Positions 1 to 64,000 of a stretch of 64,000 nt of DNA are shown in pieces. The notes below the pieces were generated by a model that was given only the letters and a program-made list of their open reading frames with translations, had not been told where the DNA came from and made no database searches. Source of the DNA: Rhizobium sp. BT04 (GTDB taxonomy: Bacteria > Pseudomonadota > Alphaproteobacteria > Rhizobiales > Rhizobiaceae); contig NZ_CP125652.1 of assembly GCF_030053135.1 (NCBI RefSeq), positions 1,178,001 through 1,242,000 of the forward strand, in the 5' to 3' direction. Numbering within the stretch: the first letter of the stretch is position 1; each line of letters opens with the position of its first letter. The translations under genes were made by a program, and so were the position numbers.

Positions 1-78
1 CGATGACGCGCAGGCGCGGGCCGAGCGTGCGGTTGCGCAGGAAGAGATAATGCGCGTGAGATAGGTGATCGTCGCCAT
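1..78 (-). other. Possible 5' end of a gene running off the left edge
   Basis: A minus-strand reading frame opens with ATG at 78 and stays open to the window edge, giving 26 residues that begin MATITYLTRI. The opening resembles the start of some dehydrogenases, but the rest is Ala/Arg/Ser-rich and matches nothing I recognise. There is no convincing Shine-Dalgarno sequence, only GGG directly against the ATG. It may be a gene start, a degraded end or chance. From 79 to 302 I see no other feature. Confidence 0.2.
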
Positions 79-302
79 CCCGATTTAGACGATCAAGCAG
101 TCCTGGCAGGTGCCGGTCTGATGGCCCTCCGTTCGATGGCGCCGGGCCGCCCCCGGGGACACTAGGCCGGCGCCAAACCGTGTCAAAATAGCTGTGGTGT
201 TGTTGGGAAATGGGCGTAAAGTGAACGCCATCGGCCCATCGGCATCGGCACGACCGCTTGAGAGACCATAGGTGCTCTTGCCGCTTCATGGAGGGCACGA
301 CG

Positions 303-506
303 ATGCTTTTATCACTCATTTCACTCAACGATGATGAAATAACAATCGTCACCGATGCCGTTCGGCAATGGTGCTGCGAGAGGAAGCTCGACATCGACAG
401 CATCGAAGGACGCCGCGCCGTCACCATTGCCGTCGATCTCGTCCAGATGAACACCGACCACGACAAGCTTTTTGTCGAGCTATCGAAGCAGTTGAGCCAC
501 CAGTAG
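303..506 (+). CDS. Small conserved-type hypothetical protein
   Basis: This encodes a 67-residue acidic soluble protein beginning MLLSLISLNDDE. The ATG at 303 is preferred over upstream TTG (258) and ATG (288) codons because GGAGGG lies about 8 bases before it. The sequence is helical in character, with alternating charged and hydrophobic residues (for example DIDSIEGRRAV and VDLVQMNTDHDKL), and has no signal peptide, membrane segment or known motif. Short proteins of this style are common in rhizobial genomes. It stands alone, and a RIME-like repeat lies between it and the convergent MarR-GNAT gene. I do not recognise a function. Confidence 0.5.
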   Translation: MLLSLISLNDDEITIVTDAVRQWCCERKLDIDSIEGRRAVTIAVDLVQMNTDHDKLFVELSKQLSHQ

Positions 507-560
507 GGCCATTGAACCGTCCCAGAGAGATGTAAGGAGCAACGCTGCGCACGCCGGCAT

Positions 561-619
561 GTAAGAGAGCCTGATCCTGAGCTGCCTCGCAGGGGCATCG
601 AGGACGAGGCGGGCACTCA
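561..619. repeat. RIME-like palindromic intergenic repeat
   Basis: This is one copy of a repeat found at many intergenic sites in the window. Its core reads roughly AGAGCCTGATCCTGAG, then a GC-rich centre, then CATCGAGGACGAGGCGGG, so the two arms can pair. It lies between two convergent genes. It resembles the Rhizobium-specific intergenic mosaic elements. I see no coding role. Confidence 0.6.
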
Positions 620-639
620 GCCTGATCGAATTTGTTTGG

Positions 640-1515
640 CTAAAGGCGCTTCTCGAAGAACGTGTCCGGGTACGGATCGTCGTTGAAACGGTCGATCTCA
701 TTCCAGCCGGTTCCGCGATAGAGCTTCTGCGCCTCCGGCAGCGCGCTGTTCGTATCCAGACGCAGGCGCTTGATACCCAGCGCGCGGGCAATGTTCTCGG
801 CTGATGTCATCAGGCGTTTTGCGAGCCCAAGGCCGCGCGCGGACGGGGCAACCCACAGCCTTTTGATTTCCGCGACCTCGCCGCCACTGCCCTTCAACCC
901 GACGCAGCCGATCGGCAGCTCATCTAACATCGCCACTAGGAAAGCCCCACGCGGACGCACCATATCCCCGGCATCGGGATCGCGCGAAAGCGATACCTCG
1001 AAACCTTTCTCGAAACGGCGCGCAAGTTCGCCGTAATATTCGCTCAGGCAATAGCTGGCATCCGGGTGGCGAGGGTCTTTCTCCTCAAGCACGATCCGGT
1101 CGCGTCTCAGCGAGGAAGCAACGATATCCATGGCGCGCAGAAGTTCTTCCGGGTGGCGATGCCGCGCCAGAAATGATGTCGCCTGCGCATTGGAAAGTGC
1201 TTCATAGGCCTGAAACTCGGACCGGCCGGTTTCGGTCAATCTTGCGACGCGGCGACGCGCGTCCTGAGGGTTCGGCACCGTCTCGATGAGCCCCTCTTCT
1301 TCCAGGCCGCGCAGCAGACGGCTCATCAAGCCCGAGTCGAGGCCGAGATAATCGCGGATCACCGCAACATCCGCTTGTCCCCGGCCGATCGAGTTGAGCA
1401 CGCGAGCTGCGCCCAGCGGACGCCCGCGTCCGAGGAAAGACGTATCGAGAGCGCCGACTTCGGAGGTGACGGCACGGTTGAAGCGACGGACGCGAGAGAC
1501 GGGGTCGTAAACCAT
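640..1515 (-). CDS. MarR-family regulator fused to a GNAT N-acetyltransferase
   Basis: This is a 291-residue two-domain protein. Residues 1-140 form a winged-helix MarR domain: a DYLGLDSGLMSRLLRGLE recognition-helix region is followed by the wing NPQDARRRVARLT. Residues 150-291 form a GNAT fold: IKRLWVAPSARGLGLAKRLM is the beta4/alpha3 acetyl-CoA pyrophosphate-binding stretch, and the end ALPEAQKLYRGTGWNEI is the usual GNAT close. Fusions of this type are a known family. The natural acceptor is unknown, so a small-molecule or antibiotic acetylation role is only inference. The start at 1515 is followed at once by typical MarR N-terminal sequence. It is transcribed away from the peptidase-like gene that begins at 1763. 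Confidence 0.85.
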   Translation of the reverse strand: MVYDPVSRVRRFNRAVTSEVGALDTSFLGRGRPLGAARVLNSIGRGQADVAVIRDYLGLDSGLMSRLLRGLEEEGLIETVPNPQDARRRVARLTETGRSEFQAYEALSNAQATSFLARHRHPEELLRAMDIVASSLRRDRIVLEEKDPRHPDASYCLSEYYGELARRFEKGFEVSLSRDPDAGDMVRPRGAFLVAMLDELPIGCVGLKGSGGEVAEIKRLWVAPSARGLGLAKRLMTSAENIARALGIKRLRLDTNSALPEAQKLYRGTGWNEIDRFNDDPYPDTFFEKRL

Positions 1516-1762
1516 ATTGCCTGACTTAAGTCAGATAAATTCCACTGTCAATTCACAGCACCAAAGGCGGACTTGCAACGAGCCGAACTCTTCGATGGGT
1601 GAGGCGGTGTGCCGGCTGTTGATGCCTGCAAGGAGCGGCGCTGCGGCGTGTGCTTTTTGGAGGATGCCGCATTGGCGAAGGGCGAGGCGGGGCGCCGACC
1701 ACCTTGCGCATCTCCACTCCCTCACCTATGGCAATGCGACTTCCCTAGCGCAAGGCTGCCCG

Positions 1763-2575
1763 GTGCTCCGCTTTATCCTCCACGCCCTGATTGTCGTCAT
1801 CCTGACGCTGCTCACCCAGATCGGCGGCCTCGCCTATCTCATCGCGCTGGCCGCGGCGCGCGCCTGCGGCATCCGGCGCTTTCCGGCGAAGCTCGCCATC
1901 TTCATGCTTTGTTATGTCGGGGCGTCGTTCGCAGCCGGCCTCGCCGCTCCGATGTTCGGGCGGGTTCCCCTCTCCTGCGTGTCAAGCAGCACAGACAGGC
2001 TCGTGGTCCGCTCTCCGATCTATTGCCTGCTGAACCGCAACTACGTCACCGCAGGGGTACGCGACCTGGCAAAGGCGCTGGCCGCCCACATGGACGAGGA
2101 ATTTCCCGGAACCGTCACCATTGCGCTGGATGCAAATTTCCCCTTCCTGAACGGCTTTCCGCTGCTGCCGCATCTGTCGCATGCCGATGGCAAGAAGCTC
2201 GACTTCGCCTATTATTACAAGGATGCGGACGGCGCCTTCCTGAATGGCGTCACCCGCTCCCCGATCGGCTATTTCGCCTTCGAAGAGCCCGCGCCGGGCG
2301 ATGAATTGCCATGCGAAGGCCGCCATGACTGGCTCACCACCCGCTGGGATTTCGACGCGCTGCAGCCGTTGTTTCCCACCTATCGGCTCGAAGAGCAGCG
2401 GATGTCAGCCGCGGTTCGCTGGCTGACCAGCGAAGGCGTCGCGCGCTTCAGCCTGCAGAAGATCTTCATCGAGCCGCATCTGAAGAATGCGCTGGGGATT
2501 ACCGACAGTCATGTCCGCTTCCAAGGCTGCCGCGCTGCCCGCCACGACGACCATCTTCATATCCAGGTCGAGTGA
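1763..2575 (+). CDS. Membrane-anchored LAS-type metallopeptidase-like protein (MepA-like motifs)
   Basis: The predicted product has 270 residues. The GTG at 1763 is chosen because the in-frame sequence upstream is repeat-like and of poor coding quality, whereas from here an N-terminal hydrophobic stretch (about residues 4-30) and a second one (about 45-65) begin at once. Two motifs suggest a LAS-fold zinc peptidase such as the murein endopeptidase MepA: LSHADGKKLD (His-x-x-Gly-x-x-x-Asp type) near the middle and DDHLHIQ (His-x-His) at the C-terminus. Several cysteines could form disulfides. The active site would face the periplasm, so a peptidoglycan role is plausible but inferred. It could instead be a catalytically inert relative. 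Confidence 0.6.
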   Translation: MLRFILHALIVVILTLLTQIGGLAYLIALAAARACGIRRFPAKLAIFMLCYVGASFAAGLAAPMFGRVPLSCVSSSTDRLVVRSPIYCLLNRNYVTAGVRDLAKALAAHMDEEFPGTVTIALDANFPFLNGFPLLPHLSHADGKKLDFAYYYKDADGAFLNGVTRSPIGYFAFEEPAPGDELPCEGRHDWLTTRWDFDALQPLFPTYRLEEQRMSAAVRWLTSEGVARFSLQKIFIEPHLKNALGITDSHVRFQGCRAARHDDHLHIQVE

Positions 2576-2602
2576 TCTTAAAACCCGCGTTGCACCAAAC
2601 CG

Positions 2603-2980
2603 TCAAGCCGCATGGGTTTGGTCATAAGCGCGTTGTGCCGCAACGATGGCATCCATATTCTTCTCCGCCCAGTGGGCAAGGGCGGAAACGGTGTCCGTCA
2701 GGGTGCTCCCCAGCGGCATCAGCGCATATTCGACGGTCACCGGCACGGTCGGGAAGATCGTGCGCGAGATCAACCCATCGCGCTCCAGCTTCCGCAGCGT
2801 CTGCGAAAGAACCTTCTGCGATATGCCCTTGATGTCGCGGCGGATGTGATTGAAACGCACCGGCCCGCCTTCCAGCCGGTCGAGAATGAGCAGTGCCCAT
2901 TTATCCGCCAGCCGGTCCAGCACCAGCCGCGTCGGGCAGCGATCCTCATAAACATCGTAAGCCTGTTGTATCGCCGTCAT
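2603..2980 (-). CDS. HxlR-family winged-helix transcriptional regulator
   Basis: This 125-residue protein has the HxlR signature: an early Cys (DRCPTRLVLDRLADKWALLIL), then FNHIRRDIKGISQKVLSQTLRKLE as the helix-turn-helix, then RTIFPTVPVTVEYALMPLG as the wing and linker. The Cys near residue 15 is the position that senses electrophiles or oxidants in several family members. The ATG at 2980 follows GGAAGGAAAAGAG and is preferred to an in-frame start 45 bases upstream. It is divergent from the NmrA-like reductase at 3109, and an 8-base inverted repeat lies between them, so local control of that reductase is likely. Confidence 0.88.
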   Translation of the reverse strand: MTAIQQAYDVYEDRCPTRLVLDRLADKWALLILDRLEGGPVRFNHIRRDIKGISQKVLSQTLRKLERDGLISRTIFPTVPVTVEYALMPLGSTLTDTVSALAHWAEKNMDAIVAAQRAYDQTHAA

Positions 2981-3058
2981 CTCTTTTCCTTCCCGCCCGG
3001 TTTCCAGGAGGAAACCAGGTGACAAAAAAGTGCTCTCTTTTCCAATCCGAATTTACCT

Positions 3059-3095
3059 GTATCTATCCCACAGTAAGATAGTTTCCAATAGATAC
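3059..3095. promoter_or_regulatory. Inverted repeat between hxlR-type regulator and reductase, candidate operator
   Basis: GTATCTAT at 3059-3066 is mirrored exactly by ATAGATAC at 3088-3095. A second, nested pair, CTATC (3063-3067) and GATAG (3077-3081), lies inside. The element sits about 14 bases before the reductase ATG. The symmetry and position suit a dimeric HxlR-family operator. Binding is inferred. Confidence 0.5.
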
Positions 3096-3108
3096 CAAGG
3101 AGAGTGAC

Positions 3109-3948
3109 ATGAGCAACAAGATTCTCGTTGTCGGCGCGACGGGCACAGTCGGCAGGCATGTGGTGGATGGGCTTCTGGCCAAGGGCGAGACCGTCAAGGC
3201 CGCCTCCCGCACGGGCAAACCCGTGACCGGCGCCGAAGGCGTTGTCTTCGACCATGGCAAACCAGAAACCCATGGCCCAGCCTTCGAGGGCGTCGACCGC
3301 GCCTATGTGCTGCTGCCTTCCGGCTATGTCGATGCCAAGGGCCTGCTGCTGCCCGTCATCGAAGCGGCCGCCAGCCGCAAGGTCAAGGTCGTGTTCCAGA
3401 GCGTTTTCGGCGTCGACGCCGATGACTCCATTCCCTATCGCCAGGTCGAGATCGCGCTGGAGAAATCAGGAACACCTTACGTCATCCTGCGCCCGAACTG
3501 GTTCGCCGACAATTTCCACACCTTCTGGAAACCAGGCATCGACCATGGCCAGATCGCGCTCCCGGCGGCCGAGGGCAAGTCGAGCTTCATCGACGCCCGC
3601 GACATCGCGGCAAGCGGCGTCGCCGCCCTCACCTCCGCGGCGTTCGACGGCAAGGCGTTCAACCTGACCGGACCGGAAGCCCTCTCCTATACGCAAGCCG
3701 CAGCAATCCTTTCCGAGGTCACCGGCAAGCCGATCGCTTACAACGCCATCACGGACGAAGCCTTCATCGGCATTCTCACCGGCGCCGGCGTGCCGGCCGA
3801 CTATGCGAGCTTCCTCGCTTCGATCTTCTATCCGGTCCGCCAGGGCTGGACGGCCGTCGTTACCGGCGATGTCGAGAAGCTGACCGGCAAGGCACCGCGC
3901 TCGCTGAAGACTTACGCAGCTGATTATGCCGCGGCGCTGAAGGCGTAA
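3109..3948 (+). CDS. NmrA-like NAD(P)H-binding oxidoreductase
   Basis: A 279-residue atypical short-chain dehydrogenase. The N-terminus ILVVGATGTVGRHVV carries the GxxGxxG dinucleotide-binding motif, and SRTGKP follows strand beta2, consistent with NADPH. The middle section VVFQSVFGVDADDS and the C-terminal SYTQAAAILSEVTGKPI match NmrA/QOR2-type quinone reductases and related proteins, which often lack the Tyr-x-x-x-Lys catalytic pair. AAGGAGAG precedes the ATG. Its divergent partner is an HxlR regulator, an arrangement often seen with electrophile- or quinone-responsive reductases. The substrate is unknown. Confidence 0.85.
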   Translation: MSNKILVVGATGTVGRHVVDGLLAKGETVKAASRTGKPVTGAEGVVFDHGKPETHGPAFEGVDRAYVLLPSGYVDAKGLLLPVIEAAASRKVKVVFQSVFGVDADDSIPYRQVEIALEKSGTPYVILRPNWFADNFHTFWKPGIDHGQIALPAAEGKSSFIDARDIAASGVAALTSAAFDGKAFNLTGPEALSYTQAAAILSEVTGKPIAYNAITDEAFIGILTGAGVPADYASFLASIFYPVRQGWTAVVTGDVEKLTGKAPRSLKTYAADYAAALKA

Positions 3949-3960
3949 CCGCGAGAACGA

Positions 3961-3991
3961 AGCGCAGACGGCGGTGTCTGCCGTCTGCGCT
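3961..3991 (+). terminator. Strong stem-loop after the NmrA-like gene
   Basis: AGCGCAGACGGC (3961-3972) pairs perfectly over 12 bases with GCCGTCTGCGCT (3980-3991) around a 7-base loop, starting 12 bases after the stop codon. There is no T-run, so it may work with Rho or as an mRNA-protecting hairpin. From here to 4157 the only other feature is a RIME-like repeat. Confidence 0.65.
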
Positions 3992-4093
3992 GCTGCAACG
4001 ATAATGAAGTCCGGCAATCGCCGCTGCTGCCGCTCCAGGCGATATCCCCAGGGAGCGCATGCCCCTTGCCGTTAAGCTGAACTGCCATCTCTC

Positions 4094-4145
4094 TCCAGCC
4101 TCATCCTGAGGCGCCTCCAAGGGGCCTCCAAGGCGCCCATAGGCT
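4094..4145. repeat. RIME-like repeat copy
   Basis: This holds the CCTCATCCTGAGGCGCCTC core followed by a degenerate second arm. It lies between the 3' ends of the NmrA-like gene and the Lrp-type regulator. Confidence 0.55.
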
Positions 4146-4157
4146 AAAGAACGACGC

Positions 4158-4625
4158 CTACCGCAACGGCAGTTGGTAGCTCCGCTTCAGTGTTTCCATC
4201 GGCACGTCGGTCTTGACGCTGAGGACGCTCGGGATGCGCGTCAGGTGATCGGCCTGGAAACGCCAGTAGCTGCGCAGATCGGTGGTGACGATCCGAAGCA
4301 CGGCATCGCATTCCCCCGTCGTCAGGTAACATTCCATCACCTCGGGAAACCGCCTGACGGCTTCTCCGAAGCGGAGCGTCACCTCAGCGTCCTGGGTCTT
4401 GAACCACACGCGTGCGAAAACCGTCAGCCCCGCCCCAACCTTTGCCGGGTCCAGCACGGCGACGTAGCGATCGATGATCCCGGCCTCTTCCAAGAGGCGC
4501 ACGCGGCGCAGGCAGGGCGAAGGCGAGAGCCCCACTTCCTTTGCCAGTTCGACATTCGAAATACGCCCGTCGCGCTGAAGCACGCGCAGAATATGGCGAT
4601 CGATCGCGTCCAACATGTCTGGCAT
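4158..4625 (-). CDS. Lrp/AsnC-family transcriptional regulator
   Basis: The product has 155 residues. Residues 1-60 hold the AsnC-type helix-turn-helix (IDRHILRVLQRDGRISNVEL, then KEVGLSPSPCLRRVRLLEEAG). Residues 70-150 form the RAM ligand-binding domain, with VMECYLTTGECDAVLRIVTTDL at the effector loop. The ATG at 4625 is chosen with GGAG about 11 bases upstream; starts at 4646 and 4616 are also possible. It is divergent from argG, and a perfect Lrp-like palindrome lies 26 bases upstream of this start. Autoregulation and control of argG are plausible. The amino acid effector is unknown. Confidence 0.88.
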   Translation of the reverse strand: MPDMLDAIDRHILRVLQRDGRISNVELAKEVGLSPSPCLRRVRLLEEAGIIDRYVAVLDPAKVGAGLTVFARVWFKTQDAEVTLRFGEAVRRFPEVMECYLTTGECDAVLRIVTTDLRSYWRFQADHLTRIPSVLSVKTDVPMETLKRSYQLPLR

Positions 4626-4650
4626 TTCATGGCTCCAAATTTTCACAAAA

Positions 4651-4665
4651 TGGCATAATATGCCA
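4651..4665. promoter_or_regulatory. Palindrome in the lrp-type/argG intergenic region, candidate operator
   Basis: TGGCATA-A-TATGCCA is a perfect 7+1+7 palindrome with A/T-rich flanks (AAAA on each side). It sits 26 bases from the regulator start and about 86 from argG. It has the dyad and AT-flank form of Lrp/AsnC operators. Binding by the adjacent regulator is inferred. Confidence 0.6.
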
Positions 4666-4750
4666 AAAATTTACATTTTTGAAGAAGCTTTGCAAGCTCA
4701 TTGCGTATGAACTGGCCTATCGTTCTTCTCGTTAAATCGGAGATGGGCTG

Positions 4751-5965
<1,215 letters not shown>

Positions 5966-6210
5966 CCACTCGATCTCACGTCAGCCAGATGGGCCGATAG
6001 GTCAATGCCCACATCGGCACCTCCCTCTCTCGGAGGGCGGAGCAGTCAAGACATCCGCGGAGAAGCACCGCACCAAACTTCAAACGATTTAAAATCAGCG
6101 ACCCGAGAATTAATCGATTTTAATTTTATCGTTAAAATTTTCTTGTTGCACCGCGAAAGAATTTAGACATTAATTTTTGCGGATGCTCAGTTTATTCGTT
6201 GGAGAATCGC
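5966..6210. other. Intergenic region with AT-rich promoter-like DNA
   Basis: The first 100 bases after argG hold nothing clear. From about 6090 to 6180 the DNA turns strongly AT-rich (TTAATCGATTTTAATTTTAT and similar), unlike its surroundings, and leads into GGAGA and an ATG at 6211. This looks like a promoter for the short frame that follows. No specific -35/-10 pair can be assigned with confidence. Confidence 0.35.
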
Positions 6211-6384
6211 ATGACTGTGACATTTCCGCTGACCGAAAAGCGCGACCCGGAGACATTGCTGAAACACTTGACGTTGCACAAGCTAAGCGTTCCGGGAAAC
6301 TGCGTCGTGTCGCTCAAAGCCAACGTCGCCCACGTCTCATCCTCCCATACCACCGCGCTCGGCACCGCCCGTACCGCCTGGTAG
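6211..6384 (+). CDS. Possible small protein, unrecognised
   Basis: A 57-residue frame starts MTVTFPLTEKRDPETLLKHL. Support comes from GGAGA about 7 bases before the ATG and the AT-rich promoter-like stretch upstream, both better than expected by chance. The first 40 residues look like normal protein, but the last 15 (SSSHTTALGTARTAW) do not. A RIME-like repeat begins just after the stop, so the 3' end may have been replaced. Function unknown. Confidence 0.35.
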   Translation: MTVTFPLTEKRDPETLLKHLTLHKLSVPGNCVVSLKANVAHVSSSHTTALGTARTAW

Positions 6385-6407
6385 GGATCGGGTGGCATTC
6401 TCCAGTT

Positions 6408-6480
6408 CCCTCATCCTTGAGGGGCGATTCGTAGGATCGCCTCGAAGGACGCGCGCAACGCTGCTTCCTGCATGTCGGAC
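6408..6480. repeat. RIME-like repeat copy
   Basis: CCCTCATCCTTGAGGGGCGA is followed by ATCGCCTCGAAGGACGCGCG and CAACGCTGCTTCCTGCAT. The last part is the reverse of the module that starts the copies near 14556, 16469 and 18960. The rest of the gap to 6648 shows nothing I can name. Confidence 0.55.
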
Positions 6481-6648
6481 GCCTGCGGCGCCGATCCCCA
6501 TGGCAGGGCAAATTGAACATTCCCCGAGACATCGGAGAGTGGCAATCGAGCTGACCTCAGCCGTCGTAGACGACAGCCGCCCCATCAACTATTGCAATCC
6601 GACAAACAGACGCTTCATTGGCGATATAGAGGAGCGGATGTAGCCCCA

Positions 6649-7425
6649 ATGACCTGTCTCAAACACGGCTTACTCGCCGCGGCCATCATACTGGCAGCAA
6701 CGCTGACATCGCTGCATCAGGCAGATGCGCAACCATGCGAGCAGCAAACCTTTGAAGAAGCAAAATACGTCGTCTGCACGCTGGAACCGGGCAAAGCCGA
6801 CCTGCGATTGTTCTGGAAGAACGCCAACGGCGCGCCCTACCGCGCGTTTTCAAGCCTTGCCGAAGCCGTGCGCGCCGAGGGGAAAACCCTGGCTTTCGCC
6901 GTCAATGCCGGGATGTATCGAGCCGATTTTTCGCCGATGGGACTTTATGTCGAGAACGCCAGGGAATTGCAGCCCGCCAATACGACGAAGGCCGAAAGCA
7001 GCGCCGGTCAGGTGCCGAATTTCTACAAGAAACCGAACGGCGTGTTCTTTCTGGGTGAAGCAGGCGCCGGCATACTCCCGACAGCTGAATTTCTAAAGAG
7101 TCGGCCCAAGGTGCGGTTCGCCACACAGTCCGGCCCGATGCTTGTTATCGCCAACAAGCTGAACCCGATCTTCATCGTCGGCTCGACGGACCGAACCCGC
7201 CGAAGCGGTGTCGGCGTCTGTACGGGCGGTATAATTCGCTTCGCAATCAGCGAAGACGGGGTCAATTTCCACGATTTCGCACGGCTCTTTCGCGACCATC
7301 TGAAATGCCCCGACGCGTTGTTTCTCGATGGTGGACGCGGTGTTGGGCTTTACTATCCGGCATTGGGCCACAACGACTGGTCCTGGCACGGCGGCTACGG
7401 CCCCATCTTGGGGCTTGTCGAATAG
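6649..7425 (+). CDS. Exported phosphodiester glycosidase (NAGPA/DUF2233) family protein
   Basis: The product has 258 residues. An N-terminal signal peptide (about residues 1-26, with hydrophobic LLAAAIILAATL and a likely cut after ADA) indicates export. The body matches the NAGPA-type domain: FAVNAGMYRADFSPMGLYVE near residue 85, GVFFLGEAGAGIL, ATQSGPMLV near residue 160, and the C-terminal LFLDGG motif followed by a second Gly-rich segment. Family members cleave N-acetylglucosamine-1-phosphodiesters; a role in exopolysaccharide or sporulation-type glycan turnover is known for relatives. The actual substrate here is unknown. The ATG at 6649 begins right at the signal peptide, although GGAG lies somewhat far (about 15 bases) upstream. 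Confidence 0.8.
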   Translation: MTCLKHGLLAAAIILAATLTSLHQADAQPCEQQTFEEAKYVVCTLEPGKADLRLFWKNANGAPYRAFSSLAEAVRAEGKTLAFAVNAGMYRADFSPMGLYVENARELQPANTTKAESSAGQVPNFYKKPNGVFFLGEAGAGILPTAEFLKSRPKVRFATQSGPMLVIANKLNPIFIVGSTDRTRRSGVGVCTGGIIRFAISEDGVNFHDFARLFRDHLKCPDALFLDGGRGVGLYYPALGHNDWSWHGGYGPILGLVE

Positions 7426-7580
7426 CGCAAGGAAAAGCCGGCTTCTAGCAGGCCCACGATCCTGTCAGTCGACCTTTCACTGCCAAGCCAAAGCCTGATG
7501 CATCCAGCCTTGGATGACGAGCCCTTTCAAAAACCGCCAGCCGCGCATAGGCTCACGGCCAGCAACTTTGAGAAAGCCGG

Positions 7581-8188
7581 ATGGAATATATCGATTCACT
7601 CGCATTGCTCGTCAGCGTCTACGTCGCCTCCCTTGTCAGCCCCGGACCGAATTTCATCATCGTCACCAACACCAGCATGACGGTGTCGCGCGCGGCCGGG
7701 CTCTTTGCGGGTCTCGGACTTGCGATCGCATCCCTGACCTGGGCAGTCTTGGCGATGGCGGGGCTCGGCTTTCTCCTGACGCATTTCGAATGGCTGCATA
7801 TAACGTTGCAGGTGGTCGGCGCGCTGTATCTGATCTGGCTGGGTCTGAAGATGATCCGCGGCGCGACCAAGCCCCTAAAAGCGACGGGGCCGACTGAGGC
7901 CACATGGCGCTCCGCCATGCGCCGCGCTTACGTCGTCGGCATGACCAATCCGAAATCGGTGGCTTTCTTCGGCAGTATCTTTGCGCTTGTCATCATGCGC
8001 CTGTCTGGCTCTATTGCGTCATCGCCCTGACCTGCTTGCTGCTTTCGGCTGTCTGGTATTGCGGCCTGGCCTTTTTCTTCTCCAACCCCCGCGTATCCGC
8101 CGGCTTCCTGCGGTTCAAGGCCGGCATCGAGCGCGTGATGGGCGCCGCCCTCATCCTCATCGGCGGTCGCCTGCTCTGGGCTCGCTGA
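7581..8188 (+). pseudogene. LysE/RhtB-family amino acid exporter, frameshifted
   Basis: The first reading frame (from ATG 7581) gives typical LysE/RhtB sequence: LVSPGPNFIIVTNTSMTVS, the first membrane helices, and GMTNPKSVAFFGSIFALVI. At about 7995 homology jumps to another frame, which continues HAPVWLYCVIALTCLLLS and ends IERVMGAALILIGGRLLWAR at 8188. The change of frame equals a net loss of one base. The intact family protein is about 205 residues and the two parts add up to that. Either the gene is inactive or the sequence has an indel error. Without the shift it would be an inner-membrane exporter of amino acids or homoserine lactone-like compounds. Confidence 0.85.
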
Positions 8189-8207
8189 CGTCACCCCGGC
8201 GTACGGC

Positions 8208-10076
8208 TTATCCCGGCAAAGCTTCGTCGATCTCCTCTGGAATGAAGCCGCTGGTCTGGCGTTTCCACAGGCGGGCAAACAGGCCGTCCTGTTCGACCAG
8301 TTCGTCCGGCCTGCCCTCCTCCACGATCCGCCCGCGATCGAGCACGATGATCCGGTCCATCCTGGCAATGGTCGACAGGCGGTGCGCAATGGCGATCACC
8401 GTCTTTCCCTCCATGACGAGGTTCAGCCTTTCCTGGATGGCGGCTTCGGATTCGCTGTCGAGAGCCGAAGTCGCCTCGTCGAGCACCAGGATCGGCGCGT
8501 CCTTCAGGAGAACCCGGGCGATGGCGACCCGCTGCCGCTGGCCGCCGGAAAGTTTGATGCCGCGGTCGCCGACAAAAGCATCATAACCCCTGCGGCCCTC
8601 GCCATCGGCAAGATCGGCAATGAAGGCATCGGCGCTGGCCAACTTCGCCACCGCTTCGATCTCGTCCGTCGCCGCCTCCGGCCGGCCGTAGCGGATATTG
8701 TCGCCGACAGAACGGTGCAGCAGCGCGACATCCTGCGCGATGACGCCGATGGCGCGGCGAAGGCTTGTCTGCGTGACCGCGCGGATGTCCTGCCCGTCGA
8801 TCAGGATCGCGCCGTTGCCGATGTCGTAAAAGCGCAACAGCAGGTTTGCGAGCGTCGTCTTGCCAGCCCCGGAGAGACCGACCAGACCCACCTTTTCGCC
8901 GGGCCGGATCGTCAGCGACAACTCATCGATGACAGGTTTGCCGGACTTGTAGGCGAAGCCGACATCTTCGAAACGGATTTCACCACGCTCGACCACGAGG
9001 TCCTTCGCATCCGTCCGGTCGGTGATGGTGGGCGGTGTCGTCATAACAGGCATGGCGTCCTTGATCGTGCCGATCGCCTGGAAGATCTGTTGGCCCATCT
9101 GCAGGAAAACGAAGATCTGCGACGACAGCCGGTTGAGAATGTAGACGGCGCCGACGAATTCGCCGACCGTGAGAAAGCCTTTGACGAGGCCGGAAAATCC
9201 GATCGCCAGCATGGTCAGCCACAGCAGCGTGTTGAGAACCACGACCGTCAATTCCGACGAACGATAGATGCGCTGTTCGCTGTGCTGCGTCTGCACAGCC
9301 TTTCCTATGATGCGGCGGATCGCGCCTGCCTCGCTATCTTCAGCCGCAAACTGCTTGATCATCTGCATGTTGGTATAGAGATCGGTGATGGCGCCGGCCA
9401 CCAGGCTGCGCTGCTTCGCGGTGCGGCGCGAGCGCTCGACGAAGATCGGCACGATCCTGGCGGTGAATATGACATTGAGCACGATCCAGATGACAACAGG
9501 CAGGGCAAGCTGCCACGCCAGCGCGCTCAGCAGGATCACGGAGCCGACCAACTGCGTCAGGAAGCGCGGGATGGACTGGAAGGCCGCGAGGATCTGCTGC
9601 TGGACGGCGGAAGAGACCTGCTGCAGCCGTGAGGAAACCTGGCCGGCATAGAGATCATGGAAGAAGGCAAGGTCCTGCCGCTCGACAGCCTTGTGGCCCT
9701 GCCACTGAATGGCGGCCGGCATGCCGATGCCGAGCGTGTGCGAGTTCAGCGTATTGAGCATGAAGGACACGATCGGCATGACCGGAAAGATCAGAAAGCC
9801 GAGAATGGTCAGCAGCAGCCATTCATCGCGCAGGAAGGTGGAAGCGCCCTGTTGCGTCACACCATCGACGATGACCGAAAGTCCCCAGACGATCGTCAGG
9901 TTGATCACCTCGAACACCATGGAGCAAAATGCCAGCGCAATCAGCACACCCCGAAACATCGAGATGAAATGCAGGAGCACCATGACTGGCCCCTTCGACG
10001 GCAGCGGCCGGTAGGGGATATCGAGCGGCCGGATCAAGGTTTCGAAGGGACGATAGATCGCATCTGAAATCGACAT
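8208..10076 (-). CDS. ABC exporter, fused permease-ATPase half-transporter
   Basis: A 622-residue type IV ABC half-transporter. Residues 30-340 hold six membrane helices (first clear pair at about 30-50 and 90-110). The nucleotide-binding domain has Walker A GLSGAGKTT near residue 399, signature LSGGQRQRVAIAR near 506, Walker B ILVLDEATSALDSE near 527, and the H-loop IAIAHRLSTI. It would work as a homodimer in the inner membrane, moving lipids, peptides or drugs outward. The unusually long N-terminal segment before helix 1 is shared with a subgroup of alphaproteobacterial exporters. It is convergent with the broken LysE gene. Substrate unknown. Confidence 0.9.
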   Translation of the reverse strand: MSISDAIYRPFETLIRPLDIPYRPLPSKGPVMVLLHFISMFRGVLIALAFCSMVFEVINLTIVWGLSVIVDGVTQQGASTFLRDEWLLLTILGFLIFPVMPIVSFMLNTLNSHTLGIGMPAAIQWQGHKAVERQDLAFFHDLYAGQVSSRLQQVSSAVQQQILAAFQSIPRFLTQLVGSVILLSALAWQLALPVVIWIVLNVIFTARIVPIFVERSRRTAKQRSLVAGAITDLYTNMQMIKQFAAEDSEAGAIRRIIGKAVQTQHSEQRIYRSSELTVVVLNTLLWLTMLAIGFSGLVKGFLTVGEFVGAVYILNRLSSQIFVFLQMGQQIFQAIGTIKDAMPVMTTPPTITDRTDAKDLVVERGEIRFEDVGFAYKSGKPVIDELSLTIRPGEKVGLVGLSGAGKTTLANLLLRFYDIGNGAILIDGQDIRAVTQTSLRRAIGVIAQDVALLHRSVGDNIRYGRPEAATDEIEAVAKLASADAFIADLADGEGRRGYDAFVGDRGIKLSGGQRQRVAIARVLLKDAPILVLDEATSALDSESEAAIQERLNLVMEGKTVIAIAHRLSTIARMDRIIVLDRGRIVEEGRPDELVEQDGLFARLWKRQTSGFIPEEIDEALPG

Positions 10077-10504
10077 GGGCCGCTCGGATCAAAATCGGGA
10101 GGAGGCGTGGAGTCAGCTACGCTGGGTCGCAGAAAATCATCTTCCGCCCGTTATCTCAATTAGAAATTTCAGAAAATCTCCCAAACAAACGTTTGTCGCA
10201 AAAGTTCGGTCCGCGAGCGCGAGGAAGCAAGCCACCCATTCAGCCGATCGTTTCAATCCGATGAACGCCACTGCGCCGAAGGCAGCAATGCGGGACGAAG
10301 GGGTGGCCTGGCTCGCAAGCCTCCTGCGGGCATCCATGGATAAACGCGATCGATAAACCCGTGCTCGCAGCAAAAGTCGAACAGCCCCACCAGAGACGGG
10401 CACGGGAACCGCCGACCTTCGCACCCGGATCGCCCAATTGCGATCATCGCGCCGTTGAGGCAGGATGCCGTCATGGAACAGGAAGCAGGATCGGACGGAC
10501 CATC
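10077..10504. other. Intergenic region with one palindrome, no clear gene
   Basis: This 430-base gap between two divergent genes has short open frames on both strands, but none with a ribosome site or recognisable protein sequence. The only notable element is the 12-base palindrome at 10185. The rest shows nothing. Confidence 0.4.
10185..10196. promoter_or_regulatory. 12-base palindrome upstream of the ABC exporter
   Basis: ACAAACGTTTGT is perfectly self-complementary and lies about 110 bases before the exporter start, in a locally AT-rich stretch. It has the size and symmetry of a TetR- or LacI-type half-turn operator, but no regulator gene is adjacent. Function is inferred only. Confidence 0.3.
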
Positions 10505-10906
10505 ATGCTGACGGGCTCATGTCATTGCGGCAAGGCGAGTTGGACACTTAAGGGTGATCCGGGCTCAATCACCGCCTGCAACTGCACGCTCTGCCGGCGT
10601 TACGGCACGCTGTGGGCCTATGATTACGAAGGAGAGCGTATCGCTCTCGCCGGTGAGACCGCCTCCTACACCCGCGCCGACAGGGACGAGCCGTCTCTCG
10701 AAATATTGTTCTGCCCATCCTGCGCCTGTGTCTTGAGCTGGCGCGGCCTGCGGCTTCGAAAGGATGGCCGCCGGCGCATGGCCGTCAACATGCGGCTTGC
10801 GCCGCCGGATCTCGTTCAGGATCTGGCTATCGATCATTTCGACGGTCTGGAAACGTTTGAAGACCTTCCGTCCAAAGGACGCTGCGTGCGCGACCTCTGG
10901 TTCTGA
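10505..10906 (+). CDS. GFA-domain protein (CENP-V/GFA zinc fold)
   Basis: A 133-residue protein of the GFA family. Zinc ligands are visible as GSCHCGKASW near the start, CNCTLCRRYG at about residues 25-34 and FCPSCACVLSW at about 70-80, the standard Cys pattern. The family is named for glutathione-dependent formaldehyde activation, but most members have no proven reaction, so I do not assign one. The ATG at 10505 directly precedes the first zinc motif. It stands alone. Confidence 0.85.
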   Translation: MLTGSCHCGKASWTLKGDPGSITACNCTLCRRYGTLWAYDYEGERIALAGETASYTRADRDEPSLEILFCPSCACVLSWRGLRLRKDGRRRMAVNMRLAPPDLVQDLAIDHFDGLETFEDLPSKGRCVRDLWF

Positions 10907-11009
10907 CAGCCTGCCGCGTGCAGACCTCCGGCCGATTGCGAAGATCGCCACCTGGCCGGAGCGCACCGGCTACGGCGCTCTGACAAAAAACGTTCCGCGC
11001 GAGGCTACC

Positions 11010-11483
11010 TCAGCCCCGCCGGGCGGCCTCGATCGCCGCGACGTCAATCTTCCTCATGGTCATCATCGCATCGAAAGCACGCTTTGCCTGACCGCCACCC
11101 GCGGCAAGCGCCTCGGAGAGGATGCGCGGCGTAATCTGCCAGGACACACCCCACTTGTCCTTGCACCAGCCGCACTCGCTTTCCTGGCCGCCATTGCCGA
11201 CGATGGCGTTCCAGTAACGATCGGTTTCTTCCTGATCGTCGGTTGCGATCTGAAAGGAGAAGGCTTCGTTGTGTTTGAACACGGGACCGCCGTTCAGGCC
11301 GATGCAGGGAATACCCGCAACGGTGAATTCCACGACCAGGACGTCTCCCTGCTTCCCATCGGGATAATCCCCCGGCGCACGAATGACGGCGCCGACGGCG
11401 CTGTCGGGAAACGTCGCGGCATAAAAGCGGGCTGCAGCCTCGGCGTCCTTGTCGTACCATACGCAGATCGTGTTCTTTGCCAT
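11010..11483 (-). CDS. VOC-family (PhnB-like) protein
   Basis: A 157-residue protein of the PhnB/3-demethylubiquinone-methyltransferase-like branch of the vicinal oxygen chelate fold. Family features are ARFYAATFPDSAVG at residues 17-30, FKHNEAFSFQIATDDQEETDRYWNAI in the middle, and the ending CGWCKDKWGVSWQITP. The start ATG at 11483 has GAGAGG upstream; an ATG 30 bases earlier is less likely. Proteins of this branch have been linked to several unrelated roles, so function is open. It is convergent with the GFA gene. Confidence 0.85.
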   Translation of the reverse strand: MAKNTICVWYDKDAEAAARFYAATFPDSAVGAVIRAPGDYPDGKQGDVLVVEFTVAGIPCIGLNGGPVFKHNEAFSFQIATDDQEETDRYWNAIVGNGGQESECGWCKDKWGVSWQITPRILSEALAAGGGQAKRAFDAMMTMRKIDVAAIEAARRG

Positions 11484-11757
11484 TGCGTGATCCTCTCGCA
11501 TTTCGTTTGGCATTTCCGTTCTGAAATAAGAGGCAAACCGGCTTTCTCCAGCCCGGTCCGAGCGATTTCATGCGGGCCACTGCCGAGCGCTGCCAAATGG
11601 TTAAAATACCTTCTTTGACCGACAGCAGAAGACCCGGTTCATCGGGATCGCATCAGTTGCGCTCATCGCTGACCTGTCGCATCACTTGGCTGCAGAAACC
11701 GCGCCTCGGGCGGGCAGCTCAGCCAATTGTTTCATCAAATTCATTTAGGACAACACC

Positions 11758-12360
11758 ATGATTTACCTGCTTCGCCATGGCGAGACCATTTGAAACACCT
11801 TGGGTCGGTTCCAGGGCCAAAAAGATTCACCGCTGACAGAGCGCGGTATCGAACAGGCCGAACAAATGGCGAGACTTCTGAGGAAGGAAATTGCAGGCAG
11901 CGAACAATCGTTCCAGCTCCACGTCAGCCCTCTTGGCAGAACGCAGGAGACTGCGGCCCGCATCGGCCGGGTATTGCCGCTGGCGGCTCGTCCGGAACCG
12001 CGGCTCATGGAGGTGACCATCGGTTCTTGGGACGGCATGACCAAGTTCGAGATCGACAACGAGTTTCCGGGAATGCTGGACGGGTCCGACGCATTTGATT
12101 GGTATTTCAAATCTCCCGACGGAGAGAGCTTCGACGACGCCTGTGCGCGAGCAGAAGACTGGATCTCAGGCATACATGAACCAACCGTTGCGATTTCTCA
12201 CGGGCTGTTCGGCAGATTGGTACGCGGCGTATATGCCGGCCTTTCAAAACGGGAAATGTTGGAACTGCCCGTTCCTCAAGACGGATTCTATCACCTTTGC
12301 GATCGTGAATTCTGTTTGGTAAGCGCTTCGGCCGATGCGATATCCCTCCTGAGTCCATAA
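11758..12360 (+). pseudogene. Histidine phosphatase (phosphoglycerate mutase-like) with in-frame stop
   Basis: From ATG 11758 the frame reads MIYLLRHGETI, then TGA (11791-11793), then NTLGRFQGQKDSPLTERG and on to the normal end at 12360. The stop sits exactly where the family has Trp in RHGETxWN, so TGG has become TGA. The catalytic His is in the short N-terminal piece. The downstream part, which could restart at TTG 11800, keeps the second catalytic His (VAISHGLFGRLVRG) but lacks the first. The rest of the frame is intact and well conserved, so the mutation is recent or a sequence error. The intact protein would be about 200 residues, acting on a phosphorylated metabolite. Confidence 0.85.
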
Positions 12361-12470
12361 TCACCGGGTGACCGCAGCGGCCTGCTAAGGTCATTGCCGA
12401 TTATGGCGCGGCTTGATGTCGGAGATCGACACATGCGGCTACATCGGCGTCGAGGCGGGCGCCGAGATCC

Positions 12471-12860
12471 CTAGTCGGACCTGCGGCCTTGATCCACCCG
12501 CCACGGCGTATCGACGCGGTTCGATCCCGCAAAATAAAGGATGATGCGGTTGCCGCCGGGATCGAGGAGCTCTGCCTCGCGCCAGAGCCAACTCTTATCC
12601 TCGGGGCCGCTTACGAAGGGAAGGCCGGCCTCGCCGAGACTGCGGACCGTTTCGTCCAGGCTCTCGCACTCGAAATAGACTGTGGTTCCACCACCGCCAC
12701 TTTCGCCCTGATGCAGGGAAAAGGTGCTGTCCCCATCCGGGCAGACGAAGCGCGCATACCGCGGACGGGAGTCAACGACAGGCTTGAGACCGAGGGCGCA
12801 GTAGAAGTTCCAGCCTGCATCGAGGTCAGGCATGGTAACGGTCACTTGGTTCAGGCGCAT
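12471..12860 (-). CDS. VOC-family (glyoxalase/bleomycin-resistance-like) protein
   Basis: The product has 129 residues. It starts MRLNQVTVTMPDLDAGWNFYCALGLKPVV, the usual first beta-alpha-beta module, and closes with EAELLDPGGNRIILYFAG, which holds the Glu metal ligand of the second module. One VOC domain is present, so it should dimerise. The ATG at 12860 is preferred because it directly precedes the fold; an in-frame start 96 bases upstream adds unrelated sequence. Likely a small-molecule lyase or dioxygenase-type enzyme or binding protein; substrate unknown. Confidence 0.82.
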   Translation of the reverse strand: MRLNQVTVTMPDLDAGWNFYCALGLKPVVDSRPRYARFVCPDGDSTFSLHQGESGGGGTTVYFECESLDETVRSLGEAGLPFVSGPEDKSWLWREAELLDPGGNRIILYFAGSNRVDTPWRVDQGRRSD

Positions 12861-12913
12861 GATCTCTCCTTCTCGGCTGAGTTCACCCAAAGGGTGCAGC
12901 GGTCCGCTACGAC

Positions 12914-12962
12914 AGCTTGTATAAAAACAAAGACCTGCGACCGTCGCATGAATCAAATTCTA
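12914..12962. repeat. Short dispersed repeat ending TGAATCAAATTCTA
   Basis: TTGTATAAAAACAAAGACCTG, some 15 variable bases, then ATGAATCAAATTCTA. A close relative lies at 14712-14760 and a partial one at 14485-14522. It is a rhizobial-type intergenic repeat with no coding role seen. Confidence 0.55.
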
Positions 12963-13046
12963 AACGACGCGCTTTTTGTGTCCTTGACACAAAACTCGTG
13001 GCAAACTGCACAGACGCCTGCGCGACGCTCGAGAAGGCCCGAAGCC

Positions 13047-13262
13047 ATGCACAAGTTCACCGTCACCATCACCCGGGAAATCGAGGCCGACACCGCCGAG
13101 GAAGCCGCGTTGCTCATGTACCAGGAATTATCAACGGGGCCGATCCCTGACCGCTACTCCGTCACCGACGAGACGAAGGCTACCACGGAGGTGAAGCTGG
13201 ACCGGGAAGAGGCCGACGAATTCGCCACCATCGATCACACCGCCGACCCCGGCAACTGGTAA
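13047..13262 (+). CDS. Small acidic hypothetical protein
   Basis: A 71-residue protein beginning MHKFTVTITREIEADTAEEAALLMYQ and ending in an Asp/Glu-rich tail. The pattern of a beta strand, a helix rich in Glu/Ala and a second strand (TKATTEVKLDRE) suggests a small soluble alpha/beta fold. No signal peptide or cysteines. The ATG at 13047 has a weak upstream ribosome site (GAAGGCC region). It lies between two unrelated genes and I recognise no function. Confidence 0.55.
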   Translation: MHKFTVTITREIEADTAEEAALLMYQELSTGPIPDRYSVTDETKATTEVKLDREEADEFATIDHTADPGNW

Positions 13263-13324
13263 GCCTCAGCTGACCCGCTGGGACCGGCCGACATCCCATC
13301 GATAGCAGTCTTTGAGAAAACCTG

Positions 13325-13678
13325 ATGGAATATGATCCGCACTACCCGACAATCCTGCCGGAGTTCATCGCGCTTCCGCTTGTCTTCGTTTTGAACATCC
13401 TGATACCCGTTTCGGCCATCTTGATTGCCCGAAAGCTCCAGCGACGTAGATGGCTGCCACACACATTCGCATTTCTATGGGTGTTCCTCTCACCATTCAC
13501 GCTCGCCATATTGATAACGCCGACGATGGCGCCAGGAGAAGAGGCTGGGCCTGGCGGCGGGATGATCCTGCTTCCAATCTTGGGAGAAACACCGATCGTA
13601 CTCGTCGCTTATGCTGTCATTCTGCTTTATCTGCGTCTAACGCGACAAACCTCCCTCGCGCCACATTCGCCCTCCTGA
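13325..13678 (+). CDS. Small integral membrane protein, function unknown
   Basis: A 117-residue protein with three hydrophobic segments: residues 13-35 ([19 protein letters not shown]), 46-66 ([17 protein letters not shown]) and 80-105. A KLQRRRW stretch after helix 1 gives positive charge that likely stays in the cytoplasm. The start follows GAGAAAACCTG. It ends 13 bases before the dapB-like gene, so the two may be co-transcribed, but no functional link is evident. Confidence 0.6.
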
Positions 13679-13691
13679 GTTAGGAAAGACC

Positions 13692-14510
13692 GTGATCTCA
13701 CCAATCAAAATTGCTGTCGCCGGCGTGAACGGCCGCATGGGTCGCAGCATCGTGCCGCTGCTGGCGGCGGATCCGGCTTTTGTCTTCGTCGGCGGCATCG
13801 GCCGTGAGGGCTCCATGGGTCCCGAGCTGATCGATCGATCGGCTGCGATCGCCCAGGCCGACGTGATCCTGGATTTCACGACGGGAAGTGCTGCGGCCGA
13901 ACTTGCCGGCTTCTGCGCTTCGGCCGGCGGGCCGGCGCTGGTGATCGGGGCGACAGGTTTCGAGCCGGATGAACTGGAACGGATCGCCGGCGCCGCCCGG
14001 ATGATTCCGATTCTGCGCTCCGGCAACTTCTCCATCGGCGTCAACATGCTGGTCGGCCTCGTCGCCCAGGCGGCCCGCGCCCTTTCCGCTGAAGGCTGGG
14101 ATATCGAAATCCTCGAAGCCCATCACAACAGGAAGATCGATGCGCCGTCCGGCACGGCGCTGATGCTCGGCGAAGCGGCCGCCGAGGGCCGTGGCGTTTC
14201 CCTTTCATCCGTCGAGCGGCGCGGGCGCGACGGCATCACCGGCGAGCGGCCGCCCGGCGAGATCGGCTTCGCCGTCTTGCGCGCCGGCGGGCTTGTCGGC
14301 GAACACAGCGTGCTCTTTGCCGCCGCCGAGGAAGTCGTGACGCTCTCGCATTCGGCGCTCGATCGCGGCATGTTTGCCCGCGGCGCACTTGCCGCCGCCC
14401 GTTGGATCGCAGGGCGCGCACCCGGCGAATACGGCATGCGGGATGTCCTGGGCCTGGCGGCAGAAGGGCCGAACAGAGCGAGTGAACAGCGTCTTCAAGC
14501 GCGTCTTTGA
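13692..14510 (+). CDS. dapB: 4-hydroxy-tetrahydrodipicolinate reductase (paralogue)
   Basis: A 272-residue enzyme of lysine/diaminopimelate synthesis. The N-terminal [12 protein letters not shown] is the NAD(P)H-binding GxxGxxG loop. The catalytic block [20 protein letters not shown] near residue 150 has the His-His and Lys used for catalysis and substrate binding. The start is GTG at 13692 behind TTAGGAAAG. No other lysine gene is near, and it follows a membrane protein by only 13 bases. The last dozen codons run into a dispersed repeat (see repeat at 14485), so the C-terminus may be altered. I read it as a second copy, or a relative with another substrate. Confidence 0.88.
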
Positions 14511-14660
14511 ATCAAATTCTAGGCGCATCGCCAATTCGGGGATGGCGGCGGATGAATGCCGGGAGCAGCGCTGCGGCGCGTCCTTCGAGGCTCCGCCCTG
14601 TGGGCTGCGTGTTTCAGGACGAGAGGCGTTGGCGGATGCCGCGCCCTCCATTTGAGGTCG
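14485..14660. repeat. Partial short repeat plus RIME-like repeat
   Basis: GCGCGTCTTTGAATCAAATTC (about 14493-14520) matches the repeat type at 12914 and overlaps the dapB stop codon. From 14556 to about 14660 follows a RIME-like module: GGGAGCAGCGCTGCGGCGCG, CCTTCGAGGCTC, then TTTCAGGACGAGAGGCGTTGG. The gap to 14757 contains no gene. Confidence 0.55.
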
Positions 14661-14711
14661 TCGATTTCCCTGCCCTTGTCGCAAATCCTGCGACCTAGAA
14701 TCCCCACGATG

Positions 14712-14760
14712 ACCTGTATGAAAAACAAGGACTTGAAGCCCGCTCCTGAATCAAAATCTA
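14712..14760. repeat. Short dispersed repeat touching the ocd-like stop codon
   Basis: CTGTATGAAAAACAAGGACTTG, a short variable part, then CTGAATCAAAATCTA. The final CTA is the complement of the TAG that ends the ornithine cyclodeaminase-like gene, so repeat and coding end meet exactly. Confidence 0.55.
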
Positions 14761-15690
14761 CCCCGGCACACACAACCTATCGAGGATCGCAGAGGCGACG
14801 ATGACTTCGGTTCCGGCGAGGCCTACGGAGCAAAACAGCGTTATCTCCTCGGGCGATCTCCGCCCGGCCGCCTTCCCGGCAATGATGTCGGCAAGGTCGG
14901 CCATGCGAACTTCGTTGCCGGAACCGGCGAGGAAAAAGGGCGAAGCGTAGGCATGCGCCTGTTCGGGAGAATCCGTCGCGATCACGGCTGCGGCATCGGC
15001 GACATCCAGGCTGAGCTCGTGTCCCTGAAGCGTTTTCGGGCCGACGGTGTTGACATGCACGCCGGGCTTCAAATCACGCGCGTGGACGACGGGCGTTTGG
15101 CTGGTCGTCGCGCAGATGATGATGTCGGCGTCGGCAACGGCTTCCCGGGCGCTGTCGGCAGGCTCGATATCAAGTCCCAAGGCGTGCTGCATCTCGCTTG
15201 CGAAGGCGAGACGATTTTTCTCGTCGCGGCTGTAGACGCGGGCGTGATCCAGTTTTCGAACGGCGGCGGCCGCGGCAAGCTGGGTTCGCGCTTGCGCTCC
15301 GCTGCCGAGAATCCCGACGATCCTGGCATCCGGCGCGCTGAGATGTCGGATGGCGAGACCTCCGATCGCGCCGGTCCTGAGGTTGCCGAGCCGTTCTCCG
15401 AGAACAATGCCCTTGAGCCTGGCGTCGTTGGCCGACCAGACCGCGACGATCTGCGAATGCTCCGCCCCTTCGAATGTTTCGTAGACCCGGAAGCCCGCGA
15501 GCGGTTTGTCGCCAAGGATGCCGCCGACGGTGAAGACGAGATCGCCGCGATCGGGAAACGAGACATGATGCCGGGGCGGAGACATCAGCCGATTGCCGGC
15601 TCTCGCGAGAAAAGCGCTCTCGAGCGCATCGATCGCCACCGCCATTAACCCGCCGTCCGCAAGATCCTCATCGCTCAAAATTTTCGTCAC
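14758..15690 (-). CDS. Ornithine cyclodeaminase / mu-crystallin family protein
   Basis: A 310-residue NAD(P)-binding protein. ARIVGILGSGAQARTQLAAAA around residues 118-138 is the Rossmann motif of the family. PRHHVSF near residue 40, GVHVNTVGPKTLQGHEL near 225 and the Arg-rich region RVYETFE also fit. The GTG at 15690 is chosen because GGAGG sits 7-8 bases upstream. Members convert ornithine to proline, reduce ketimines, or act as alanine/lysine dehydrogenases, and the specific Asp/Arg set needed to decide cannot be judged here. It stands alone on this strand between dapB and a GNAT gene. Confidence 0.85.
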   Translation of the reverse strand: MTKILSDEDLADGGLMAVAIDALESAFLARAGNRLMSPPRHHVSFPDRGDLVFTVGGILGDKPLAGFRVYETFEGAEHSQIVAVWSANDARLKGIVLGERLGNLRTGAIGGLAIRHLSAPDARIVGILGSGAQARTQLAAAAAVRKLDHARVYSRDEKNRLAFASEMQHALGLDIEPADSAREAVADADIIICATTSQTPVVHARDLKPGVHVNTVGPKTLQGHELSLDVADAAAVIATDSPEQAHAYASPFFLAGSGNEVRMADLADIIAGKAAGRRSPEEITLFCSVGLAGTEVIVASAILDRLCVPG

Positions 15691-15910
15691 CGCCGAACCT
15701 CCAGTTGGTGCCGGGCATGCTGCAACCCCAACCCGCTTAAGGTCAAGAGATCGGGTAAATCCATGCGCCTCCGTCCCTGGGCATGGCATGCTCGAACGCC
15801 TCTCGTTGGGTGAGGCATGCTGGATGAGGCTCTCTGGAGTGTCTGCGCAGAGCGGTGGCATAGCGGCGACGGCAAACAAAATCCGCAGCATCAACCGACC
15901 GTCCCTGGTC

Positions 15911-16417
15911 CTATCCGCTCAAACGCCGCGCCATCATGACGTCGTCTATCTCCCTGCCCTCCTCCAAAACCCCACCCGGGATTCGGCCGATCTCGGCAAA
16001 GCCCTGCCGCTGATAGAACCGTATCGCCGCCGGGTTCTCCGCGCTGACGAAGAGTTCCAGCTGCCGGACGCCGATACCGCGTGCGTGGTCGGAAACCACC
16101 TCCAGCAGCTTCCCGGCAAGTCCCGTTCCACGCAGGTTGGCACGGACATAGACCATGACGATCGTGGCGCGATGGACCATCTTGCTCGGCCGCTGCCGAA
16201 ACAGTCCCATGATGCCGACCGGGGCGCCGTCCTGGAACGCGATGAAAACCGGCTCGTTCAGACGATTGGCCCACTCCTCGTCGGGCAAGACCTCCCAATC
16301 TTCGTAGCGGCTCGCAAAAGAGGAAGGCTCGGCGCGCAGCGCTTCCAGACGGATACGCCGGAAAACCTCCACTTCATCTACCTGGATAAGCCTGATCGTC
16401 GCGCCGCCTGCATCCAT
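15911..16417 (-). CDS. GNAT-family N-acetyltransferase
   Basis: A 168-residue single-domain acetyltransferase. VMVYVRANLRGTGLAGKLLEVVSDHA around residues 87-112 contains the R/Q-x-x-G-x-G/A acetyl-CoA loop (here RGTGLA). LFVSAENPAAIRFYQRQGF is the C-terminal GNAT motif. A start at 16417 precedes typical sequence (IRLIQVDEVEVFRRIRLEAL). Acceptor unknown. Confidence 0.85.
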   Translation of the reverse strand: MDAGGATIRLIQVDEVEVFRRIRLEALRAEPSSFASRYEDWEVLPDEEWANRLNEPVFIAFQDGAPVGIMGLFRQRPSKMVHRATIVMVYVRANLRGTGLAGKLLEVVSDHARGIGVRQLELFVSAENPAAIRFYQRQGFAEIGRIPGGVLEEGREIDDVMMARRLSG

Positions 16418-16468
16418 CGGGGACCTCGTGGGATATCTCAGTTATCGTCATTGCAGAGAGCTTCGGCC

Positions 16469-16690
16469 GATGCAAGAAGCAGCGCTGCGGCGTGCCCTTC
16501 GGGCTCTGCCCGATGGGCTACGCGCCTCAGGATGAGGGACGTTGGAAGATACCGCGCTTCAATAACAGGCGGTGGATTGCCGCGGTTTGCTCCGGGCGAC
16601 GATTACGCCACCGGCTCGCGCCAGCGCCAAGAGAGCCTCATCCTGAGGCGCCTCGCAGGGGCCTCGAAGGACGAGGCGGGTGCTCCGCTT
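16469..16690. repeat. Two adjacent RIME-like repeats
   Basis: From 16469: ATGCAAGAAGCAGCGCTGCGG, GCCCTTCGGGCTCTGCC, GCGCCTCAGGATGAGGGACG. From about 16610: CGCCAAGAGAGCCTCATCCT, GAGGCGCCTCGCAGGGGCCT, CGAAGGACGAGGCGGGTGCT. The second is the cleanest copy in the window. They fill the gap between the GNAT gene and the 3' end of the next minus-strand gene. Confidence 0.65.
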
Positions 16691-16694
16691 GCAA

Positions 16695-17057
16695 CTACTG
16701 AGCCGGAGTTCCCACCCGGCCGCCCTTGCGGACGCCCGGTTGATCGGAGGGCTGGGCCGGTTGGTTCGTTGGCCGAAGGTTCCATTGATCGGGCGGCTGA
16801 GCACCCGTTCGCTCACTCGGTTCGCGCGTCGAGCGCACGACCAGATTATCCGGCTGATCGGTTGACCCCGTCGCGGTTTCATCGGGAGACCCGGTCGCCG
16901 ATTTATCGGCTGACCAATCGGTCGCTTGATCGTTCGGTCCGTCCATTTTGAAGGGTGTAACCTGATGGATGAAGACGAGAAGAACTATCCCGACCACAGA
17001 GCACACCAGCGCGTAGAGAACGAAATACTTCAGTGCATATCCCTCGCTGATTGACAT
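16695..17057 (-). CDS. Membrane-anchored protein with low-complexity Thr/Asp/Gln/Pro tail
   Basis: A 120-residue protein. Residues 9-31 (KYFVLYALVCSVVGIVLLVFI) form one membrane helix. From about residue 40 to the end the chain is disordered and built of variants of short motifs (DQATDWSADKSATGS, DETATGSTDQPDN, then TNQPAQPSDQPG). The orientation is probably N-in with the tail outside. The underlying DNA is a series of degenerate repeats based on GATCGG/CGGTT words, so the tail may have grown by slippage. The stop lies within 5 bases of a RIME-like repeat, so the true C-terminus may have been moved. No family recognised. Confidence 0.5.
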   Translation of the reverse strand: MSISEGYALKYFVLYALVCSVVGIVLLVFIHQVTPFKMDGPNDQATDWSADKSATGSPDETATGSTDQPDNLVVRSTREPSERTGAQPPDQWNLRPTNQPAQPSDQPGVRKGGRVGTPAQ

Positions 17058-17473
17058 AGCGGCCTCGACAGCGGCGCGAATGATATTTCCAAATTATTGA
17101 ACGATACTTAGATAAAATGCAATAGATTTTAGACATATGTTAGTATTTTTAGAAATTTACGGCAGATTACAAGTTGTTATTGGAGAGAATTAGGAAACAA
17201 CTCCCGCATTGCTCGATTTATCTTAAGTATCCCGGCAAAGGCGAGACGCCCGATGGCGGCTGCCGCAGTCACGAGATCCTCCAGTATCGCGCCTGGAATT
17301 CGAAAGCCGGCGAGTTCCGCGACGCCTCGCCGTGCGCTGGCGCGGGCGCTTATTCCAGGCTGCCCCATTGGCGGGAGGCTCGGCCAAGACAGCGCCGGCT
17401 ATATCGGCTAGATTGCATAGCGTCGACAGCCAGCTTCGAGGGGGCAGGGATCGGCGGCGGCAAGGGGGATCCG
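17058..17473. other. AT-rich upstream region
   Basis: Positions 17080-17175 are strikingly AT-rich (ATTTTAGACATATGTTAGTA and similar), suiting promoters for the flanking divergent genes. From 17190 to 17473 there is GC-rich sequence with open frames on both strands but no start with a credible ribosome site. It may be a remnant of a gene, or untranslated leader of the decarboxylase. Confidence 0.35.
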
Positions 17474-18871
17474 ATGTCGGCAATTGCATCTCTGTTTCAG
17501 GAAGCCGCCCGGCTTGCGGCGGGGTTCAGGCAGGCAGCACCTCGCCGCTATGTACCCACGCACGACTACGCAACCTCGCTTGCCTGTTTCGACGAGCCGC
17601 TGCCGGCCGCCGGTTCCGATATGCTTGACGTCATCAAGCAGCTGGCGAATGACGCCGAACCGGGGTTGCATGCAACGACAGGCCCGCGTTTTTTCGGCTG
17701 GGTCATCGGCGGCTCCCATCCGGTCGGCGTCGCCGCCGATTTCCTCACCAGCGCCTGGGGCCAGAATGCCGGAAACCATACCGCCGCTCCGGCCGCGGCC
17801 GCCGTCGAGACTGTCGCGGCGAGATGGCTGCTTGATCTCCTGAAGCTGCCGGCCGAAAGCTCGGTCGGCTTCGTGACGGGCGCGACGGTGGCGAACTTCA
17901 CCTGCCTTGCCGCCGCGCGTGGCGAGGTGCTGCGCCAAGTGGGCTGGGATGCCGATGCCAACGGCCTGTTCGGGGCGCCCGAGATCACCGTGCTGATCGG
18001 CGACGACGCCCACACGACGGTGTTCTCCGCGCTGCAATTCCTGGGCCTCGGGCATGATCGCGTGCGGCGTCTGCGCACCGATCCGGTGGGGCGGATAGAC
18101 CCGGCAGCGCTGCTGGGCACGCTCGATTCGGTCTCTGGTCCTGTCATCGCCATTCTCCAGGCCGGGCAGATCAATACCGGCGCCTTCGACGATTTCGCCG
18201 CCATCATCCCGCTCTTGAAGGCGAAGCGTGCCTGGGTGCATGTCGACAGTGCCTTCGGCCTCTGGGCGCAGGCATCGGGGAAGACCAGCCATCTCAGCCG
18301 TGGCATCGAAGCGGCCGACAGCTGGGCCACCGACGGCCACAAATGGCTGCAGACGCCCTATGATTGCGGCTATGCGATCGTCCGCGACGAGCTCGCTCAT
18401 CGCCGCGCCATGACGATTGCCGCAAGCTATCTGCCGCTCGCCGGCGAAGGCGAACGCGATCCGTCCCATTACGTGCCGGAGCTTTCGAGAAGGGCGCGCG
18501 GCTTTGCCACCTGGGCGATGCTGAAACATCTCGGCCGCGAAGGTGTGGCCGCCCTCATCGATCAGTGCTGCGCCTCGGCGCACGAGGTGGCCGATCTGCT
18601 CGCCCGCGAGCCCGGCATCGCCATTCTGAACGAGGTGACGCTGAACCAGCTCGTCATCCGCTTCGGCGCCGACCTGCCCGCCGAAGACGGCGACGCTCTG
18701 ACCCGAAAGACGATCGAGAAGATCCAGGCGGACGGCATGATCTTTGCCGGCGGCGCCAAATGGCGCGGCCGCGACGTGCTGCGCCTTTCCGTCACCAATT
18801 TCCAAACGACATCCGATCAGGCGCAACTCGCCGCACACAGCATCATTGCCGCGTTCAAGAGTGTCAGCTAG
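17474..18871 (+). CDS. PLP-dependent group II decarboxylase family protein
   Basis: A 465-residue pyridoxal-phosphate enzyme of the aromatic-amino-acid/glutamate decarboxylase fold. SVGFVTGATVANFTCLAAARGEV around residue 130 is the phosphate-binding and substrate region. HVDSAFGLWA near 255 holds the Asp that pairs with the PLP nitrogen. DSWATDGHKWLQTPYDCG near 290 carries the Schiff-base Lys. The ATG at 17474 follows AAGGGGGAT; a longer frame upstream lacks coding character. Relatives decarboxylate aromatic or acidic amino acids, and some act as aldehyde synthases. The substrate cannot be told from sequence alone. Confidence 0.88.
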   Translation: MSAIASLFQEAARLAAGFRQAAPRRYVPTHDYATSLACFDEPLPAAGSDMLDVIKQLANDAEPGLHATTGPRFFGWVIGGSHPVGVAADFLTSAWGQNAGNHTAAPAAAAVETVAARWLLDLLKLPAESSVGFVTGATVANFTCLAAARGEVLRQVGWDADANGLFGAPEITVLIGDDAHTTVFSALQFLGLGHDRVRRLRTDPVGRIDPAALLGTLDSVSGPVIAILQAGQINTGAFDDFAAIIPLLKAKRAWVHVDSAFGLWAQASGKTSHLSRGIEAADSWATDGHKWLQTPYDCGYAIVRDELAHRRAMTIAASYLPLAGEGERDPSHYVPELSRRARGFATWAMLKHLGREGVAALIDQCCASAHEVADLLAREPGIAILNEVTLNQLVIRFGADLPAEDGDALTRKTIEKIQADGMIFAGGAKWRGRDVLRLSVTNFQTTSDQAQLAAHSIIAAFKSVS

Positions 18872-18959
18872 GGCTGATGTCGTTAATTGGATCCATGGCA
18901 GCACGTGAGGCGCTTGGGTTCGACGAGCACAAGGACGGCCACCTCGTGGAGTGAGCGTG

Positions 18960-19085
18960 GATGCAAGAAGCAGCGCTGCGGGGCGCCGCTTGGTGCGCCA
19001 ACGCCCAAGAGAGAACGCCCAAGAGAGCCTCATCCTGGGGCATCCCGCAGCGGCCTCGAAGGACGATGCGGACGCTCGCCCGTCT
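18960..19085. repeat. RIME-like repeat, composite
   Basis: ATGCAAGAAGCAGCGCTGCGG is followed by CGCCCAAGAGAGAACGCCC, a duplication of the next module's start, then AAGAGAGCCTCATCCTGGGG and CGGCCTCGAAGGACGATGCG. It fills the gap between the decarboxylase and methyltransferase genes. Confidence 0.6.
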
Positions 19086-19148
19086 TCCCATTGTCACCCG
19101 CTCCGCCTATAGCTCCCTGCCCGTCCCGATCGAGCAAGGAGCAGAGCC

Positions 19149-19934
19149 ATGAACGCCAACGATGTCGCCGCCCATTGGGAGAGCAATGCCGAGACCTGGA
19201 CGATTTATAGCCGCGCCGGCTACGACAGATATCGTGACGCGCTGAACACGCCGGCCTTCCTCGAGATTCTGCCGCCAGTGGCAGGCCTTACCGGGCTCGA
19301 CCTTGGCTGTGGCGAGGGCTCAAATACCCGCACCGTCGCCCGTCTCGGTGCCCGCATGACCGGCCTCGACATTGCGCCGACCTTCATTCGCTATGCCCGC
19401 GAGAGCGAGGCAGAAGCGCCGCTCGGCATAAATTACGTGCTCGGCGACGGCCAGAGTATCGATTTCCCCGAGGCGAGTTTCGATTTCGTCACCGCCTTCA
19501 TGTCGATGATGGACATGGCCGACCAGCGCGAGGTGCTGAAGGGCATCCACCGCATCCTGAAACCCGGCGGCTTCCTGCAGTTTTCGATCCTGCATCCCTG
19601 CTTCATGCCGCCGACGCGGCGCAATATCCGCAACGAGGCGGGCGAGCGCGTCGCGGTCGAGATCGCTGATTATTTCGACGAGAGCGACGACCGCATCGAG
19701 CGCTGGATCTTTTCCTCCATCCCTGAGGCCGAACGCGCGACGCTAACGCCGTTTGCCATCCCGCGCTTTCACCGCACGCTGTCGACCTGGGTGTCGATGA
19801 TCGTCGAAGCGGGGCTTGCGATCGAGGCCTTCGGCGAGCCGAGGGCTTCAGTCGAGGTGGCGCTGGCCGAACCAATCGTCGCCGACACCCGCATTGCGCC
19901 GATCTTCCTGCATATCAGGGCACGCAAGGCATAG
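19149..19934 (+). CDS. Class I SAM-dependent methyltransferase
   Basis: A 261-residue methyltransferase. GLTGLDLGCGEGSNTRTVARLGARMTGLD (around residues 45-73; motif I is LDLGCGEGSN) binds S-adenosylmethionine. VLGDGQSIDFPEASFDFVTA is motif II/post-I, and ILKPGGFLQFSILHPCF is motif III with the typical KPGG turn. It belongs to the Methyltransf_11/25-like group, often acting on small molecules. GAGCAAGGAGCAGAGCC precedes the ATG. Acceptor unknown. It stands alone. Confidence 0.87.
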   Translation: MNANDVAAHWESNAETWTIYSRAGYDRYRDALNTPAFLEILPPVAGLTGLDLGCGEGSNTRTVARLGARMTGLDIAPTFIRYARESEAEAPLGINYVLGDGQSIDFPEASFDFVTAFMSMMDMADQREVLKGIHRILKPGGFLQFSILHPCFMPPTRRNIRNEAGERVAVEIADYFDESDDRIERWIFSSIPEAERATLTPFAIPRFHRTLSTWVSMIVEAGLAIEAFGEPRASVEVALAEPIVADTRIAPIFLHIRARKA

Positions 19935-19970
19935 GGCCTGTTTCCCACCGCCGTCGAGGTTTGACCGGCT

Positions 19971-20393
19971 TCATCGTCGCACGGCGACCACCGAACTGGC
20001 ACGATAACGCGACAGCTGAACCCGGTTGGATTGGTTGCCGCCGAACAGATAGACATATTGCCGGCGCTGGTCGATGTGATCGAACAGGCTGACATGAAAG
20101 CGCCGGCCGGTGCGGATCACCACGACATCCCCTCGCCTGGCGGCGCGGAAGAACACCGGCTTGCCGAATTTCCTCCAGGACGCCGCCATGTTGGGGTTGG
20201 GCGGCGGCTGCCGGAACGATCGCTTGGCGACAAAGGCCAGGAACGCCCCGCACCACGATACTCTGCGTGGATTGATGCTGAGGAAGGAGATCGAACGTTC
20301 GTGCATGCTTTTATACCTGGATGCCGTGCCCAGCATGTCCGCCTCACAGGGCACGGCAAGTGCCGTGAGGACGATGACGAGAATAACCTTCAT
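19971..20393 (-). CDS. Secreted NlpC/P60-like (TIGR02594-type) peptidoglycan amidase-like protein
   Basis: The product has 140 residues. The signal peptide MKVILVIVLTALAVPCEAD gives a periplasmic location. RVSWCGAFLAFVAKRS carries the candidate catalytic Cys, PNMAASWRKFGKPV and RRGDVVVIRTGRRFHVSLFD carry the conserved Gly-Asp and catalytic His, and YLFGGNQSNRVQLSRY is the Gly-Gly-Asn-Gln signature of the TIGR02594 family. Such proteins cleave peptide stems of murein, and many are phage-derived or linked to toxins; no such neighbour is seen here. The ATG at 20393 starts the signal peptide, so an upstream in-frame ATG at 20462 is rejected. Confidence 0.75.
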   Translation of the reverse strand: MKVILVIVLTALAVPCEADMLGTASRYKSMHERSISFLSINPRRVSWCGAFLAFVAKRSFRQPPPNPNMAASWRKFGKPVFFRAARRGDVVVIRTGRRFHVSLFDHIDQRRQYVYLFGGNQSNRVQLSRYRASSVVAVRR

Positions 20394-20882
20394 AGTTACC
20401 CACCATTGTTTGTATAATGTTGAAATTCCGAAATGTGGCGAAGAATAAAACAGGCGCGGCAACGTAGATGCGAATTATGGCGTGATTTAGAAACAACTAA
20501 TACTGGCATTTTGACGGCGAAAGCATGTCTGAACAAAGGCGCAGCCGGTAGCCGACAAGCCTCTTTTTTCAGCCTGACGAGACCATCGAAAACCCATGGA
20601 ACCCTTGCCTTCCGGGCCGAAGGGCTTGAGTGTCGCTACCCAAACCAAGTTCATTCAGAGAATGATTGACCATGCCCGCAAGTGCTTGAGCGGCAAGACT
20701 ATTCGCCAAGAATTGAAGACAGTGCGCGACCCACGCCCTCACCTATATGAGCTATAGTTACAACGGCTGTTAGTAATACTTAGTGATTGTGGGAAATACA
20801 TTTCTCCCTCCGTTCACCAGCGAAAGCCGGTGGTCACCCCTGCCGGTTGCAGACCTGAAGGACTTGAGGACGCCGCGGCGCG
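20394..20882. other. Intergenic region with a gene fragment
   Basis: About 490 bases with lower GC content than the flanking genes. The only coding-like piece is a 31-codon frame at 20662-20757 (listed separately). The remainder shows no repeat or regulatory element I can support. Confidence 0.4.
20662..20757 (+). pseudogene. Short fragment resembling the small protein at 27383
   Basis: ATG 20662 opens 31 codons ending in VRDPRPHLYEL and a TAG. The same RPHLYEL stretch occurs in the intact 93-residue protein at 27383, where the chain continues CAAYGEAC. Here the following codons show no such continuation. It may be a truncated relative or a chance match over seven residues. Confidence 0.3.
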
Positions 20883-22058
20883 TCAACCGTGTGGCTGCGC
20901 CGGTTCGGGCTGGCCGGTGACCGGGGCAGAAGCAGCGGCAAGCGCCCTGGTGACCAGGAGTGCGGCGGCGATGACCGGGACGACAACCCAGTAGGAAAAG
21001 CGGATACCGAAGTGTTCGGCGACGAAACCGAGCAGCGGCGGCCCGGCGAAAAACACCAGGAACGTCGTTTGCCCGAGCGCTGCAACGCTGACCGATGCGG
21101 GTCGATCCGTGCGCCGGGCCGCTGCCGAGATGGCAAGCGGATAGACCGAAGAGCAGCCGATCCCTGTCAGGCCAAAGCCTGCGAGCGCGACAACAGGGTG
21201 TGCCGCCATCGCAACCATGACAAGACCGATGGCCGCGATCCCGAGGAGAGTCATTGTGACCGGGCGCGGATTGAAGCGGTCGATGACAGGGTCCATAGCC
21301 AACCGTCCGATGGCGATGAACGCGGAGAAAATGGCCACGCTGAGCCCGCCGATGAATGGCTCGGCCGCGAATACGTCGCGCATATAGATCGCCGACCAAT
21401 CGACGCTCGCGCCTTCGGCGAGAAGCGGAGCTGCGCCGATGAGGCAAAGGGGCAGCAGCCCGATCGTCGGAAAAGCGACGAGCGGAGCATCGCCGGGGTG
21501 AGCGTCATGCCGCCGGGGCGCATTCTCGATCCCGGAGAAAACGATCGATCCCGCAATCAAGACCGTCACGAGGACGATGAAACTATGCAGTTCGATGGAG
21601 ACGGCGGCCTGCCGCATGCCAGCGGCAACGAGGGCGGTGATGCAGAAGCCGAGGCTCCACATGCCGTGAGCCCGGCTCATGATGCGGTAGCCGAGCAGCG
21701 CCTCATGGCGATCGGTTTCGATATTGGCGTTGATTTCGAATGCCCCGGCGAAAACGCCTGAAATAAAGAACAATGGCATCGCCAGGGGAACTGAAGGCAT
21801 CCAGGGGATCAGCGCATAAAACAACGCCGCACCAAAGACGGTGACGAAAGCCGTTGCGCGCGCGCCAAGCCTCTCGGTAAACCTCGCCGCGAACGTCAAG
21901 CCGCAGAGAACCCCGAGGGACATGATGGCGAGCAAAAGACCCAGCCCTCCTTCGGTCAGGCTAAACTTGAGCTGGAGGTCAGGCAACCGTGAGAGAAACG
22001 CACCTACGGATAGGGCCACGGCGAACTGAATGAAGAAAATACGATGGTGCGGCTTCAT
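20883..22058 (-). CDS. MFS transporter
   Basis: A 391-residue permease with about twelve membrane helices. GLLLAIMSLGVLCGLTFAARFTERLGARAT around residues 40-70 contains the MFS loop 2-3 motif (here FTERLGAR). INANIETDRHEALLGYRIMSRAHGMWSLG in the first half marks the branch close to FucP/YbjJ-like carriers. I start at ATG 22058, directly before the first helix. A TTG at 22097, which follows GGGGGA, would add 13 residues and is a fair alternative. It probably carries a sugar or small solute by proton coupling. Confidence 0.82.
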   Translation of the reverse strand: MKPHHRIFFIQFAVALSVGAFLSRLPDLQLKFSLTEGGLGLLLAIMSLGVLCGLTFAARFTERLGARATAFVTVFGAALFYALIPWMPSVPLAMPLFFISGVFAGAFEINANIETDRHEALLGYRIMSRAHGMWSLGFCITALVAAGMRQAAVSIELHSFIVLVTVLIAGSIVFSGIENAPRRHDAHPGDAPLVAFPTIGLLPLCLIGAAPLLAEGASVDWSAIYMRDVFAAEPFIGGLSVAIFSAFIAIGRLAMDPVIDRFNPRPVTMTLLGIAAIGLVMVAMAAHPVVALAGFGLTGIGCSSVYPLAISAAARRTDRPASVSVAALGQTTFLVFFAGPPLLGFVAEHFGIRFSYWVVVPVIAAALLVTRALAAASAPVTGQPEPAQPHG

Positions 22059-22470
22059 CTCGGGGGACTCTGCTCCGATTGGCGGGATTAAGCTCAACTA
22101 TCCCCCGTGGGATAGCTGGACATTCCGACGAAATGGCGACTGGCTCGGAAACCCGCGGTTCCGCATTGTCGACCACCATTGCTGACAGCCCCTGTCATCA
22201 TGATGATGACGCCGCTGATTGAAGGAGAACGTGCGCTTCTTGCCGACGGACAGCCGGATGACGCCATCCTGGACGTCGGCGTACCAAGCTGCGTTGCCTC
22301 GCCGTTTACGCTGGCGCCGTTCATCCGCAAACCTCCGCCGACGATCAATACACCCGCCCCTCCCCACGCCGCTCCGCCCCACAAAAAATTCACACCCGCA
22401 TCAATTTACTTGCCGTTCTGCAATGCGGCATATGTTTGTGTTCATAGGCAAGGGGCATAAGCGGGGAACC
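22059..22470. other. Intergenic region upstream of kup
   Basis: This 410-base gap lies between divergent MFS and kup genes. Short open frames occur on both strands, one reading [20 protein letters not shown], without a credible start site or family match. It may hold a gene remnant. No repeat of the families described elsewhere is present. Confidence 0.3.
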
Positions 22471-24372
22471 ATGGCGTCGACGCATAGAGACAATACGGGT
22501 GAAGGTGCCGGCCGAAAGGGCTTTATCGGACTGGTCGTCGGCGCGGTCGGCGTGGTCTATGGCGATATCGGCACCAGCCCGCTCTATGCGTTTCGCGAGG
22601 CACTGAGGCCCTTTGCCGCCGATGGCGTACACGAGGCCGAAGTCATCGGTCTCATTTCGCTGATGGTCTGGACTCTGACGATCATCGTGACCTTCAAATA
22701 TGTGCTGTTCCTGCTGCGGGCAGACAATGACGGCGAAGGCGGCGCGCTTTCACTCCTCGCCCTCCTGATGAAGAAGATGGGGCGAAATGTGCCGGTGCTC
22801 TTCTTCGCCGGCCTGATCGGCGCAGCCCTCTTCATCGGCGATGCGATGATTACGCCTGCCCTGTCCGTCATGTCGGCGCTCGAAGGCTTGAAATTGGTCA
22901 CACCCGCCTTTGCCGAATACGTCCCACTTGCGTCGGCGGGGATCATGATCGTTCTCTTTGCAGTCCAGTCGAGGGGAACTGCTGCTGTTTCGACGTTTTT
23001 CGGTCCGATCACGGTGTTGTGGTTCCTGGCCATGGCAGCGGGCGGCCTGATCCATATCGGCGACGACTGGAGAATTCTGGCCGCGCTCAATCCGGTCAAT
23101 GCACTCCTGTTCCTAACCCATGCCGGCAGCGTCGGCCTCATCGTGCTCGGCGCCGTCTTTCTGACAGTGACGGGCGCCGAAGCGCTCTATGCCGACCTCG
23201 GGCATTTCGGCCGCCGCCCGATCCAGATGGCATGGTTCGTGCTCGTCTTTCCGGCACTGTTGTTGAACTACCTTGGACAAGGGGCGCTCGTTCTGGCTCA
23301 TCCCGAAACGGCCGGCAATCCTTTCTTCCTGATGTATCCCGACTGGGCCTTGCCGCCGATGGTTCTTCTGGCGACGATGGCAACGATCATCGCCAGCCAG
23401 GCGGTGATAACAGGCGCATTTTCGCTGTCCCGCTCGGCGGTTCACCTGGGCTTCCTGCCGCGGCTCAGGATCAAGTTCACGTCGGAAACGAACACCGGCC
23501 AGATCTACGTGCCGGCCGTCAATCTTCTCCTGCTGGTCGGCGTCTTGATGCTGATCTTTTCCTTCGGCGACTCCGAGTCTCTGGCGACGGCCTACGGCAT
23601 CTCGGTGACGGGAACCATGGTCATCTCGACCATGCTGGTCTTCCAGTTCCTTCGGGTCGTCTGGGGCTACTCCCTCGTGCTCGCCGCCGCCTGGCTACTG
23701 CCGCTCTTCACCATCGAAGTCATGTTCCTGGCGGCCAATCTGCTGAAGATCTACGATGGCGGCTGGGTCCCGGTCGCTCTTGCGCTGGCGATCATGATCC
23801 TCATGTGGACATGGACCCGAGGCCAAGCCTATCTGAAGAGACTGCGGGCCAACAACGAGATCCCGCTCGAGTCCTTCATCCGGTCGATCGAGCGAAAATC
23901 GGACCATTCGCCGGTCACCGTTCCGGGAACGGCAGTCTTCCTGACCAGCGTCCCGGATCGCACGCCGAATGTTCTGCTCCACAATCTCAAGCACAACCAC
24001 GTGCTCCACGAACAGAACGTCATCCTGACCGTGTGGACCGAGGACGAACCTTATGTTCCCGACAGCCGCCGCATCAAGATCAGCCAGCTGTCGCCGCGTT
24101 TCGTCCGTCTGGACATCACCTTCGGCTTCATGGACGACCCTGATGTCACCAGGGCATTGGCTCTCTGTCGTGAGGGCGGCTTCAAGTTCGAGATCATGAG
24201 GACCTCCTTCTATCTCGGCCGCCGGAACCTCGTCAGGACGCCGAACACCGGGCTGCCCGCCTGGCAGGAGCGCATATTCATGGCGCTGGAGGGCTTGGCC
24301 ATCGATCCTTCCGACTATTTCAACCTGCCGTCCAACCGCGTCGTCGAACTCGGCGAGCAGATCGCCATTTAG
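22471..24372 (+). CDS. kup: Kup-type low-affinity potassium uptake transporter
   Basis: The protein has 633 residues, the usual Kup length. [19 protein letters not shown] near residue 30 is the family signature. Twelve membrane helices lie within residues 15-430, and a cytoplasmic C-terminal domain ([22 protein letters not shown] and beyond) follows. It imports K+ with protons. The ATG at 22471 after GCGGGGAACC is chosen; an in-frame ORF extends upstream but is not protein-like. Rhizobia usually hold several kup copies, so number it only after comparison. It converges with a CPA1 cation/proton antiporter. Confidence 0.95.
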
Positions 24373-24496
24373 AGCAATTCCAGCAAAAGTGTGCAGCGGT
24401 TTTGCCAGGCAAAGCGTGAAACGCTTTTGCCGGGAATTGCGTGAAAACAAAGAGATAGAGCATTTTCGTGATTCGAAGAAAAACGGAAATGCTCTA
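24373..24496. repeat. Palindromic rhizobial repeat between convergent genes
   Basis: There are two hairpin units. GCAATTCCAGCAAAAG pairs imperfectly with CTTTTGCCGGGAATTGC, and AGAGCATTTTCGT (24457-24469) pairs with ACGGAAATGCTCT (24483-24495) with one G-U position. The structure could end transcription of kup and the antiporter gene. A shorter relative of the second unit lies near 63898. Confidence 0.6.
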
Positions 24497-24516
24497 GAGC
24501 ATGATGACGGTGCCCC

Positions 24517-26097
24517 TCAGGCCTTGGCCGAGATCGCGCTCAGTTCCTCGAGATCGAGATCCCGTTCCAGCTCCCGCAACGTCTCGTCATCGATCTCGCC
24601 GGCGCGGTGGAGGCGGATGAGTTCCCGGCGTCCCGTTGCAACCGCTTCGAGAACGACGTCGAAATGCGCATGCAGCACCGGTATGTAGTGCTCGGTTCTC
24701 TCGGCATAGTCGACGATCGACGTAGCCCGGCGCTGGTAACGCTCCAGCAATTGCGGATGGATGAGTTTCCCGTCTGCGTCATATGCCAGGTTTTGGACGG
24801 TCCCGAACTGCGCCTGCGCCATGGCGGCTTCGGCCTGGCTCATGGTCAGGCGCGCTCTTTCCGTCTCCGGCGCCAGCCGCGCCCAGGCAATCACCCGCCC
24901 CAATGTCGTGCCCTGCACGAGCACGGTTCCGAGAATGACGGCAAATGCGGTGGCGAGGATGAAGTCACGGCCCGCAAATCCCTCAGGCAGGCTCAGCGCC
25001 AGGGCGAGCGTGACCACGCCGCGCACGCCCGCCCAGCTGAGCACGGTCGCACCACCCACACCGAGCGGTTGGGCGCGGGTGAATCCCAGGGCAGCACAGA
25101 ACCTGATGACGGAGTCGGAGGCGAAGACCCAGGCAAAACGCGCAACCACCAGCGTGATGAGGATCGCCAGCATCGGCAGTCCCAGCGTCGCGATCACGGT
25201 GGTCAAGCCGCCACCGCGTTCGACGACATCCCGGAGCGACAGCCCGATCAAGGTGAAGACCGCAGCCTCCATCAGGAAGATCATCACCGTCCAGAACGAT
25301 GTGCCGCGCATGCGCGTTGCCGCTGAAAATACGGTGTGCTGGTGCCAGGAGGCGATCAGGCCGGTGGTAACGGTGGCGATGACGCCGGAAACATGCAGCA
25401 GCTCGCCGAGCAGATAGGAAATCCAGCCGAGCAGCACGGTGGCTGCGATGATGAGATAGTCGTCGCCGAGATGCCGGATGAGTTTGACCCATGCCGCTGC
25501 GACCACGATGCCGACGATGGCGCCGCCGAGCGCCAGCACGAAGAAGCTGCCAACGGCCTCCCCCGCGCTGAACGCTCCCGTTGCGGCGGCGGCAACGGCA
25601 AAACGGAAGAGAACCAGGCCGCTCGCATCGTTGAGCAGGCTCTCGCCTTCCAGCAAAATCTGTAGCCGCCGCGGCAGCCTGACGCGCTCCAGCACGGCGC
25701 GGGCCGAAACCGCGTCCGGCGGCGCAACGATGGCGCCAAGTGCCGCGCAGGCCGCCCAGGGAAGTGAGGGAAAGAGGAAATGGGCCACAACCGCGACGAC
25801 GGCACAGGTGAAGAGCACCGCGCCGACGGCGAGCGAGGCGATGCCGATCATATGACGCCGCAGCCGCGCCAGCGCGATCGACCAGGCGCCGTCCATCAAC
25901 AGCGGCGGCAGGAAGATGACCAGCACCAGCCCGGGATCGACCGATATCGCCGGCAGCCCCGGCACAAAGGCCAGCAAGGAGCCACCGGTCAGCAGCGCGA
26001 CGGACGGCGGCAATCCAAGCCTGTGGGCGGCATAATGCAGCGCGATGATCGCGAGAAACATCGCGATGACAAGCTCGAATAAGTGGGTTGGTTCCAT
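24517..26097 (-). CDS. CPA1-family Na+/H+ antiporter
   Basis: A 526-residue protein with about twelve membrane helices in residues 1-410 and a soluble tail. ALGAIVAPPDAVSARAVLERV around residue 140 and LEGESLLNDASGLVLFRFA around 170 hold the paired Asp and the Glu-Ser/Asn-Asp residues of the CPA1 ion site. LSWAGVRGVVTLALALSLP near 365 is a further signature. The C-terminal 110 residues are helical and acidic (DDETLRELERDLDLEEL). It would exchange Na+ or K+ for protons at the inner membrane. It converges with kup, so both genes concern monovalent cations. Start ATG at 26097. Confidence 0.9.
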   Translation of the reverse strand: MEPTHLFELVIAMFLAIIALHYAAHRLGLPPSVALLTGGSLLAFVPGLPAISVDPGLVLVIFLPPLLMDGAWSIALARLRRHMIGIASLAVGAVLFTCAVVAVVAHFLFPSLPWAACAALGAIVAPPDAVSARAVLERVRLPRRLQILLEGESLLNDASGLVLFRFAVAAAATGAFSAGEAVGSFFVLALGGAIVGIVVAAAWVKLIRHLGDDYLIIAATVLLGWISYLLGELLHVSGVIATVTTGLIASWHQHTVFSAATRMRGTSFWTVMIFLMEAAVFTLIGLSLRDVVERGGGLTTVIATLGLPMLAILITLVVARFAWVFASDSVIRFCAALGFTRAQPLGVGGATVLSWAGVRGVVTLALALSLPEGFAGRDFILATAFAVILGTVLVQGTTLGRVIAWARLAPETERARLTMSQAEAAMAQAQFGTVQNLAYDADGKLIHPQLLERYQRRATSIVDYAERTEHYIPVLHAHFDVVLEAVATGRRELIRLHRAGEIDDETLRELERDLDLEELSAISAKA

Positions 26098-26430
26098 CTG
26101 CCTCTGCCCCCGCTCAGCAACGGATGTCGGATGCCTGCTGCATAATTCAAATCTGGAGTCGATTCAAAGAATTATACAATAATTCAAAGCGTTACCCTGT
26201 ATATTCGCGACGAACCCGGTGGACGCCTTAGAAACCGTCCATGTGCTAGCATCGGCAGAATACGCTTTCTCGTCAATGCGCCGCGTGGAATGCCGCTCGG
26301 GACCGCAGCCTACTGTCTCGGCAGGCATTTGATGCCAGAGATCGCGTTGCCGTCGACATTGCCTGGATTTAATTGGAGTTTGCTGGGCATCCTCCTTACA
26401 CCGGCGTCTTGAGGCAAAGGAGGAAGATAT
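26098..26430. other. Promoter region between antiporter and dioxygenase genes
   Basis: GATTCAAAGAATTATACAAT is followed by AATTCAAAG: the word ATTCAAAG recurs 20 bases apart at about 26161 and 26181. The region ends with AAAGGAGGAAGATAT directly before the dioxygenase ATG, an optimal ribosome site. No gene seen. Confidence 0.35.
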
Positions 26431-27207
26431 ATGAAGAGGCGGACCCTCGTGCTTGGGGGCGCGGCCATTGTCGCTTCCTCCGTGGCTGCGGTGGCGATCT
26501 GGCCACGGCGGCATATCACCGTCGCCGCCAGGGCATTCGACTGGAAGGGAACGGATTTCCTGAGCGGCGGCACAAAGTCGATCGCCTTGGAAAAACTGCC
26601 CGCGCCGCTCTTCCGCACCCATCCGAATTGCGTCGCGCCCCTCGTCCAGACCCTTGGTCCCTGCCACGTGAATAATATTCCCGTCCGTCAGGACGTCTCG
26701 GAAGGAAAGGCCGGACTGCCGTTGCGGCTGGCCGTTAGGATCGTTCATGCAGCCGATTGCCGGCCGGTCGAAAACGCCGATATCGAAATCTGGCATACCG
26801 ATCGCCGTGGCGTCTATTCCGGCCGCGAGGCTGCGGAGATGTGTACACTCGGCGATGCCGAGGCGATCAGCGGGCTCGCCTTCCGCGGCCGCCAGTTGAC
26901 TGACGGGAACGGCCAGGCGAGCTTCCTGACGGCCTATCCCGGATGGTACAAGGGCCGCACGCCGCATGTTCACTGTCGCATCCTGTTCGACGGCAAGGAG
27001 CTTCTCGTCAGCCAGATCTATTTCGACGATACGCTGAGCGACATCATCTATGGCGAGCATCCCGATTATCTCGGGCGCCCTGCCCGCGATACCCGCAATG
27101 ACGAGGACGGCATCTTCCCCGAGGACGCGGCCGATCACATATTCGATTTCGAGAAACTCGACGGCGGCGTGCTGTCCGCCACCATCACCATCGGCCTCTC
27201 TTCCTGA
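26431..27207 (+). CDS. Exported intradiol ring-cleavage dioxygenase-like protein
   Basis: A 258-residue protein. An N-terminal Lys-Arg-Arg and hydrophobic stretch (residues 2-24) indicates export or membrane anchoring. The catalytic fold follows: PVENADIEIWHTDRRGVYSG around 113-132 gives the first Tyr ligand, FLTAYPGWYKGRTPHVHCRI around 165-185 gives the second Tyr and the two His ligands of non-haem Fe(III). It resembles the beta subunit of protocatechuate 3,4-dioxygenase. Most intradiol enzymes are cytoplasmic; secreted forms are a known minority. No pca or cat genes are near, so the catechol substrate is unknown. Confidence 0.83.
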   Translation: MKRRTLVLGGAAIVASSVAAVAIWPRRHITVAARAFDWKGTDFLSGGTKSIALEKLPAPLFRTHPNCVAPLVQTLGPCHVNNIPVRQDVSEGKAGLPLRLAVRIVHAADCRPVENADIEIWHTDRRGVYSGREAAEMCTLGDAEAISGLAFRGRQLTDGNGQASFLTAYPGWYKGRTPHVHCRILFDGKELLVSQIYFDDTLSDIIYGEHPDYLGRPARDTRNDEDGIFPEDAADHIFDFEKLDGGVLSATITIGLSS

Positions 27208-27382
27208 GCCGATAGCGGCTGAGAAAGCCGACAATCGCCGGCTGCGGCCTTCCGTGTCGCCATGCCAAGCGCAGCGGAAGACGCGTGGCAGTCGCATCAA
27301 TCCTGCATCCGGCATGAAACCAGATGCAGTATTCGTGCGTACTAACCCTCAGGACAGGAGAACGAAGGCGAGGGTTGATGGC

Positions 27383-27664
27383 ATGGTCAGGAGAGAAGGC
27401 CGAGCACACATTCCCCGGCAGGCCGCCGAACAGGGGCTGGCCAGGCTGATGATGCGGCTGCCCGCGACGCGGGCAACGATCAGGGTGACCGCGGCGAGGC
27501 GGCCCCATCTTTACGAACTGTGCGCAGCCTATGGCGAGGCCTGCGCCGCCCTAGATCGCATGCGTAGGGATATGTCGGCCGATCCAGCGATCATCACCGA
27601 ATACGAGATCATCTGCGCCGAAATCGAAATCGACGTCACCAGGATCCTGTTCGACGACCGGTGA
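27383..27664 (+). CDS. Small helical hypothetical protein
   Basis: A 93-residue basic protein. The C-terminal two thirds, RPHLYELCAAYGEACAALDRM and then ITEYEIICAEIEIDVTRIL, look like two long amphipathic helices. The ATG at 27383 follows GAGGGTTG. No membrane segment or known motif. A 31-codon fragment with the same RPHLYEL word lies at 20662. It converges with the beta-helix gene. Function unknown. Confidence 0.5.
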   Translation: MVRREGRAHIPRQAAEQGLARLMMRLPATRATIRVTAARRPHLYELCAAYGEACAALDRMRRDMSADPAIITEYEIICAEIEIDVTRILFDDR

Positions 27665-27729
27665 GACATGTGCTCTCCACCGCCGCGCCTCGAACCGGGC
27701 GAGGCGCCGTTTGCTGCCGGCATCCCTGT

Positions 27730-29214
27730 TCAGGTCAGCACGTCATCCACATGGATGGAGATGCTCAGCGTATCCGTGTCGAAATGATGCGCGGCCCCAT
27801 CGGAGATCTTATACTGGAAGGTCTCGCTCACCTCACCGCTAAGCCCGGCGAGCTTCGTCGCGTCGATCGTGTAGCTATAGTCGCCGTGATCGTCGACATG
27901 GATGGTGCCGTATTGGCCGGTCAGCGTCAGACCGTTCTTGTTGACCAATTCGCCGTCGAAGCGGCGAAGGAGCAGGATCCCATTGGCCGAGCTGTCGTTT
28001 TCGAGGAGATTGCCGTGATGGGCGCCGTCCGTTTCGGCTGAGATTTTCAGGCTGTCATGCGTTGCGACGATCGTCGGGGTCGCGTCCGCATGCGTAGTAT
28101 CTCCCGCAACGTGGCTATCAAGGATCGCAAGCTGGGCCTCATCGAGCGTCGTATTGTTGCTGACGGGAAAGGTGTTCGCGGCGATGATGGCCGGCGATAT
28201 GCTGTAGGGCGTAACATCGCTGGCGATGACATTATCATGAAAAGAGCCCGATGCCGGTCTGTCGACCTTCAGCGCCGCCTGCGACAGGTCGTCGAAGACG
28301 TTGCCGTAGATCTCGATACCCTCGCGAACGTAACTGGTCGTGCCGGCAGAGCTGACCGCCACGCCCCATACGCCGTCATGGATATAGTTGCCTGATATAT
28401 CGTAGTCGCGCGTATTGCCCTGGTCGCCGAGACCGATGGCGTAGGACCAGCTGTAACCGCCATAGCCCGAAATATCATTGTCGTGGATGGCGATATTCGT
28501 ACCCGCTTGGGCGCTGACCCCGAAGCCGCCACCAATCAGCGTATTATCCTCGACCACGGCATTCACCGGCCGGACGAGCGTAATGACGCCCTTCGGCGTC
28601 GCGGCGCCCGTCTGGTCGAGGTAATTGCCGCTGATGACGATATTGCTGCTGTCGTTCATCTGCACGGCATCTGCCGCGGTGCCGTGGGCGTTGGTGACGG
28701 TGTTGTTGAGAAAATTGACACCGTTGACCTTTTCGATCCAGACGCCGTCGCCGTTGACGCCCGTGATCGTGCTGTTTTCGATGGTGATGTTCGAACCGGT
28801 CCTGAAGGTGACGGAGCCGGACTTGGTGGAACTGCCGGTATTTTCCACCTCTACATTGCGGACGGTCCAGTTCGAAACATAGCCGCCATAGATGGCCGCG
28901 CCCGCCGTGTCCGAGATCTTGAGGTTCTCAATGACGATGTTCGATGCATAGAGGCTGTGAATGCCGTCGCCGGGGCTATGGATAACAGGCGCATCGCCGA
29001 CCCCATAGCTGCCGATGGTGATCGGGGCGCTGGCGGTGCCGGAATATTTCAGGTCGAGCTGGTCGTTGAACACGCTTCCGGCGGCGAGCAGCACGCTGTC
29101 GCCGGGCTGCAGCTTCAAGTTTTCCACCGCCCAGAAGGATGCAAACGGCGTGTCTTCGCTCGTTCCATTGTTGCCGTTGGAGCCTATCGCAGGATTCACA
29201 TAATAGATTGCCAT
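27730..29214 (-). CDS. Right-handed beta-helix protein with C-terminal VCBS-like domain (copy 1)
   Basis: The product has 494 residues. It starts MAIYYVNPAIGSNGNNGTSED, the opening seen in parallel-beta-helix polysaccharide-active proteins. Residues 45-340 are successive beta-helix coils rich in Asn ladders (NIVIENLKISDTAG, NITIENSTITGVNGDG, NIVISGNYLDQTG, NIAIHDNDISGYGG). Residues 395-494 form a VCBS/cadherin-like module (GNLLENDSSANGILLLRRF, then GTIHVDDHGDYSYTID, SETFQYKISDGAAH). No signal peptide is present, which together with the module suggests type I secretion. The second copy lies upstream on the same strand. It probably binds or cleaves an acidic polysaccharide; catalytic residues are not assigned. 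Confidence 0.82.
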   Translation of the reverse strand: MAIYYVNPAIGSNGNNGTSEDTPFASFWAVENLKLQPGDSVLLAAGSVFNDQLDLKYSGTASAPITIGSYGVGDAPVIHSPGDGIHSLYASNIVIENLKISDTAGAAIYGGYVSNWTVRNVEVENTGSSTKSGSVTFRTGSNITIENSTITGVNGDGVWIEKVNGVNFLNNTVTNAHGTAADAVQMNDSSNIVISGNYLDQTGAATPKGVITLVRPVNAVVEDNTLIGGGFGVSAQAGTNIAIHDNDISGYGGYSWSYAIGLGDQGNTRDYDISGNYIHDGVWGVAVSSAGTTSYVREGIEIYGNVFDDLSQAALKVDRPASGSFHDNVIASDVTPYSISPAIIAANTFPVSNNTTLDEAQLAILDSHVAGDTTHADATPTIVATHDSLKISAETDGAHHGNLLENDSSANGILLLRRFDGELVNKNGLTLTGQYGTIHVDDHGDYSYTIDATKLAGLSGEVSETFQYKISDGAAHHFDTDTLSISIHVDDVLT

Positions 29215-29808
29215 ATCGCCTTGTTCTCGAATTGCCGCGCAGCCGTCTGGAGCGGCTGCAACGCGTGGATCGGATGCGGTCGGGGTTAAAGGCCATCAAG
29301 AGGGCCTTCGGTATTGCCTTCACGGCGGTTGACAGACCCTATGGGCCTGCCTTGCTCCCGAGAAACGCCTGGCGGTGGCGGTATATTAGAGACTACAACT
29401 TATACGAAAACAATCTACAGAACAACGATCGAAAGGTGAACGAACCGTATCGCAGACCGCGACCAATGGTCACCTGAGATGACAATGAACACGCTTTTGC
29501 AGGCTTTCCGGTGCATTTGAATGCAGCGGCGGTTCATCATGAGACACTGCAACGTTCCGCGGGCAAGGACGAGGTGCGCGCCCTGGAAGGCGGTACTCCG
29601 CCAATGCGCGATCGGGTTGCAGCTGCGGTGAAGGTTGTGCTCATTCGGTCGCTGCCTGAATCCAATCCCGCAGCAATGAAGCGGCCAGCGAAAACTTACG
29701 GTTGAGCTTGAAAAAACGCGTCTGCGCTCCGGACGGGGGCTGACGGCGGCCCATGAAATCCCGGAATTTTTCCGGGATTTCTCTTTGTGTCAATTGCAGC
29801 CCGCACTC
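29215..29808. other. Region between the two beta-helix genes
   Basis: It contains a terminator-like hairpin at 29755. A weak 64-codon plus-strand frame (29511-29705) has GTG as start and no clear ribosome site, so I do not call it. The part next to copy 1 shares the GGCGATATG start context with copy 2. Otherwise nothing is seen. Confidence 0.35.
29755..29781. terminator. Perfect hairpin downstream of beta-helix copy 2
   Basis: GAAATCCCGGAA (29755-29766) pairs with TTCCGGGATTTC (29770-29781) over 12 bases around three T. On the plus strand it is followed by TCTTTGTGT. It lies 28 bases beyond the stop of the minus-strand gene at 29809, so it most likely ends that transcript. Confidence 0.7.
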
Positions 29809-31296
29809 TCACCTCAGCAGGCCATCCAGATGGATGTAGACTGTCAGCGTATCCCCATCACTATGCTGCGAGGTTCCATCGTTGACCCCGTAGCTGAAGG
29901 TCTCGCTCACATGTCCGCCATGGTCAGGGAGCTTCGTTTCATCGAGCGTGTAGGCATAGTTGCCTTCCCGGTCCACGTGGATGTCACCGTACTCTCCGGC
30001 GAGCGTCAGGCCGTGCTTGCCGACGCTTTCATCCCCGAAGCGGCGCAGCGCCAGGGTTCCATTATCGGAGCTGTCGTTTTCGAGAAGATTGCCGCGATGG
30101 GCCTCGCCCGTATCGGTGAAGATCTTCAAATTGTCATGGACGGCGACAACAGCCGGATCCGCGGACGCCTCCGTGACTCCGGCAGTCTTCGCAACCGGGC
30201 TCGCCAGTGCCGTCTCGACATTGGCGACCGTATGGTTGTTGCTGACGGTGAAGGTGTGCGCGTCGACGATGGAAGGCGATATGGCGGTGGCCTTGGTGCC
30301 GGTCTCGATCGTATTGTTGGTGAAGGAGCCGGAAGCCGGCCTATCGACCTTCAGCGCCGCCTGCGAGAGGTCGTCGAAGACATTGTCGTGGATCTTGATA
30401 TTCGTGCGGCTATAGCTGGTGCCGCTGGCGTCGCTGATGGCAACACCCCATGCGCCGTCGTGAATGTGGTTGCCTGAAATATCATAGTCCCGCGCATTGC
30501 CCTGATCGCCGAGGCCGACGGCGAAGGACCAGCTGTAACCGTGAAATCCGGATATGTCGTTGTCGCGGATAGCGACGTTCTTGCCGGCCGGCGCGCTGAT
30601 ACCGAAGCCGCCGCCGGTGAGCACATTGTCCTCGACCACGGCATTGGTGGCCCGCACCAGCGCGATCACGCCCTTGGGGCTATCGGCGTTGGTCTGGTCG
30701 AGATGGTTGCCCTTGATCAGTATATTGCTGCTGTCGTTTACCTGCACGGCATCGGCGGTCGAGCCGTTCGCGCTGGTGACGGTGTTGTCGAGAAGCTTGA
30801 CACCAGCAACCTTCTCGATCCAGAAGCCGTCGCCCTTGACCCCGGTTATCTTGCTGTCTTCGACCGTGATGTTCGTGCTGCTGCGGAAGGTGACGGCGCC
30901 GGCATTTTCCGACATTCCCGTCTTGGTGATCTCGACATTGCGGACCGTCCAGTTCGTGACGCTGCCGCCATAAATGCCGGCGGTCCCGGTATTCGATATT
31001 TTGAGGTTCTCGATGACGATGTTCGAGGCATAAAGACTGTGAATGCCGTCGCCGCCGCTGTGAATGACGGGCGCTGTCCCCGTCCCGTAACTGCCGATCT
31101 TGATCGGCGCGCTTTCGGTGCCGGAATATTTGATATCAAACTGCTCGTTGAACACGCTTCCCTTGGCAAGAAGCACGCTGTCGCCCGGTTTCAGCTTAAG
31201 TGATTCCACTTTGGACAAAGTCGCAAAAGCCGAGTTCTGGCCGGTTCCGTTGTTGCGGTCGGAGCCAGTCGCTGAGTTCACATAGTAGATTGTCAT
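29809..31296 (-). CDS. Right-handed beta-helix protein with C-terminal VCBS-like domain (copy 2)
   Basis: The product has 495 residues and is collinear with copy 1 over its whole length, with the same domain order: opening MTIYYVNSATGSDRNNGTGQ, beta-helix coils (NIVIENLKISNTGTAG, NITVEDSKITGVKGDG, NVAIRDNDISGFHG), then the VCBS-like end (GNLLENDSSDNGTLALRRF, GDIHVDREGNYAYTLDE). No signal peptide. The duplication is old enough that many residues differ while the Asn ladder is kept. Both starts share the GGCGATATG context. A terminator separates the copies, so each seems to have its own transcript. Confidence 0.82.
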   Translation of the reverse strand: MTIYYVNSATGSDRNNGTGQNSAFATLSKVESLKLKPGDSVLLAKGSVFNEQFDIKYSGTESAPIKIGSYGTGTAPVIHSGGDGIHSLYASNIVIENLKISNTGTAGIYGGSVTNWTVRNVEITKTGMSENAGAVTFRSSTNITVEDSKITGVKGDGFWIEKVAGVKLLDNTVTSANGSTADAVQVNDSSNILIKGNHLDQTNADSPKGVIALVRATNAVVEDNVLTGGGFGISAPAGKNVAIRDNDISGFHGYSWSFAVGLGDQGNARDYDISGNHIHDGAWGVAISDASGTSYSRTNIKIHDNVFDDLSQAALKVDRPASGSFTNNTIETGTKATAISPSIVDAHTFTVSNNHTVANVETALASPVAKTAGVTEASADPAVVAVHDNLKIFTDTGEAHRGNLLENDSSDNGTLALRRFGDESVGKHGLTLAGEYGDIHVDREGNYAYTLDETKLPDHGGHVSETFSYGVNDGTSQHSDGDTLTVYIHLDGLLR

Positions 31297-31617
31297 ATCG
31301 CCAATGTTGCCCTGTTCGTCGGATCGCTATGTCGCCGTGAAGATCGACCGGGATCGGCCGATCGGACGCGGCGGGAGCAACCGTCCACGGCAAGAAAGGC
31401 GACAAAATGTTGTCAATGGGGCAGCGGCCGGTTCTTGGGCCGTCTTCCACAGCGGGCGCCGGTCGGAGGCTCGAAAGTTTCAACTTCGGCCGAGAAACAG
31501 CGACTTCGAGGCGAATAAATCGAGGAAGCTGGGAGGAACGCACCTCATCTTCAGGCTGTGCGGCAGGTGATTCTGCCCTTTGCTTGCGCTCATCTCACAG
31601 CGGCATGGCACACCGAT
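31297..31617. other. Upstream region of beta-helix copy 2
   Basis: About 320 bases with mixed composition and no gene or repeat that I can support. It presumably contains the promoter of the beta-helix gene on the minus strand. Confidence 0.3.
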
Positions 31618-31725
31618 CAGCCCTCATGGTGAGGGTGAGAAGCGATCCGCGAAGCGGAGCAATCGATCCAGTGAATCGATTGCTGTGACGAACGAAGGGC
31701 CGTCTCGAACCAAGAGGGCGGGTGA
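31618..31725. repeat. 108-base dispersed repeat, copy 1
   Basis: This matches 36211-36318 without gaps; I count 7 differences in 108 bases. It begins CAG then CTCATGGTGAG, a short palindrome, contains AATCGATCCAGTGAATCGATT (arms AATCGAT/ATCGATT; the full word is one base over 20 so only its arms matter), and ends CCGTCTCGAACC plus a GGCGGG tail. It lies just after the stop of the last gene of the ABC operon. Confidence 0.8.
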
Positions 31726-31741
31726 TAATCACGAGGCGATT

Positions 31742-32941
31742 TCACCCCCTCGCCCGCAACGCCGCCCCCAACGGCTGCCGCGTCGCCGCCAGCGCCGGCA
31801 AAGCGCCGCCGATCAGCCCGACCGCCAGCCCCAACAGCCCGGCGGTTATAATCACATCAGGCGTCACCTCGAGCTGAAAGGCCATCTTCGTATTGTTGGG
31901 GCCCATCGTGCTCGCCTGCCAGCCATCGAAAGCCAGCCTCGAACCCGCCACGCCGACGACCGCCCCCGCCGCCGACAAGAGCATCGCCTCCATCCAGGTC
32001 GCGGCAAAGGCCGGCAGGCGGGAAAAGCCTAAGAGTCGCAGCGTGGCCATTTCGACGGCGCGGTCGGAAACCGAACTCATCATCGTATTCAGCGCGCCTG
32101 CCGTGGCACCCACCGCCATCAAGAGCGCGATCGGCCAGCCGAACAGGCGGATCAGACTCTCGGTACGCGCAGCCTGCGCCGCGTAAAGATCAGCCTCGGA
32201 AACGGCAGCGAGCGCCGGACCGGAAAGACCCGAAAGCCGCCCACGCAATGCCGCCATCCCGCCGGCGCCATCGAGCCGCACCCGCAGGCTCTGCACCTGC
32301 CCTTGCCGGTCGAAGGCCGATTGCACCGCTTCGAGATCAGCCCAGATCTCGGACTCGAAGGCGCTGCCGCCGGAACTGAAATGGCCGGCGACCGTCCAGT
32401 CGACCGTGCCGAGCCGCACCGTCTCACCCACGGCAAAGCCGGAAAACATCTCGGCGATGCGGGCGCCGACGACGATCTCGCGTGCACCTGGCGAAAACAG
32501 CCGGCCTTGAGAAAGCCGGGCGCGCTCGCGCAGGCCAGGCCCTCCCGCATCCATGCCCCTGAGCGACAGCGTCTGCTCGCCGCCGTCGCTTCCCCTGATA
32601 TCGATCGGAACGACCGTCTCGCGCGACAGCGAAAGCCCGCCCGCACTGTTGCGCGCAACGCCGGTATCGCCGCTCATGGCGGCAAGGCTGCGGATCGCAT
32701 CGGCCGGCACGTCCGAGCCGCTTTCCTGGTTGGTGCCGCCGCCGAGGATGACGGCGATATCGGGCGAGCCGGCCCCGGCAAGGGCGGCCTCGAAGCCGCG
32801 CGCCATCGCCAGGAAGCCCGACAGCACTGCTACTACGAGGGCGACCGACAGCACCATCGACAGCGATATCCACAGCCGCCTGGGCAGGCTGCCGAGATTG
32901 ACTCTGATCATGAGAAAGGTCTGCTTGAGCGCTGATGACAT
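31742..32941 (-). CDS. FtsX/MacB-type ABC transporter permease 2
   Basis: A 399-residue protein with one N-terminal membrane helix (around residues 25-47, ISLSMVLSVALVVAVLSGFLA), a large periplasmic domain (50-260), and three C-terminal helices (275-395), the MacB/FtsX plan. It ends the operon adaptor-ATPase-permease-permease, with 4 bases between it and the previous permease. It should pair with that permease as a heterodimer driven by the ATPase at 34082. It would act as a mechanotransmission exporter or lipoprotein/peptide extractor; substrate unknown. Confidence 0.87.
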   Translation of the reverse strand: MSSALKQTFLMIRVNLGSLPRRLWISLSMVLSVALVVAVLSGFLAMARGFEAALAGAGSPDIAVILGGGTNQESGSDVPADAIRSLAAMSGDTGVARNSAGGLSLSRETVVPIDIRGSDGGEQTLSLRGMDAGGPGLRERARLSQGRLFSPGAREIVVGARIAEMFSGFAVGETVRLGTVDWTVAGHFSSGGSAFESEIWADLEAVQSAFDRQGQVQSLRVRLDGAGGMAALRGRLSGLSGPALAAVSEADLYAAQAARTESLIRLFGWPIALLMAVGATAGALNTMMSSVSDRAVEMATLRLLGFSRLPAFAATWMEAMLLSAAGAVVGVAGSRLAFDGWQASTMGPNNTKMAFQLEVTPDVIITAGLLGLAVGLIGGALPALAATRQPLGAALRARG

Positions 32942-32945
32942 TGGT

Positions 32946-34085
32946 TTATCTCGTTCTGAAGGCGTTGACGATGGGCAGCCGCATGGCGTTGACGGCGGGG
33001 AGCAGGCCGGTCAGCAAGCCAAGCCCCGCAATGATCGCGGCGGACTTCAGCAGCACCTCACGGCTGAAGACGAGGCCGAATTCCGGCCCGATCACCAGCG
33101 TTGCGAGCTTTGCCAGAATGAGCCCGCCCGCCCCGCCGACGGCAAAGATAAACAGCGTCTCGCCGAGAATGAGCGCCACGATCCGCCCGCGGGAAAAGCC
33201 CAGCACCTTCATCACGCCGATCTCGAAGCGGCGCTCGCTGATGGCGAAGAGCATGGTGTTGACCGATATCATCAGGATCGTCACGAAGGCGGCGCCGACG
33301 ACGAGGCTGACGATCAGGCCGACATCGGCGAACTGCCGGAGAAACGCTTCGAGGAACTGCTTTTCCGATTGCGTCCTGGTCTGCGCCACCGAATTGGCAA
33401 ACAGCGCGTCGATGCGCGCCGCCAGCACGCCGGATGATACCCCCTCGCGCGGGCGCACGACGAAGGCGTCGACCGTATCGTTGTCGCGCGCGCGGGCCGC
33501 ATTTACCATGTCGCAGCGGGCCAGCATGAAATAGGTGTCGGTGCTGGCATCGGCACCATCGAAGATGCCCGATATGGTGAAACTCCAGTTCCGATTACCG
33601 TCGGCCTTTACGATCTGGCTGGTGACGCCGATGCGCTGGCCGATCGACCAGCCCTGCGCCTCAGCCAACGCCCTGCCGACGAGCACCCGGTCGCCGCCCT
33701 CTTCCAGCGCCGCGATCAGATCAGGCGTCAGCCCGAGTTCGGCACCGTTGGCGGCGGCAATCGCCCGCGGATCGACCGCGCTGACGGCCACGACATTCTT
33801 CTCGACCTCGACGAAGCCCCGCATGCGCGCGGTATAGGCGACGGCCGCGACATCGCCCTCCGCCGCGATCCGATGGAGATAGGCAAGCGGCAGCGGCAGC
33901 CCCCGGCCCGATCTGTTGAACACGCCGAGCAGGTCGTCGCTGGCGCCGGCCGCCCCCTGGCTGCCGCTGACGAAACTCGCCGTCAGCCCGTAGATCAGGA
34001 AGGCGACGCCGACCGAAAACATCAGCAAAATGGCCCGCAGCCGCTTGCGCCAGGCATTGCGCCGCATGAGCTGGAAGAAGGTCAT
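32946..34085 (-). CDS. FtsX/MacB-type ABC transporter permease 1
   Basis: A 379-residue protein with the same plan as its neighbour: N-terminal helix (AILLMFSVGVAFLIYGLTA), periplasmic domain, and three C-terminal helices. ERRFEIGVMKVLGFSRGRIVALILGETLF around residue 290 is the coupling helix region typical of FtsX-like permeases. Its start overlaps the stop of the ATPase gene by 4 bases (ATGA), which shows translational coupling. Confidence 0.88.
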   Translation of the reverse strand: MTFFQLMRRNAWRKRLRAILLMFSVGVAFLIYGLTASFVSGSQGAAGASDDLLGVFNRSGRGLPLPLAYLHRIAAEGDVAAVAYTARMRGFVEVEKNVVAVSAVDPRAIAAANGAELGLTPDLIAALEEGGDRVLVGRALAEAQGWSIGQRIGVTSQIVKADGNRNWSFTISGIFDGADASTDTYFMLARCDMVNAARARDNDTVDAFVVRPREGVSSGVLAARIDALFANSVAQTRTQSEKQFLEAFLRQFADVGLIVSLVVGAAFVTILMISVNTMLFAISERRFEIGVMKVLGFSRGRIVALILGETLFIFAVGGAGGLILAKLATLVIGPEFGLVFSREVLLKSAAIIAGLGLLTGLLPAVNAMRLPIVNAFRTR

Positions 34086-34786
34086 CGGCCCCTCCCTTGC
34101 TGCTCGACGAATTCGCCCTTGTTGAGATGCAGCGTGCGCCGGGCAAAGACGGCGGCCTCGGAATCATGGGTGACCATGATGATGGTCTTCTCAAGCTCAC
34201 GATTGAGGAAGCCCAGCATCTCCAGAATATCATTGGCCGATTTCCGGTCGAGATCACCGGTCGGCTCGTCGCAGAGAATGAGATCGGGATCGGCGACGAT
34301 GGCGCGGGCAATGCCGACACGCTGCTGTTGGCCGCCCGACATGCTCGACGGAAACTGCCGCTGCCGCCCGGCGAGCCCCACCAGATCCATCACCGTATCG
34401 ACGCGCGCCCGCCGCTCCTTGCGCCCGAGCCGCTTGAGCAGCAGCGGCAGCTCGATATTCTCCGCCGCATTCAGCATCGGCAGCAGATTGTAGAATTGGA
34501 AGACGATGCCCATGCTGTGCGCCCGCCAGGCAGCCCTTGCGCCTTCACCCATCTGCTCGAGATGACTGCGCCCGATGCGGATCTCGCCCCCATCGGGGCT
34601 GTCGATGCCGCCGAGCATATTCAGCAGCGTCGATTTCCCCGAACCAGACGGTCCCATGACCGCGACGAAATCGCCGCGCGGTATGGAAAGGTCGAGCCCG
34701 GAAAAGATCGGTATCGTCTCCGTGCCGATCCTGAATGCCTTCCTGACGCCCCTCAAGGCGATGTAGGATTCCCCAATGTCTGTCAC
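34082..34786 (-). CDS. LolD/MacB-type ABC transporter ATPase
   Basis: A 234-residue ATP-binding subunit. Walker A VMGPSGSGKSTLLNMLGG lies near residue 45, FQFYNLLPMLNAAENIELPLL after the Q-loop is characteristic of the LolD/MacB group, the signature is SMSGGQQQRVGIARAI, Walker B is LILCDEPTGDLDRKSAN, and the H-loop is IIMVTHDSEA. The GTG start at 34786 follows GGAG by 8 bases; a longer upstream frame is repeat DNA. It energises the two FtsX-type permeases that follow. Confidence 0.9.
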   Translation of the reverse strand: MTDIGESYIALRGVRKAFRIGTETIPIFSGLDLSIPRGDFVAVMGPSGSGKSTLLNMLGGIDSPDGGEIRIGRSHLEQMGEGARAAWRAHSMGIVFQFYNLLPMLNAAENIELPLLLKRLGRKERRARVDTVMDLVGLAGRQRQFPSSMSGGQQQRVGIARAIVADPDLILCDEPTGDLDRKSANDILEMLGFLNRELEKTIIMVTHDSEAAVFARRTLHLNKGEFVEQQGRGR

Positions 34787-34842
34787 TGCTCTGCTCCTTA
34801 CTGATGGGTTATCGATGTCGCGGCCGGAGTCTCTCGGCCTGA

Positions 34843-34980
34843 AAACCGGAGGCCGACCTCGTCCTTTGAGCCCCTGCGGGGCGCCCCAGGATGAGGTCGG
34901 AGAGACGGCCTGCCGATCAGCCCTCATCCCGAGGCGCGGCGGCCAAAGGCCGAAATCTCGAAGGACCAAGGGCGGGTGAC
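34843..34980. repeat. RIME-like repeats inside the ABC operon
   Basis: There are two oppositely oriented units. One (34843-34890) has GACCTCGTCCTTTGAGCCCC and CGCCCCAGGATGAGGTCGG. The other (34915-34980) has CAGCCCTCATCCCGAGGCG, then CTCGAAGGACCAAGGGCGGG. The second forms the last part of the adaptor reading frame. Confidence 0.65.
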
Positions 34981-36110
34981 TGGGCGCCCAAGCCGGCCTC
35001 TTCCCCCATCACCAACCGGATGCGCGCGGCCATCGCAGGGCGCATGCCGGATGGCGGCGAAGACAGCGACAGGCGAAGCGTCACTGTTCCCTTCTCCCGC
35101 GAAATCATGGGCGCGATCTTCGACACTTCGACCGCAAAGGGCCGATCGGGAAAGCCGTCGAGCACCGCCTCACCGGACAGGCCTGGACGGATCTGCGCGA
35201 TATTGGTCTCCGCCACATCGGCATCGATGACCATGTTGGCCGTGTCGGTAATCGCAAGCAGGCTTTCATTCTCCCGCACACTGTCCTCGCGCGACAGCAC
35301 GGTGTCGCCGGCATGCACGTCGAGCCGCGTGACGGTGCCGGAGATCGGCGCCCGCACGGTCAGCGCCTCCACCTGCTCGCGTGCTCTGTCGATATCGAGA
35401 TCCGCCTTGGCGACATTCTGGCGTGCCTGCAGGGTGGCATTTTCGGCCCTGTCGGCGGCCGTTTTCGCCTCCTCCAGCGCCTGCGCCGACATGGCATCGC
35501 GCCCGGCCAGCCGCTCGGTGCGCGTCAGGGAAGACCGCGCTTGCGCGAGATCGATATTCTTTGCATCAAGCGCCAAAGCCGCCGCCCGCCCGGCAATCTC
35601 CGCCCCCCGAAGCGCAAAGCGCGCGCCGGCATCGTCGAGCCGCACCAGCACCTGCCCCGCCGCCACCCTGTCCCCCGCCTCCACCTCGACCGCGACGATC
35701 CGGCCCTCATATTTCGAAAAGACGGTGGCGATATCGGGTGCGACGACGTAGCCGGAGCCGGTGATTTCCCGGGCCGACGAGGCCGGAGCCACCAGCCCGT
35801 CCGCAACACGTGACTGTACCTGCTCGGAAACGACACCCTCGGCAGGCGCCTCCGCTCCGTCCATCGATGTCGTCGCCCCAGGCTTGCCCGTGAAGCTCGC
35901 AAGCACGGTTTCGATGCGCTCCGGCGTTTGGGACCGAGAAAGAAGAACCACCGCAAGCGATACGGTCGCGGCAAGCGCCAGCATAACCAGCGGCATCACA
36001 CGCCGCCGGGCTTGGCGCTCCGGCAGCTCTGTCTTGAAGGCCGCGGACTCGATCGAAAGCGATCTCAGCTTGGCGGCGAGGTTTCGGTCATGTTCTGATG
36101 TCGTGTTCAT
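34917..36110 (-). CDS. RND/HlyD-type periplasmic adaptor of the MacB-like transporter
   Basis: A 397-residue protein. A cytoplasmic N-terminus is followed by one membrane helix (residues 38-58, VMPLVMLALAATVSLAVVLL). The biotinyl-lipoyl half-motifs VEVEAGDRVAAGQVLVRLDD and VRAPISGTVTRLDVHAGDTV flank a coiled-coil hairpin (about 165-255, AQARSSLTRTERLAGRDA and on). The beta-barrel part ends near residue 375. The last 20 or so residues (GPSRFRPLAAAPRDEG) are encoded by a RIME-like repeat, so the natural stop has probably been lost and replaced. First gene of the operon. Confidence 0.88.
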   Translation of the reverse strand: MNTTSEHDRNLAAKLRSLSIESAAFKTELPERQARRRVMPLVMLALAATVSLAVVLLSRSQTPERIETVLASFTGKPGATTSMDGAEAPAEGVVSEQVQSRVADGLVAPASSAREITGSGYVVAPDIATVFSKYEGRIVAVEVEAGDRVAAGQVLVRLDDAGARFALRGAEIAGRAAALALDAKNIDLAQARSSLTRTERLAGRDAMSAQALEEAKTAADRAENATLQARQNVAKADLDIDRAREQVEALTVRAPISGTVTRLDVHAGDTVLSREDSVRENESLLAITDTANMVIDADVAETNIAQIRPGLSGEAVLDGFPDRPFAVEVSKIAPMISREKGTVTLRLSLSSPPSGMRPAMAARIRLVMGEEAGLGAQSPALGPSRFRPLAAAPRDEG

Positions 36111-36210
36111 GCCGACAGAATGGCCGACGGTAGCAAAACCGCGACCTCGAACATGTTTCTGGCCGTCTTTGATCGCGATTGTGTACGTGGTGCGGCAATG
36201 CCCCCCGGGT

Positions 36211-36318
36211 CAGTCCTCATGGTGAGGGTGAGAAGCGATCCGCGAAGCGGAGCAAGCGATCCAGTGAATCGATTGCAGTGACGAACGAGGGGCCGTCTCG
36301 AACCACGATGGCGGGCGA
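36211..36318. repeat. 108-base dispersed repeat, copy 2
   Basis: This is the counterpart of 31618-31725, same orientation and same length. It lies between the adaptor gene and the AraC-type regulator, so the two copies bracket the four-gene ABC operon as direct repeats 4.6 kb apart. Confidence 0.8.
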
Positions 36319-36352
36319 TTGCCTGAATGTAGACTGAGGGAGATACGCTACT

Positions 36353-37384
36353 TCAGGAAGCCGGAGAGCCCCCCGCCCCGCCCTTCCTCTCCCGCCAGGC
36401 AAGCGGCGTCATATCGGTCACCCGCCGGAATTCTCGGTTGAAGTTGGATTTGGTCTGGAAGCCGACCTCGAACATGACCTCGGTCACCGATTTCTGGGTC
36501 GCGGCAAGCAGCCGGCAGGCCTCGCCGATCCTGTAATCATTGACATATTGCGAGACGTTCTTGTCCATCGCCCGGTTGATCGCCACCGAGATCTGGCGGG
36601 CGGGGATTCCGGCCTTGCGTGCCAGCCTGTCGAGATTGAGATTGGCGTCGCGATAGAGTTTGCGGGTCTCCATCAGCGCATCGACCGTGGCGATCGTCTG
36701 CTTGTCCTCGCTCGTTTCCGGCCGCGGACCCGTCTCCACCATCTCAGCCGGCGCCCGGCTTCGGCTGGCGGCGGCCGCCGCGGTACCGAGGATGACGAGC
36801 GCGGCAAGGTTGCTGACACTGATCAGCGTCAGCGCATGCTCGCCATGCGCCCAGGTGAAATCGAGAAAGACGAAGATATCGACTGCGGCCGAGAGAGACA
36901 GGGCGGCGGCCGTAAAGATGATCGCCCGATAGGCCGGCACCGCCCCTTCGAAGGGCGCCAGCCGCAGCGCATCGGCGCCGGGTCGCATCAGAAGCAGGAT
37001 CGCCAGGGCATAGCCGACAAAGATCAGCACCAGTGCGATATCGATCGCCTCCCGCCAGACGGCCATCAACGCCAGGATAAGGGCGGTGGGAACGGCATGC
37101 AGCGCGATCCGCAGCGGCAGCGGCCTCCGGCTCGTCCTCACCAACCTGGAGACCCCGGCATAGGCAAGCGGCGGCACCATCGCCGCGATCACAGGCATGA
37201 TCACGCCTATTGCCTGCACCTCATAGCCCCAGCGCAGGCCGGAGAGGACGGATTGCAGCGCGGCGAGCAGGATGAGCACCAGAAACGGCCGATTGGGCTC
37301 ATCCTCTTCGTCGCGTCTGAGGACGACGACGAAGAGGATGAGCAGCAAAAGGGCGACGACAAAGGGAAGTGGAATGAAGATCAT
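36353..37384 (-). CDS. Membrane-bound AraC-family transcriptional regulator
   Basis: A 343-residue protein with an N-terminal membrane domain of about six or seven helices (first IPLPFVVALLLLILFVVVL, last SNLAALVILGTAAAAA near residue 200) joined to a C-terminal AraC DNA-binding domain (NLDRLARKAGIPARQISVAI and VTEVMFEVGFQTKSNFNREFRRV, two helix-turn-helices). Such proteins sense a signal at the membrane. I choose ATG 37384 because the first helix begins there; an in-frame ATG at 37456 adds unlikely sequence. It is upstream and co-oriented with the ABC operon, a likely target. Confidence 0.83.
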   Translation of the reverse strand: MIFIPLPFVVALLLLILFVVVLRRDEEDEPNRPFLVLILLAALQSVLSGLRWGYEVQAIGVIMPVIAAMVPPLAYAGVSRLVRTSRRPLPLRIALHAVPTALILALMAVWREAIDIALVLIFVGYALAILLLMRPGADALRLAPFEGAVPAYRAIIFTAAALSLSAAVDIFVFLDFTWAHGEHALTLISVSNLAALVILGTAAAAASRSRAPAEMVETGPRPETSEDKQTIATVDALMETRKLYRDANLNLDRLARKAGIPARQISVAINRAMDKNVSQYVNDYRIGEACRLLAATQKSVTEVMFEVGFQTKSNFNREFRRVTDMTPLAWRERKGGAGGSPAS

Positions 37385-37800
37385 GGCCTGGCAGGTCGGG
37401 GTGACGAATAGGTGGCCATCATTGCCGAGATCGCCACCCGGCGCGACCTCCATCATGTTTTAGGACCTGTTTTCGGATGGGATTTTTTTGATGGCCGACA
37501 TGTCTTGCCGGCCCATCCGGCTTCGAGGCGCACCTCCTCCGACCAACTCCTTCCCCCCGAAAGCCTCCACGGGAGATTCGTCAGGGACCGCGGCAAGGAC
37601 AACTGGCCAAAGGCCGGAATTCGCCCGTGGGATGTTGCGGCGACCGCTTTTCACGTGCCGGCACCTTCGAAGGCAGATGAAAATATTTCTAAAAATGGAC
37701 ATTCTTTGGAATTTGATATTCCGATCGCCGGTCAAATCGGACGGTCAGCTCATTGCCAGTAATCTAGTTAATTTATAGGTTTTATGCATTGGAGGATCCC
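37385..37800. other. Divergent promoter region of the AraC-type gene and the sfn block
   Basis: From 37670 the DNA becomes AT-rich and includes the inverted repeat at 37708 and AGTTAATTTATAGGTTTTAT near 37760, suiting a promoter of the sulfur operon. GGAGG precedes the first gene. The first 280 bases show no gene. Confidence 0.4.
37708..37722. promoter_or_regulatory. Inverted repeat upstream of the sfn-type operon
   Basis: GGAAT-TTGAT-ATTCC is a perfect 5+5+5 dyad about 80 bases before the FMN reductase start, in AT-rich DNA. It could bind a LysR- or other dimeric regulator. No sfnR-type activator is in the window. I found no convincing sigma-54 site, but my check was by eye. Confidence 0.35.
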
Positions 37801-38385
37801 ATGCACAAACTGCGCATCGTCGGAATATCAGGAAACGTAAAGGCGCCATCCCGCACATCGGCGCTGGTCGCGTCCGTCCTTCGACGCATCGAGTCTGAAC
37901 TTGGCCTCCCTGGACGGCACATTGACTTGGCTGTCTCTGCACCAGCGCTGTTTCGAGCCTTGCGGGCTGACCAACTGGATGAGGAAGGCGCGGAGATCGT
38001 GCGCACGGTTGAGAGCGCCGATGTCCTCATCGTCGGCTCCCCGGTCTATCGCGCTTCGTATAGCGGGGCGTTCAAGCACCTGTTCGACCTGGTTCATTAT
38101 GAGGCGCTGATCGGCAAGCCGGTGATCCTCGCCGCAACGGGCGGAACGCCGTTGCACGGTTTGATGATCGACCATCAGCTCCGGCCCCTGTTCAGCTTCT
38201 TCAAGGCACTGCCGCTCCCAACTTCGGTCTATGCACTCGAAAGCGAGTTCGACTCCTATGCCGTTGCAAGTTCAGACATCCAGAAACGGATCAGAGCGGC
38301 CGTGCGCGAGTTGGAACTGATCCTTCCGCACGCCAAGACACTCGCCTTGTCCCGCGCTGAAGAACAATCGCGGCTAACCGCCTGA
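37801..38385 (+). CDS. msuE: NADPH-dependent FMN reductase (MsuE/SfnF-like)
   Basis: A 194-residue flavodoxin-like reductase. GISGNVKAPSRTSALVASVL binds FMN phosphate, ADVLIVGSPVYRASYSGAFKHLFDLV is the family signature, and LAATGGTPLHGLMIDHQLRPLFSFF is typical of the MsuE/SfnF group. It would supply FMNH2 to the SfnG monooxygenase encoded 28 bases downstream, as in organosulfur pathways of Pseudomonas. The ATG at 37801 follows TTGGAGGATCCC. The gene name is by likeness and context; SfnF is an alternative. Confidence 0.82.
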   Translation: MHKLRIVGISGNVKAPSRTSALVASVLRRIESELGLPGRHIDLAVSAPALFRALRADQLDEEGAEIVRTVESADVLIVGSPVYRASYSGAFKHLFDLVHYEALIGKPVILAATGGTPLHGLMIDHQLRPLFSFFKALPLPTSVYALESEFDSYAVASSDIQKRIRAAVRELELILPHAKTLALSRAEEQSRLTA

Positions 38386-38413
38386 CAAATCACGAATAAG
38401 CACGGAGAGACCG

Positions 38414-39523
38414 ATGTCACAATCGAAGAAAGAACCCTTGAAGTTTGCCTACTGGGTGCCGAACGTATCGGGCGGCCTGGTCATCAGCTCGGTCGAGCAA
38501 CGCACCGATTGGGGCATCGACTACAATCGCAAGCTCGCCCAAATCGCCGAACAGTCAGGATTCGAGTTTGCCTTGAGCCAGATTCGCTTCACGGCCGGAT
38601 ACGGCGCCGACAACCAGCACGAGTCGGTCTCCTTTTCCCACGCCCTTCTTGCGGCCACCGAAAAGCTCCGTGTCATTGCCGCCGTCCTGCCCGGGCCATG
38701 GAACCCGGCGTTGCTCGCCAAGCAGATCGCCACCATCAGCCACCTCACCAACGGCCGCGTCGACGTTAACATCGTCTCCGGCTGGTTCCGCGGCGAGTTC
38801 GCCGCCATCGGCGAGCCCTGGCTGGACCATGATGAACGCTATCGCCGCTCCGAGGAGTTCATCCGTGCGATCCGCGGCATCTGGACGGAAGACGTCTATA
38901 ATCTGCGCGGCGATTTCTATCGCTTTACGGATTATTCGATGAAGCCGAAGCCGATCGGCGGCATTCCGCAGGTATTCCAGGGCGGTTCCTCGCGCGCGGC
39001 CCGCGACATGGCGGCACGCGTGTCCGACTGGTACTTCACCAATGGCAATACGCCGGAAGGTCTGAAGGCCCAGGTGGATGACATCCGCACCAAGGAAAAG
39101 GCTTTCGGCAAGAGCTGGCGCACGAAGATCGGCATGAATGCCTTCGGCATCGTCCGCTCTTCGGAGAAGGAAGCGCAGGAGGTCCTCCAGGAGATCCTCG
39201 ACAAGGCCATTCCGGAAGCGGTCAAGGGTTTCCATCACGAGGTCCAGAATGCCGGGAATTCGTCGCCGGAGCGCGAAGGCAACTGGGCGAAGTCCACCTT
39301 CCAGGATCTGGTGCAATACAATGACGGGTTCCGTTCGAACCTGATCGGCACGCCGGAACAGGTGGCCGAACGCATCATCGGTCACAAGCGGGCGGGGGCG
39401 GACCTCATTCTCCTTGGCTTCCTGCATTTCCAGGAAGAGGTGGAATACTTCGGCAAGCACGTCCTGCCGATCGTCCGCGAACTGGAAGCGATCGAAGATC
39501 AGCGGCTGGAAGCCGCCGAGTAA
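38414..39523 (+). CDS. sfnG: FMNH2-dependent dimethylsulfone monooxygenase
   Basis: A 369-residue luciferase-like TIM-barrel enzyme. FAYWVPNVSGGLVISSVEQRT at the start and LTNGRVDVNIVSGWFRGEFAAIGEPWLDHDERY around residues 115-147 match the SfnG subgroup. PQVFQGGSSRAARDMAARVSDWYFTNG is the flavin region. It turns dimethylsulfone plus O2 and FMNH2 into methanesulfinate and formaldehyde. ATG at 38414 follows ACGGAGAGACCG. It is the best evidence for the role of the whole operon. Confidence 0.9.
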   Translation: MSQSKKEPLKFAYWVPNVSGGLVISSVEQRTDWGIDYNRKLAQIAEQSGFEFALSQIRFTAGYGADNQHESVSFSHALLAATEKLRVIAAVLPGPWNPALLAKQIATISHLTNGRVDVNIVSGWFRGEFAAIGEPWLDHDERYRRSEEFIRAIRGIWTEDVYNLRGDFYRFTDYSMKPKPIGGIPQVFQGGSSRAARDMAARVSDWYFTNGNTPEGLKAQVDDIRTKEKAFGKSWRTKIGMNAFGIVRSSEKEAQEVLQEILDKAIPEAVKGFHHEVQNAGNSSPEREGNWAKSTFQDLVQYNDGFRSNLIGTPEQVAERIIGHKRAGADLILLGFLHFQEEVEYFGKHVLPIVRELEAIEDQRLEAAE

Positions 39524-39633
39524 CGGCTTCCTTCCCAAATTGAAATCGCGAACGGCTCCCCATTCCAGGGGAACCGGATGGCGGCGCGTGTCTGCAGGCA
39601 AGGCCTGCGGTCCTGCGCACAACGGAGCAGACG

Positions 39634-40545
39634 ATGGTGAATGCGCATTACACGGCACTTGATGAGACCTCTGCGGTGAGGGACTATTCCCCGCTGCCGG
39701 TGTCCGGTCCATCGACCCGTCGCGTGGCGAATGTCGACAGCAATGCGCTGAGCCACCCGCCGATATTGGCGCTCGCGGGTATCACGCTCTCCTTCGGAGG
39801 CGTCACGGCGATCGCCAATGTCGATCTTGCGGTCCAGCCGGGCGAGATTCGCGCGATCATCGGCCCGAACGGCGCCGGCAAAAGCTCGTTGATCAATGTG
39901 ATTTCAGGGCAATACCGGCCGGATGCCGGCGATGTCAGCCTCAATGGCAAGACCTATAAGCAGGTGCCGGCGCAAAAAGCCGCACGGCTGGGCATCGCCC
40001 GCACCTTCCAGAACCTTGCCCTGTTCAAAGGGCTGACGGTTCTTGAAAACGTCATGACCGGGCTGACATTCCAGCGCCGCTCGACGTTCATCGGCCAGGC
40101 GTTCGGTTCGCCCCGCGCCCGCCGCGAAGAGCGCGAGGCGCGCGAACGGGCACGGCAGGTCATCGATTTCCTGCGTCTCGGCCATGTGCATGACCGGCTG
40201 GCCGGCTCGCTGCCCTATGGCCTGCAGAAGCGCGTCGAACTTGCTCGCGCACTCGTGCCCGATCCGCAGATCCTGCTGCTCGACGAGCCGATGGCCGGCA
40301 TGACCGCCACCGAAAAGCAGGAAATGGCCGGCTTCGTCCGCGCCGCGCGGGAGGATTACGGCACGACGATCATCCTGATCGAACACGATATCGGCGTGGT
40401 CATGGGACTTTCCGACCGAATCGCCGTGCTCGATTACGGCCGCAAGATCGCCGACGGCACGCCGGCGGAAGTCCGCGCCGACCAGGCCGTCATCGACGCC
40501 TATCTCGGCGTTGCCCGCGAAGACCAGGAAGAGGCAGACGTGTGA
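39634..40545 (+). CDS. HAAT-family ABC importer ATPase 1 (LivG-like)
   Basis: The subunit has 303 residues. After a 45-residue N-terminal extension comes the LivG-type domain: Walker A IIGPNGAGKSSLINVISG near residue 77, the LivG insert with FTFQ-like ARTFQNLALFKGLTVLENVMTG, the signature region LPYGLQKRVELARAL, and Walker B ILLLDEPMAGMTATEKQEM. The start ATG follows GGAG by about 8 bases. It overlaps the next gene. It is one of two ATPases of a branched-chain-amino-acid-type importer; the setting between sfnG and sfnB suggests a sulfur compound instead. Confidence 0.9.
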   Translation: MVNAHYTALDETSAVRDYSPLPVSGPSTRRVANVDSNALSHPPILALAGITLSFGGVTAIANVDLAVQPGEIRAIIGPNGAGKSSLINVISGQYRPDAGDVSLNGKTYKQVPAQKAARLGIARTFQNLALFKGLTVLENVMTGLTFQRRSTFIGQAFGSPRARREEREARERARQVIDFLRLGHVHDRLAGSLPYGLQKRVELARALVPDPQILLLDEPMAGMTATEKQEMAGFVRAAREDYGTTIILIEHDIGVVMGLSDRIAVLDYGRKIADGTPAEVRADQAVIDAYLGVAREDQEEADV

Positions 40546-41441
40546 TGGAAAGTTTCGACTATCTCTTCTTCCTCGAGGTGCTGACCGGCGGATTGCTTTC
40601 CGGCATCATGTATTCGCTCGTCGCGATTGGCTTCGTGCTGATCTACAAGACCTCGGGTGTCTTGAATTTTGCGCAGGGGGCATTGCTCCTGTTTGCCGCT
40701 CTCACATTCGTTTCGCTGGTCGAGCGCGGAGTGCCTTTCTATCTCGCGCTTGTGCTCACCTTCGCCATCATGGTGCTGCTGGGCATCGGTATCGAACGCG
40801 CCGTGCTTCGGCCGCTCGTCAACAAACCGCCGATCACGCTGTTCATGGCGACGCTCGGGCTTTCCTACGTCATCGAGGGTGCTGCCCAGCTTCTCTGGGG
40901 CACGCAGGTCCATGCCCTGGAACTCGGCATCGAGGACGTGCCCTTCGAATTTTATGGTGTCTTCATCTCGCAGTTCGATCTCTTCGCTTCGGCGGTCGCA
41001 GCGCTCATGGTCATCGGGCTGACGCTCTTCTTTCGCTATACCCGGGTCGGCCTGACCTTCCGTGCGGTGGCGGACGACCAGTTCGCGGCACTCGCCGTCG
41101 GGCTTCGCCTGCCGCGCATCTGGGCCACGGTCTGGGCAACCTCGGGTCTCGTTGCCCTGGTCGCAGGCCTTCTCTGGGGTGCGCGCAGCGGCGTGCAGTT
41201 CTCGCTGTCGCTGGTGGTGCTGAAGGCCCTGCCGGTGCTCGTGCTCGGCGGTTTCGATTCAATTGCCGGCGCCATCGTCGGCGGCCTGTTGATCGGCGCC
41301 TCGGAAAAGCTCGCCGAAGTCTATATCGGCGAATATTTCGGCGGCGGCATCGAGGGCTGGTTCGCCTACGCCATCGCGCTGGTCTTCCTGCTCATCCGCC
41401 CATCCGGCCTGTTCGGCCAGAAGCTCGTGGAAAGGGTCTGA
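40545..41441 (+). CDS. HAAT-family ABC importer permease 1 (LivH-like)
   Basis: A 298-residue membrane protein with about eight helices. GLLSGIMYSLVAIGFVLIYKTSGVLNFAQGALLL near the N-terminus is the LivH signature. FRAVADDQFAALAVGLRLPRIWATVWATSG near residue 190 is the EAA-like cytoplasmic loop that contacts the ATPase. ATG at 40545 overlaps the ATPase stop by one base; a GTG one codon earlier is possible. It forms the channel with the next gene's product. Confidence 0.9.
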   Translation: MESFDYLFFLEVLTGGLLSGIMYSLVAIGFVLIYKTSGVLNFAQGALLLFAALTFVSLVERGVPFYLALVLTFAIMVLLGIGIERAVLRPLVNKPPITLFMATLGLSYVIEGAAQLLWGTQVHALELGIEDVPFEFYGVFISQFDLFASAVAALMVIGLTLFFRYTRVGLTFRAVADDQFAALAVGLRLPRIWATVWATSGLVALVAGLLWGARSGVQFSLSLVVLKALPVLVLGGFDSIAGAIVGGLLIGASEKLAEVYIGEYFGGGIEGWFAYAIALVFLLIRPSGLFGQKLVERV

Positions 41442-41444
41442 GCC

Positions 41445-42491
41445 ATGGCTGCCATCACCTCCCAACCCATCGTTTCGGCAAAATTTCCGGGCTGGATCGC
41501 GCCGCTTGTCATCCTCGTCTTCGCCTTCGGCATCGTGCCCTTTATCGGCTCGAGCTATCTGATCGAAGCGCTGCTGCTGCCGTTCCTGGCTTTGTCGCTG
41601 GCTGGCGTCGGCGTTAACCTGCTGACCGGCTATGCCGGGCAGGTATCGCTCGGCAGTGCGGCCTTCATGGCCGTCGGCGCCTTCGCCGCCTTCAATTTCA
41701 ATCTGCGTGTCGAAGGCTTGCCGCTTCTCGTCTCCATCGCGCTCGCCGGCGGCATCGCCGCTGCGGTCGGCATCGTCTTCGGCCTGCCAAGCCTGCGCCT
41801 GCGCGGCTTCTATCTCGCCGTTTCCACGCTTGCAGCACAGTTCTTCGTGCAGTGGGCGCTGACCAAGTTCGGCTGGTTCTCCAACGACAACCCGTCAGGC
41901 GTGATCGACGCGCCGAAGCTCACCATCGTCGGCATCGATTTCGACAGTTCGACCGGACGCTACTATTTCGCGCTGATCGTCGTCACTGCGCTGACCTTCT
42001 TCGCCTGGCGCGTCGCATCCTCGCAGACCGGCCGCAACTTCATCGCCATTCGGGACAACGAGACGGCGGCCCGGATCATTGGCGTGCCGGTGCTGCGCAC
42101 CAAGCTGCTCGCCTTCGCACTTTCGTCCTTCATCATCGGGGTCGCCGGTGTGCTCTGGGCCTTTGCCTATCTGCGCACGGTGGAGCCGGCCGGCTTCAAT
42201 CTCGACCGGTCGTTCCAGATTCTGTTCATCGTCATCATCGGCGGGCTGGCGACGATCCGCGGCTCCTTCCTGGGCGCGGCGCTGATGGTGGTCTTTCCGG
42301 TCGTACTGTCGCGGGTCGGATCGTTCTTGCTGGGCGATCTGTTCGATTCCGGCGTGCTCGACATGAGCCAGCGCATCGTCATCGGCGCACTCATCATTGC
42401 CTTCCTGATCCTCGAACCCGATGGGCTCGCTGCGCTCGGAAGGCGGCTGACCGGACGGTTCAGGCCCAACACGCCCGAACCCGTCGGCTGA
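41445..42491 (+). CDS. HAAT-family ABC importer permease 2 (LivM-like)
   Basis: A 348-residue membrane protein with about nine helices. GVGVNLLTGYAGQVSLGSAAFMAVGAFAA around residues 48-76 is the LivM hallmark. NFIAIRDNETAARIIGVPVLRTKLLAFALS around residue 200 is the ATPase coupling loop. ATG at 41445 comes 3 bases after the previous stop, so translation is likely coupled. Confidence 0.9.
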   Translation: MAAITSQPIVSAKFPGWIAPLVILVFAFGIVPFIGSSYLIEALLLPFLALSLAGVGVNLLTGYAGQVSLGSAAFMAVGAFAAFNFNLRVEGLPLLVSIALAGGIAAAVGIVFGLPSLRLRGFYLAVSTLAAQFFVQWALTKFGWFSNDNPSGVIDAPKLTIVGIDFDSSTGRYYFALIVVTALTFFAWRVASSQTGRNFIAIRDNETAARIIGVPVLRTKLLAFALSSFIIGVAGVLWAFAYLRTVEPAGFNLDRSFQILFIVIIGGLATIRGSFLGAALMVVFPVVLSRVGSFLLGDLFDSGVLDMSQRIVIGALIIAFLILEPDGLAALGRRLTGRFRPNTPEPVG

Positions 42492-42563
42492 GCTGCCACA
42501 TCATCATCATCTTTTAACGCGTTGGAACGCCGGCGGCGCCGGTCAACAGAGGGAGTTTGTCCA

Positions 42564-43907
42564 ATGAAAAGTCTGAAAACCACAGTCAAGGCGGCGGTCG
42601 CAGCGCTTGCCATCATCGGCGGGGTCGGCCTGGCGCCTGCCCATGCCGATGAGCAATATTTCCCGCTGCAGAGCTATCGCGTCGGACCTTATGCCGCCGG
42701 CGGCACCGGATTCTTCGGTGGCTTCATCGACTACCTGAACCTGATCAATACCCGCGATGGCGGCGTGAACGGCGTCAAGCTCACCTGGGACGAATGCGAA
42801 ACCCAGTACGAGGTCGAGCGCGGCGTCGAATGCTACGAGCGCCAGAAGAGCCACCCGAACGCGGCGGCCTGGAACCCGCTTTCGGTCGGCATCGCCTATG
42901 CCATGATCGACCGCATCACCGGCGACAAGGTGCCGCTGATCACGGTGAACCATGGCCGTACCGACTCTACCGACGGACGCGTCTTCCCCTACGTCTTCCC
43001 GCTGTTGCTCAACCCCTATTCGGAAACGTCCGGTATCGTGAACTACCTTGCCTCTAGGGAAGGTGGTCTCGAAAAGCTCAAGGGCAAGAAAATCGTCGTG
43101 CTCTATCACGGCTCGCCCTATGGCAAGGAAACCATTCCGATCTATGACTTGCTGGCCGAGAAGTATGGCTTCACGGTTCAGCAGATCGAAGTGCCGCATC
43201 CCGGCAACGAGCAGCAGTCGCAGTGGCTGACGATCCGTCGCGCCAAGCCGGACTACGTCGTTCTGCGCGGCTGGGGCGTGATGAACCCGGTGGCGCTGAA
43301 GACGGCGGCCAAGGTCGGCTTCCCCGCCTCCAAGATCGTCGGCAATGTCTGGTCGAATTCGGAAGAAGACGTGATCCCCGCTGGCGAGGCGGCGGTCGGC
43401 TATACCGCGATCACCACCCAGGCTTCGGGTCAGCAGTATCCAGTCCTGCAGGAGATCGTGAAGACGCTCTACGATCAAGGCAAGGGTAATCTCGAAGACA
43501 AGAAGCGCATCGGCTCGGTCTACCACAACCTCGGCATCGTCAATGGCATCCTGAACGTCGAGGCGATCCGCACCGCACAGGAAAAATTCGGCAAGCGTAC
43601 GCTGACCGGCGACGAAGTGCGCTGGGGCTTCGAGCACCTGAAGCTCGATGAGGCCAAGGTCGCAGCACTGGGCGCCAAGGACCTGTTCCACTCCATCAAC
43701 GTCTCCTGGGATAACCATGAAGGCGATGGCTATGTGACCTTCCAGCAATGGGACGGCAAGAAGTGGAACGTCGTCTCCGACTGGATCGCGCCGGACTGGA
43801 AGCTGCTGCGTCCGATCATCGAAAAGTCCTCGGAGGCCTACGCCAAGGAAAAGGGCATCAAGCTGCGCACGGCGGCCGATGCCGAAGGCATCGCGACCAC
43901 GAACTGA
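42564..43907 (+). CDS. HAAT-family periplasmic substrate-binding protein
   Basis: The product has 447 residues. A signal peptide of about 28 residues (VKAAVAALAIIGGVGLAPAHA) is followed by a type I periplasmic-binding-protein fold: SYRVGPYAAGGTGFFGGFIDYLNLINTRDGG at the start, then VNGVKLTWDECETQYEVERGVECYE. The paired Cys of these motifs may form a disulfide. It is larger than LivJ/K (about 370) and belongs to the branch with the YAAGGT-x-FFGGF opening. GGGAGTTTGTCC precedes the ATG. Ligand identity is open; organosulfur compounds are inferred from the operon. Confidence 0.88.
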   Translation: MKSLKTTVKAAVAALAIIGGVGLAPAHADEQYFPLQSYRVGPYAAGGTGFFGGFIDYLNLINTRDGGVNGVKLTWDECETQYEVERGVECYERQKSHPNAAAWNPLSVGIAYAMIDRITGDKVPLITVNHGRTDSTDGRVFPYVFPLLLNPYSETSGIVNYLASREGGLEKLKGKKIVVLYHGSPYGKETIPIYDLLAEKYGFTVQQIEVPHPGNEQQSQWLTIRRAKPDYVVLRGWGVMNPVALKTAAKVGFPASKIVGNVWSNSEEDVIPAGEAAVGYTAITTQASGQQYPVLQEIVKTLYDQGKGNLEDKKRIGSVYHNLGIVNGILNVEAIRTAQEKFGKRTLTGDEVRWGFEHLKLDEAKVAALGAKDLFHSINVSWDNHEGDGYVTFQQWDGKKWNVVSDWIAPDWKLLRPIIEKSSEAYAKEKGIKLRTAADAEGIATTN

Positions 43908-43914
43908 CGAGTCA

Positions 43915-43939
43915 AGGGATGGCGCAAGCCGCCATCCCT
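43915..43939 (+). terminator. Hairpin between the binding-protein gene and the second ATPase
   Basis: AGGGATGGCG (43915-43924) pairs perfectly with CGCCATCCCT (43930-43939) around a 5-base loop, starting 8 bases after the stop. There is no T-run. Such hairpins often stabilise the upstream binding-protein message and attenuate the rest of the operon. Confidence 0.65.
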
Positions 43940-44008
43940 CATCCCATGGTGCGGCGGATCCGGTTGCTACGCCGCGCCTCTCTTGCCGATTGATTTGGAA
44001 CGAGCGAC

Positions 44009-44788
44009 ATGTCCGACGAAACGATCCTTCTTGATATCAAGTCCGTGCATGCCGTCTACAACAAGACGATCAAGGCCCTGAACGGCGTGAGCTTTCAGTT
44101 GCGGCGCGGAGAAATCCTCGCCCTGCTCGGATCGAATGGTGCGGGTAAGACGACGGCGCTGAAGGCTATCTCGAACCTGTTGCCGGCCGAACGAGGCCAG
44201 GTGACATCGGGCACGATCCGTTTCGAAGGCCGCGATGTGCTGAGCGAAAAGCCCGCCAATCTGGTGCGATCGGGCCTGGTACAGGTGCTCGAAGGGCGGC
44301 ATTGCTTCAAAAGCCTGTCGGTCGAGGAAAATCTCATCTCCGGCGGTCTCGGGCGCTCGTCATCCAGGCGCGAGATCGCTGCCGACCTCGAGCGCATCTA
44401 TGCCATTTTCCCCCGGCTCAAGGAGAAGCGCCGTGCGGCGTCAGGGCTTACTTCAGGCGGCGAGCAACAGATGACGGCGATCGGCCGCGCGCTGATGTCG
44501 CGACCGCGGCTGCTTGTTCTCGACGAGCCCTCGATGGGTCTGGCACCGCTGGTGATCAAGGATATCTTCCGTTCGCTCAAGGCGCTCAACCGGGAGGACG
44601 GGCTTTCCATCCTAGTTGCCGAACAGAATTCGACGGTGGCGCTTCAATATGCCGACCATGCCACCGTCATCGAAAACGGCGTCGCCGTGCTGTCGGGTTC
44701 CGCGGCCGAATTGCGCAGCCGTGACGACATCAAGGCTTTTTATCTCGGCGAAGGCGCGGCCTTCGCCCATGACAGGCCGGCGGCCTGA
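44009..44788 (+). CDS. HAAT-family ABC importer ATPase 2 (LivF-like)
   Basis: The subunit has 259 residues. Walker A is LLGSNGAGKTTALKAISNLLP, the LivF motif VQVLEGRHCFKSLSVEENL follows, then the signature LTSGGEQQMTAIGRALMSRP and Walker B LLVLDEPSMGLAPLVIKDI. It completes the importer. The ATG at 44009 has GGAACGAGCGAC upstream. It lies 100 bases after the binding-protein gene and 37 before sfnB. Confidence 0.9.
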   Translation: MSDETILLDIKSVHAVYNKTIKALNGVSFQLRRGEILALLGSNGAGKTTALKAISNLLPAERGQVTSGTIRFEGRDVLSEKPANLVRSGLVQVLEGRHCFKSLSVEENLISGGLGRSSSRREIAADLERIYAIFPRLKEKRRAASGLTSGGEQQMTAIGRALMSRPRLLVLDEPSMGLAPLVIKDIFRSLKALNREDGLSILVAEQNSTVALQYADHATVIENGVAVLSGSAAELRSRDDIKAFYLGEGAAFAHDRPAA

Positions 44789-44825
44789 TCCACCCTCATA
44801 TCCATCATTCAGAAGGGAGACCGAA

Positions 44826-46064
44826 ATGAACGTCATCGCTAAAACAGACAGGGTTGCCGTACCCGGTGTCAAACGCCCGGAAAAACCTGCGCATATCATC
44901 AAGGACGACGCAGAAGCGATCGCGGTCGCCCACCGGCTCGCCGCGGAGTTCGTCAAGGGCTCAGCAGAGCGTGACCGCGAGCGGATTTGGCCGGCGGAAG
45001 AGTTGGATGCCTTCTCGCAGAGCGGGCTCTGGTCGATCAATGTGCCCAAGGCGTTCGGTGGACCGGAGGTCTCCTACGTCACGCTTGCAAAGGTGGTCGA
45101 GATCATCTCCGAGGCGGATTCGTCGATCGGCCAGATCTCGCAGAACCATCTCGGCGTCGTAGCGGCAATCCGTACGGCTTCGGACAAAGCGCAGCAGGAA
45201 TTGCTGTTCGGCGAAATCCTCAAGGGCACCCGCTTCGGCAATGCCTTTTCGGAATTCGGCTCCAAGCGCGCGGTCGATTTCGAAACCAAGTTTGTCGACC
45301 ATGGCGACCACGTGGTGGTGACCGGTCGGAAATTCTATTCGTCCGGCGCCTTGCTTGCCCATAAGGTGCCGATCGTCGCGCTCGATGACGAGGGCCGCGC
45401 CTGGTACGCGATCGCCGATCGCGATGCGCCGGGTCTGACCGTCATCGACGACTGGTCGAGCTTCGGCCAGCGAACCACGCTCTCGGGCACCGTCATCCTC
45501 GACAATGTCAAAGTCGACAAGACCTGGCTGGTGCCGGGATACAAGGGGTACGACAAGCCGACGGCGGACGGCGCCATCTTCCAGATCATCCAGGTTGCCG
45601 TCGATACCGGCATCGCGTCGGCAGCGATCAAGGAGACGATCGACTTCGTTCGGACCAAGTCCCGCGCCTGGGTGGACAGTGGTCTCGACCACGCCTGGGA
45701 CGATCCCTACACGATCCAGGCAGTCGGCGCCCTCCAACTCCGCCTGCATGCGGCGCAGGCGCTGCTCGACAAAGCCGGACATGCGATCGACCGGGCGGTT
45801 GCCGATCCCACTGCCGATACCGTGGCGGAAGCCCAGGTCTTCACGGCCGAGGCCAAGATCCTCTCGACCGAGATCGCTATCGAGGCGACCAACAAGCTGT
45901 TCGAGCTGGCGGGCACGCGCTCGACGCTTGCCGAACACAATCTCGACCGCCACTGGCGCAATGCCCGGACGCATACGCTGCACGATCCGGTGCGGTGGAA
46001 ATACTCGATCCTCGGCAAATACTTCCTCAATGGAGAGAAGCCGCCGCTGCACGCCTGGAGTTAA
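44826..46064 (+). CDS. sfnB: SfnB-family sulfur acquisition flavin oxidoreductase
   Basis: A 412-residue protein of the acyl-CoA dehydrogenase fold, SfnB/DszC-like branch. RDRERIWPAEELDAFSQSGLWSINVP opens the helical domain, EADSSIGQISQNHLGVVAAIR contacts flavin, and TLAEHNLDRHWRNARTHTLHDPVRWKYSILGKYFLNGE at the end is the marked SfnB/DszC tail with the Arg-Asn-x-Arg-Thr-His motif. It probably uses FMNH2 to oxidise a sulfur compound; its exact reaction is not established. ATG 44826 follows AAGGGAGACCGAA. Last gene of the operon. Confidence 0.88.
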   Translation: MNVIAKTDRVAVPGVKRPEKPAHIIKDDAEAIAVAHRLAAEFVKGSAERDRERIWPAEELDAFSQSGLWSINVPKAFGGPEVSYVTLAKVVEIISEADSSIGQISQNHLGVVAAIRTASDKAQQELLFGEILKGTRFGNAFSEFGSKRAVDFETKFVDHGDHVVVTGRKFYSSGALLAHKVPIVALDDEGRAWYAIADRDAPGLTVIDDWSSFGQRTTLSGTVILDNVKVDKTWLVPGYKGYDKPTADGAIFQIIQVAVDTGIASAAIKETIDFVRTKSRAWVDSGLDHAWDDPYTIQAVGALQLRLHAAQALLDKAGHAIDRAVADPTADTVAEAQVFTAEAKILSTEIAIEATNKLFELAGTRSTLAEHNLDRHWRNARTHTLHDPVRWKYSILGKYFLNGEKPPLHAWS

Positions 46065-46102
46065 ACCAGGCTGTCATTCGCGCTTCGAAAATCAGAATAT
46101 TG

Positions 46103-46131
46103 CAGTGGCGAGAGGAACCTCATCGCCACTG
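46103..46131 (+). terminator. Hairpin ending the sfn-type operon
   Basis: CAGTGGCGA (46103-46111) and TCGCCACTG (46123-46131) pair perfectly over 9 bases around an 11-base loop, 38 bases after the sfnB stop. It is followed by an alternating TA stretch rather than a T-run. Confidence 0.65.
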
Positions 46132-46205
46132 TATATATACCGAGATCGTTCAGGGAGCTCGACGTTTCGAAATGATCTGCTCCCTGGAATGTCAGCGGTT
46201 TGAGG

Positions 46206-46441
46206 TCAGCCGCCGTTCAACCGCTCGAACATTCCCTCACGGTGCTTTCGCGCGTGGACCGACGTGCCGACCAGCAGCTCGTCCTGGTCATTCTCCAGCT
46301 GGGCAAGCGCCTCCATGGCGAATTCCTCCGGCGACATCATGTATTGCCGCTTCGCACCCCCGGCACGCACGCCGCCGCCGAGGTTGGTGTCGACCATCGG
46401 CGGAGCCATCTCGACCACCCTCACCCCCGTCGCTTTGCCCT
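46206..46441 (-). pseudogene. C-terminal remnant of a short-chain dehydrogenase
   Basis: About 78 codons read as the end of an SDR of the DltE type: KATGVRVVEMAPPMVDTNLGG, then MSPEEFAMEALAQLENDQDELLVG. The Rossmann motif and the Tyr-x-x-x-Lys site are missing. The 5' end is cut where the stop of the dienelactone-hydrolase-like gene begins. I read it as a deletion remnant. Confidence 0.75.
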
Positions 46442-46447
46442 ACGGCC

Positions 46448-47044
46448 TCAGCCAGACGTGTCCTCCAAGGCGTCCAGGAACGCGAGCACTCGGCTGGTGA
46501 GGAGCGCGGTCGCATCCGCGTCATAGGACGGGAGCGAGCTGTCGGCGAAATAATGCTGATCGCCGGGGTAGAGGAAAAGCTCGGCATTCTCGACCGTCTC
46601 GACGATCTCGCGGGCGGCATCGATGTCGCCCTCGCCAACGAAAATCGGATCGTTGTCCATACCGTGGATCTGGACCGGCACTCCATCCGGCCAGGGTCCG
46701 AAGGCCCACTCGCCACGGATCGGCAGACAGGAATAGAAGAGCAGAGCCCCGCGGGCGCCAGACCGCGTCTGCGCCAGCTTCTGCGCCGGCAGCACACCGA
46801 ACGAAAACCCGGCATAGACGAGCTCGGCTGGCAGTTCGTCGGCGACGCGGACGCCGCGCTCCCTGATGGCGTCGAACCCGATCTGACCGATATAGGCGAG
46901 CCCTTCTTCGATGCTTGGGAATGTGCGCCCGTCGAACAGATCAGGCATGTGCACGATGTGGCCGGCTGCCCGTAAAGCGTCGGCGAACGTACGCACACCT
47001 GGGGTTAGCCCCTGTGCGTGGTGAAACAACAAGACCTCAGCCAT
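46448..47044 (-). CDS. Dienelactone hydrolase family protein
   Basis: A 198-residue alpha/beta hydrolase. LLFHHAQGLTPGVRTFADALR supplies the oxyanion region, YAGFSFGVLPAQKLA near residue 78 the nucleophile elbow (Gly-x-Ser-x-Gly, where classic dienelactone hydrolase has Cys), and FLYPGDQHYFAD near 160 the catalytic His. Start ATG at 47044. Many such proteins hydrolyse esters or lactones of unknown identity. It lies just 3' of the oxidase operon on the same strand, 27 bases away, so read-through is possible. Confidence 0.82.
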   Translation of the reverse strand: MAEVLLFHHAQGLTPGVRTFADALRAAGHIVHMPDLFDGRTFPSIEEGLAYIGQIGFDAIRERGVRVADELPAELVYAGFSFGVLPAQKLAQTRSGARGALLFYSCLPIRGEWAFGPWPDGVPVQIHGMDNDPIFVGEGDIDAAREIVETVENAELFLYPGDQHYFADSSLPSYDADATALLTSRVLAFLDALEDTSG

Positions 47045-47071
47045 ACCGAGCCTTCCACCGATGATCGCTAT

Positions 47072-47437
47072 CTACGGTGTCGTACCAAAGAAGGCGAGCC
47101 GGGTGAAGATCGTATAATCCGCTTCCGAGACCATCAGCGCCACGAAAACCAGCACCAGCACCGGCGGCAGCAGGATGGCGTAGACGAGCGCCAGCCTTTC
47201 CCAGGCCATGTGCATGAAGACGGCGACGATCAGCCCGGCCTTCAGCATCATGAACAGCAGGATCAGCGTCCATCTCAGATAGCCTTGGACGCCGAGATAA
47301 TCGACCATGTAGGATGCCGCACTGAGCACGAAGAGCAGGCCCCAGACGAAGAAGTAGAGCCCGATCGGGTGCTGCTGTCCGGTGTGTGCCTCAGCATGCG
47401 CCGTTTGGACTTGTGCATGCGCCGTTGTCTCGCTCAT
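47072..47437 (-). CDS. Cytochrome c oxidase subunit IV family protein
   Basis: A 121-residue protein. A His/Ala-rich start is followed by three membrane helices: IGLYFFVWGLLFVLSAASYMV, LRWTLILLFMMLKAGLIVAVFMHM and LALVYAILLPPVLVLVFVALMV. The helix 2 motif MMLKAGLIVAVFMHM is the signature of the prokaryotic COX4 family. It is the last gene of the oxidase operon, 7 bases after the second subunit III gene. The ATG at 47437 is chosen; a longer frame upstream overlaps that gene. Confidence 0.85.
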   Translation of the reverse strand: MSETTAHAQVQTAHAEAHTGQQHPIGLYFFVWGLLFVLSAASYMVDYLGVQGYLRWTLILLFMMLKAGLIVAVFMHMAWERLALVYAILLPPVLVLVFVALMVSEADYTIFTRLAFFGTTP

Positions 47438-47444
47438 GACGACC

Positions 47445-48170
47445 TCACCACAGATAGAAAAATGCGAAGATGAAGACCCAGACCAGGTCGACGAAGTGCC
47501 AGTAGAGGCCCATGATCTCGACGGCCTCGTAGCGGCCTTTCCGGCTGGTGAAGAAGCCGCGCCGTTCCACATCGAAATCGCCGCGCCAGACCTTGCGGGC
47601 GACGATGAGGAGGAAGATGACGCCGATCGTGACATGGGTGCCGTGAAAGCCGGTGATCATGAAGAAGGTCGATCCGAACTGTGCCGCCCCCCACGGGTTT
47701 TCCCAGGGGCGCACGCCTTCGGTGATCAGCTTCGTCCATTCGAAGGCCTGCATGCTGACGAAGGTTGCGCCGAGAAGAGCCGTCAGCAGCATCAGGATCG
47801 CGGTCGTGCGGCGGTCGCGGCGATAGCCGAAATTGACCGCCATCGCCATGGTGCCGCTGCTCGAGATCAGCACGAAAGTCATGATCGCAATCAGGATCAG
47901 CGGCACGTCCTGCCCGCCGATATGCAGCGCGAAGACCTCGCTCGGATTGGGCCATGGGACTGGCGTCGACATGCGGGCGGTCATATAGGCGATCAGGAAA
48001 CAGCCGAACACGAAGGTGTCACTGAGCAGAAAGATCCACATCATCGCCTTGCCCCAGGAGGCGGTCTTGAAGGCGCGCTGATCCGAGCTGAAATCGGCGG
48101 CGACACCGCGAAGGCCCGCCGGCCTGAGGTCCGCCCCGCTGTGTGTCTCGATAGTCTGTGCCATCTGCAC
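47445..48170 (-). CDS. coxP: Cytochrome c oxidase subunit III (CoxP type)
   Basis: A 241-residue protein with about five to seven helices and the subunit III landmarks WIFLLSDTFVFGCFLIAYMTAR, FFMITGFHGTHVTIGVIFLLIVARK and the final YWHFVDLVWVFIFAFFYLW. It follows another subunit III gene by 3 bases. Two consecutive subunit III genes after II and I is the gene order of coxMNOP in Bradyrhizobium japonicum, which is why I use that name. Confidence 0.87.
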   Translation of the reverse strand: MQMAQTIETHSGADLRPAGLRGVAADFSSDQRAFKTASWGKAMMWIFLLSDTFVFGCFLIAYMTARMSTPVPWPNPSEVFALHIGGQDVPLILIAIMTFVLISSSGTMAMAVNFGYRRDRRTTAILMLLTALLGATFVSMQAFEWTKLITEGVRPWENPWGAAQFGSTFFMITGFHGTHVTIGVIFLLIVARKVWRGDFDVERRGFFTSRKGRYEAVEIMGLYWHFVDLVWVFIFAFFYLW

Positions 48171-48173
48171 CCC

Positions 48174-48887
48174 CTAGCTAATCAACGTGCGGCAGAGATC
48201 GACGAAGTCATTGGCCCAGCCGGCAAAGAGCGCGAAGAGCAGCAGCCAGACGGCGAGCATGAAATGCGAATAGATGGCGGAAAGATCGACGCTGAGGCGC
48301 AGCCTCTCCGGCGCGACGTCGGCTGAAAATGCCCTGACCGTCGTGTGCGCGAGCACGGCAAGCCCGCCGAGGATATGCAACCCGTGCAGGCCGGTCAGCA
48401 TGTAGAAGAAACTGTTGGAAGGGTTGTCGGCAAGCACATAGCCGGCCGCCGTCAGCTCCCGCCATGCCTGGATCTGCCCGGCGAGAAAGAAGACGGCAAG
48501 CGCAAGTGCCGTAACGAGCGCCGGCCGCAGGCTTTCCATGCGGCCCTGCCCCGCTTCTCGTTTCGCCCATTGCAGCGCCGCACTGCTCAAGGCCAGTGCC
48601 GCAGTATTCACCCAGAGCAACCGCGGAACCGGTGTGGCCCACCAGTCGGCCGACGCCGCACGCATGAAATAGGCGCTGACGGCAAGGCTGAAGACGGCGC
48701 CGACGACGCCGAGAAACACGAAGAGGCCGATCTTCACCGCCGGCACCGGCGGCCGCTCAGTGCCGTCATGAACCGGCATCTGCACCGAGCCGGTCTCCAG
48801 CCAGGGCTTCGAAGTCAGCCGCTGCCCGGAGAGCCACCAGATCATGATGGCGGCGATGGCGGCCAGAAAGATCAATACGACGCTCAT
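48174..48887 (-). CDS. coxO: Cytochrome c oxidase subunit III-like protein (CoxO type)
   Basis: A 237-residue protein. An N-terminal helix (VVLIFLAAIAAIMIWWLSG) and a cytoplasmic stretch come before the subunit III helices. SFFYMLTGLHGLHILGGLAVLAHTTVRA and IYSHFMLAVWLLLFALFAGW match the HGxH region of subunit III. It is more divergent than the next gene. Its start overlaps the subunit I stop by 4 bases (ATGA). Confidence 0.85.
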   Translation of the reverse strand: MSVVLIFLAAIAAIMIWWLSGQRLTSKPWLETGSVQMPVHDGTERPPVPAVKIGLFVFLGVVGAVFSLAVSAYFMRAASADWWATPVPRLLWVNTAALALSSAALQWAKREAGQGRMESLRPALVTALALAVFFLAGQIQAWRELTAAGYVLADNPSNSFFYMLTGLHGLHILGGLAVLAHTTVRAFSADVAPERLRLSVDLSAIYSHFMLAVWLLLFALFAGWANDFVDLCRTLIS

Positions 48888-50653
48888 GCCGGGGCCTCGC
48901 GGGTGACGCCATCGCTTGACGGCACATTCTGCGGGATGAAATCTTCGGCGGCCCCCGGCACGCTGTAATCATAGGCCCAGCGATAAACGACGGGCAGGTC
49001 CCTGCCCCAGTTGCCGTGCGCCGGTGGCGTCTGCGGCGTCTGCCATTCCAGCGTCGTTGCCCGCCATGGATTGCCGCCGGCCTCCCTGCCCCGGAAAAGG
49101 CTCCAGACCAGATTGAACAGGAAGACCATCTGCCCGGCGCCGACGACGAGGGCCATGACTGTTATGAAGATATTCAGCGTATGGGCCGAAGGCGGAACGA
49201 AGGCCGTCTCTCCCATCTCGAAATAGCGGCGCGGCACGCCGAGCAGGCCGAGATAATGCATCGGAAAGAAGATCGCATAGGTGCCGAGGAAGGTGATCCA
49301 GAAGTGGATCTGGCCGAGCACCTCGTCCAGCATGCGTCCCGTCACCTTCGGATACCAGTGATAGATCGCCCCGAAGATGACGAGGATCGGCGCAACCCCC
49401 ATGACCATGTGGAAGTGGGCCACGACGAACATCGTATCCGACAGTGGCACGTCGACGACGACATTGCCGAGGAAGAGGCCGGTCAACCCGCCATTGACGA
49501 AGGTGACGATGAAGGCGAGCGCAAAGAGCATCGGCAGCGTCAGGTGGATATCGCCGCGCCAGAGCGTCAGCACCCAGTTGTAGACCTTGATCGCCGTCGG
49601 GATGGCGATGATCAGCGTCGTGGTGGCGAAAAAGAAGCCGAAGGCCGGGTGCATGCCGCTGACATACATGTGGTGCGCCCAGACGACGAAACTCAGCGCC
49701 CCGATGACGACGATCGCCCAGACCATCATCCGGTAACCGAAGATGTTCTTGCGCGCATGCGTGCTGATCAGGTCCGAAACGATGCCGAAGGCCGGCAGCG
49801 CCACGATATAGACCTCGGGATGGCCGAAGAACCAGAAGAGGTGTTGGAAGAGGATCGGGCTTCCGCCGCCGTGCTGCAGCTGCGTGCCCATCTCGACGAT
49901 GGCGGGCATGAAGAAGCTGGTGCCGAGCACGCGGTCGAACAGCATCATGACGCAGGCGACGAAGAGGGCGGGAAAGGCGAGCAGCGCCATCACAGTCGCG
50001 GTGAAGATGCCCCAGACGGTGAGCGGCATCCGCATCAGCGTCATGCCCCGCGCCCGTCCCTGAAGCACCGTTACCACATAATTCAGCCCGCCCATGGTGA
50101 AACCGATGATGAAGACGATCAGCGAGGTGAGCATCAGCAGGATGCCCCAGTCCTTACCACCAGGCGTGCCTGAGAGAACTGATTGCGGCGGATAAAGTGT
50201 CCAGCCGGCCCCCGTCGGGCCGCCGGGAGCGAAAAAGCCGGCGGCGAGGATCAGCACCGCAAGCAGATAGATCCAGTAGCTCAGCATGTTGGCATAAGGA
50301 AACACCATGTCGCGGGCGCCGACCATCAGCGGAATGAGGTAGTTGCCGAAGCCGCCGAGGAAGAGCGCGGTCAGCAGATAGATCACCATGATCATGCCGT
50401 GCATGGTGATGAACTGGTAATAGTGATCGGCATCGATAAAGGCGAAAGTGCCGGGAAAGGCGAGTTGAATCCGCATCAGCCAGGAGAGCACCAGCGCCAC
50501 CAGGCCGATCGCAATGGCGGTGATCGAATATTGCACGGCGATGATCTTGGCATCCTGGCTGAACACATATTTCGTCCACCAGCTGTGCGGGTGATAAAGC
50601 TCGACATCCTCGACTTCGGCGGAGGGGATGCTGCCGGATGGAATCTCGACCAT
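48884..50653 (-). CDS. coxN: Cytochrome c oxidase subunit I (CoxN type)
   Basis: A 589-residue haem-copper oxidase subunit with twelve helices. Ligand segments are TMHGMIMVIYLL (low-spin haem a His), WFFGHPEVYI (CuB His cross-linked to Tyr, and the D-channel Glu), AHHMYVSGM (CuB His pair) and VVAHFHMVMG (haem a3 and haem a His). The D-channel entry NYLIPLMVGARDM is present, so it is an A-type proton pump. The N-terminus extends about 50 residues before helix 1. Second gene of the operon. Confidence 0.93.
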   Translation of the reverse strand: MVEIPSGSIPSAEVEDVELYHPHSWWTKYVFSQDAKIIAVQYSITAIAIGLVALVLSWLMRIQLAFPGTFAFIDADHYYQFITMHGMIMVIYLLTALFLGGFGNYLIPLMVGARDMVFPYANMLSYWIYLLAVLILAAGFFAPGGPTGAGWTLYPPQSVLSGTPGGKDWGILLMLTSLIVFIIGFTMGGLNYVVTVLQGRARGMTLMRMPLTVWGIFTATVMALLAFPALFVACVMMLFDRVLGTSFFMPAIVEMGTQLQHGGGSPILFQHLFWFFGHPEVYIVALPAFGIVSDLISTHARKNIFGYRMMVWAIVVIGALSFVVWAHHMYVSGMHPAFGFFFATTTLIIAIPTAIKVYNWVLTLWRGDIHLTLPMLFALAFIVTFVNGGLTGLFLGNVVVDVPLSDTMFVVAHFHMVMGVAPILVIFGAIYHWYPKVTGRMLDEVLGQIHFWITFLGTYAIFFPMHYLGLLGVPRRYFEMGETAFVPPSAHTLNIFITVMALVVGAGQMVFLFNLVWSLFRGREAGGNPWRATTLEWQTPQTPPAHGNWGRDLPVVYRWAYDYSVPGAAEDFIPQNVPSSDGVTREAPA

Positions 50654-50757
50654 GATCTCTCTTCCCTTTCCCCGCCGGTTCCTTGAACCGGCTGCCGCCT
50701 GCGACTGCTTCTCCGGTTCGTTGAACCGGCACGCGGCCTCCAGGCCGCAGCGCCACG

Positions 50758-51576
50758 TCAGTTGACCGGCGGCGGCTCTCCCGAAGACGCCGTCAACTGG
50801 GTGAATGTCTGCTGCTGCCCGAGCCAGGTCTGGTAGTCCGCGTCGTTATCGACGACAACCGTGCCGCGCATCTGCGGATGGCCGACGCCGCAGAGTTCGG
50901 CGCAGAGGATCTCGAAGGTCCCCGTGCGCGTCGGCGTCAGCCAGAAATAGGTGACCATACCGGGGATCATGTCCATCTTGGCGCGAAACTCGGGCACGTA
51001 GAAATCGTGGAGCACATCGATCGAGCGTAGCAAAATGTGCACCGGTTTGCCGATCGGCAGATGCAGCTCGCCGCCCTCGACGATCACATCGTCCAGACCG
51101 CTCGCGTCGTTCTTGTCGAGGCCGAGCGGGTTTTCGGGCGTGACGTCGCGTGTCTCGGCGCGGCCGAGCTTCCCGTCCGCCCCCGGCAGGCGGAAGCTCC
51201 ACAGCCATTGCTGGCTGACGACCTCCACCGAAGCGGCATCGGCGGGCACCGTGATGAACTGGTTCCAGACAATGAGGCCGGGCGCCAGCATGGCGGCGAC
51301 GCCGACCGCCGTTCCCGAGGCGAGCATCACCTCCAGCCTGCGGTTCTCAGGCTCGTAATGCGCCCGGTTGCCCGGCTTGTGCCGGAAACGGTAGACGCAA
51401 TAGGCCATGAACAAGACCACCGCCACGAAGACGATGCCGGTGATCCAGAAGGTGATGACGAGGGTGCTGTCGATATAAGTCCAGTTGGACGCGATCGGCG
51501 TCCACCACCACGGGCTCAGCACATGGAACAGCACGGAGCCGACGACAATCAGGACGAGGATCAGCACGACAGCCAT
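50758..51576 (-). CDS. coxM: Cytochrome c oxidase subunit II (CoxM type)
   Basis: A 272-residue protein with two N-terminal helices (residues 1-22 and 38-62) and a periplasmic cupredoxin domain. CuA ligands are His in SIDVLHDFYVPEF and the Cys/Glu/Cys/His/Met set in CAELCGVGHPQM. An insert with KNDASGLDDVIVEGGELHLP differs from standard CtaC. No haem c motif, so not a caa3 fusion. First gene of the oxidase operon, 104 bases before subunit I. Confidence 0.92.
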   Translation of the reverse strand: MAVVLILVLIVVGSVLFHVLSPWWWTPIASNWTYIDSTLVITFWITGIVFVAVVLFMAYCVYRFRHKPGNRAHYEPENRRLEVMLASGTAVGVAAMLAPGLIVWNQFITVPADAASVEVVSQQWLWSFRLPGADGKLGRAETRDVTPENPLGLDKNDASGLDDVIVEGGELHLPIGKPVHILLRSIDVLHDFYVPEFRAKMDMIPGMVTYFWLTPTRTGTFEILCAELCGVGHPQMRGTVVVDNDADYQTWLGQQQTFTQLTASSGEPPPVN

Positions 51577-51723
51577 GTCCGCTCCTCCTCGAGCAGGTTG
51601 ACCCGTGAAACCACATTCCGCAAAAAGTCCGTCTTTATTATCGCACAGATAGAAAATATCGGCAATTACGGCGATTTAGGCATGCGACGCCGATCAAAGG
51701 CCCGTCGTTTGGAGTATTGCCCA

Positions 51724-52125
51724 TCACTGAGAATATTGTTTGAGGTAGGCGATGAGATCGGTGATCTCCTGATCGTCCTTCACGCCGACGAAGGCCATCT
51801 TCGTGCCCTTCACCTTTGCTTTCGGATTGTGCAGATAGTCGCGCAGTACTGTCTCGTCCCAGACGAGACCGCCTTCGCCGGCAGCCTTCATTCCAGCCGA
51901 ATAGGCGAAATTAGGATGCGTCCCGGCCTTCCTGCCGAACAGCTTGTTCAGCGACGGACCGACCTTGTTCGTATCGGAATCGGCGACATGACAGGTTGCG
52001 CATTTCTTGAAAACGACGGCACCGGCCGTCGCATCACCCTCCTGCGCCCCGGCGCTACCAGGGAAAAGGGCAATAACGGATGTGGCGATCAGCAGAACAA
52101 TACGGTAATCCACGGCAAACCTCAT
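51724..52125 (-). CDS. Periplasmic class I c-type cytochrome
   Basis: A 133-residue protein. A signal peptide (YRIVLLIATSVIALFPGSAGA) is followed by CATCH, the haem attachment site, GPSLNKLFGRKAG after it, and TKMAFVG, which gives the Met ligand. It resembles cytochrome c2/c550 electron donors of aa3 oxidases. It lies 150 bases upstream of coxM on the same strand and is a natural electron donor to that oxidase. The GAGGAGG site abuts the ATG at 52125, so a GTG at 52113 might be the real start. Confidence 0.88.
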   Translation of the reverse strand: MRFAVDYRIVLLIATSVIALFPGSAGAQEGDATAGAVVFKKCATCHVADSDTNKVGPSLNKLFGRKAGTHPNFAYSAGMKAAGEGGLVWDETVLRDYLHNPKAKVKGTKMAFVGVKDDQEITDLIAYLKQYSQ

Positions 52126-52311
52126 CCTCCTCAAGGTCGCCAGCCACTCGCACCCTCTGCGATCTCTCGCGTATGGGTAGTGGTTGTTATGGCTAAAGCT
52201 TAGTCCTTCGCGGCCGCAAGTCAATCCGTTCCACAATTGGGGCTACCTGAAGGCGATCTGATCTTCGGTGGATCCGGCGTGGATGACCTGCCTGAGCTGC
52301 CGCCATTCGAC

Positions 52312-53235
52312 CTACGTCCCGATCGAAAGCGCCTCATCTACCGCCAACTCGGCCATGGCAAGCGCCGCCTCGCGGGTCCTGGCAGCGGCGATGAAGCGGC
52401 CGTTGTGGCAGAAGCTCGCGCCCTCTATGCCGCACACCGCCTCCAGCGCGCCATTGGTCAGGCCGGCCCAAGCCGCCGGCAGTTCGGCCCTGAGCTCGAA
52501 GCCCTCCTCGGCGCGGCGGATGCCGGTCACACACCAATCCTTTTCGCGCGGGTGGACGACGAACAGCAGATGATCGGCGCCCGCCTTGACGATGGCTGGA
52601 CGAAAGGGCATTCCCCTCGGCAACTCCAGCACACGCCCCTGCCCCGTAGCCTCGATTGCCCGGTGCACGATCGCCTCGGCCCGCAATTTTGCGGCACTTT
52701 GAGCGATCCTGGCCTCGACGAAACTGCGGGCGATGGCCAAGGCAGCGTGGAAGGCGCGATCGTCGGCCTCCGGCTCCGCTTCATCGAAAACCGGTTTCAG
52801 GGTTTCCAGCAGCACCGGCAGCGTCAAGCCGGCCAAAGGCCCCGAGGGGCTGAGCGCGCCATTGTCGGTCAGATCGATCGGCAGCACGAAGCTGGCGTCG
52901 AAAGAGCCATGCATCGCCTCGACATGTGCCTCTGGAAGACCGGTGGCTGCAAGATAATCACGGCCGTAGTGCTTCCAGATCAGGCCGAACGAGCTGTAGG
53001 GCTGGCCATCTTCGCGCAGCGGCGCGCCGCGCTGATGGTGATCGAATATCCCGGCAGCAGGGTCATAGGTTCCGCCGACATCATAGATGATGCGGTCTTC
53101 GCCCGGCGTGATCCATTCCGGCGCGCGGCTGCGGACGATACGCGCCTGCGGGAAAAGCCGGCTCAGGACGACGCTCGACAGCAATTCGTCGGCATGAAAG
53201 CCACCGGAATGGGTGACGAGGAAATCGGGGATCAT
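52312..53235 (-). CDS. MYG1-family protein (DHH-like hydrolase fold)
   Basis: A 307-residue protein. THSGGFHADELLSSVVLSRL at the start holds the His-x-Asp metal pair, IIYDVGGTYDPAAGIFDHHQRGA gives the Asp and Asp-His-His set, typical of MYG1/UPF0160 proteins related to DHH phosphoesterases. The eukaryotic MYG1 is a 3'-5' RNA exonuclease; bacterial members are little studied. ATG 53235 is chosen since the first motif follows within ten residues. It is divergent from the HIT gene with a gap of 52 bases. Confidence 0.85.
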   Translation of the reverse strand: MIPDFLVTHSGGFHADELLSSVVLSRLFPQARIVRSRAPEWITPGEDRIIYDVGGTYDPAAGIFDHHQRGAPLREDGQPYSSFGLIWKHYGRDYLAATGLPEAHVEAMHGSFDASFVLPIDLTDNGALSPSGPLAGLTLPVLLETLKPVFDEAEPEADDRAFHAALAIARSFVEARIAQSAAKLRAEAIVHRAIEATGQGRVLELPRGMPFRPAIVKAGADHLLFVVHPREKDWCVTGIRRAEEGFELRAELPAAWAGLTNGALEAVCGIEGASFCHNGRFIAAARTREAALAMAELAVDEALSIGT

Positions 53236-53287
53236 GAAAGGCCTTATCGTTTTCGGCGGGTTCGCCTGGGTCAGCACCAGATAGCGG

Positions 53288-53941
53288 TTGGCGGATATGA
53301 CGACAAGTCTCTCTAGGATGAGGCTCTTGGACTTCGGCCTTGGTTGTGTCTCGGATGCGCCATTTGCAGCCCTCGCAAAACTGCCTATTCTGCGGCCATC
53401 AGAAGTGAACGGCGACATTTGCGAAAACGAAAAGAGGCAGCGCTTGGAGATTCCTCCGCACTTTCATGTTGCCGAAACGTCCGGCTGGCTGGTGAACCAC
53501 CGGATGGACTCCGCCCTTCCCGGCTATCTCATGATCAGCTCCAAGACCAACACCAACGATCTGTGGAATTTGTCCGTAGACGCCTTGGCCGAATTCGGCC
53601 CGTTGCTCGCAAGGGCTCAGAGCGCTCTGAAACGGGAACTGAATGCGCAGCGCGTCTATATCGGCCGATATGGGCACACGCCCGGTTATCCGATCCATTT
53701 CCATGTGATCCCGATATATGACTGGGTGGAAGAGTTATTCTGGAAGGATGCTCGCTATCGCCTGCTCCGGAATTTTGCGGAGCGACCGGGGGAAACCGCA
53801 ACGGATGGCGCGGAACTGACGCTGTTTGTCTGGCGCGAGTTCTGCGAACGTGCAGAGCCGCCGCCGGTTAAAGGGCCATCGGTCTCAGAGGTCATCCAGT
53901 TGTTGCGGGAAGCAATGTGGTTTCAGCCGCCTCAAGCTTGA
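53288..53941 (+). CDS. HIT-like (histidine triad) protein
   Basis: Up to 217 residues. The chain from about residue 55 (HFHVAETSGWLVNHRMDSALPGYLMIS) matches the HIT fold, and TPGYPIHFHVIPIYDWVEELFW near residue 130 has the His-x-His-x triad region, here IHFHVIP with one His position altered. Family members hydrolyse nucleoside phosphoramidates or adenylates. The first 50 residues do not look like HIT sequence, so the true start may lie further in. Its 3' end overlaps the convergent membrane gene by 10 bases. Confidence 0.65.
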   Translation: MADMTTSLSRMRLLDFGLGCVSDAPFAALAKLPILRPSEVNGDICENEKRQRLEIPPHFHVAETSGWLVNHRMDSALPGYLMISSKTNTNDLWNLSVDALAEFGPLLARAQSALKRELNAQRVYIGRYGHTPGYPIHFHVIPIYDWVEELFWKDARYRLLRNFAERPGETATDGAELTLFVWREFCERAEPPPVKGPSVSEVIQLLREAMWFQPPQA

Positions 53942-54501
53942 GACAGCGCCGGTCCCGGCTGGCGTACGACGAACGCACGGCCGGCAGCAGCGCCGGCATG
54001 CAGGCAGATCAGCCCGATCGCGGCCAGGGAATTGATCAGCAGGACATCGGCCACGACGGATGCCGAAAACGCGCCCTCGCCTGACGGAAGCACCGCCGTG
54101 GCGGCAAAGAGCACACCTTCATAGGTTATGAATCCGGCCAGGAAAGCGCCGGCCATGGTGACGGCAAGGTCGGCCGCCAGACGAAGCACCCCAAGCGCTG
54201 CGGCGAGCGCTGCAGATGCCGCAACACCGATCGCCAGACCCCAGGCACAGCTGTCCCAGGTCTGGGGATAGCCGAGCACGAGGTATCCGACCATCTGGTT
54301 GGCGAGCCAGGCCAGCAGCACCGCCGTTACCGCCATCCGCCGGGGAAGAATGACCGCCGATACCGCCGCCAGGGCCACGAAGGGCGTGACGCAGGCAAAA
54401 AGCAGGCTGAGGGCGACGCTCGCACCTGAAATGACGACGACCCAGGCGACAGCAAAGCCGGGGACGACGGGGCGCAGGGGAAACTGATTTCGTTCGAGCA
54501 T
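53932..54501 (-). CDS. Integral membrane protein, function unknown
   Basis: A 189-residue protein with about five hydrophobic segments (VVPGFAVAWVVVISGASVALSLLFACV, MAVTAVLLAWLANQMVGYLVL, WGLAIGVAASAALAAALGVL, MAGAFLAGFITYEGVLFAA and VADVLLINSLAAIGLICLHAG). No conserved polar motif that identifies a family. ATG 54501 precedes a basic start. It lies downstream of the blh-type gene on the same strand, 155 bases away. Confidence 0.65.
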   Translation of the reverse strand: MLERNQFPLRPVVPGFAVAWVVVISGASVALSLLFACVTPFVALAAVSAVILPRRMAVTAVLLAWLANQMVGYLVLGYPQTWDSCAWGLAIGVAASAALAAALGVLRLAADLAVTMAGAFLAGFITYEGVLFAATAVLPSGEGAFSASVVADVLLINSLAAIGLICLHAGAAAGRAFVVRQPGPALSQA

Positions 54502-54656
54502 CTCGAAACTCCGTTCGACCGGGCGCGCGGGCGGCGCTCAGAAATCATACGCCAGTCCAGGAAAAAGGCCAGTGAGGTCGCGCCGCCGCCTCAAGGTCGA
54601 ATTCCCGGCAGAAAATGCGCCTTGAACGATTCGGCTGTTGCCAGCACCAGCCGCCC

Positions 54657-55937
54657 CTACAACGCATCCAGCGGAATCTTCAGATATCGCCGGCCGTTCC
54701 CCTCCGGCTCGGGCAGCCTCCCGCCGCGGATATTGACCTGCAGCGCGTGCAGCATCAGCCTCGGCTTCGGCAGCGTGCGGTCGCGCGCCTGGCGCAGCGC
54801 CACGAAGCCGGCCTCGTCGATGCCTGATATATGCGGATTGGTGCGTTTCTGGGCGGCAACCGTGCTTTCCCAGCGCGGGTGGCGGCCGCCAGGCTGATAG
54901 TCGTGACCGGAAAAGAGCCGTGTCTCCTCGGGCAGCGACAGGATTGCCTGGATCGAGTGCCAGAGGGCGGCAGCACTGCCGCCCGGGAAATCCGTGCGCG
55001 CGGTGCCGGAATCCGGCGTGAACACCGTATCGTGCACGAAGGCGGCGTCGCCGATGACATAGGTGATCGAGGCAAGCGTATGGCCAGGTGAGAACATCAC
55101 GCGGGCTCCAAGCGCACCGATCTCGAAGGTGTCGCCTTCGGCAAACAGCCGGTCCCATTGCGAGCCGTCGGTTGCGAGTGCCGGCCAGTTGTAGATCTCC
55201 TTCCAGAGCGCCTGCACATCGGTGACATGGGCGCCGATTGCCGTCGCCGCACCGGTCTTTCCTTGGAGGTAATGTGCGGCGGAGAAATGATCGGCATGCG
55301 GATGCGTGTCGAGGATCCACTCGACGGTCAGCCCTTCGCTCTCGATATGGGCGAGGATGGCGTCGGCATTGACCGTGCCCGTCGCCCCGGACATCTCATC
55401 GAAATCGAGCACGGGGTCGATGATGGCGCAGCGCTTCGTCACCGGGTCGGCAACGACATATTGCACGCTGCAGGTGCGGGGTTCGAAGAAGGCCTTCACA
55501 TCAGCCGCCTGCCCTGTCCGCTTCTCCAGCCAGCGGCGCACGCCGGCAAGATCGAAGCCGAGGTTTTGACCGAAAGTCTCGACATCCCCGGGTTTCATCC
55601 GCCCGTCGAGCACCTCGCCCAGCGCATAGAGCGTCAGCGCCCGCGTGCCGCTCTTACAATGGGCGACAACCGGCCCCCTGGCCTCGGCCATCGCTGTCTG
55701 GAAGGCGCGGATGTCGGCCTCGGTAATCTCCTGCCCCTTCACCGGTATGAAGCTGTAGGAAAGCCCGGCAGCGGCGGCGGAAGCCTTTTCCGCCGCATTG
55801 CCGGGCTGCCCCGGCTCCTCGCCATCCGGCCGGGCATTGATGACGCCGGCAAAGCCGTCTGCCGCAAAAGCGGCAAAGCCCGCGGCATCGGGCTGTCCCG
55901 CCACCGATATCAGCTCATTGACCCTCACGGATGTCAT
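54657..55937 (-). CDS. blh: Bifunctional sulfurtransferase/persulfide dioxygenase (Blh type)
   Basis: A 426-residue fusion. Residues 1-130 form the DUF442/TIGR01244 domain, with AHCKSGTRALTLYALGE (Cys-x5-Arg loop, sulfurtransferase-like). Residues 140-400 form a metallo-beta-lactamase fold of the persulfide dioxygenase group: THPHADHFSAAHYL (metal site), FSPGHTLASITYVIGD and LFSGHDYQPGGR. Such proteins oxidise persulfides and detoxify sulfide, and are usually under BigR. No BigR gene is in the window. ATG 55937 begins the conserved start (SVRVNELISVAGQPDA); a start 30 bases earlier is possible. It may handle sulfur released elsewhere in the cell. Confidence 0.87.
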   Translation of the reverse strand: MTSVRVNELISVAGQPDAAGFAAFAADGFAGVINARPDGEEPGQPGNAAEKASAAAAGLSYSFIPVKGQEITEADIRAFQTAMAEARGPVVAHCKSGTRALTLYALGEVLDGRMKPGDVETFGQNLGFDLAGVRRWLEKRTGQAADVKAFFEPRTCSVQYVVADPVTKRCAIIDPVLDFDEMSGATGTVNADAILAHIESEGLTVEWILDTHPHADHFSAAHYLQGKTGAATAIGAHVTDVQALWKEIYNWPALATDGSQWDRLFAEGDTFEIGALGARVMFSPGHTLASITYVIGDAAFVHDTVFTPDSGTARTDFPGGSAAALWHSIQAILSLPEETRLFSGHDYQPGGRHPRWESTVAAQKRTNPHISGIDEAGFVALRQARDRTLPKPRLMLHALQVNIRGGRLPEPEGNGRRYLKIPLDAL

Positions 55938-56438
55938 CGAAGCCCCCGCGCTGCCCTGATCAGGCATTATCGCATGTATATCGATACAATCTCACAAGTA
56001 TATTGCCGAGCGCAAGAATAGACGCTTGGCACTCCCCTGCGCTTGCAGCCCAGCCGGAAAGCCCAACGATACCGGCGAGAGGCTTTTCCCAAACTCCCGC
56101 CCGGCCCCGGCTCCCCGGTCAAAACGACAGCGTCGCAGCCCGTCTTTCGGGATCGCTGCAATTCTGCTTAATGCCGACCGGCGATTGGACCGATGCCGCG
56201 CCGTCGCTGGCCAGTCTTTCAGCGAGACGGCATGCTGGTGCTGCCGACCAGCGACCTGCCGCAGAAGCCGTGGCGTGAGATTCCCGTGCTCCGCCGCGGC
56301 GTTCATACCCAAGAGAGCCTCATCCTGCGGTGTCCCGGAGGGGCTCGAGGGACGAGGCGGGTGCGTCAGCGTCCGACGCATGCGACGCATACGGCCTTGA
56401 TGTTGCCGTCGCGGTGCGCGCTTCAGGGCTGCCCCTTT
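55938..56438. other. Upstream region of blh with a RIME-like repeat
   Basis: Just upstream of blh lies GCATGTATATCGATACAATC and then AAGTATATTG, an AT-rich stretch with the palindrome TATCGATA at its centre, a possible operator or promoter. From 56305 to 56375 there is a RIME-like repeat. No gene is evident in the rest. Confidence 0.4.
56305..56375. repeat. RIME-like repeat copy
   Basis: CATACCCAAGAGAGCCTCAT, CCTGCGGTGTCCCGGAGGGG, CTCGAGGGACGAGGCGGGTG. It lies after the acetolactate synthase paralogue stop. Confidence 0.6.
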
Positions 56439-58178
56439 CTACCAAGGTCTGCCGACGTCAAATGGCGGATTGTCGAGCCCGCCGGGCAGCAGCATGTCAT
56501 TGTGTGCCCGGCCGCTGCGGATCATCGGCAGGCAATTGGCGAGTTCTGCGACGCGGCAGTCAAACAGAACAGGCATGTCGACCTCGATCATCTCCAGGAT
56601 CGCGTCGTCGAGTTCGCCGGGTTTCTCGCAACGAATGCCGTGTCCGCCATAGGCTTCCGCAAGTTTCACGAAATCCGGGTTTCCGTGCTGCCGCTGCCGA
56701 ACCGTTCCCGAACAGCCATTGTTGAGAATGAAGATCTTGATCGGCGCCTCGTACTGTACGGCGGCCGACATTTCCTTCATCGTCAGTTGCACGCAGGCAT
56801 CGCCCGCTATGTCGATGACGAGGCTGTTGGGATTGGCGATCTGCACGCCGAGGGCGGCGGGCAGCCCGTATCCCATGGTCCCCAGGCCGCCTGATGTCAT
56901 CCAGCGGTTCGGCCGCTCGAAGTCGTAATATTGCGCCGCCCAGATCCGATGCTGGCCGACCTCCGTCGTGATGTAAGTATCCCGATCCTTCGTCAGCTGA
57001 TGGAGCCGCTCGATGGCATATTGCGGCATGATGACGTCGTCGCGCATCGCGTAGGAAAACGATCGCCGCGCCCGCCAGCCCGCAATCGTGCCCCACCACT
57101 CGGTCAGTCCCGCCCGCTCCGGCGCCTGCGGCAGCGCCCGCCACAGACGAACGAGGTCGGCGAGCACGTGGGCGGCATCGCCCCGGATGCCGATATCGGC
57201 GCACACAGTCTTGTTGAGCGAGCAAGCATCGATATCGATATGAATCTTCCGGGAATTCGGTGAGAAACCATCGATGCTGGAGGTGATCCCACCGTCGAAG
57301 CGCACCCCGATGCAGAGCATGAGGTCGCAGTCGTGCATCGCCATATTGGCCTCATAGGAACCGTGAAGCCCGGCCATCTTCAGCCAGTTCGGGCTGGAAG
57401 CCGGATAGGCGCCGAGCCCCATCAGCGTCGACGTGACGGGGAAGCCGGAGAGATCGACCAGCTCCCGCAACAGCTTTACCGCTTCAGGGCCGGAATTGAT
57501 CATGCCGCCGCCCACGTAGATGACCGGCCGGCGCGCCGTCGCCATCAGAGCGACGGCAGCCTCGATCTTCCCGATGTCGCCACGACGGTCCGGCTGGTAG
57601 CTTATTCGCGGGGCGACGGCCTCCGGCGGCGTGTAGCTGCCGCTCGCAAACAGCACGTCCTTGGGCATGTCGACCAGAACGGGGCCGGGCCGGCCGGATC
57701 TGGCAATGCGAAAGGCCTCGTGGATGGTCGCCGCAAGGTCGTTGACGTCGCCGACCAGCCGATTGTGTTTCGTGCAGGCTCGGGTGATGCCGACGGTATC
57801 GCATTCCTGGAACGCATCGGACCCGATCAGCGTCGTCGGTACCTGGCCGGACAGGCAGACGAGCGGGACGGAATCCATCAAGGCATCCTGGAGGGGCGTG
57901 ATCGCGTTGGTGACGCCGGGACCCGACGTGACCAGCATGACGCCGACCTTGCCCGTCGAGCGGGCATATCCCTCGGCGGCATGGCCGGCGCCCTGCTCAT
58001 GGCGAACCAGAATGTGCCTGATGTCTTCCTGCTGGAAAAGCTCGTCGTAGATCGGCAGCACGGCAGCGCCGGGATAGCCGAAAATATGCCGGACGCCGTT
58101 GTCTCTCAGCGCCTGGAGAACGATTTCCGCGCCGGTCATCTGCGCGCGCGGGATGTCGATGGAATGACGGGATCTCAT
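56439..58178 (-). CDS. ilvB: Acetolactate synthase large subunit paralogue
   Basis: A 579-residue ThDP enzyme of valine/leucine/isoleucine synthesis. FGYPGAAVLPIYDEL and ILVRHEQGAGHAAEGYAR hold the catalytic Glu, SGQVPTTLIGSDAFQECDTVGITR the FAD/substrate region, and VIDIAGDACVQLTMKEMSAAVQY the ThDP site. Oddities: GYPGGAV is GYPGAAV, and the VRQWQ loop, whose Trp shapes the substrate pocket, reads VRQRQHGNPDF, with Arg for Trp and roughly a dozen or more residues missing compared with the rhizobial form I know. No small subunit is adjacent. It is preceded by an attenuator. Activity may be altered or lost. Confidence 0.88.
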   Translation of the reverse strand: MRSRHSIDIPRAQMTGAEIVLQALRDNGVRHIFGYPGAAVLPIYDELFQQEDIRHILVRHEQGAGHAAEGYARSTGKVGVMLVTSGPGVTNAITPLQDALMDSVPLVCLSGQVPTTLIGSDAFQECDTVGITRACTKHNRLVGDVNDLAATIHEAFRIARSGRPGPVLVDMPKDVLFASGSYTPPEAVAPRISYQPDRRGDIGKIEAAVALMATARRPVIYVGGGMINSGPEAVKLLRELVDLSGFPVTSTLMGLGAYPASSPNWLKMAGLHGSYEANMAMHDCDLMLCIGVRFDGGITSSIDGFSPNSRKIHIDIDACSLNKTVCADIGIRGDAAHVLADLVRLWRALPQAPERAGLTEWWGTIAGWRARRSFSYAMRDDVIMPQYAIERLHQLTKDRDTYITTEVGQHRIWAAQYYDFERPNRWMTSGGLGTMGYGLPAALGVQIANPNSLVIDIAGDACVQLTMKEMSAAVQYEAPIKIFILNNGCSGTVRQRQHGNPDFVKLAEAYGGHGIRCEKPGELDDAILEMIEVDMPVLFDCRVAELANCLPMIRSGRAHNDMLLPGGLDNPPFDVGRPW

Positions 58179-58248
58179 GGTTCCGTTCCTTGATCAGTGT
58201 GATGATGTGTGGAAAGTCCGACGAGGCGCGCGCCCGGATTCAGGGCAT

Positions 58249-58271
58249 AAAAAAAGGCCCCGTCAGGAGCC
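58249..58271 (-). terminator. Attenuator terminator upstream of the acetolactate synthase gene
   Basis: On the minus strand GGCTCC (58271-58266) pairs with GGGGCC (58261-58256) around TGAC, with one G-U pair, followed by seven T. It lies 34 bases downstream of the leader peptide stop and 71 upstream of the structural gene. It is a compact intrinsic terminator in the place expected for attenuation. Confidence 0.8.
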
Positions 58272-58304
58272 TGCTTACCGCGCATGGGTGCCTTCGCCGG
58301 ATGG

Positions 58305-58361
58305 TTACACCACCCTGCCCATGCGCCCGATCACCACTGCCAGAACCATTGCGATTTTCAT
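58305..58361 (-). CDS. Branched-chain amino acid leader peptide (ilv attenuator)
   Basis: An 18-residue peptide, MKIAMVLAVVIGRMGRVV, with five Val, two Ile and one Leu, followed by TAA. Ribosome stalling at these codons under branched-chain amino acid shortage would alter RNA folding so that the terminator at 58249 does not form. In support, GCGCATGGG inside the leader codons is complementary over 9 bases to CCCATGCGC between the leader stop and the terminator. This is classic ilv attenuation logic as known in enteric bacteria. Stalling and anti-terminator pairing are inferred from sequence. Confidence 0.8.
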   Translation of the reverse strand: MKIAMVLAVVIGRMGRVV

Positions 58362-58511
58362 GGCAGCATAGCTAAATGCAAATTGGGGCGTCGTCAATGC
58401 TCCCGGAGAAATTGTACTTGAGGAGCCCGACAGCCGGTCGGAAGCGGGAGACCCGAGACGCGGTTGGTCGCATCGTCGCCGGCATCCCGTTTCACGCGCG
58501 GATGAGCAAGG

Positions 58512-58910
58512 TTAATCCTGGCCCTGCAAACGATCCATCACCTGCAGCAGCAGATCGGCGCAAGCCTTCGTCGGTTCGTCCTCGGCGCATTGCAGATCGA
58601 TCCGGGTGTTCCCGTCCTCGATCCGGAAATGCGCTGCCTTGGACAGCGGCGGTGGCGGGTGATGGCCCCGGAAACCACGAAAGCCCATGTGGCCTCTCGA
58701 ACCGTGCCATCGGTAATCGGGCCGGTCTCTCGGCGGCCCATCCTGCCCGCCCCGCATCGCCCCCTCATCGCCGGATGCAGGCGGAGGCGGTGAGCTTGGC
58801 TCGGCCGCCGCGGGCGGCGTCCCGGCGGATGGCGGGGCGGACGGCTCTTGCGCGAAGGCAGCGCCGGCTAGCGCCGCAAGGGCAAGGCCCGATAGAAGAA
58901 GACTTTGCAT
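58512..58910 (-). CDS. Small secreted Pro/Gly-rich protein
   Basis: A 132-residue protein. The signal peptide (MQSLLLSGLALAALAGAAFAQ) is cut probably after AFA. A Pro-rich linker (PPSAGTPPAAAEPSSPPPPA) leads to a Gly/Arg/His-rich middle and a folded C-terminal part, AAHFRIEDGNTRIDLQCAED, then TKACADLLLQVMDRLQGQ, with two Cys likely bonded. GAAAGGACGG precedes the ATG. Proteins of this design recur in rhizobia, but no function is known. Confidence 0.7.
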   Translation of the reverse strand: MQSLLLSGLALAALAGAAFAQEPSAPPSAGTPPAAAEPSSPPPPASGDEGAMRGGQDGPPRDRPDYRWHGSRGHMGFRGFRGHHPPPPLSKAAHFRIEDGNTRIDLQCAEDEPTKACADLLLQVMDRLQGQD

Positions 58911-59146
58911 GGGAACCGTCCTTTCGGGAGATATGAGACATGTCGGTAAACACCCCGGCGCGGCTTTGGTTCACGCCCCGTCAGGGCTTTTGTCGAAATC
59001 CGCAACTCATTCGTGCGGCGGGCTTTCGACGGCGGCCCCTAAGACTTCTTTCGCCTCGCCTCTGCCTTGTTGGGCGGCTATCCTAAGCGCCGATTCGCTG
59101 GCCACGACGAGGGCGTGGCGTGAACGAAGCATCAAAGGAGAGTGCG

Positions 59147-60169
59147 ATGACGGACGCCAAGAGCGGCATTTCGGGACTGCGGCCGCATATTACAGTCATC
59201 GGCGTCGGTGGCGGTGGCGGCAATGCGATCAACAATATGATCGCGGAAAAGTTGGCAGGCGTTGAATTCATCGCCGCAAATACGGACGCCCAGGTCCTCG
59301 CCACGTCCAAGGCGACGCGGCGCATTCAACTCGGCGCGAACGTGACGGAGGGTCTCGGCGCCGGGTCACTGCCTGAGATCGGCCATGCGGCGGCCGAGGA
59401 GTCGATCGATGAGATCATGGATCACCTGGCAGGATCGCACATGTGTTTCGTCACCGCCGGCATGGGCGGCGGGACGGGCACAGGTGCTGCACCTGTCATC
59501 GCGCGCGCCGCACGTGCCGCCGGCATCCTGACGGTCGGCGTCGTCACCAAGCCCTTTACCTTTGAGGGCAATCGCCGCATGCGGACGGCGGAAGTCGGCA
59601 TCGAGGCACTCCGTCAGGCAGCCGATACCGTCATCGTCATTCCCAATCAGAACCTTTTCCGCATCGCCGATGCGAAAACGACTTTCGCCGAGGCGTTCAT
59701 GACGGCCGACCGCGTGCTCTATGCCGGCGTCGGCTGCATTACCGATCTCATCGTCAAGGAAGGCCTGATCAACCTCGATTTTGCCGACGTGAAGTCGGTC
59801 ATGCAAGGCATGGGACGCGCCATGATGGGCACTGGCGAAGCCTCCGGCGAGAGCCGCGCGATGAAGGCGGCGGAAGCGGCAATCGCCAACCCGCTTCTCG
59901 ATGATATCTCGATGAGAGGCGCCAAAGGCGTGCTGATCTCGATATCGGGCGGCTCGGATATGACGCTGTTCGAAGTGGACGAAGCGGCAAGCCGCATTCG
60001 CGACGAGGTGCAGGATGACGCCGATATCGTCGTCGGCGCCATCTTCGACCGCAGCCTTGACGGCAAGTTCCGCGTCTCGGTCGTGGCGACCGGCCTGGAA
60101 GGCAGCTCCCTGCCCGCATCCGCTTCTCACGCCCCGGCCGAACAGATCCAGACGCGTACGCTGCAGTAA
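59147..60169 (+). CDS. ftsZ2: FtsZ paralogue lacking the C-terminal tail (FtsZ2)
   Basis: A 340-residue tubulin-like GTPase. [18 protein letters not shown] near residue 18 is the nucleotide loop, [22 protein letters not shown] near 105 is the tubulin signature, and [17 protein letters not shown] near 207 is the T7 loop that completes the neighbour's active site. The chain ends after the core fold, with no linker or FtsA/ZipA-binding tail; rhizobial FtsZ1 is near 590 residues. ATG 59147 follows AAAGGAGAG. Sinorhizobium meliloti has a similar short FtsZ2. It stands far from any ddl/ftsQA cluster. Confidence 0.92.
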
Positions 60170-60215
60170 GCGGCTACTGTTATATTGGTCTGTTCACCAC
60201 GGCACCGAGCGGATA

Positions 60216-60255
60216 AACGCCGCCCCATCCTGTGAAAAACGGGCGGGGCAGCGTT
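60216..60255. terminator. Bidirectional hairpin between ftsZ2 and the convergent VCBS gene
   Basis: AACGCCGCCCC (60216-60226) pairs with GGGGCAGCGTT (60245-60255) with one mismatch. The loop is 18 bases and includes GAAAAAC. It lies 47 bases after ftsZ2 and 23 after the VCBS gene stop. Confidence 0.6.
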
Positions 60256-60277
60256 ACCATTCGGCCAGTAAAGACCG

Positions 60278-61810
60278 TCAGGCGAAGAGTATGTCCGAGA
60301 TGTTGTGCACCACCGAGATTTCGTCGGTCATGCTGTTGGTGATGTAGAGATTGTCCGCCGCTGAATCATAGACCACGTTGGTGGTAGAGTCGTCTCCTGA
60401 TGTGGCGATGTTGACATCGACCGTTGTCTTGACCCCGGTCGCAAAGTCGAATGCCGTGCCGATATGCTCGCTGCCGGAGGAATCGCCGAAGAAGAACGTG
60501 CCGTTGACGGCAAAGCCGTATCCGAGCCCGCCGGCCGAAAAGGTCTTGGATTCGATCGGGTTCAGCGTATTGGGATCGATTTTGGAGACCTGCCAGGTGG
60601 AATCATTGATGCGGCCGACGACGTAGATGCCGGTCGAATCCTGCATCGTATTGACGGCCGTGAATCCGCCCCAGTCGAACGTACCCGCCCCATTCTCACC
60701 GATAAGGCCGGGAATCGAAGCACCCTTCTGATCGAGCGAGCCGTCGGCGGCATCCCACTTTGCGAGATAGGTCTGATCGGGGAAAGGGTCCTCCTCGCCT
60801 CTCGCCTCGTTGGTTCGGCCGATGATCTCGCCGCCGCGGACCGAAAAATAGGTTCCGCCGATGTCATATTCGCCCTTGTCATAGTCGCCGAGAGAGATGG
60901 CGCCGCTGGCCTTGCCGGCGTCGAATGCGGCGGCGTTGTCGTAGATGCTCACCATGGAATCATCCGGGAAACCATGGCCGGAGCTGACGTAAAATTTGCC
61001 CGTCAGCGGATCAATCGCCACCCCCTGGAGTTCGTAGTGGTCATCGAAGGGGCGCACGACATCGGCCTGGGCCTCGACATGATCCGTATTCAACGACTTC
61101 CCGTCCGTCGCGCCGTCGACGGTCAGCGTGATCACGCCGGCATCCGCATGGCCGGCGCCATCGGAGACCTTGTACTGGAGCTTCTCCGTGACATGCTCGC
61201 CGTCGTCGAGGCCGCCCTTCACTGCCGGATCGAGATCGTAGGTAAAGCTTCCATCGCCTGCGAAATGGAAGGTGCCGAATTCCCCCGCCACGTCGGTCGT
61301 CTGGCCCTGCCCGGCAGCAATGCTGGTGCCGTTGACCGAGCGCAAGAAGAGCGCATCCACCTCTCCCGCGCGATCATTGGCAAGCACGTTGCGTGCCATC
61401 TCGCTTCCCTCGTGAAAGGAGAAGCCGTCATCGACCGCGACCGGCGGGCTCGTGACGCCGTGAATGTCGAGCTTGAAGTGGCCGACATCGGTATTGCCGG
61501 CGCCGTCGGAAATCTTGCAGCCAATCGTCTCGGTCAGCGTCATCCCCTGGAGAAAACCCGCCTTGGAGGCCTCGTTCAGCGTATAGCTGTAGGAGCCGCC
61601 AGCCCTGACGTGAAACGTGCCGTGTTCTCCCTCGATATCAGTGATCGCGCCACCCTTCTTGGCAAGTACCCGCTCGCCGTCGAAGAAGCTGAGAAACAGG
61701 TTCCCGGAGCCTCCAGCCAGATCATTATCCAGCAGATTGCCTGAAATCACATCATTCTCGGAAGCGCTCCTGACATCATCGACCGCCACAGGTTTTGCAA
61801 GCTCTGTCAT
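60278..61810 (-). CDS. Two-VCBS-module protein with a beta-propeller-like C-terminal region
   Basis: The product has 510 residues. Two VCBS/cadherin-like modules come first: residues 10-115 (GNLLDNDLAGGSGNLFLSFF, GTFHVRAGGSYSYTLNEAS) and 118-220 (NVLANDRAGEVDALFLRSV, GTFHFAGDGSFTYDLD). Residues 235-510 look like blades of a propeller (QGVAIDPLTGKFYVSSGHG, STGIYVVGRINDSTWQVSKI, TTNVVYDSAADNLYITNSM). No signal peptide. This resembles type I secreted proteins and shares its modules with the beta-helix pair at 27.7-31.3 kb. AAGGAGATATCC precedes the ATG. Confidence 0.78.
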   Translation of the reverse strand: MTELAKPVAVDDVRSASENDVISGNLLDNDLAGGSGNLFLSFFDGERVLAKKGGAITDIEGEHGTFHVRAGGSYSYTLNEASKAGFLQGMTLTETIGCKISDGAGNTDVGHFKLDIHGVTSPPVAVDDGFSFHEGSEMARNVLANDRAGEVDALFLRSVNGTSIAAGQGQTTDVAGEFGTFHFAGDGSFTYDLDPAVKGGLDDGEHVTEKLQYKVSDGAGHADAGVITLTVDGATDGKSLNTDHVEAQADVVRPFDDHYELQGVAIDPLTGKFYVSSGHGFPDDSMVSIYDNAAAFDAGKASGAISLGDYDKGEYDIGGTYFSVRGGEIIGRTNEARGEEDPFPDQTYLAKWDAADGSLDQKGASIPGLIGENGAGTFDWGGFTAVNTMQDSTGIYVVGRINDSTWQVSKIDPNTLNPIESKTFSAGGLGYGFAVNGTFFFGDSSGSEHIGTAFDFATGVKTTVDVNIATSGDDSTTNVVYDSAADNLYITNSMTDEISVVHNISDILFA

Positions 61811-61967
61811 GGATATCTCCTTCAAGATCCATTCGCCTCTGTCTATCGGGAGGAAAGCAGCCAGGACCGGGCAGGTCAACAGATTCTCTATCAGGAGTGG
61901 TATTTTAGAGTTTCACAGCTTTGTCACGCAAAAGAGCTCGGAGGATGCCTGCGCCCACGCTCAGGAC

Positions 61968-62015
61968 AGCCTCATCCTGAAGCCGGAGGCTGCAGCTTTG
62001 AGGCGGGCGCGCCCA
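61968..62015. repeat. RIME-like repeat copy
   Basis: ACAGCCTCATCCTGAAGCCG followed by GAGGCTGCAGCTTTGAGGCG. Degenerate compared with the copy at 16610. It lies just 3' of the XRE regulator gene. Confidence 0.5.
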
Positions 62016-62062
62016 TCCTCAGAGGCGATGATGATCGCTATATCATCGATGGACGATTGCCC

Positions 62063-62893
62063 TCACCTCTCGGCCAGCAACCCCTTGGTCTTCGCCGCAT
62101 CCTCCGCCGTCGCCGGGTTATACACCACCATGCTGAGATCCGGCCGGCCATCCACCCGGAAGGCGGAATATTCGAAAGCGAGTGGGCCGAGGATGGGGTG
62201 TTTGATGTGCTTGGCACCCTCGCCGTGGGCGCGCACGTCGTTGTCACGCCACATCGCCAGGAATTCGGGGCTCTTGCGGCAGAGTTCGTCGACGAGGGGC
62301 TCGACCTCGGCCGCGGCGCCCGCGCGGGCCGCATCCACGCGGAAGGCGGCGACGACGAAGCGGGCGACACTTTCCCAGTCGTACTGGGCAGCGCGCACGC
62401 GGGGATCGAGGAAGATGAAGCGCAGCACGTTGCGCTCTTCCGGCGGCAGCGCGCCGTAATCGGTCAAAAGCACGGTTGCCGCCCGGTTCCAGGCAATCAC
62501 GTCCCAGATGGCGTTGCGGATCAGCGCCGGGCTTGGGTCCAGCGCATCGAGCACGCCCTGCAACCTCGGCGTCACGCCCTCTTGCCTGTGGTAGCGCACC
62601 TCGGGCTGCCGGCCGAGACCGATGAGGAAGAGATGCTCGCGCTCGACATCAGTCAGCATCAGCGCGCGAGAAATCCGGTCGAGCACGTCGGCAGACGGCG
62701 CCCCGCCGCGCCCCTGCTCCAGCCAGGTGTACCAGGTCGGGCTGATATTGGCGCGGCTCGCCACCTCCTCGCGCCGCAGACCCGGCGTGCGCCGCCGCTC
62801 CCCCGCAAAACCGAGGGCGGCGGGATCGAGCCTGACGCGGCGATCCTTCAGATAGGCGCCGAGCCGGTTCTCCGAGGTGACGAATTCACCCAT
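62063..62893 (-). CDS. XRE-family regulator with MmyB-like ligand domain
   Basis: The product has 276 residues. Residues 10-80 form the helix-turn-helix (RRTPGLRREEVASRANISPTWYTWLEQGRG), and residues 105-270 the MmyB-like (PAS-fold) domain, with NAIWDVIAWNRAATVLLTDYG and NVLRFIFLDPRVRA as landmarks. Such regulators usually sit beside a reductase gene that they control. Here the reductase at 62985 is divergent, with TACCATGATA repeats in the 91-base gap. Ligand unknown, possibly a fatty acid, as shown for MmyB-type relatives. Confidence 0.88.
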   Translation of the reverse strand: MGEFVTSENRLGAYLKDRRVRLDPAALGFAGERRRTPGLRREEVASRANISPTWYTWLEQGRGGAPSADVLDRISRALMLTDVEREHLFLIGLGRQPEVRYHRQEGVTPRLQGVLDALDPSPALIRNAIWDVIAWNRAATVLLTDYGALPPEERNVLRFIFLDPRVRAAQYDWESVARFVVAAFRVDAARAGAAAEVEPLVDELCRKSPEFLAMWRDNDVRAHGEGAKHIKHPILGPLAFEYSAFRVDGRPDLSMVVYNPATAEDAAKTKGLLAER

Positions 62894-62907
62894 CCTGTTA
62901 GCCTTTA

Positions 62908-62939
62908 TACCATGATAATGTCACTACTTTACCATGATA
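62908..62939. promoter_or_regulatory. Paired direct repeats in the XRE/reductase gap, candidate operator
   Basis: TACCATGATA occurs at 62908-62917 and again at 62930-62939, a distance of 22 bases, about two helical turns. The central CATGAT-like word is partly symmetric. Position between divergent genes suggests cooperative binding by the XRE regulator. Confidence 0.55.
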
Positions 62940-62984
62940 TAGGCAGGGCCGATATGTGTCTCCGGCAAAAACTGGAGATACCAC

Positions 62985-63875
62985 ATGCGCGTATTCGTCA
63001 CTGGAGCCGCCGGCTGGGTCGGCTCGGCCGTCGTCAATGAATTGATCGCCGCCGGCCATCAGGTGCTCGGCCTCACCCGCTCGGACAAGGGAGCGGATCA
63101 ACTGGCGGCAGCCGGTGCTGCGGTCCATCGCGGCACGCTCGACGACCTGGGCAGTCTGAAGAGCGGTGCAGCTGGGGCGGACGCCGTGATCCATACGGCT
63201 TTCAACCACGATTTCTCGAAATTCGCCGAAAACTGCGCCGCCGACCGGCGCGCCATCGAGGCGCTCGGCGAAGCCCTCCAAGGCTCCGATCGTCCGCTGC
63301 TGGTCACAGCCGGCCTCGGCTTTGCCCCCGGCCGCGTTGGCACCGAGAAGGATCCGCCCATGCCGACGTCGCAGACCTACCCTCGCGCCTCCGAAATCAC
63401 CGCGGTATCGCTTGTCGCGCGTGGCGTGCGCGCCTCCACCGTCCGGCTGCCGCCCTCGGTGCATGGCCATGGGGACCACGGCTTCGTGCCGATCCTGATC
63501 GATCTGGCCCGGCGCAAGGGCGTCTCAGCCTATATCGGCGAAGGGCAGAACCGCTGGCCGGCCGTACACCGGCTCGATGCCGCCCGCGTCTATCGCCTGG
63601 CGCTGGAGCGCGGTGCCGTCGGCGGCCCGTTCCTGGCAGTCGCGGAAGAGGGAGTTTCCTTCAGGCAGATTGCCGAGGTCATCGGCCGGCGTCTCGATGT
63701 GCCCGCTGTCTCGCTCTCACGAGAAGAAGCGGCCGAGCATTTTGGCTGGTTCGGCATGTTCGCCGGCTTCGACGTCCCGACATCGAGCGAGCATACCCGC
63801 GCGCTGCTCAGCTGGCAGCCAAAGCAGCCCGGCCTCCTCGCCGATATCGACCATCCCGCCTATTTCGGGGGGTAA
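62985..63875 (+). CDS. NAD(P)-dependent epimerase/reductase (extended SDR family)
   Basis: A 296-residue protein. [21 protein letters not shown] has the GxxGxxG motif; [17 protein letters not shown] follows beta2; [12 protein letters not shown] and TAGLGFAPG lie in the catalytic region, where the extended-SDR Tyr-x-x-x-Lys is not evident ([10 protein letters not shown] instead). The C-terminal [22 protein letters not shown] is typical of this reductase group, commonly found beside XRE/MmyB-type regulators. ATG 62985, with TGGAGATACCAC upstream. Substrate unknown. Confidence 0.85.
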
Positions 63876-63895
63876 GAACAGGTGTCTAGATATGA

Positions 63896-63938
63896 TTGGA
63901 GCAATTTCCGTGACTGGAGAAAACGGAAATACCTCGCG
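63896..63938. repeat. Short palindromic repeat, relative of the one at 24457
   Basis: GAGCAATTTCCGT, nine bases, then AAACGGAAAT: arms ATTTCCGT and ACGGAAAT pair. It lies right after the reductase gene and may act as its terminator. The remaining 60 bases of the window show nothing. Confidence 0.5.
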
Positions 63939-64000
63939 GCGTGGCTCGTGAGGAGAAGCAGCGACAGCCGGAGCTAGTGCTAACGGCTCTCGTTCCTGTC

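Follow-up and report, generated by a model that had tools for sequence, protein, structure and literature searches.

A sulfur-scavenging gene unit of Rhizobium with a predicted HAAT-type importer for organosulfur compounds

One of the closest described counterparts of the locus studied here is the sfn/msu system of Pseudomonas (SfnG, MsuC, MsuD and MsuE/SfnF, together with sfnAB), with which it has in common SfnG, an MsuE-type reductase and a relative of SfnB. Dimethylsulfone is an oxidation product of dimethylsulfide. When sulfate is limited, organosulfur compounds are taken up by the SsuABC and TauABC sulfonate importers, whose overall role would be the same as that proposed below; they belong to a different transporter family from the importer described here, and the SsuA-family proteins are encoded separately in the genome. 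The HAAT importers (LivFGHM-LivJ, UrtABCDE and the amide importers) share with it their architecture and the fold of the binding protein, and PDB entry 4RU0, a binding protein from the Pseudomonas fluorescens group whose title names no ligand, belongs to the same family as its binding protein. For Pseudomonas putida, the accessible portion of a 2021 article (PMC8234197) places "predicted ABC transporters", of no stated type or function, between sfnA and sfnB; that precedent thus consists of untyped transporters beside sfnAB, the HAAT type and the union with SfnG and SfnB in one unit being described here. In titles and abstract openings, drawn mostly from outside the subscription literature, we found neither a link between HAAT importers and SfnG or sulfones nor a study of sulfone entry into bacterial cells. 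Such a link was likewise not found in the accessible portion of PMC10256816, and the matches listed for the string "4RU0" dealt, by title, with unrelated subjects.

The window (the whole analysed stretch of 64,000 nucleotides from Rhizobium sp. BT04; NZ_CP125652.1, positions 1,178,001 to 1,242,000) carries at 37801-46064, on the forward strand, eight genes encoding MsuE, SfnG, a complete HAAT/Liv-type importer and SfnB. Profile searches of the two flanking genes identified an AraC-type regulator and a DLH-type hydrolase. The features are as follows.

37700-37800, +, AT-rich leader (GC 0.41 at 37700-37799)
37801-38385, +, msuE, FMN reductase of 194 aa (TIGR03566, 227.5 bits; cut-off, 212.5)
38414-39523, +, sfnG, FMNH2-dependent dimethylsulfone monooxygenase family, 369 aa (TIGR04021, 607.8 bits; cut-off, 382.95)
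39634-40545, +, LivG-type ATPase of 303 aa (PF12399; top match PRK11300 LivG, 259 bits; cut-off, 362)
40542-41441, +, LivH-type permease of 299 aa (PF02653; top NCBIfam match LivH, below cut-off)
41445-42491, +, LivM-type permease of 348 aa (PF02653; top NCBIfam match LivM, below cut-off)
42564-43907, +, periplasmic binding protein of 447 aa, 4RU0-like family
43915-43939, +, hairpin between the binding-protein and LivF genes, perfect 10-bp stem
44009-44788, +, LivF-type ATPase of 259 aa (top match PRK11614 LivF, 211 bits; cut-off, 441)
44826-46064, +, sfnB, DszC/MsuC-type flavin monooxygenase of 412 aa (TIGR04022, 613.5 bits; cut-off, 430.9)
46103-46131, +, hairpin 3' of the operon (arms 46103-46111 and 46123-46131)

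From msuE to sfnB, successive genes were separated by 28 and 110 nt, overlapped by 4 nt, and were then separated by 3, 72, 101 and 37 nt. The preliminary description had seen eight tightly spaced genes on one strand, among them an FMN reductase (MsuE), SfnG and SfnB; the coordinates were confirmed, with no gap above 110 nt, and the three enzymes all exceeded their curated NCBIfam cut-offs. We infer that the eight genes are co-transcribed as one operon. The true start codon of the LivG-type gene may lie farther 3' than 39634. Compared to the Pseudomonas sfn/msu system, SfnG, a HAAT importer and SfnB here form a single unit, and the SsuD of this genome (597 bits) comes from another locus, where an SsuA-family gene adjoins it; three SsuA-family binding proteins of the genome exceeded the cut-off. 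SfnG matched PDB entry 8T0U with an E value of 6.1e-178, and its placement in the dimethylsulfone monooxygenase family by the curated cut-off predicts conversion of dimethylsulfone to methanesulfinate. For its part, SfnB matched DszC (3X0X; 167.7 bits) and a methanesulfinate monooxygenase (6U76; 155.7 bits).

The importer comprises two ATPases, two PF02653 permeases and one PF13458 binding protein, the architecture of the HAAT family. PF13458 was the only Pfam match of the binding protein (E up to 0.001), and NCBIfam gave none. However, the importer fell far below the curated cut-offs for Liv proteins (LivG, 259 of 362 bits; LivH, 88 of 379; LivM, 99 of 366; LivF, 211 of 441) and for Urt proteins (UrtD, 205 of 304 bits; UrtE, 193 of 286; UrtB, 83 of 250; UrtC, 77 of 296), and it further differs from HAAT importers in three amino-acid-contact sites and in its partnership with sulfur monooxygenase genes. 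RefSeq labels these permeases "branched-chain amino acid" in annotated relatives, plasmid-borne units included, just as the preliminary description had expected of generic annotation.

A predicted model and two fold searches confirmed the HAAT binding-protein fold and indicated no ligand class; the second-best match was the valine-bound 3LKB. Binders of urea and of amides are among the fold relatives, so that a protein of this fold can accept small polar solutes. Val108, Gly131 and Asn261 occupy columns in which L004, a Leu/Ile/Val-type paralogue encoded elsewhere in the same genome, carries Ser, Thr and Asp, and which we take to be the head-group sites Ser79, Thr102 and Glu226 of LivJ. These replacements would speak against an amino-acid ligand, a reading of which we are only moderately sure because the alignment is distant. 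One Ser sits a single column ahead of Val108. Residue 235 cleanly separated two groups of importers, being Arg in all 58 rows of the organosulfur branch versus Trp in all 17 rows linked to acyl-CoA ligases (comparison made without L211, L214, L220 and L264). Arg235 comes just before Trp237, which presumably stands in the column of the Tyr that contacts the ligand in LivJ, and in the SfnG sub-branch a Gly (Gly183 of the binding protein encoded in the window) replaces Asp.

Among the named loci nearest to that of the window (the best 80 of at least 573 relatives), 75 keep the order SfnG-LivG-LivH-LivM-binding protein-LivF-SfnB; this recurrence makes the order more than a product of chance. Two of the other five loci were cut by contig ends, two lacked SfnG, and one (L169) had all seven partners in a different order. 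The key genes were located with tblastn; part of the genome contexts came from a custom gene caller, whose extra open reading frames are not reliable. The full order extended through many genera of Hyphomicrobiales and to Azospirillum, a member of another order, and the eight-gene unit is annotated on plasmids in Rhizobium acidisoli, Agrobacterium fabrum C58 and Azospirillum sp. B510; relatives turned up in 145 plasmid records, with identities of at least 80% in 109 of these. SfnG and the importer also occur together in the betaproteobacteria Eleftheria terrae, there with acyl-CoA-dehydrogenase-type genes, and Paraburkholderia hospita, and in nine Pseudomonas loci. In Eleftheria, Paraburkholderia and some Pseudomonas, the importer genes come after SfnG, and SfnB-type genes lie nearby in different positions. 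Genome G286 was assigned to Pseudomonas because the binding protein of its locus L263 is 98% identical to that of P. thivervalensis. The preliminary description had read the importer as a different organosulfur uptake route and had proposed a genome search for the sfnG-HAAT-sfnB order; its conservation beyond close relatives supports that reading.

Co-occurrence pointed in the same direction. In the order-wide sample, SfnG was present in all 13 genomes with a close binding protein, versus 25 of 347 genomes overall and none of the 112 with only a more distant relative (E up to 1e-90), although 12 of the 25 SfnG-bearing genomes lack this importer; the identity cut of about 66% for a close binding protein was set post hoc, from the gap between 67-68% and 55%. 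In two genomes (G028 and G455) the importer and SfnG lie apart, yet both are present, the SfnG of G455 being divergent (51%; L230). The binding-protein tree placed 38 rows around the organosulfur-linked proteins in one branch (support, 100/97) that excluded 17 of 17 acyl-CoA-ligase-linked rows. Of the 80 named binding proteins, 78 were kept after filtering for stops, unknown residues and short matches, and the trees took only 15 of these; a second tree was made without L264 (whose aligned frame contains a stop), L220 and L214. In the SfnG tree, importer-linked and unlinked proteins switched places at least four times, and L190 formed a long branch. The co-conservation of the importer with sulfur monooxygenases holds across classes.

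Taken together, we propose, with a probability of roughly 70%, that this operon serves sulfur scavenging and has an organosulfur importer dedicated to it, the ligand probably being a small sulfone or sulfoxide. In the periplasm, the binding protein would capture this compound, most likely small and polar (dimethylsulfone and the short alkyl methyl sulfones are examples), and the LivHM/LivGF translocator would import it at the expense of ATP, thus serving SfnG. With FMNH2 supplied by MsuE, SfnG would cleave the C-S bond to yield a sulfinate, and SfnB, a relative of MsuC and DszC, would oxidise either this sulfinate or an upstream sulfide or sulfoxide. Sulfite would finally be released by SsuD, whose presence elsewhere in the genome, beside an SsuA-family gene, means that the route can be completed. 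The prediction concerns a transporter common in plant-associated bacteria and often plasmid-borne; if true, a large group of permeases now labelled amino-acid transporters would have to be re-annotated.

Three other readings were weighed. The ligand may instead be a larger charged organosulfur acid, such as an alkylthio- or alkylsulfonyl-carboxylate, cut by SfnG, SfnB or their partners, with dimethylsulfone not the main ligand. Acyl-CoA ligases (FadD11-like and PaaK-like) are the linked partners of the binding protein's outer relatives, many fold relatives bind, by their titles, aromatic acids and one a fatty acid, and Arg235 would fit an anionic or sulfonyl group. Moreover, an AMP-binding-like gene lies between SfnG and LivG in five of six Pseudomonas loci (66-72% importer identity; L262-L266), the Pfam match being checked for L264 alone, and likewise in Paraburkholderia. 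However, the gap between SfnG and LivG, at most 238 nt in the operon studied here and in the 75 loci with the full order, is too small for such a gene, and SfnG exceeds the curated cut-off for dimethylsulfone monooxygenases, so that we regard the larger acid as a possible but improbable ligand. Transport of sulfonates or sulfinates (methanesulfonate or methanesulfinate), in parallel to SsuABC, would suit the MsuC-like SfnB and the neighbourhood of some loci: SsuD lies upstream of SfnG in Mesorhizobium L105, with SsuD-like matches there in other Mesorhizobium loci, and in Azospirillum ssuD and a sulfonate-binding-protein gene adjoin the operon. We consider it unlikely, since the genome already encodes three SsuA-family binding proteins and, in the order-wide sample, the close importer was found only alongside SfnG (13 of 13 genomes). 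That the importer is an ordinary transporter of branched-chain amino acids or amides, placed in the operon by chance, would agree with the family-level annotation and with the valine-bound fold match, but is hardly credible given the conserved order, the co-occurrence with SfnG, the lost contact sites, the missed Liv cut-offs and the separate Leu/Ile/Val-type paralogue.

Beyond the small-sulfone importer favoured here, the HAAT branch as a whole might constitute a third organosulfur uptake route beside SsuABC and TauABC, a proposal for which we see even odds. Its SfnG/SfnB-operon sub-branch would carry small sulfones and sulfoxides and its sister sub-branch, which adjoins NtaA/DmoA-type and SfnB/DszC-type monooxygenases, other C-S compounds, both having arisen from acyl-CoA-ligase-linked importers.

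As for regulation, the region before the operon had been called promoter-like and AT-rich. The AT-rich part was borne out, the remaining 100-base steps of 37300-46500 having GC contents of 0.50 to 0.72; the promoter part was not, as the promoter scan listed no sigma-70-type site in the leader. Both the promoter and the terminator scans gave site numbers no higher than those in shuffled sequences. A weak -24/-12-like element lies near 37741; equally spaced counterparts are confined to two or three close Rhizobium loci. A sigma-54 promoter was dropped as a design element because, among 76 named loci, the best match was as far from the start codon as in the window only in L102, L103 and perhaps L101, and lay elsewhere in the others scanned. 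The divergent AraC regulator (36353-37456) was likewise dropped as operon regulator, a relative above 100 bits occurring in 1 of 80 named loci (L101). The hairpin reported after the operon was recovered: segment 46095-46145 folds at -23.3 kcal/mol (z, -6.1), and the structure, absent from the list of the terminator scan, is not called an intrinsic terminator. The inner hairpin (43915-43939) may, for its part, stabilise the binding-protein mRNA.

The eight genes lie on one strand, and the gaps separating them, in the order from msuE to sfnB, are 28, 110, −4, 3, 72, 101 and 37 nt. The operon and the hairpins associated with it are as follows.

37801-46064, + strand, eight-gene operon: msuE, sfnG, LivG-, LivH- and LivM-type genes, binding-protein gene (447 aa), LivF-type ATPase gene, sfnB
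43915-43939, hairpin between the binding-protein and LivF genes
46103-46131, hairpin after the operon

In profile searches, MsuE, SfnG and SfnB exceeded their curated cut-offs, and the matches of the transporter proteins to the Liv and Urt equivalog models lay well under the cut-offs. Residues 4-360 of SfnG, most of its length, aligned with 8T0U, a dimethylsulfone monooxygenase of solved structure. In the PDB, SfnB matched DszC best (167.7 bits), ahead of 6U76, a methanesulfinate monooxygenase (155.7 bits). No sigma-70-type promoter was listed upstream of the operon by the promoter scan, nor a terminator at its end by the terminator scan.

To define conservation, the loci around the best 80 (83-99% identity) of at least 573 binding-protein relatives from named genomes were scanned for seven genes in order, on one strand and no more than 500 nt from each other. 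This arrangement was present in 75 of the 80 loci, drawn from genera including Rhizobium, Mesorhizobium, Allorhizobium, Phyllobacterium, Shinella, Ochrobactrum, Aureimonas and Methylocapsa, plus a Hyphomicrobium bin. Among those lacking it, L116 and L164 were cut by contig ends, and L169, from a metagenome bin, held all seven genes reshuffled. The Agrobacterium vitis loci L138 and L142 carried the importer with neither SfnG nor a close SfnB alongside; in L138, an SfnB match at 52-59% and two NtaA/DmoA-type monooxygenases lay some kilobases off. MsuE was directly upstream in 45 of the 75 full-order loci, and many Mesorhizobium loci showed an SsuD-like gene upstream and an MsuE relative downstream; at L105, the sole Mesorhizobium locus tested, the SsuD-like gene exceeded the SsuD cut-off. 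The bin name of L169, Akkermansiaceae, fits poorly with its tree position among alphaproteobacterial rows, and the locus also contains, in a row, a flavin reductase, an LLM monooxygenase, a second SfnB-like gene, RibBA and a sigma-54 activator (13555-18834, + strand).

The unit was also found on annotated plasmids of Rhizobium acidisoli, Agrobacterium fabrum C58 and Azospirillum sp. B510; in the annotated plasmids looked at, RefSeq labels the permeases "branched-chain amino acid". A plasmid of the betaproteobacterium Eleftheria terrae combined SfnG and the importer with acyl-CoA-dehydrogenase-type genes, and Paraburkholderia hospita showed MsuE-SfnG-importer. Among loci taken as Pseudomonas, SfnG adjoined the importer in the six fetched loci L261-L266 (binding protein, 67-72%) and lay near 49-52% relatives in L272-L274, and L267-L271, L276 and L277 had the importer without SfnG. 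The binding-protein match of L266 came in two pieces, so that this copy may be interrupted. A FAD/NAD(P)-binding protein within or bordering the cluster in L110 (13433-14869, + strand; PF13454) recurred in that of L132, L152, L182 and L212, as well as in L286 (12833-14341, + strand), and may be an accessory oxidoreductase.

Co-occurrence was scored in 347 genomes sampled from the order. SfnG exceeded its cut-off in all 13 genomes with a close binding protein (identity of at least about 67%) versus 25 of 347 overall (Fisher, 4e-17, uncorrected for relatedness), and in 0 of 112 with a more distant relative alone (E up to 1e-90). In 10 of the 13, the two genes shared a strand and were separated by about 4.0-4.4 kb; G408 had them adjacent but oppositely oriented, and G028 and G455 had them at separate places. 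Similarly, among 159 Pseudomonas genomes, SfnG occurred in 11 of 13 with a 66-72% relative and in 32 of 33 with a 49-53% relative, versus 73 overall. The converse did not hold: no such importer was present in 12 of the 25 (order sample) and 36 of the 73 (Pseudomonas sample) SfnG genomes.

Partner genes divided the wider binding-protein family. Distant relatives adjoined acyl-CoA ligases (FadD11-like, PaaK-like); one organosulfur group, which the Pseudomonas fluorescens-group structure 4RU0 resembles, adjoined NtaA/DmoA-type monooxygenases with SfnB or SfnB-like proteins; and a second adjoined SfnG and SfnB. In a 56-row tree, 38 rows formed one branch (support, 100/97), comprising 22 SfnG-linked rows, 12 with other sulfur monooxygenases and 4 in which no such neighbor was seen; it split into 13 and 25 rows (100/99 and 100/100), and all 17 ligase-linked rows fell outside it. 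A quick 76-row tree including Pseudomonas gave the same picture, the 66-72% Pseudomonas rows being sister to the rest of the SfnG group. On the SfnG tree, importer-linked and unlinked enzymes were intermixed, with at least four changes, and linkage has therefore been repeatedly gained or lost while the association persisted. The ligase-HAAT cluster, with a FadD11-like and/or PaaK-like ligase and a related binding protein, is widespread (L184-L188, L198, L201-L210, L219 and L291), in some cases with a CRP-type regulator. Binding proteins P0207-P0240, listed under Methylobacillus, Methylovorus, Methylovulum, Aquitalea and Ideonella (methylotrophs and other bacteria), are 84-88% identical to the SfnG-linked binding protein of Pseudomonas locus L263.

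In the proposed route, the importer would take up a putative organosulfur ligand, SfnG would cut its C-S bond with FMNH2 from MsuE, SfnB would probably carry out an oxidation, and SsuD would free sulfite. The underlying chemistry, from dimethylsulfone through methanesulfinate and methanesulfonate to sulfite, is described in PMC8234197. An SsuD (597 bits) is encoded at position 988482 of contig C6 of the same genome, adjoining an SsuA-family gene. Two further organosulfur spots lie outside the window, both with no PF13458 match listed beside them. One, at 2.6-6.3 kb of contig C2, contains another SfnB (625 bits) accompanied by LLM monooxygenases and an SfnB-like gene; the other is an SsuD-like/SfnB-like pair at C6:1270258-1272189.

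The enzymes and the transporter architecture are known; what is new, and strongly predicted, is the transport role. No paper tying a HAAT importer to SfnG was found, judging by titles and abstract beginnings, and predicted ABC transporters between sfnA and sfnB of P. putida are mentioned in the available part of PMC8234197 with neither type nor function given; the finding is thus a predicted new role for known parts. SfnG-SfnB regions have been described in Gordonia (PMC9861168), in the main text of which the term "transporter" is absent.

An AMP-binding-like gene occurs in Paraburkholderia and in most of the Pseudomonas sfnG loci whose importer is of the close type, and is compatible with an acidic organosulfur compound as the ligand. 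The one such protein tried, from L264, had no PDB match at E up to 0.001. Next to Pseudomonas importers, the AMP-binding-like proteins are of 282-373 aa, with a PF00501 match that is N-terminal only, and are encoded just before LivG. Genes of this kind, with the N-terminal PF00501 match, were recorded at the following positions.

L264:6539-7624, + strand, AMP-binding-like
L268:4592-5713, + strand, AMP-binding-like
L183:12692-13540, − strand, AMP-binding-like
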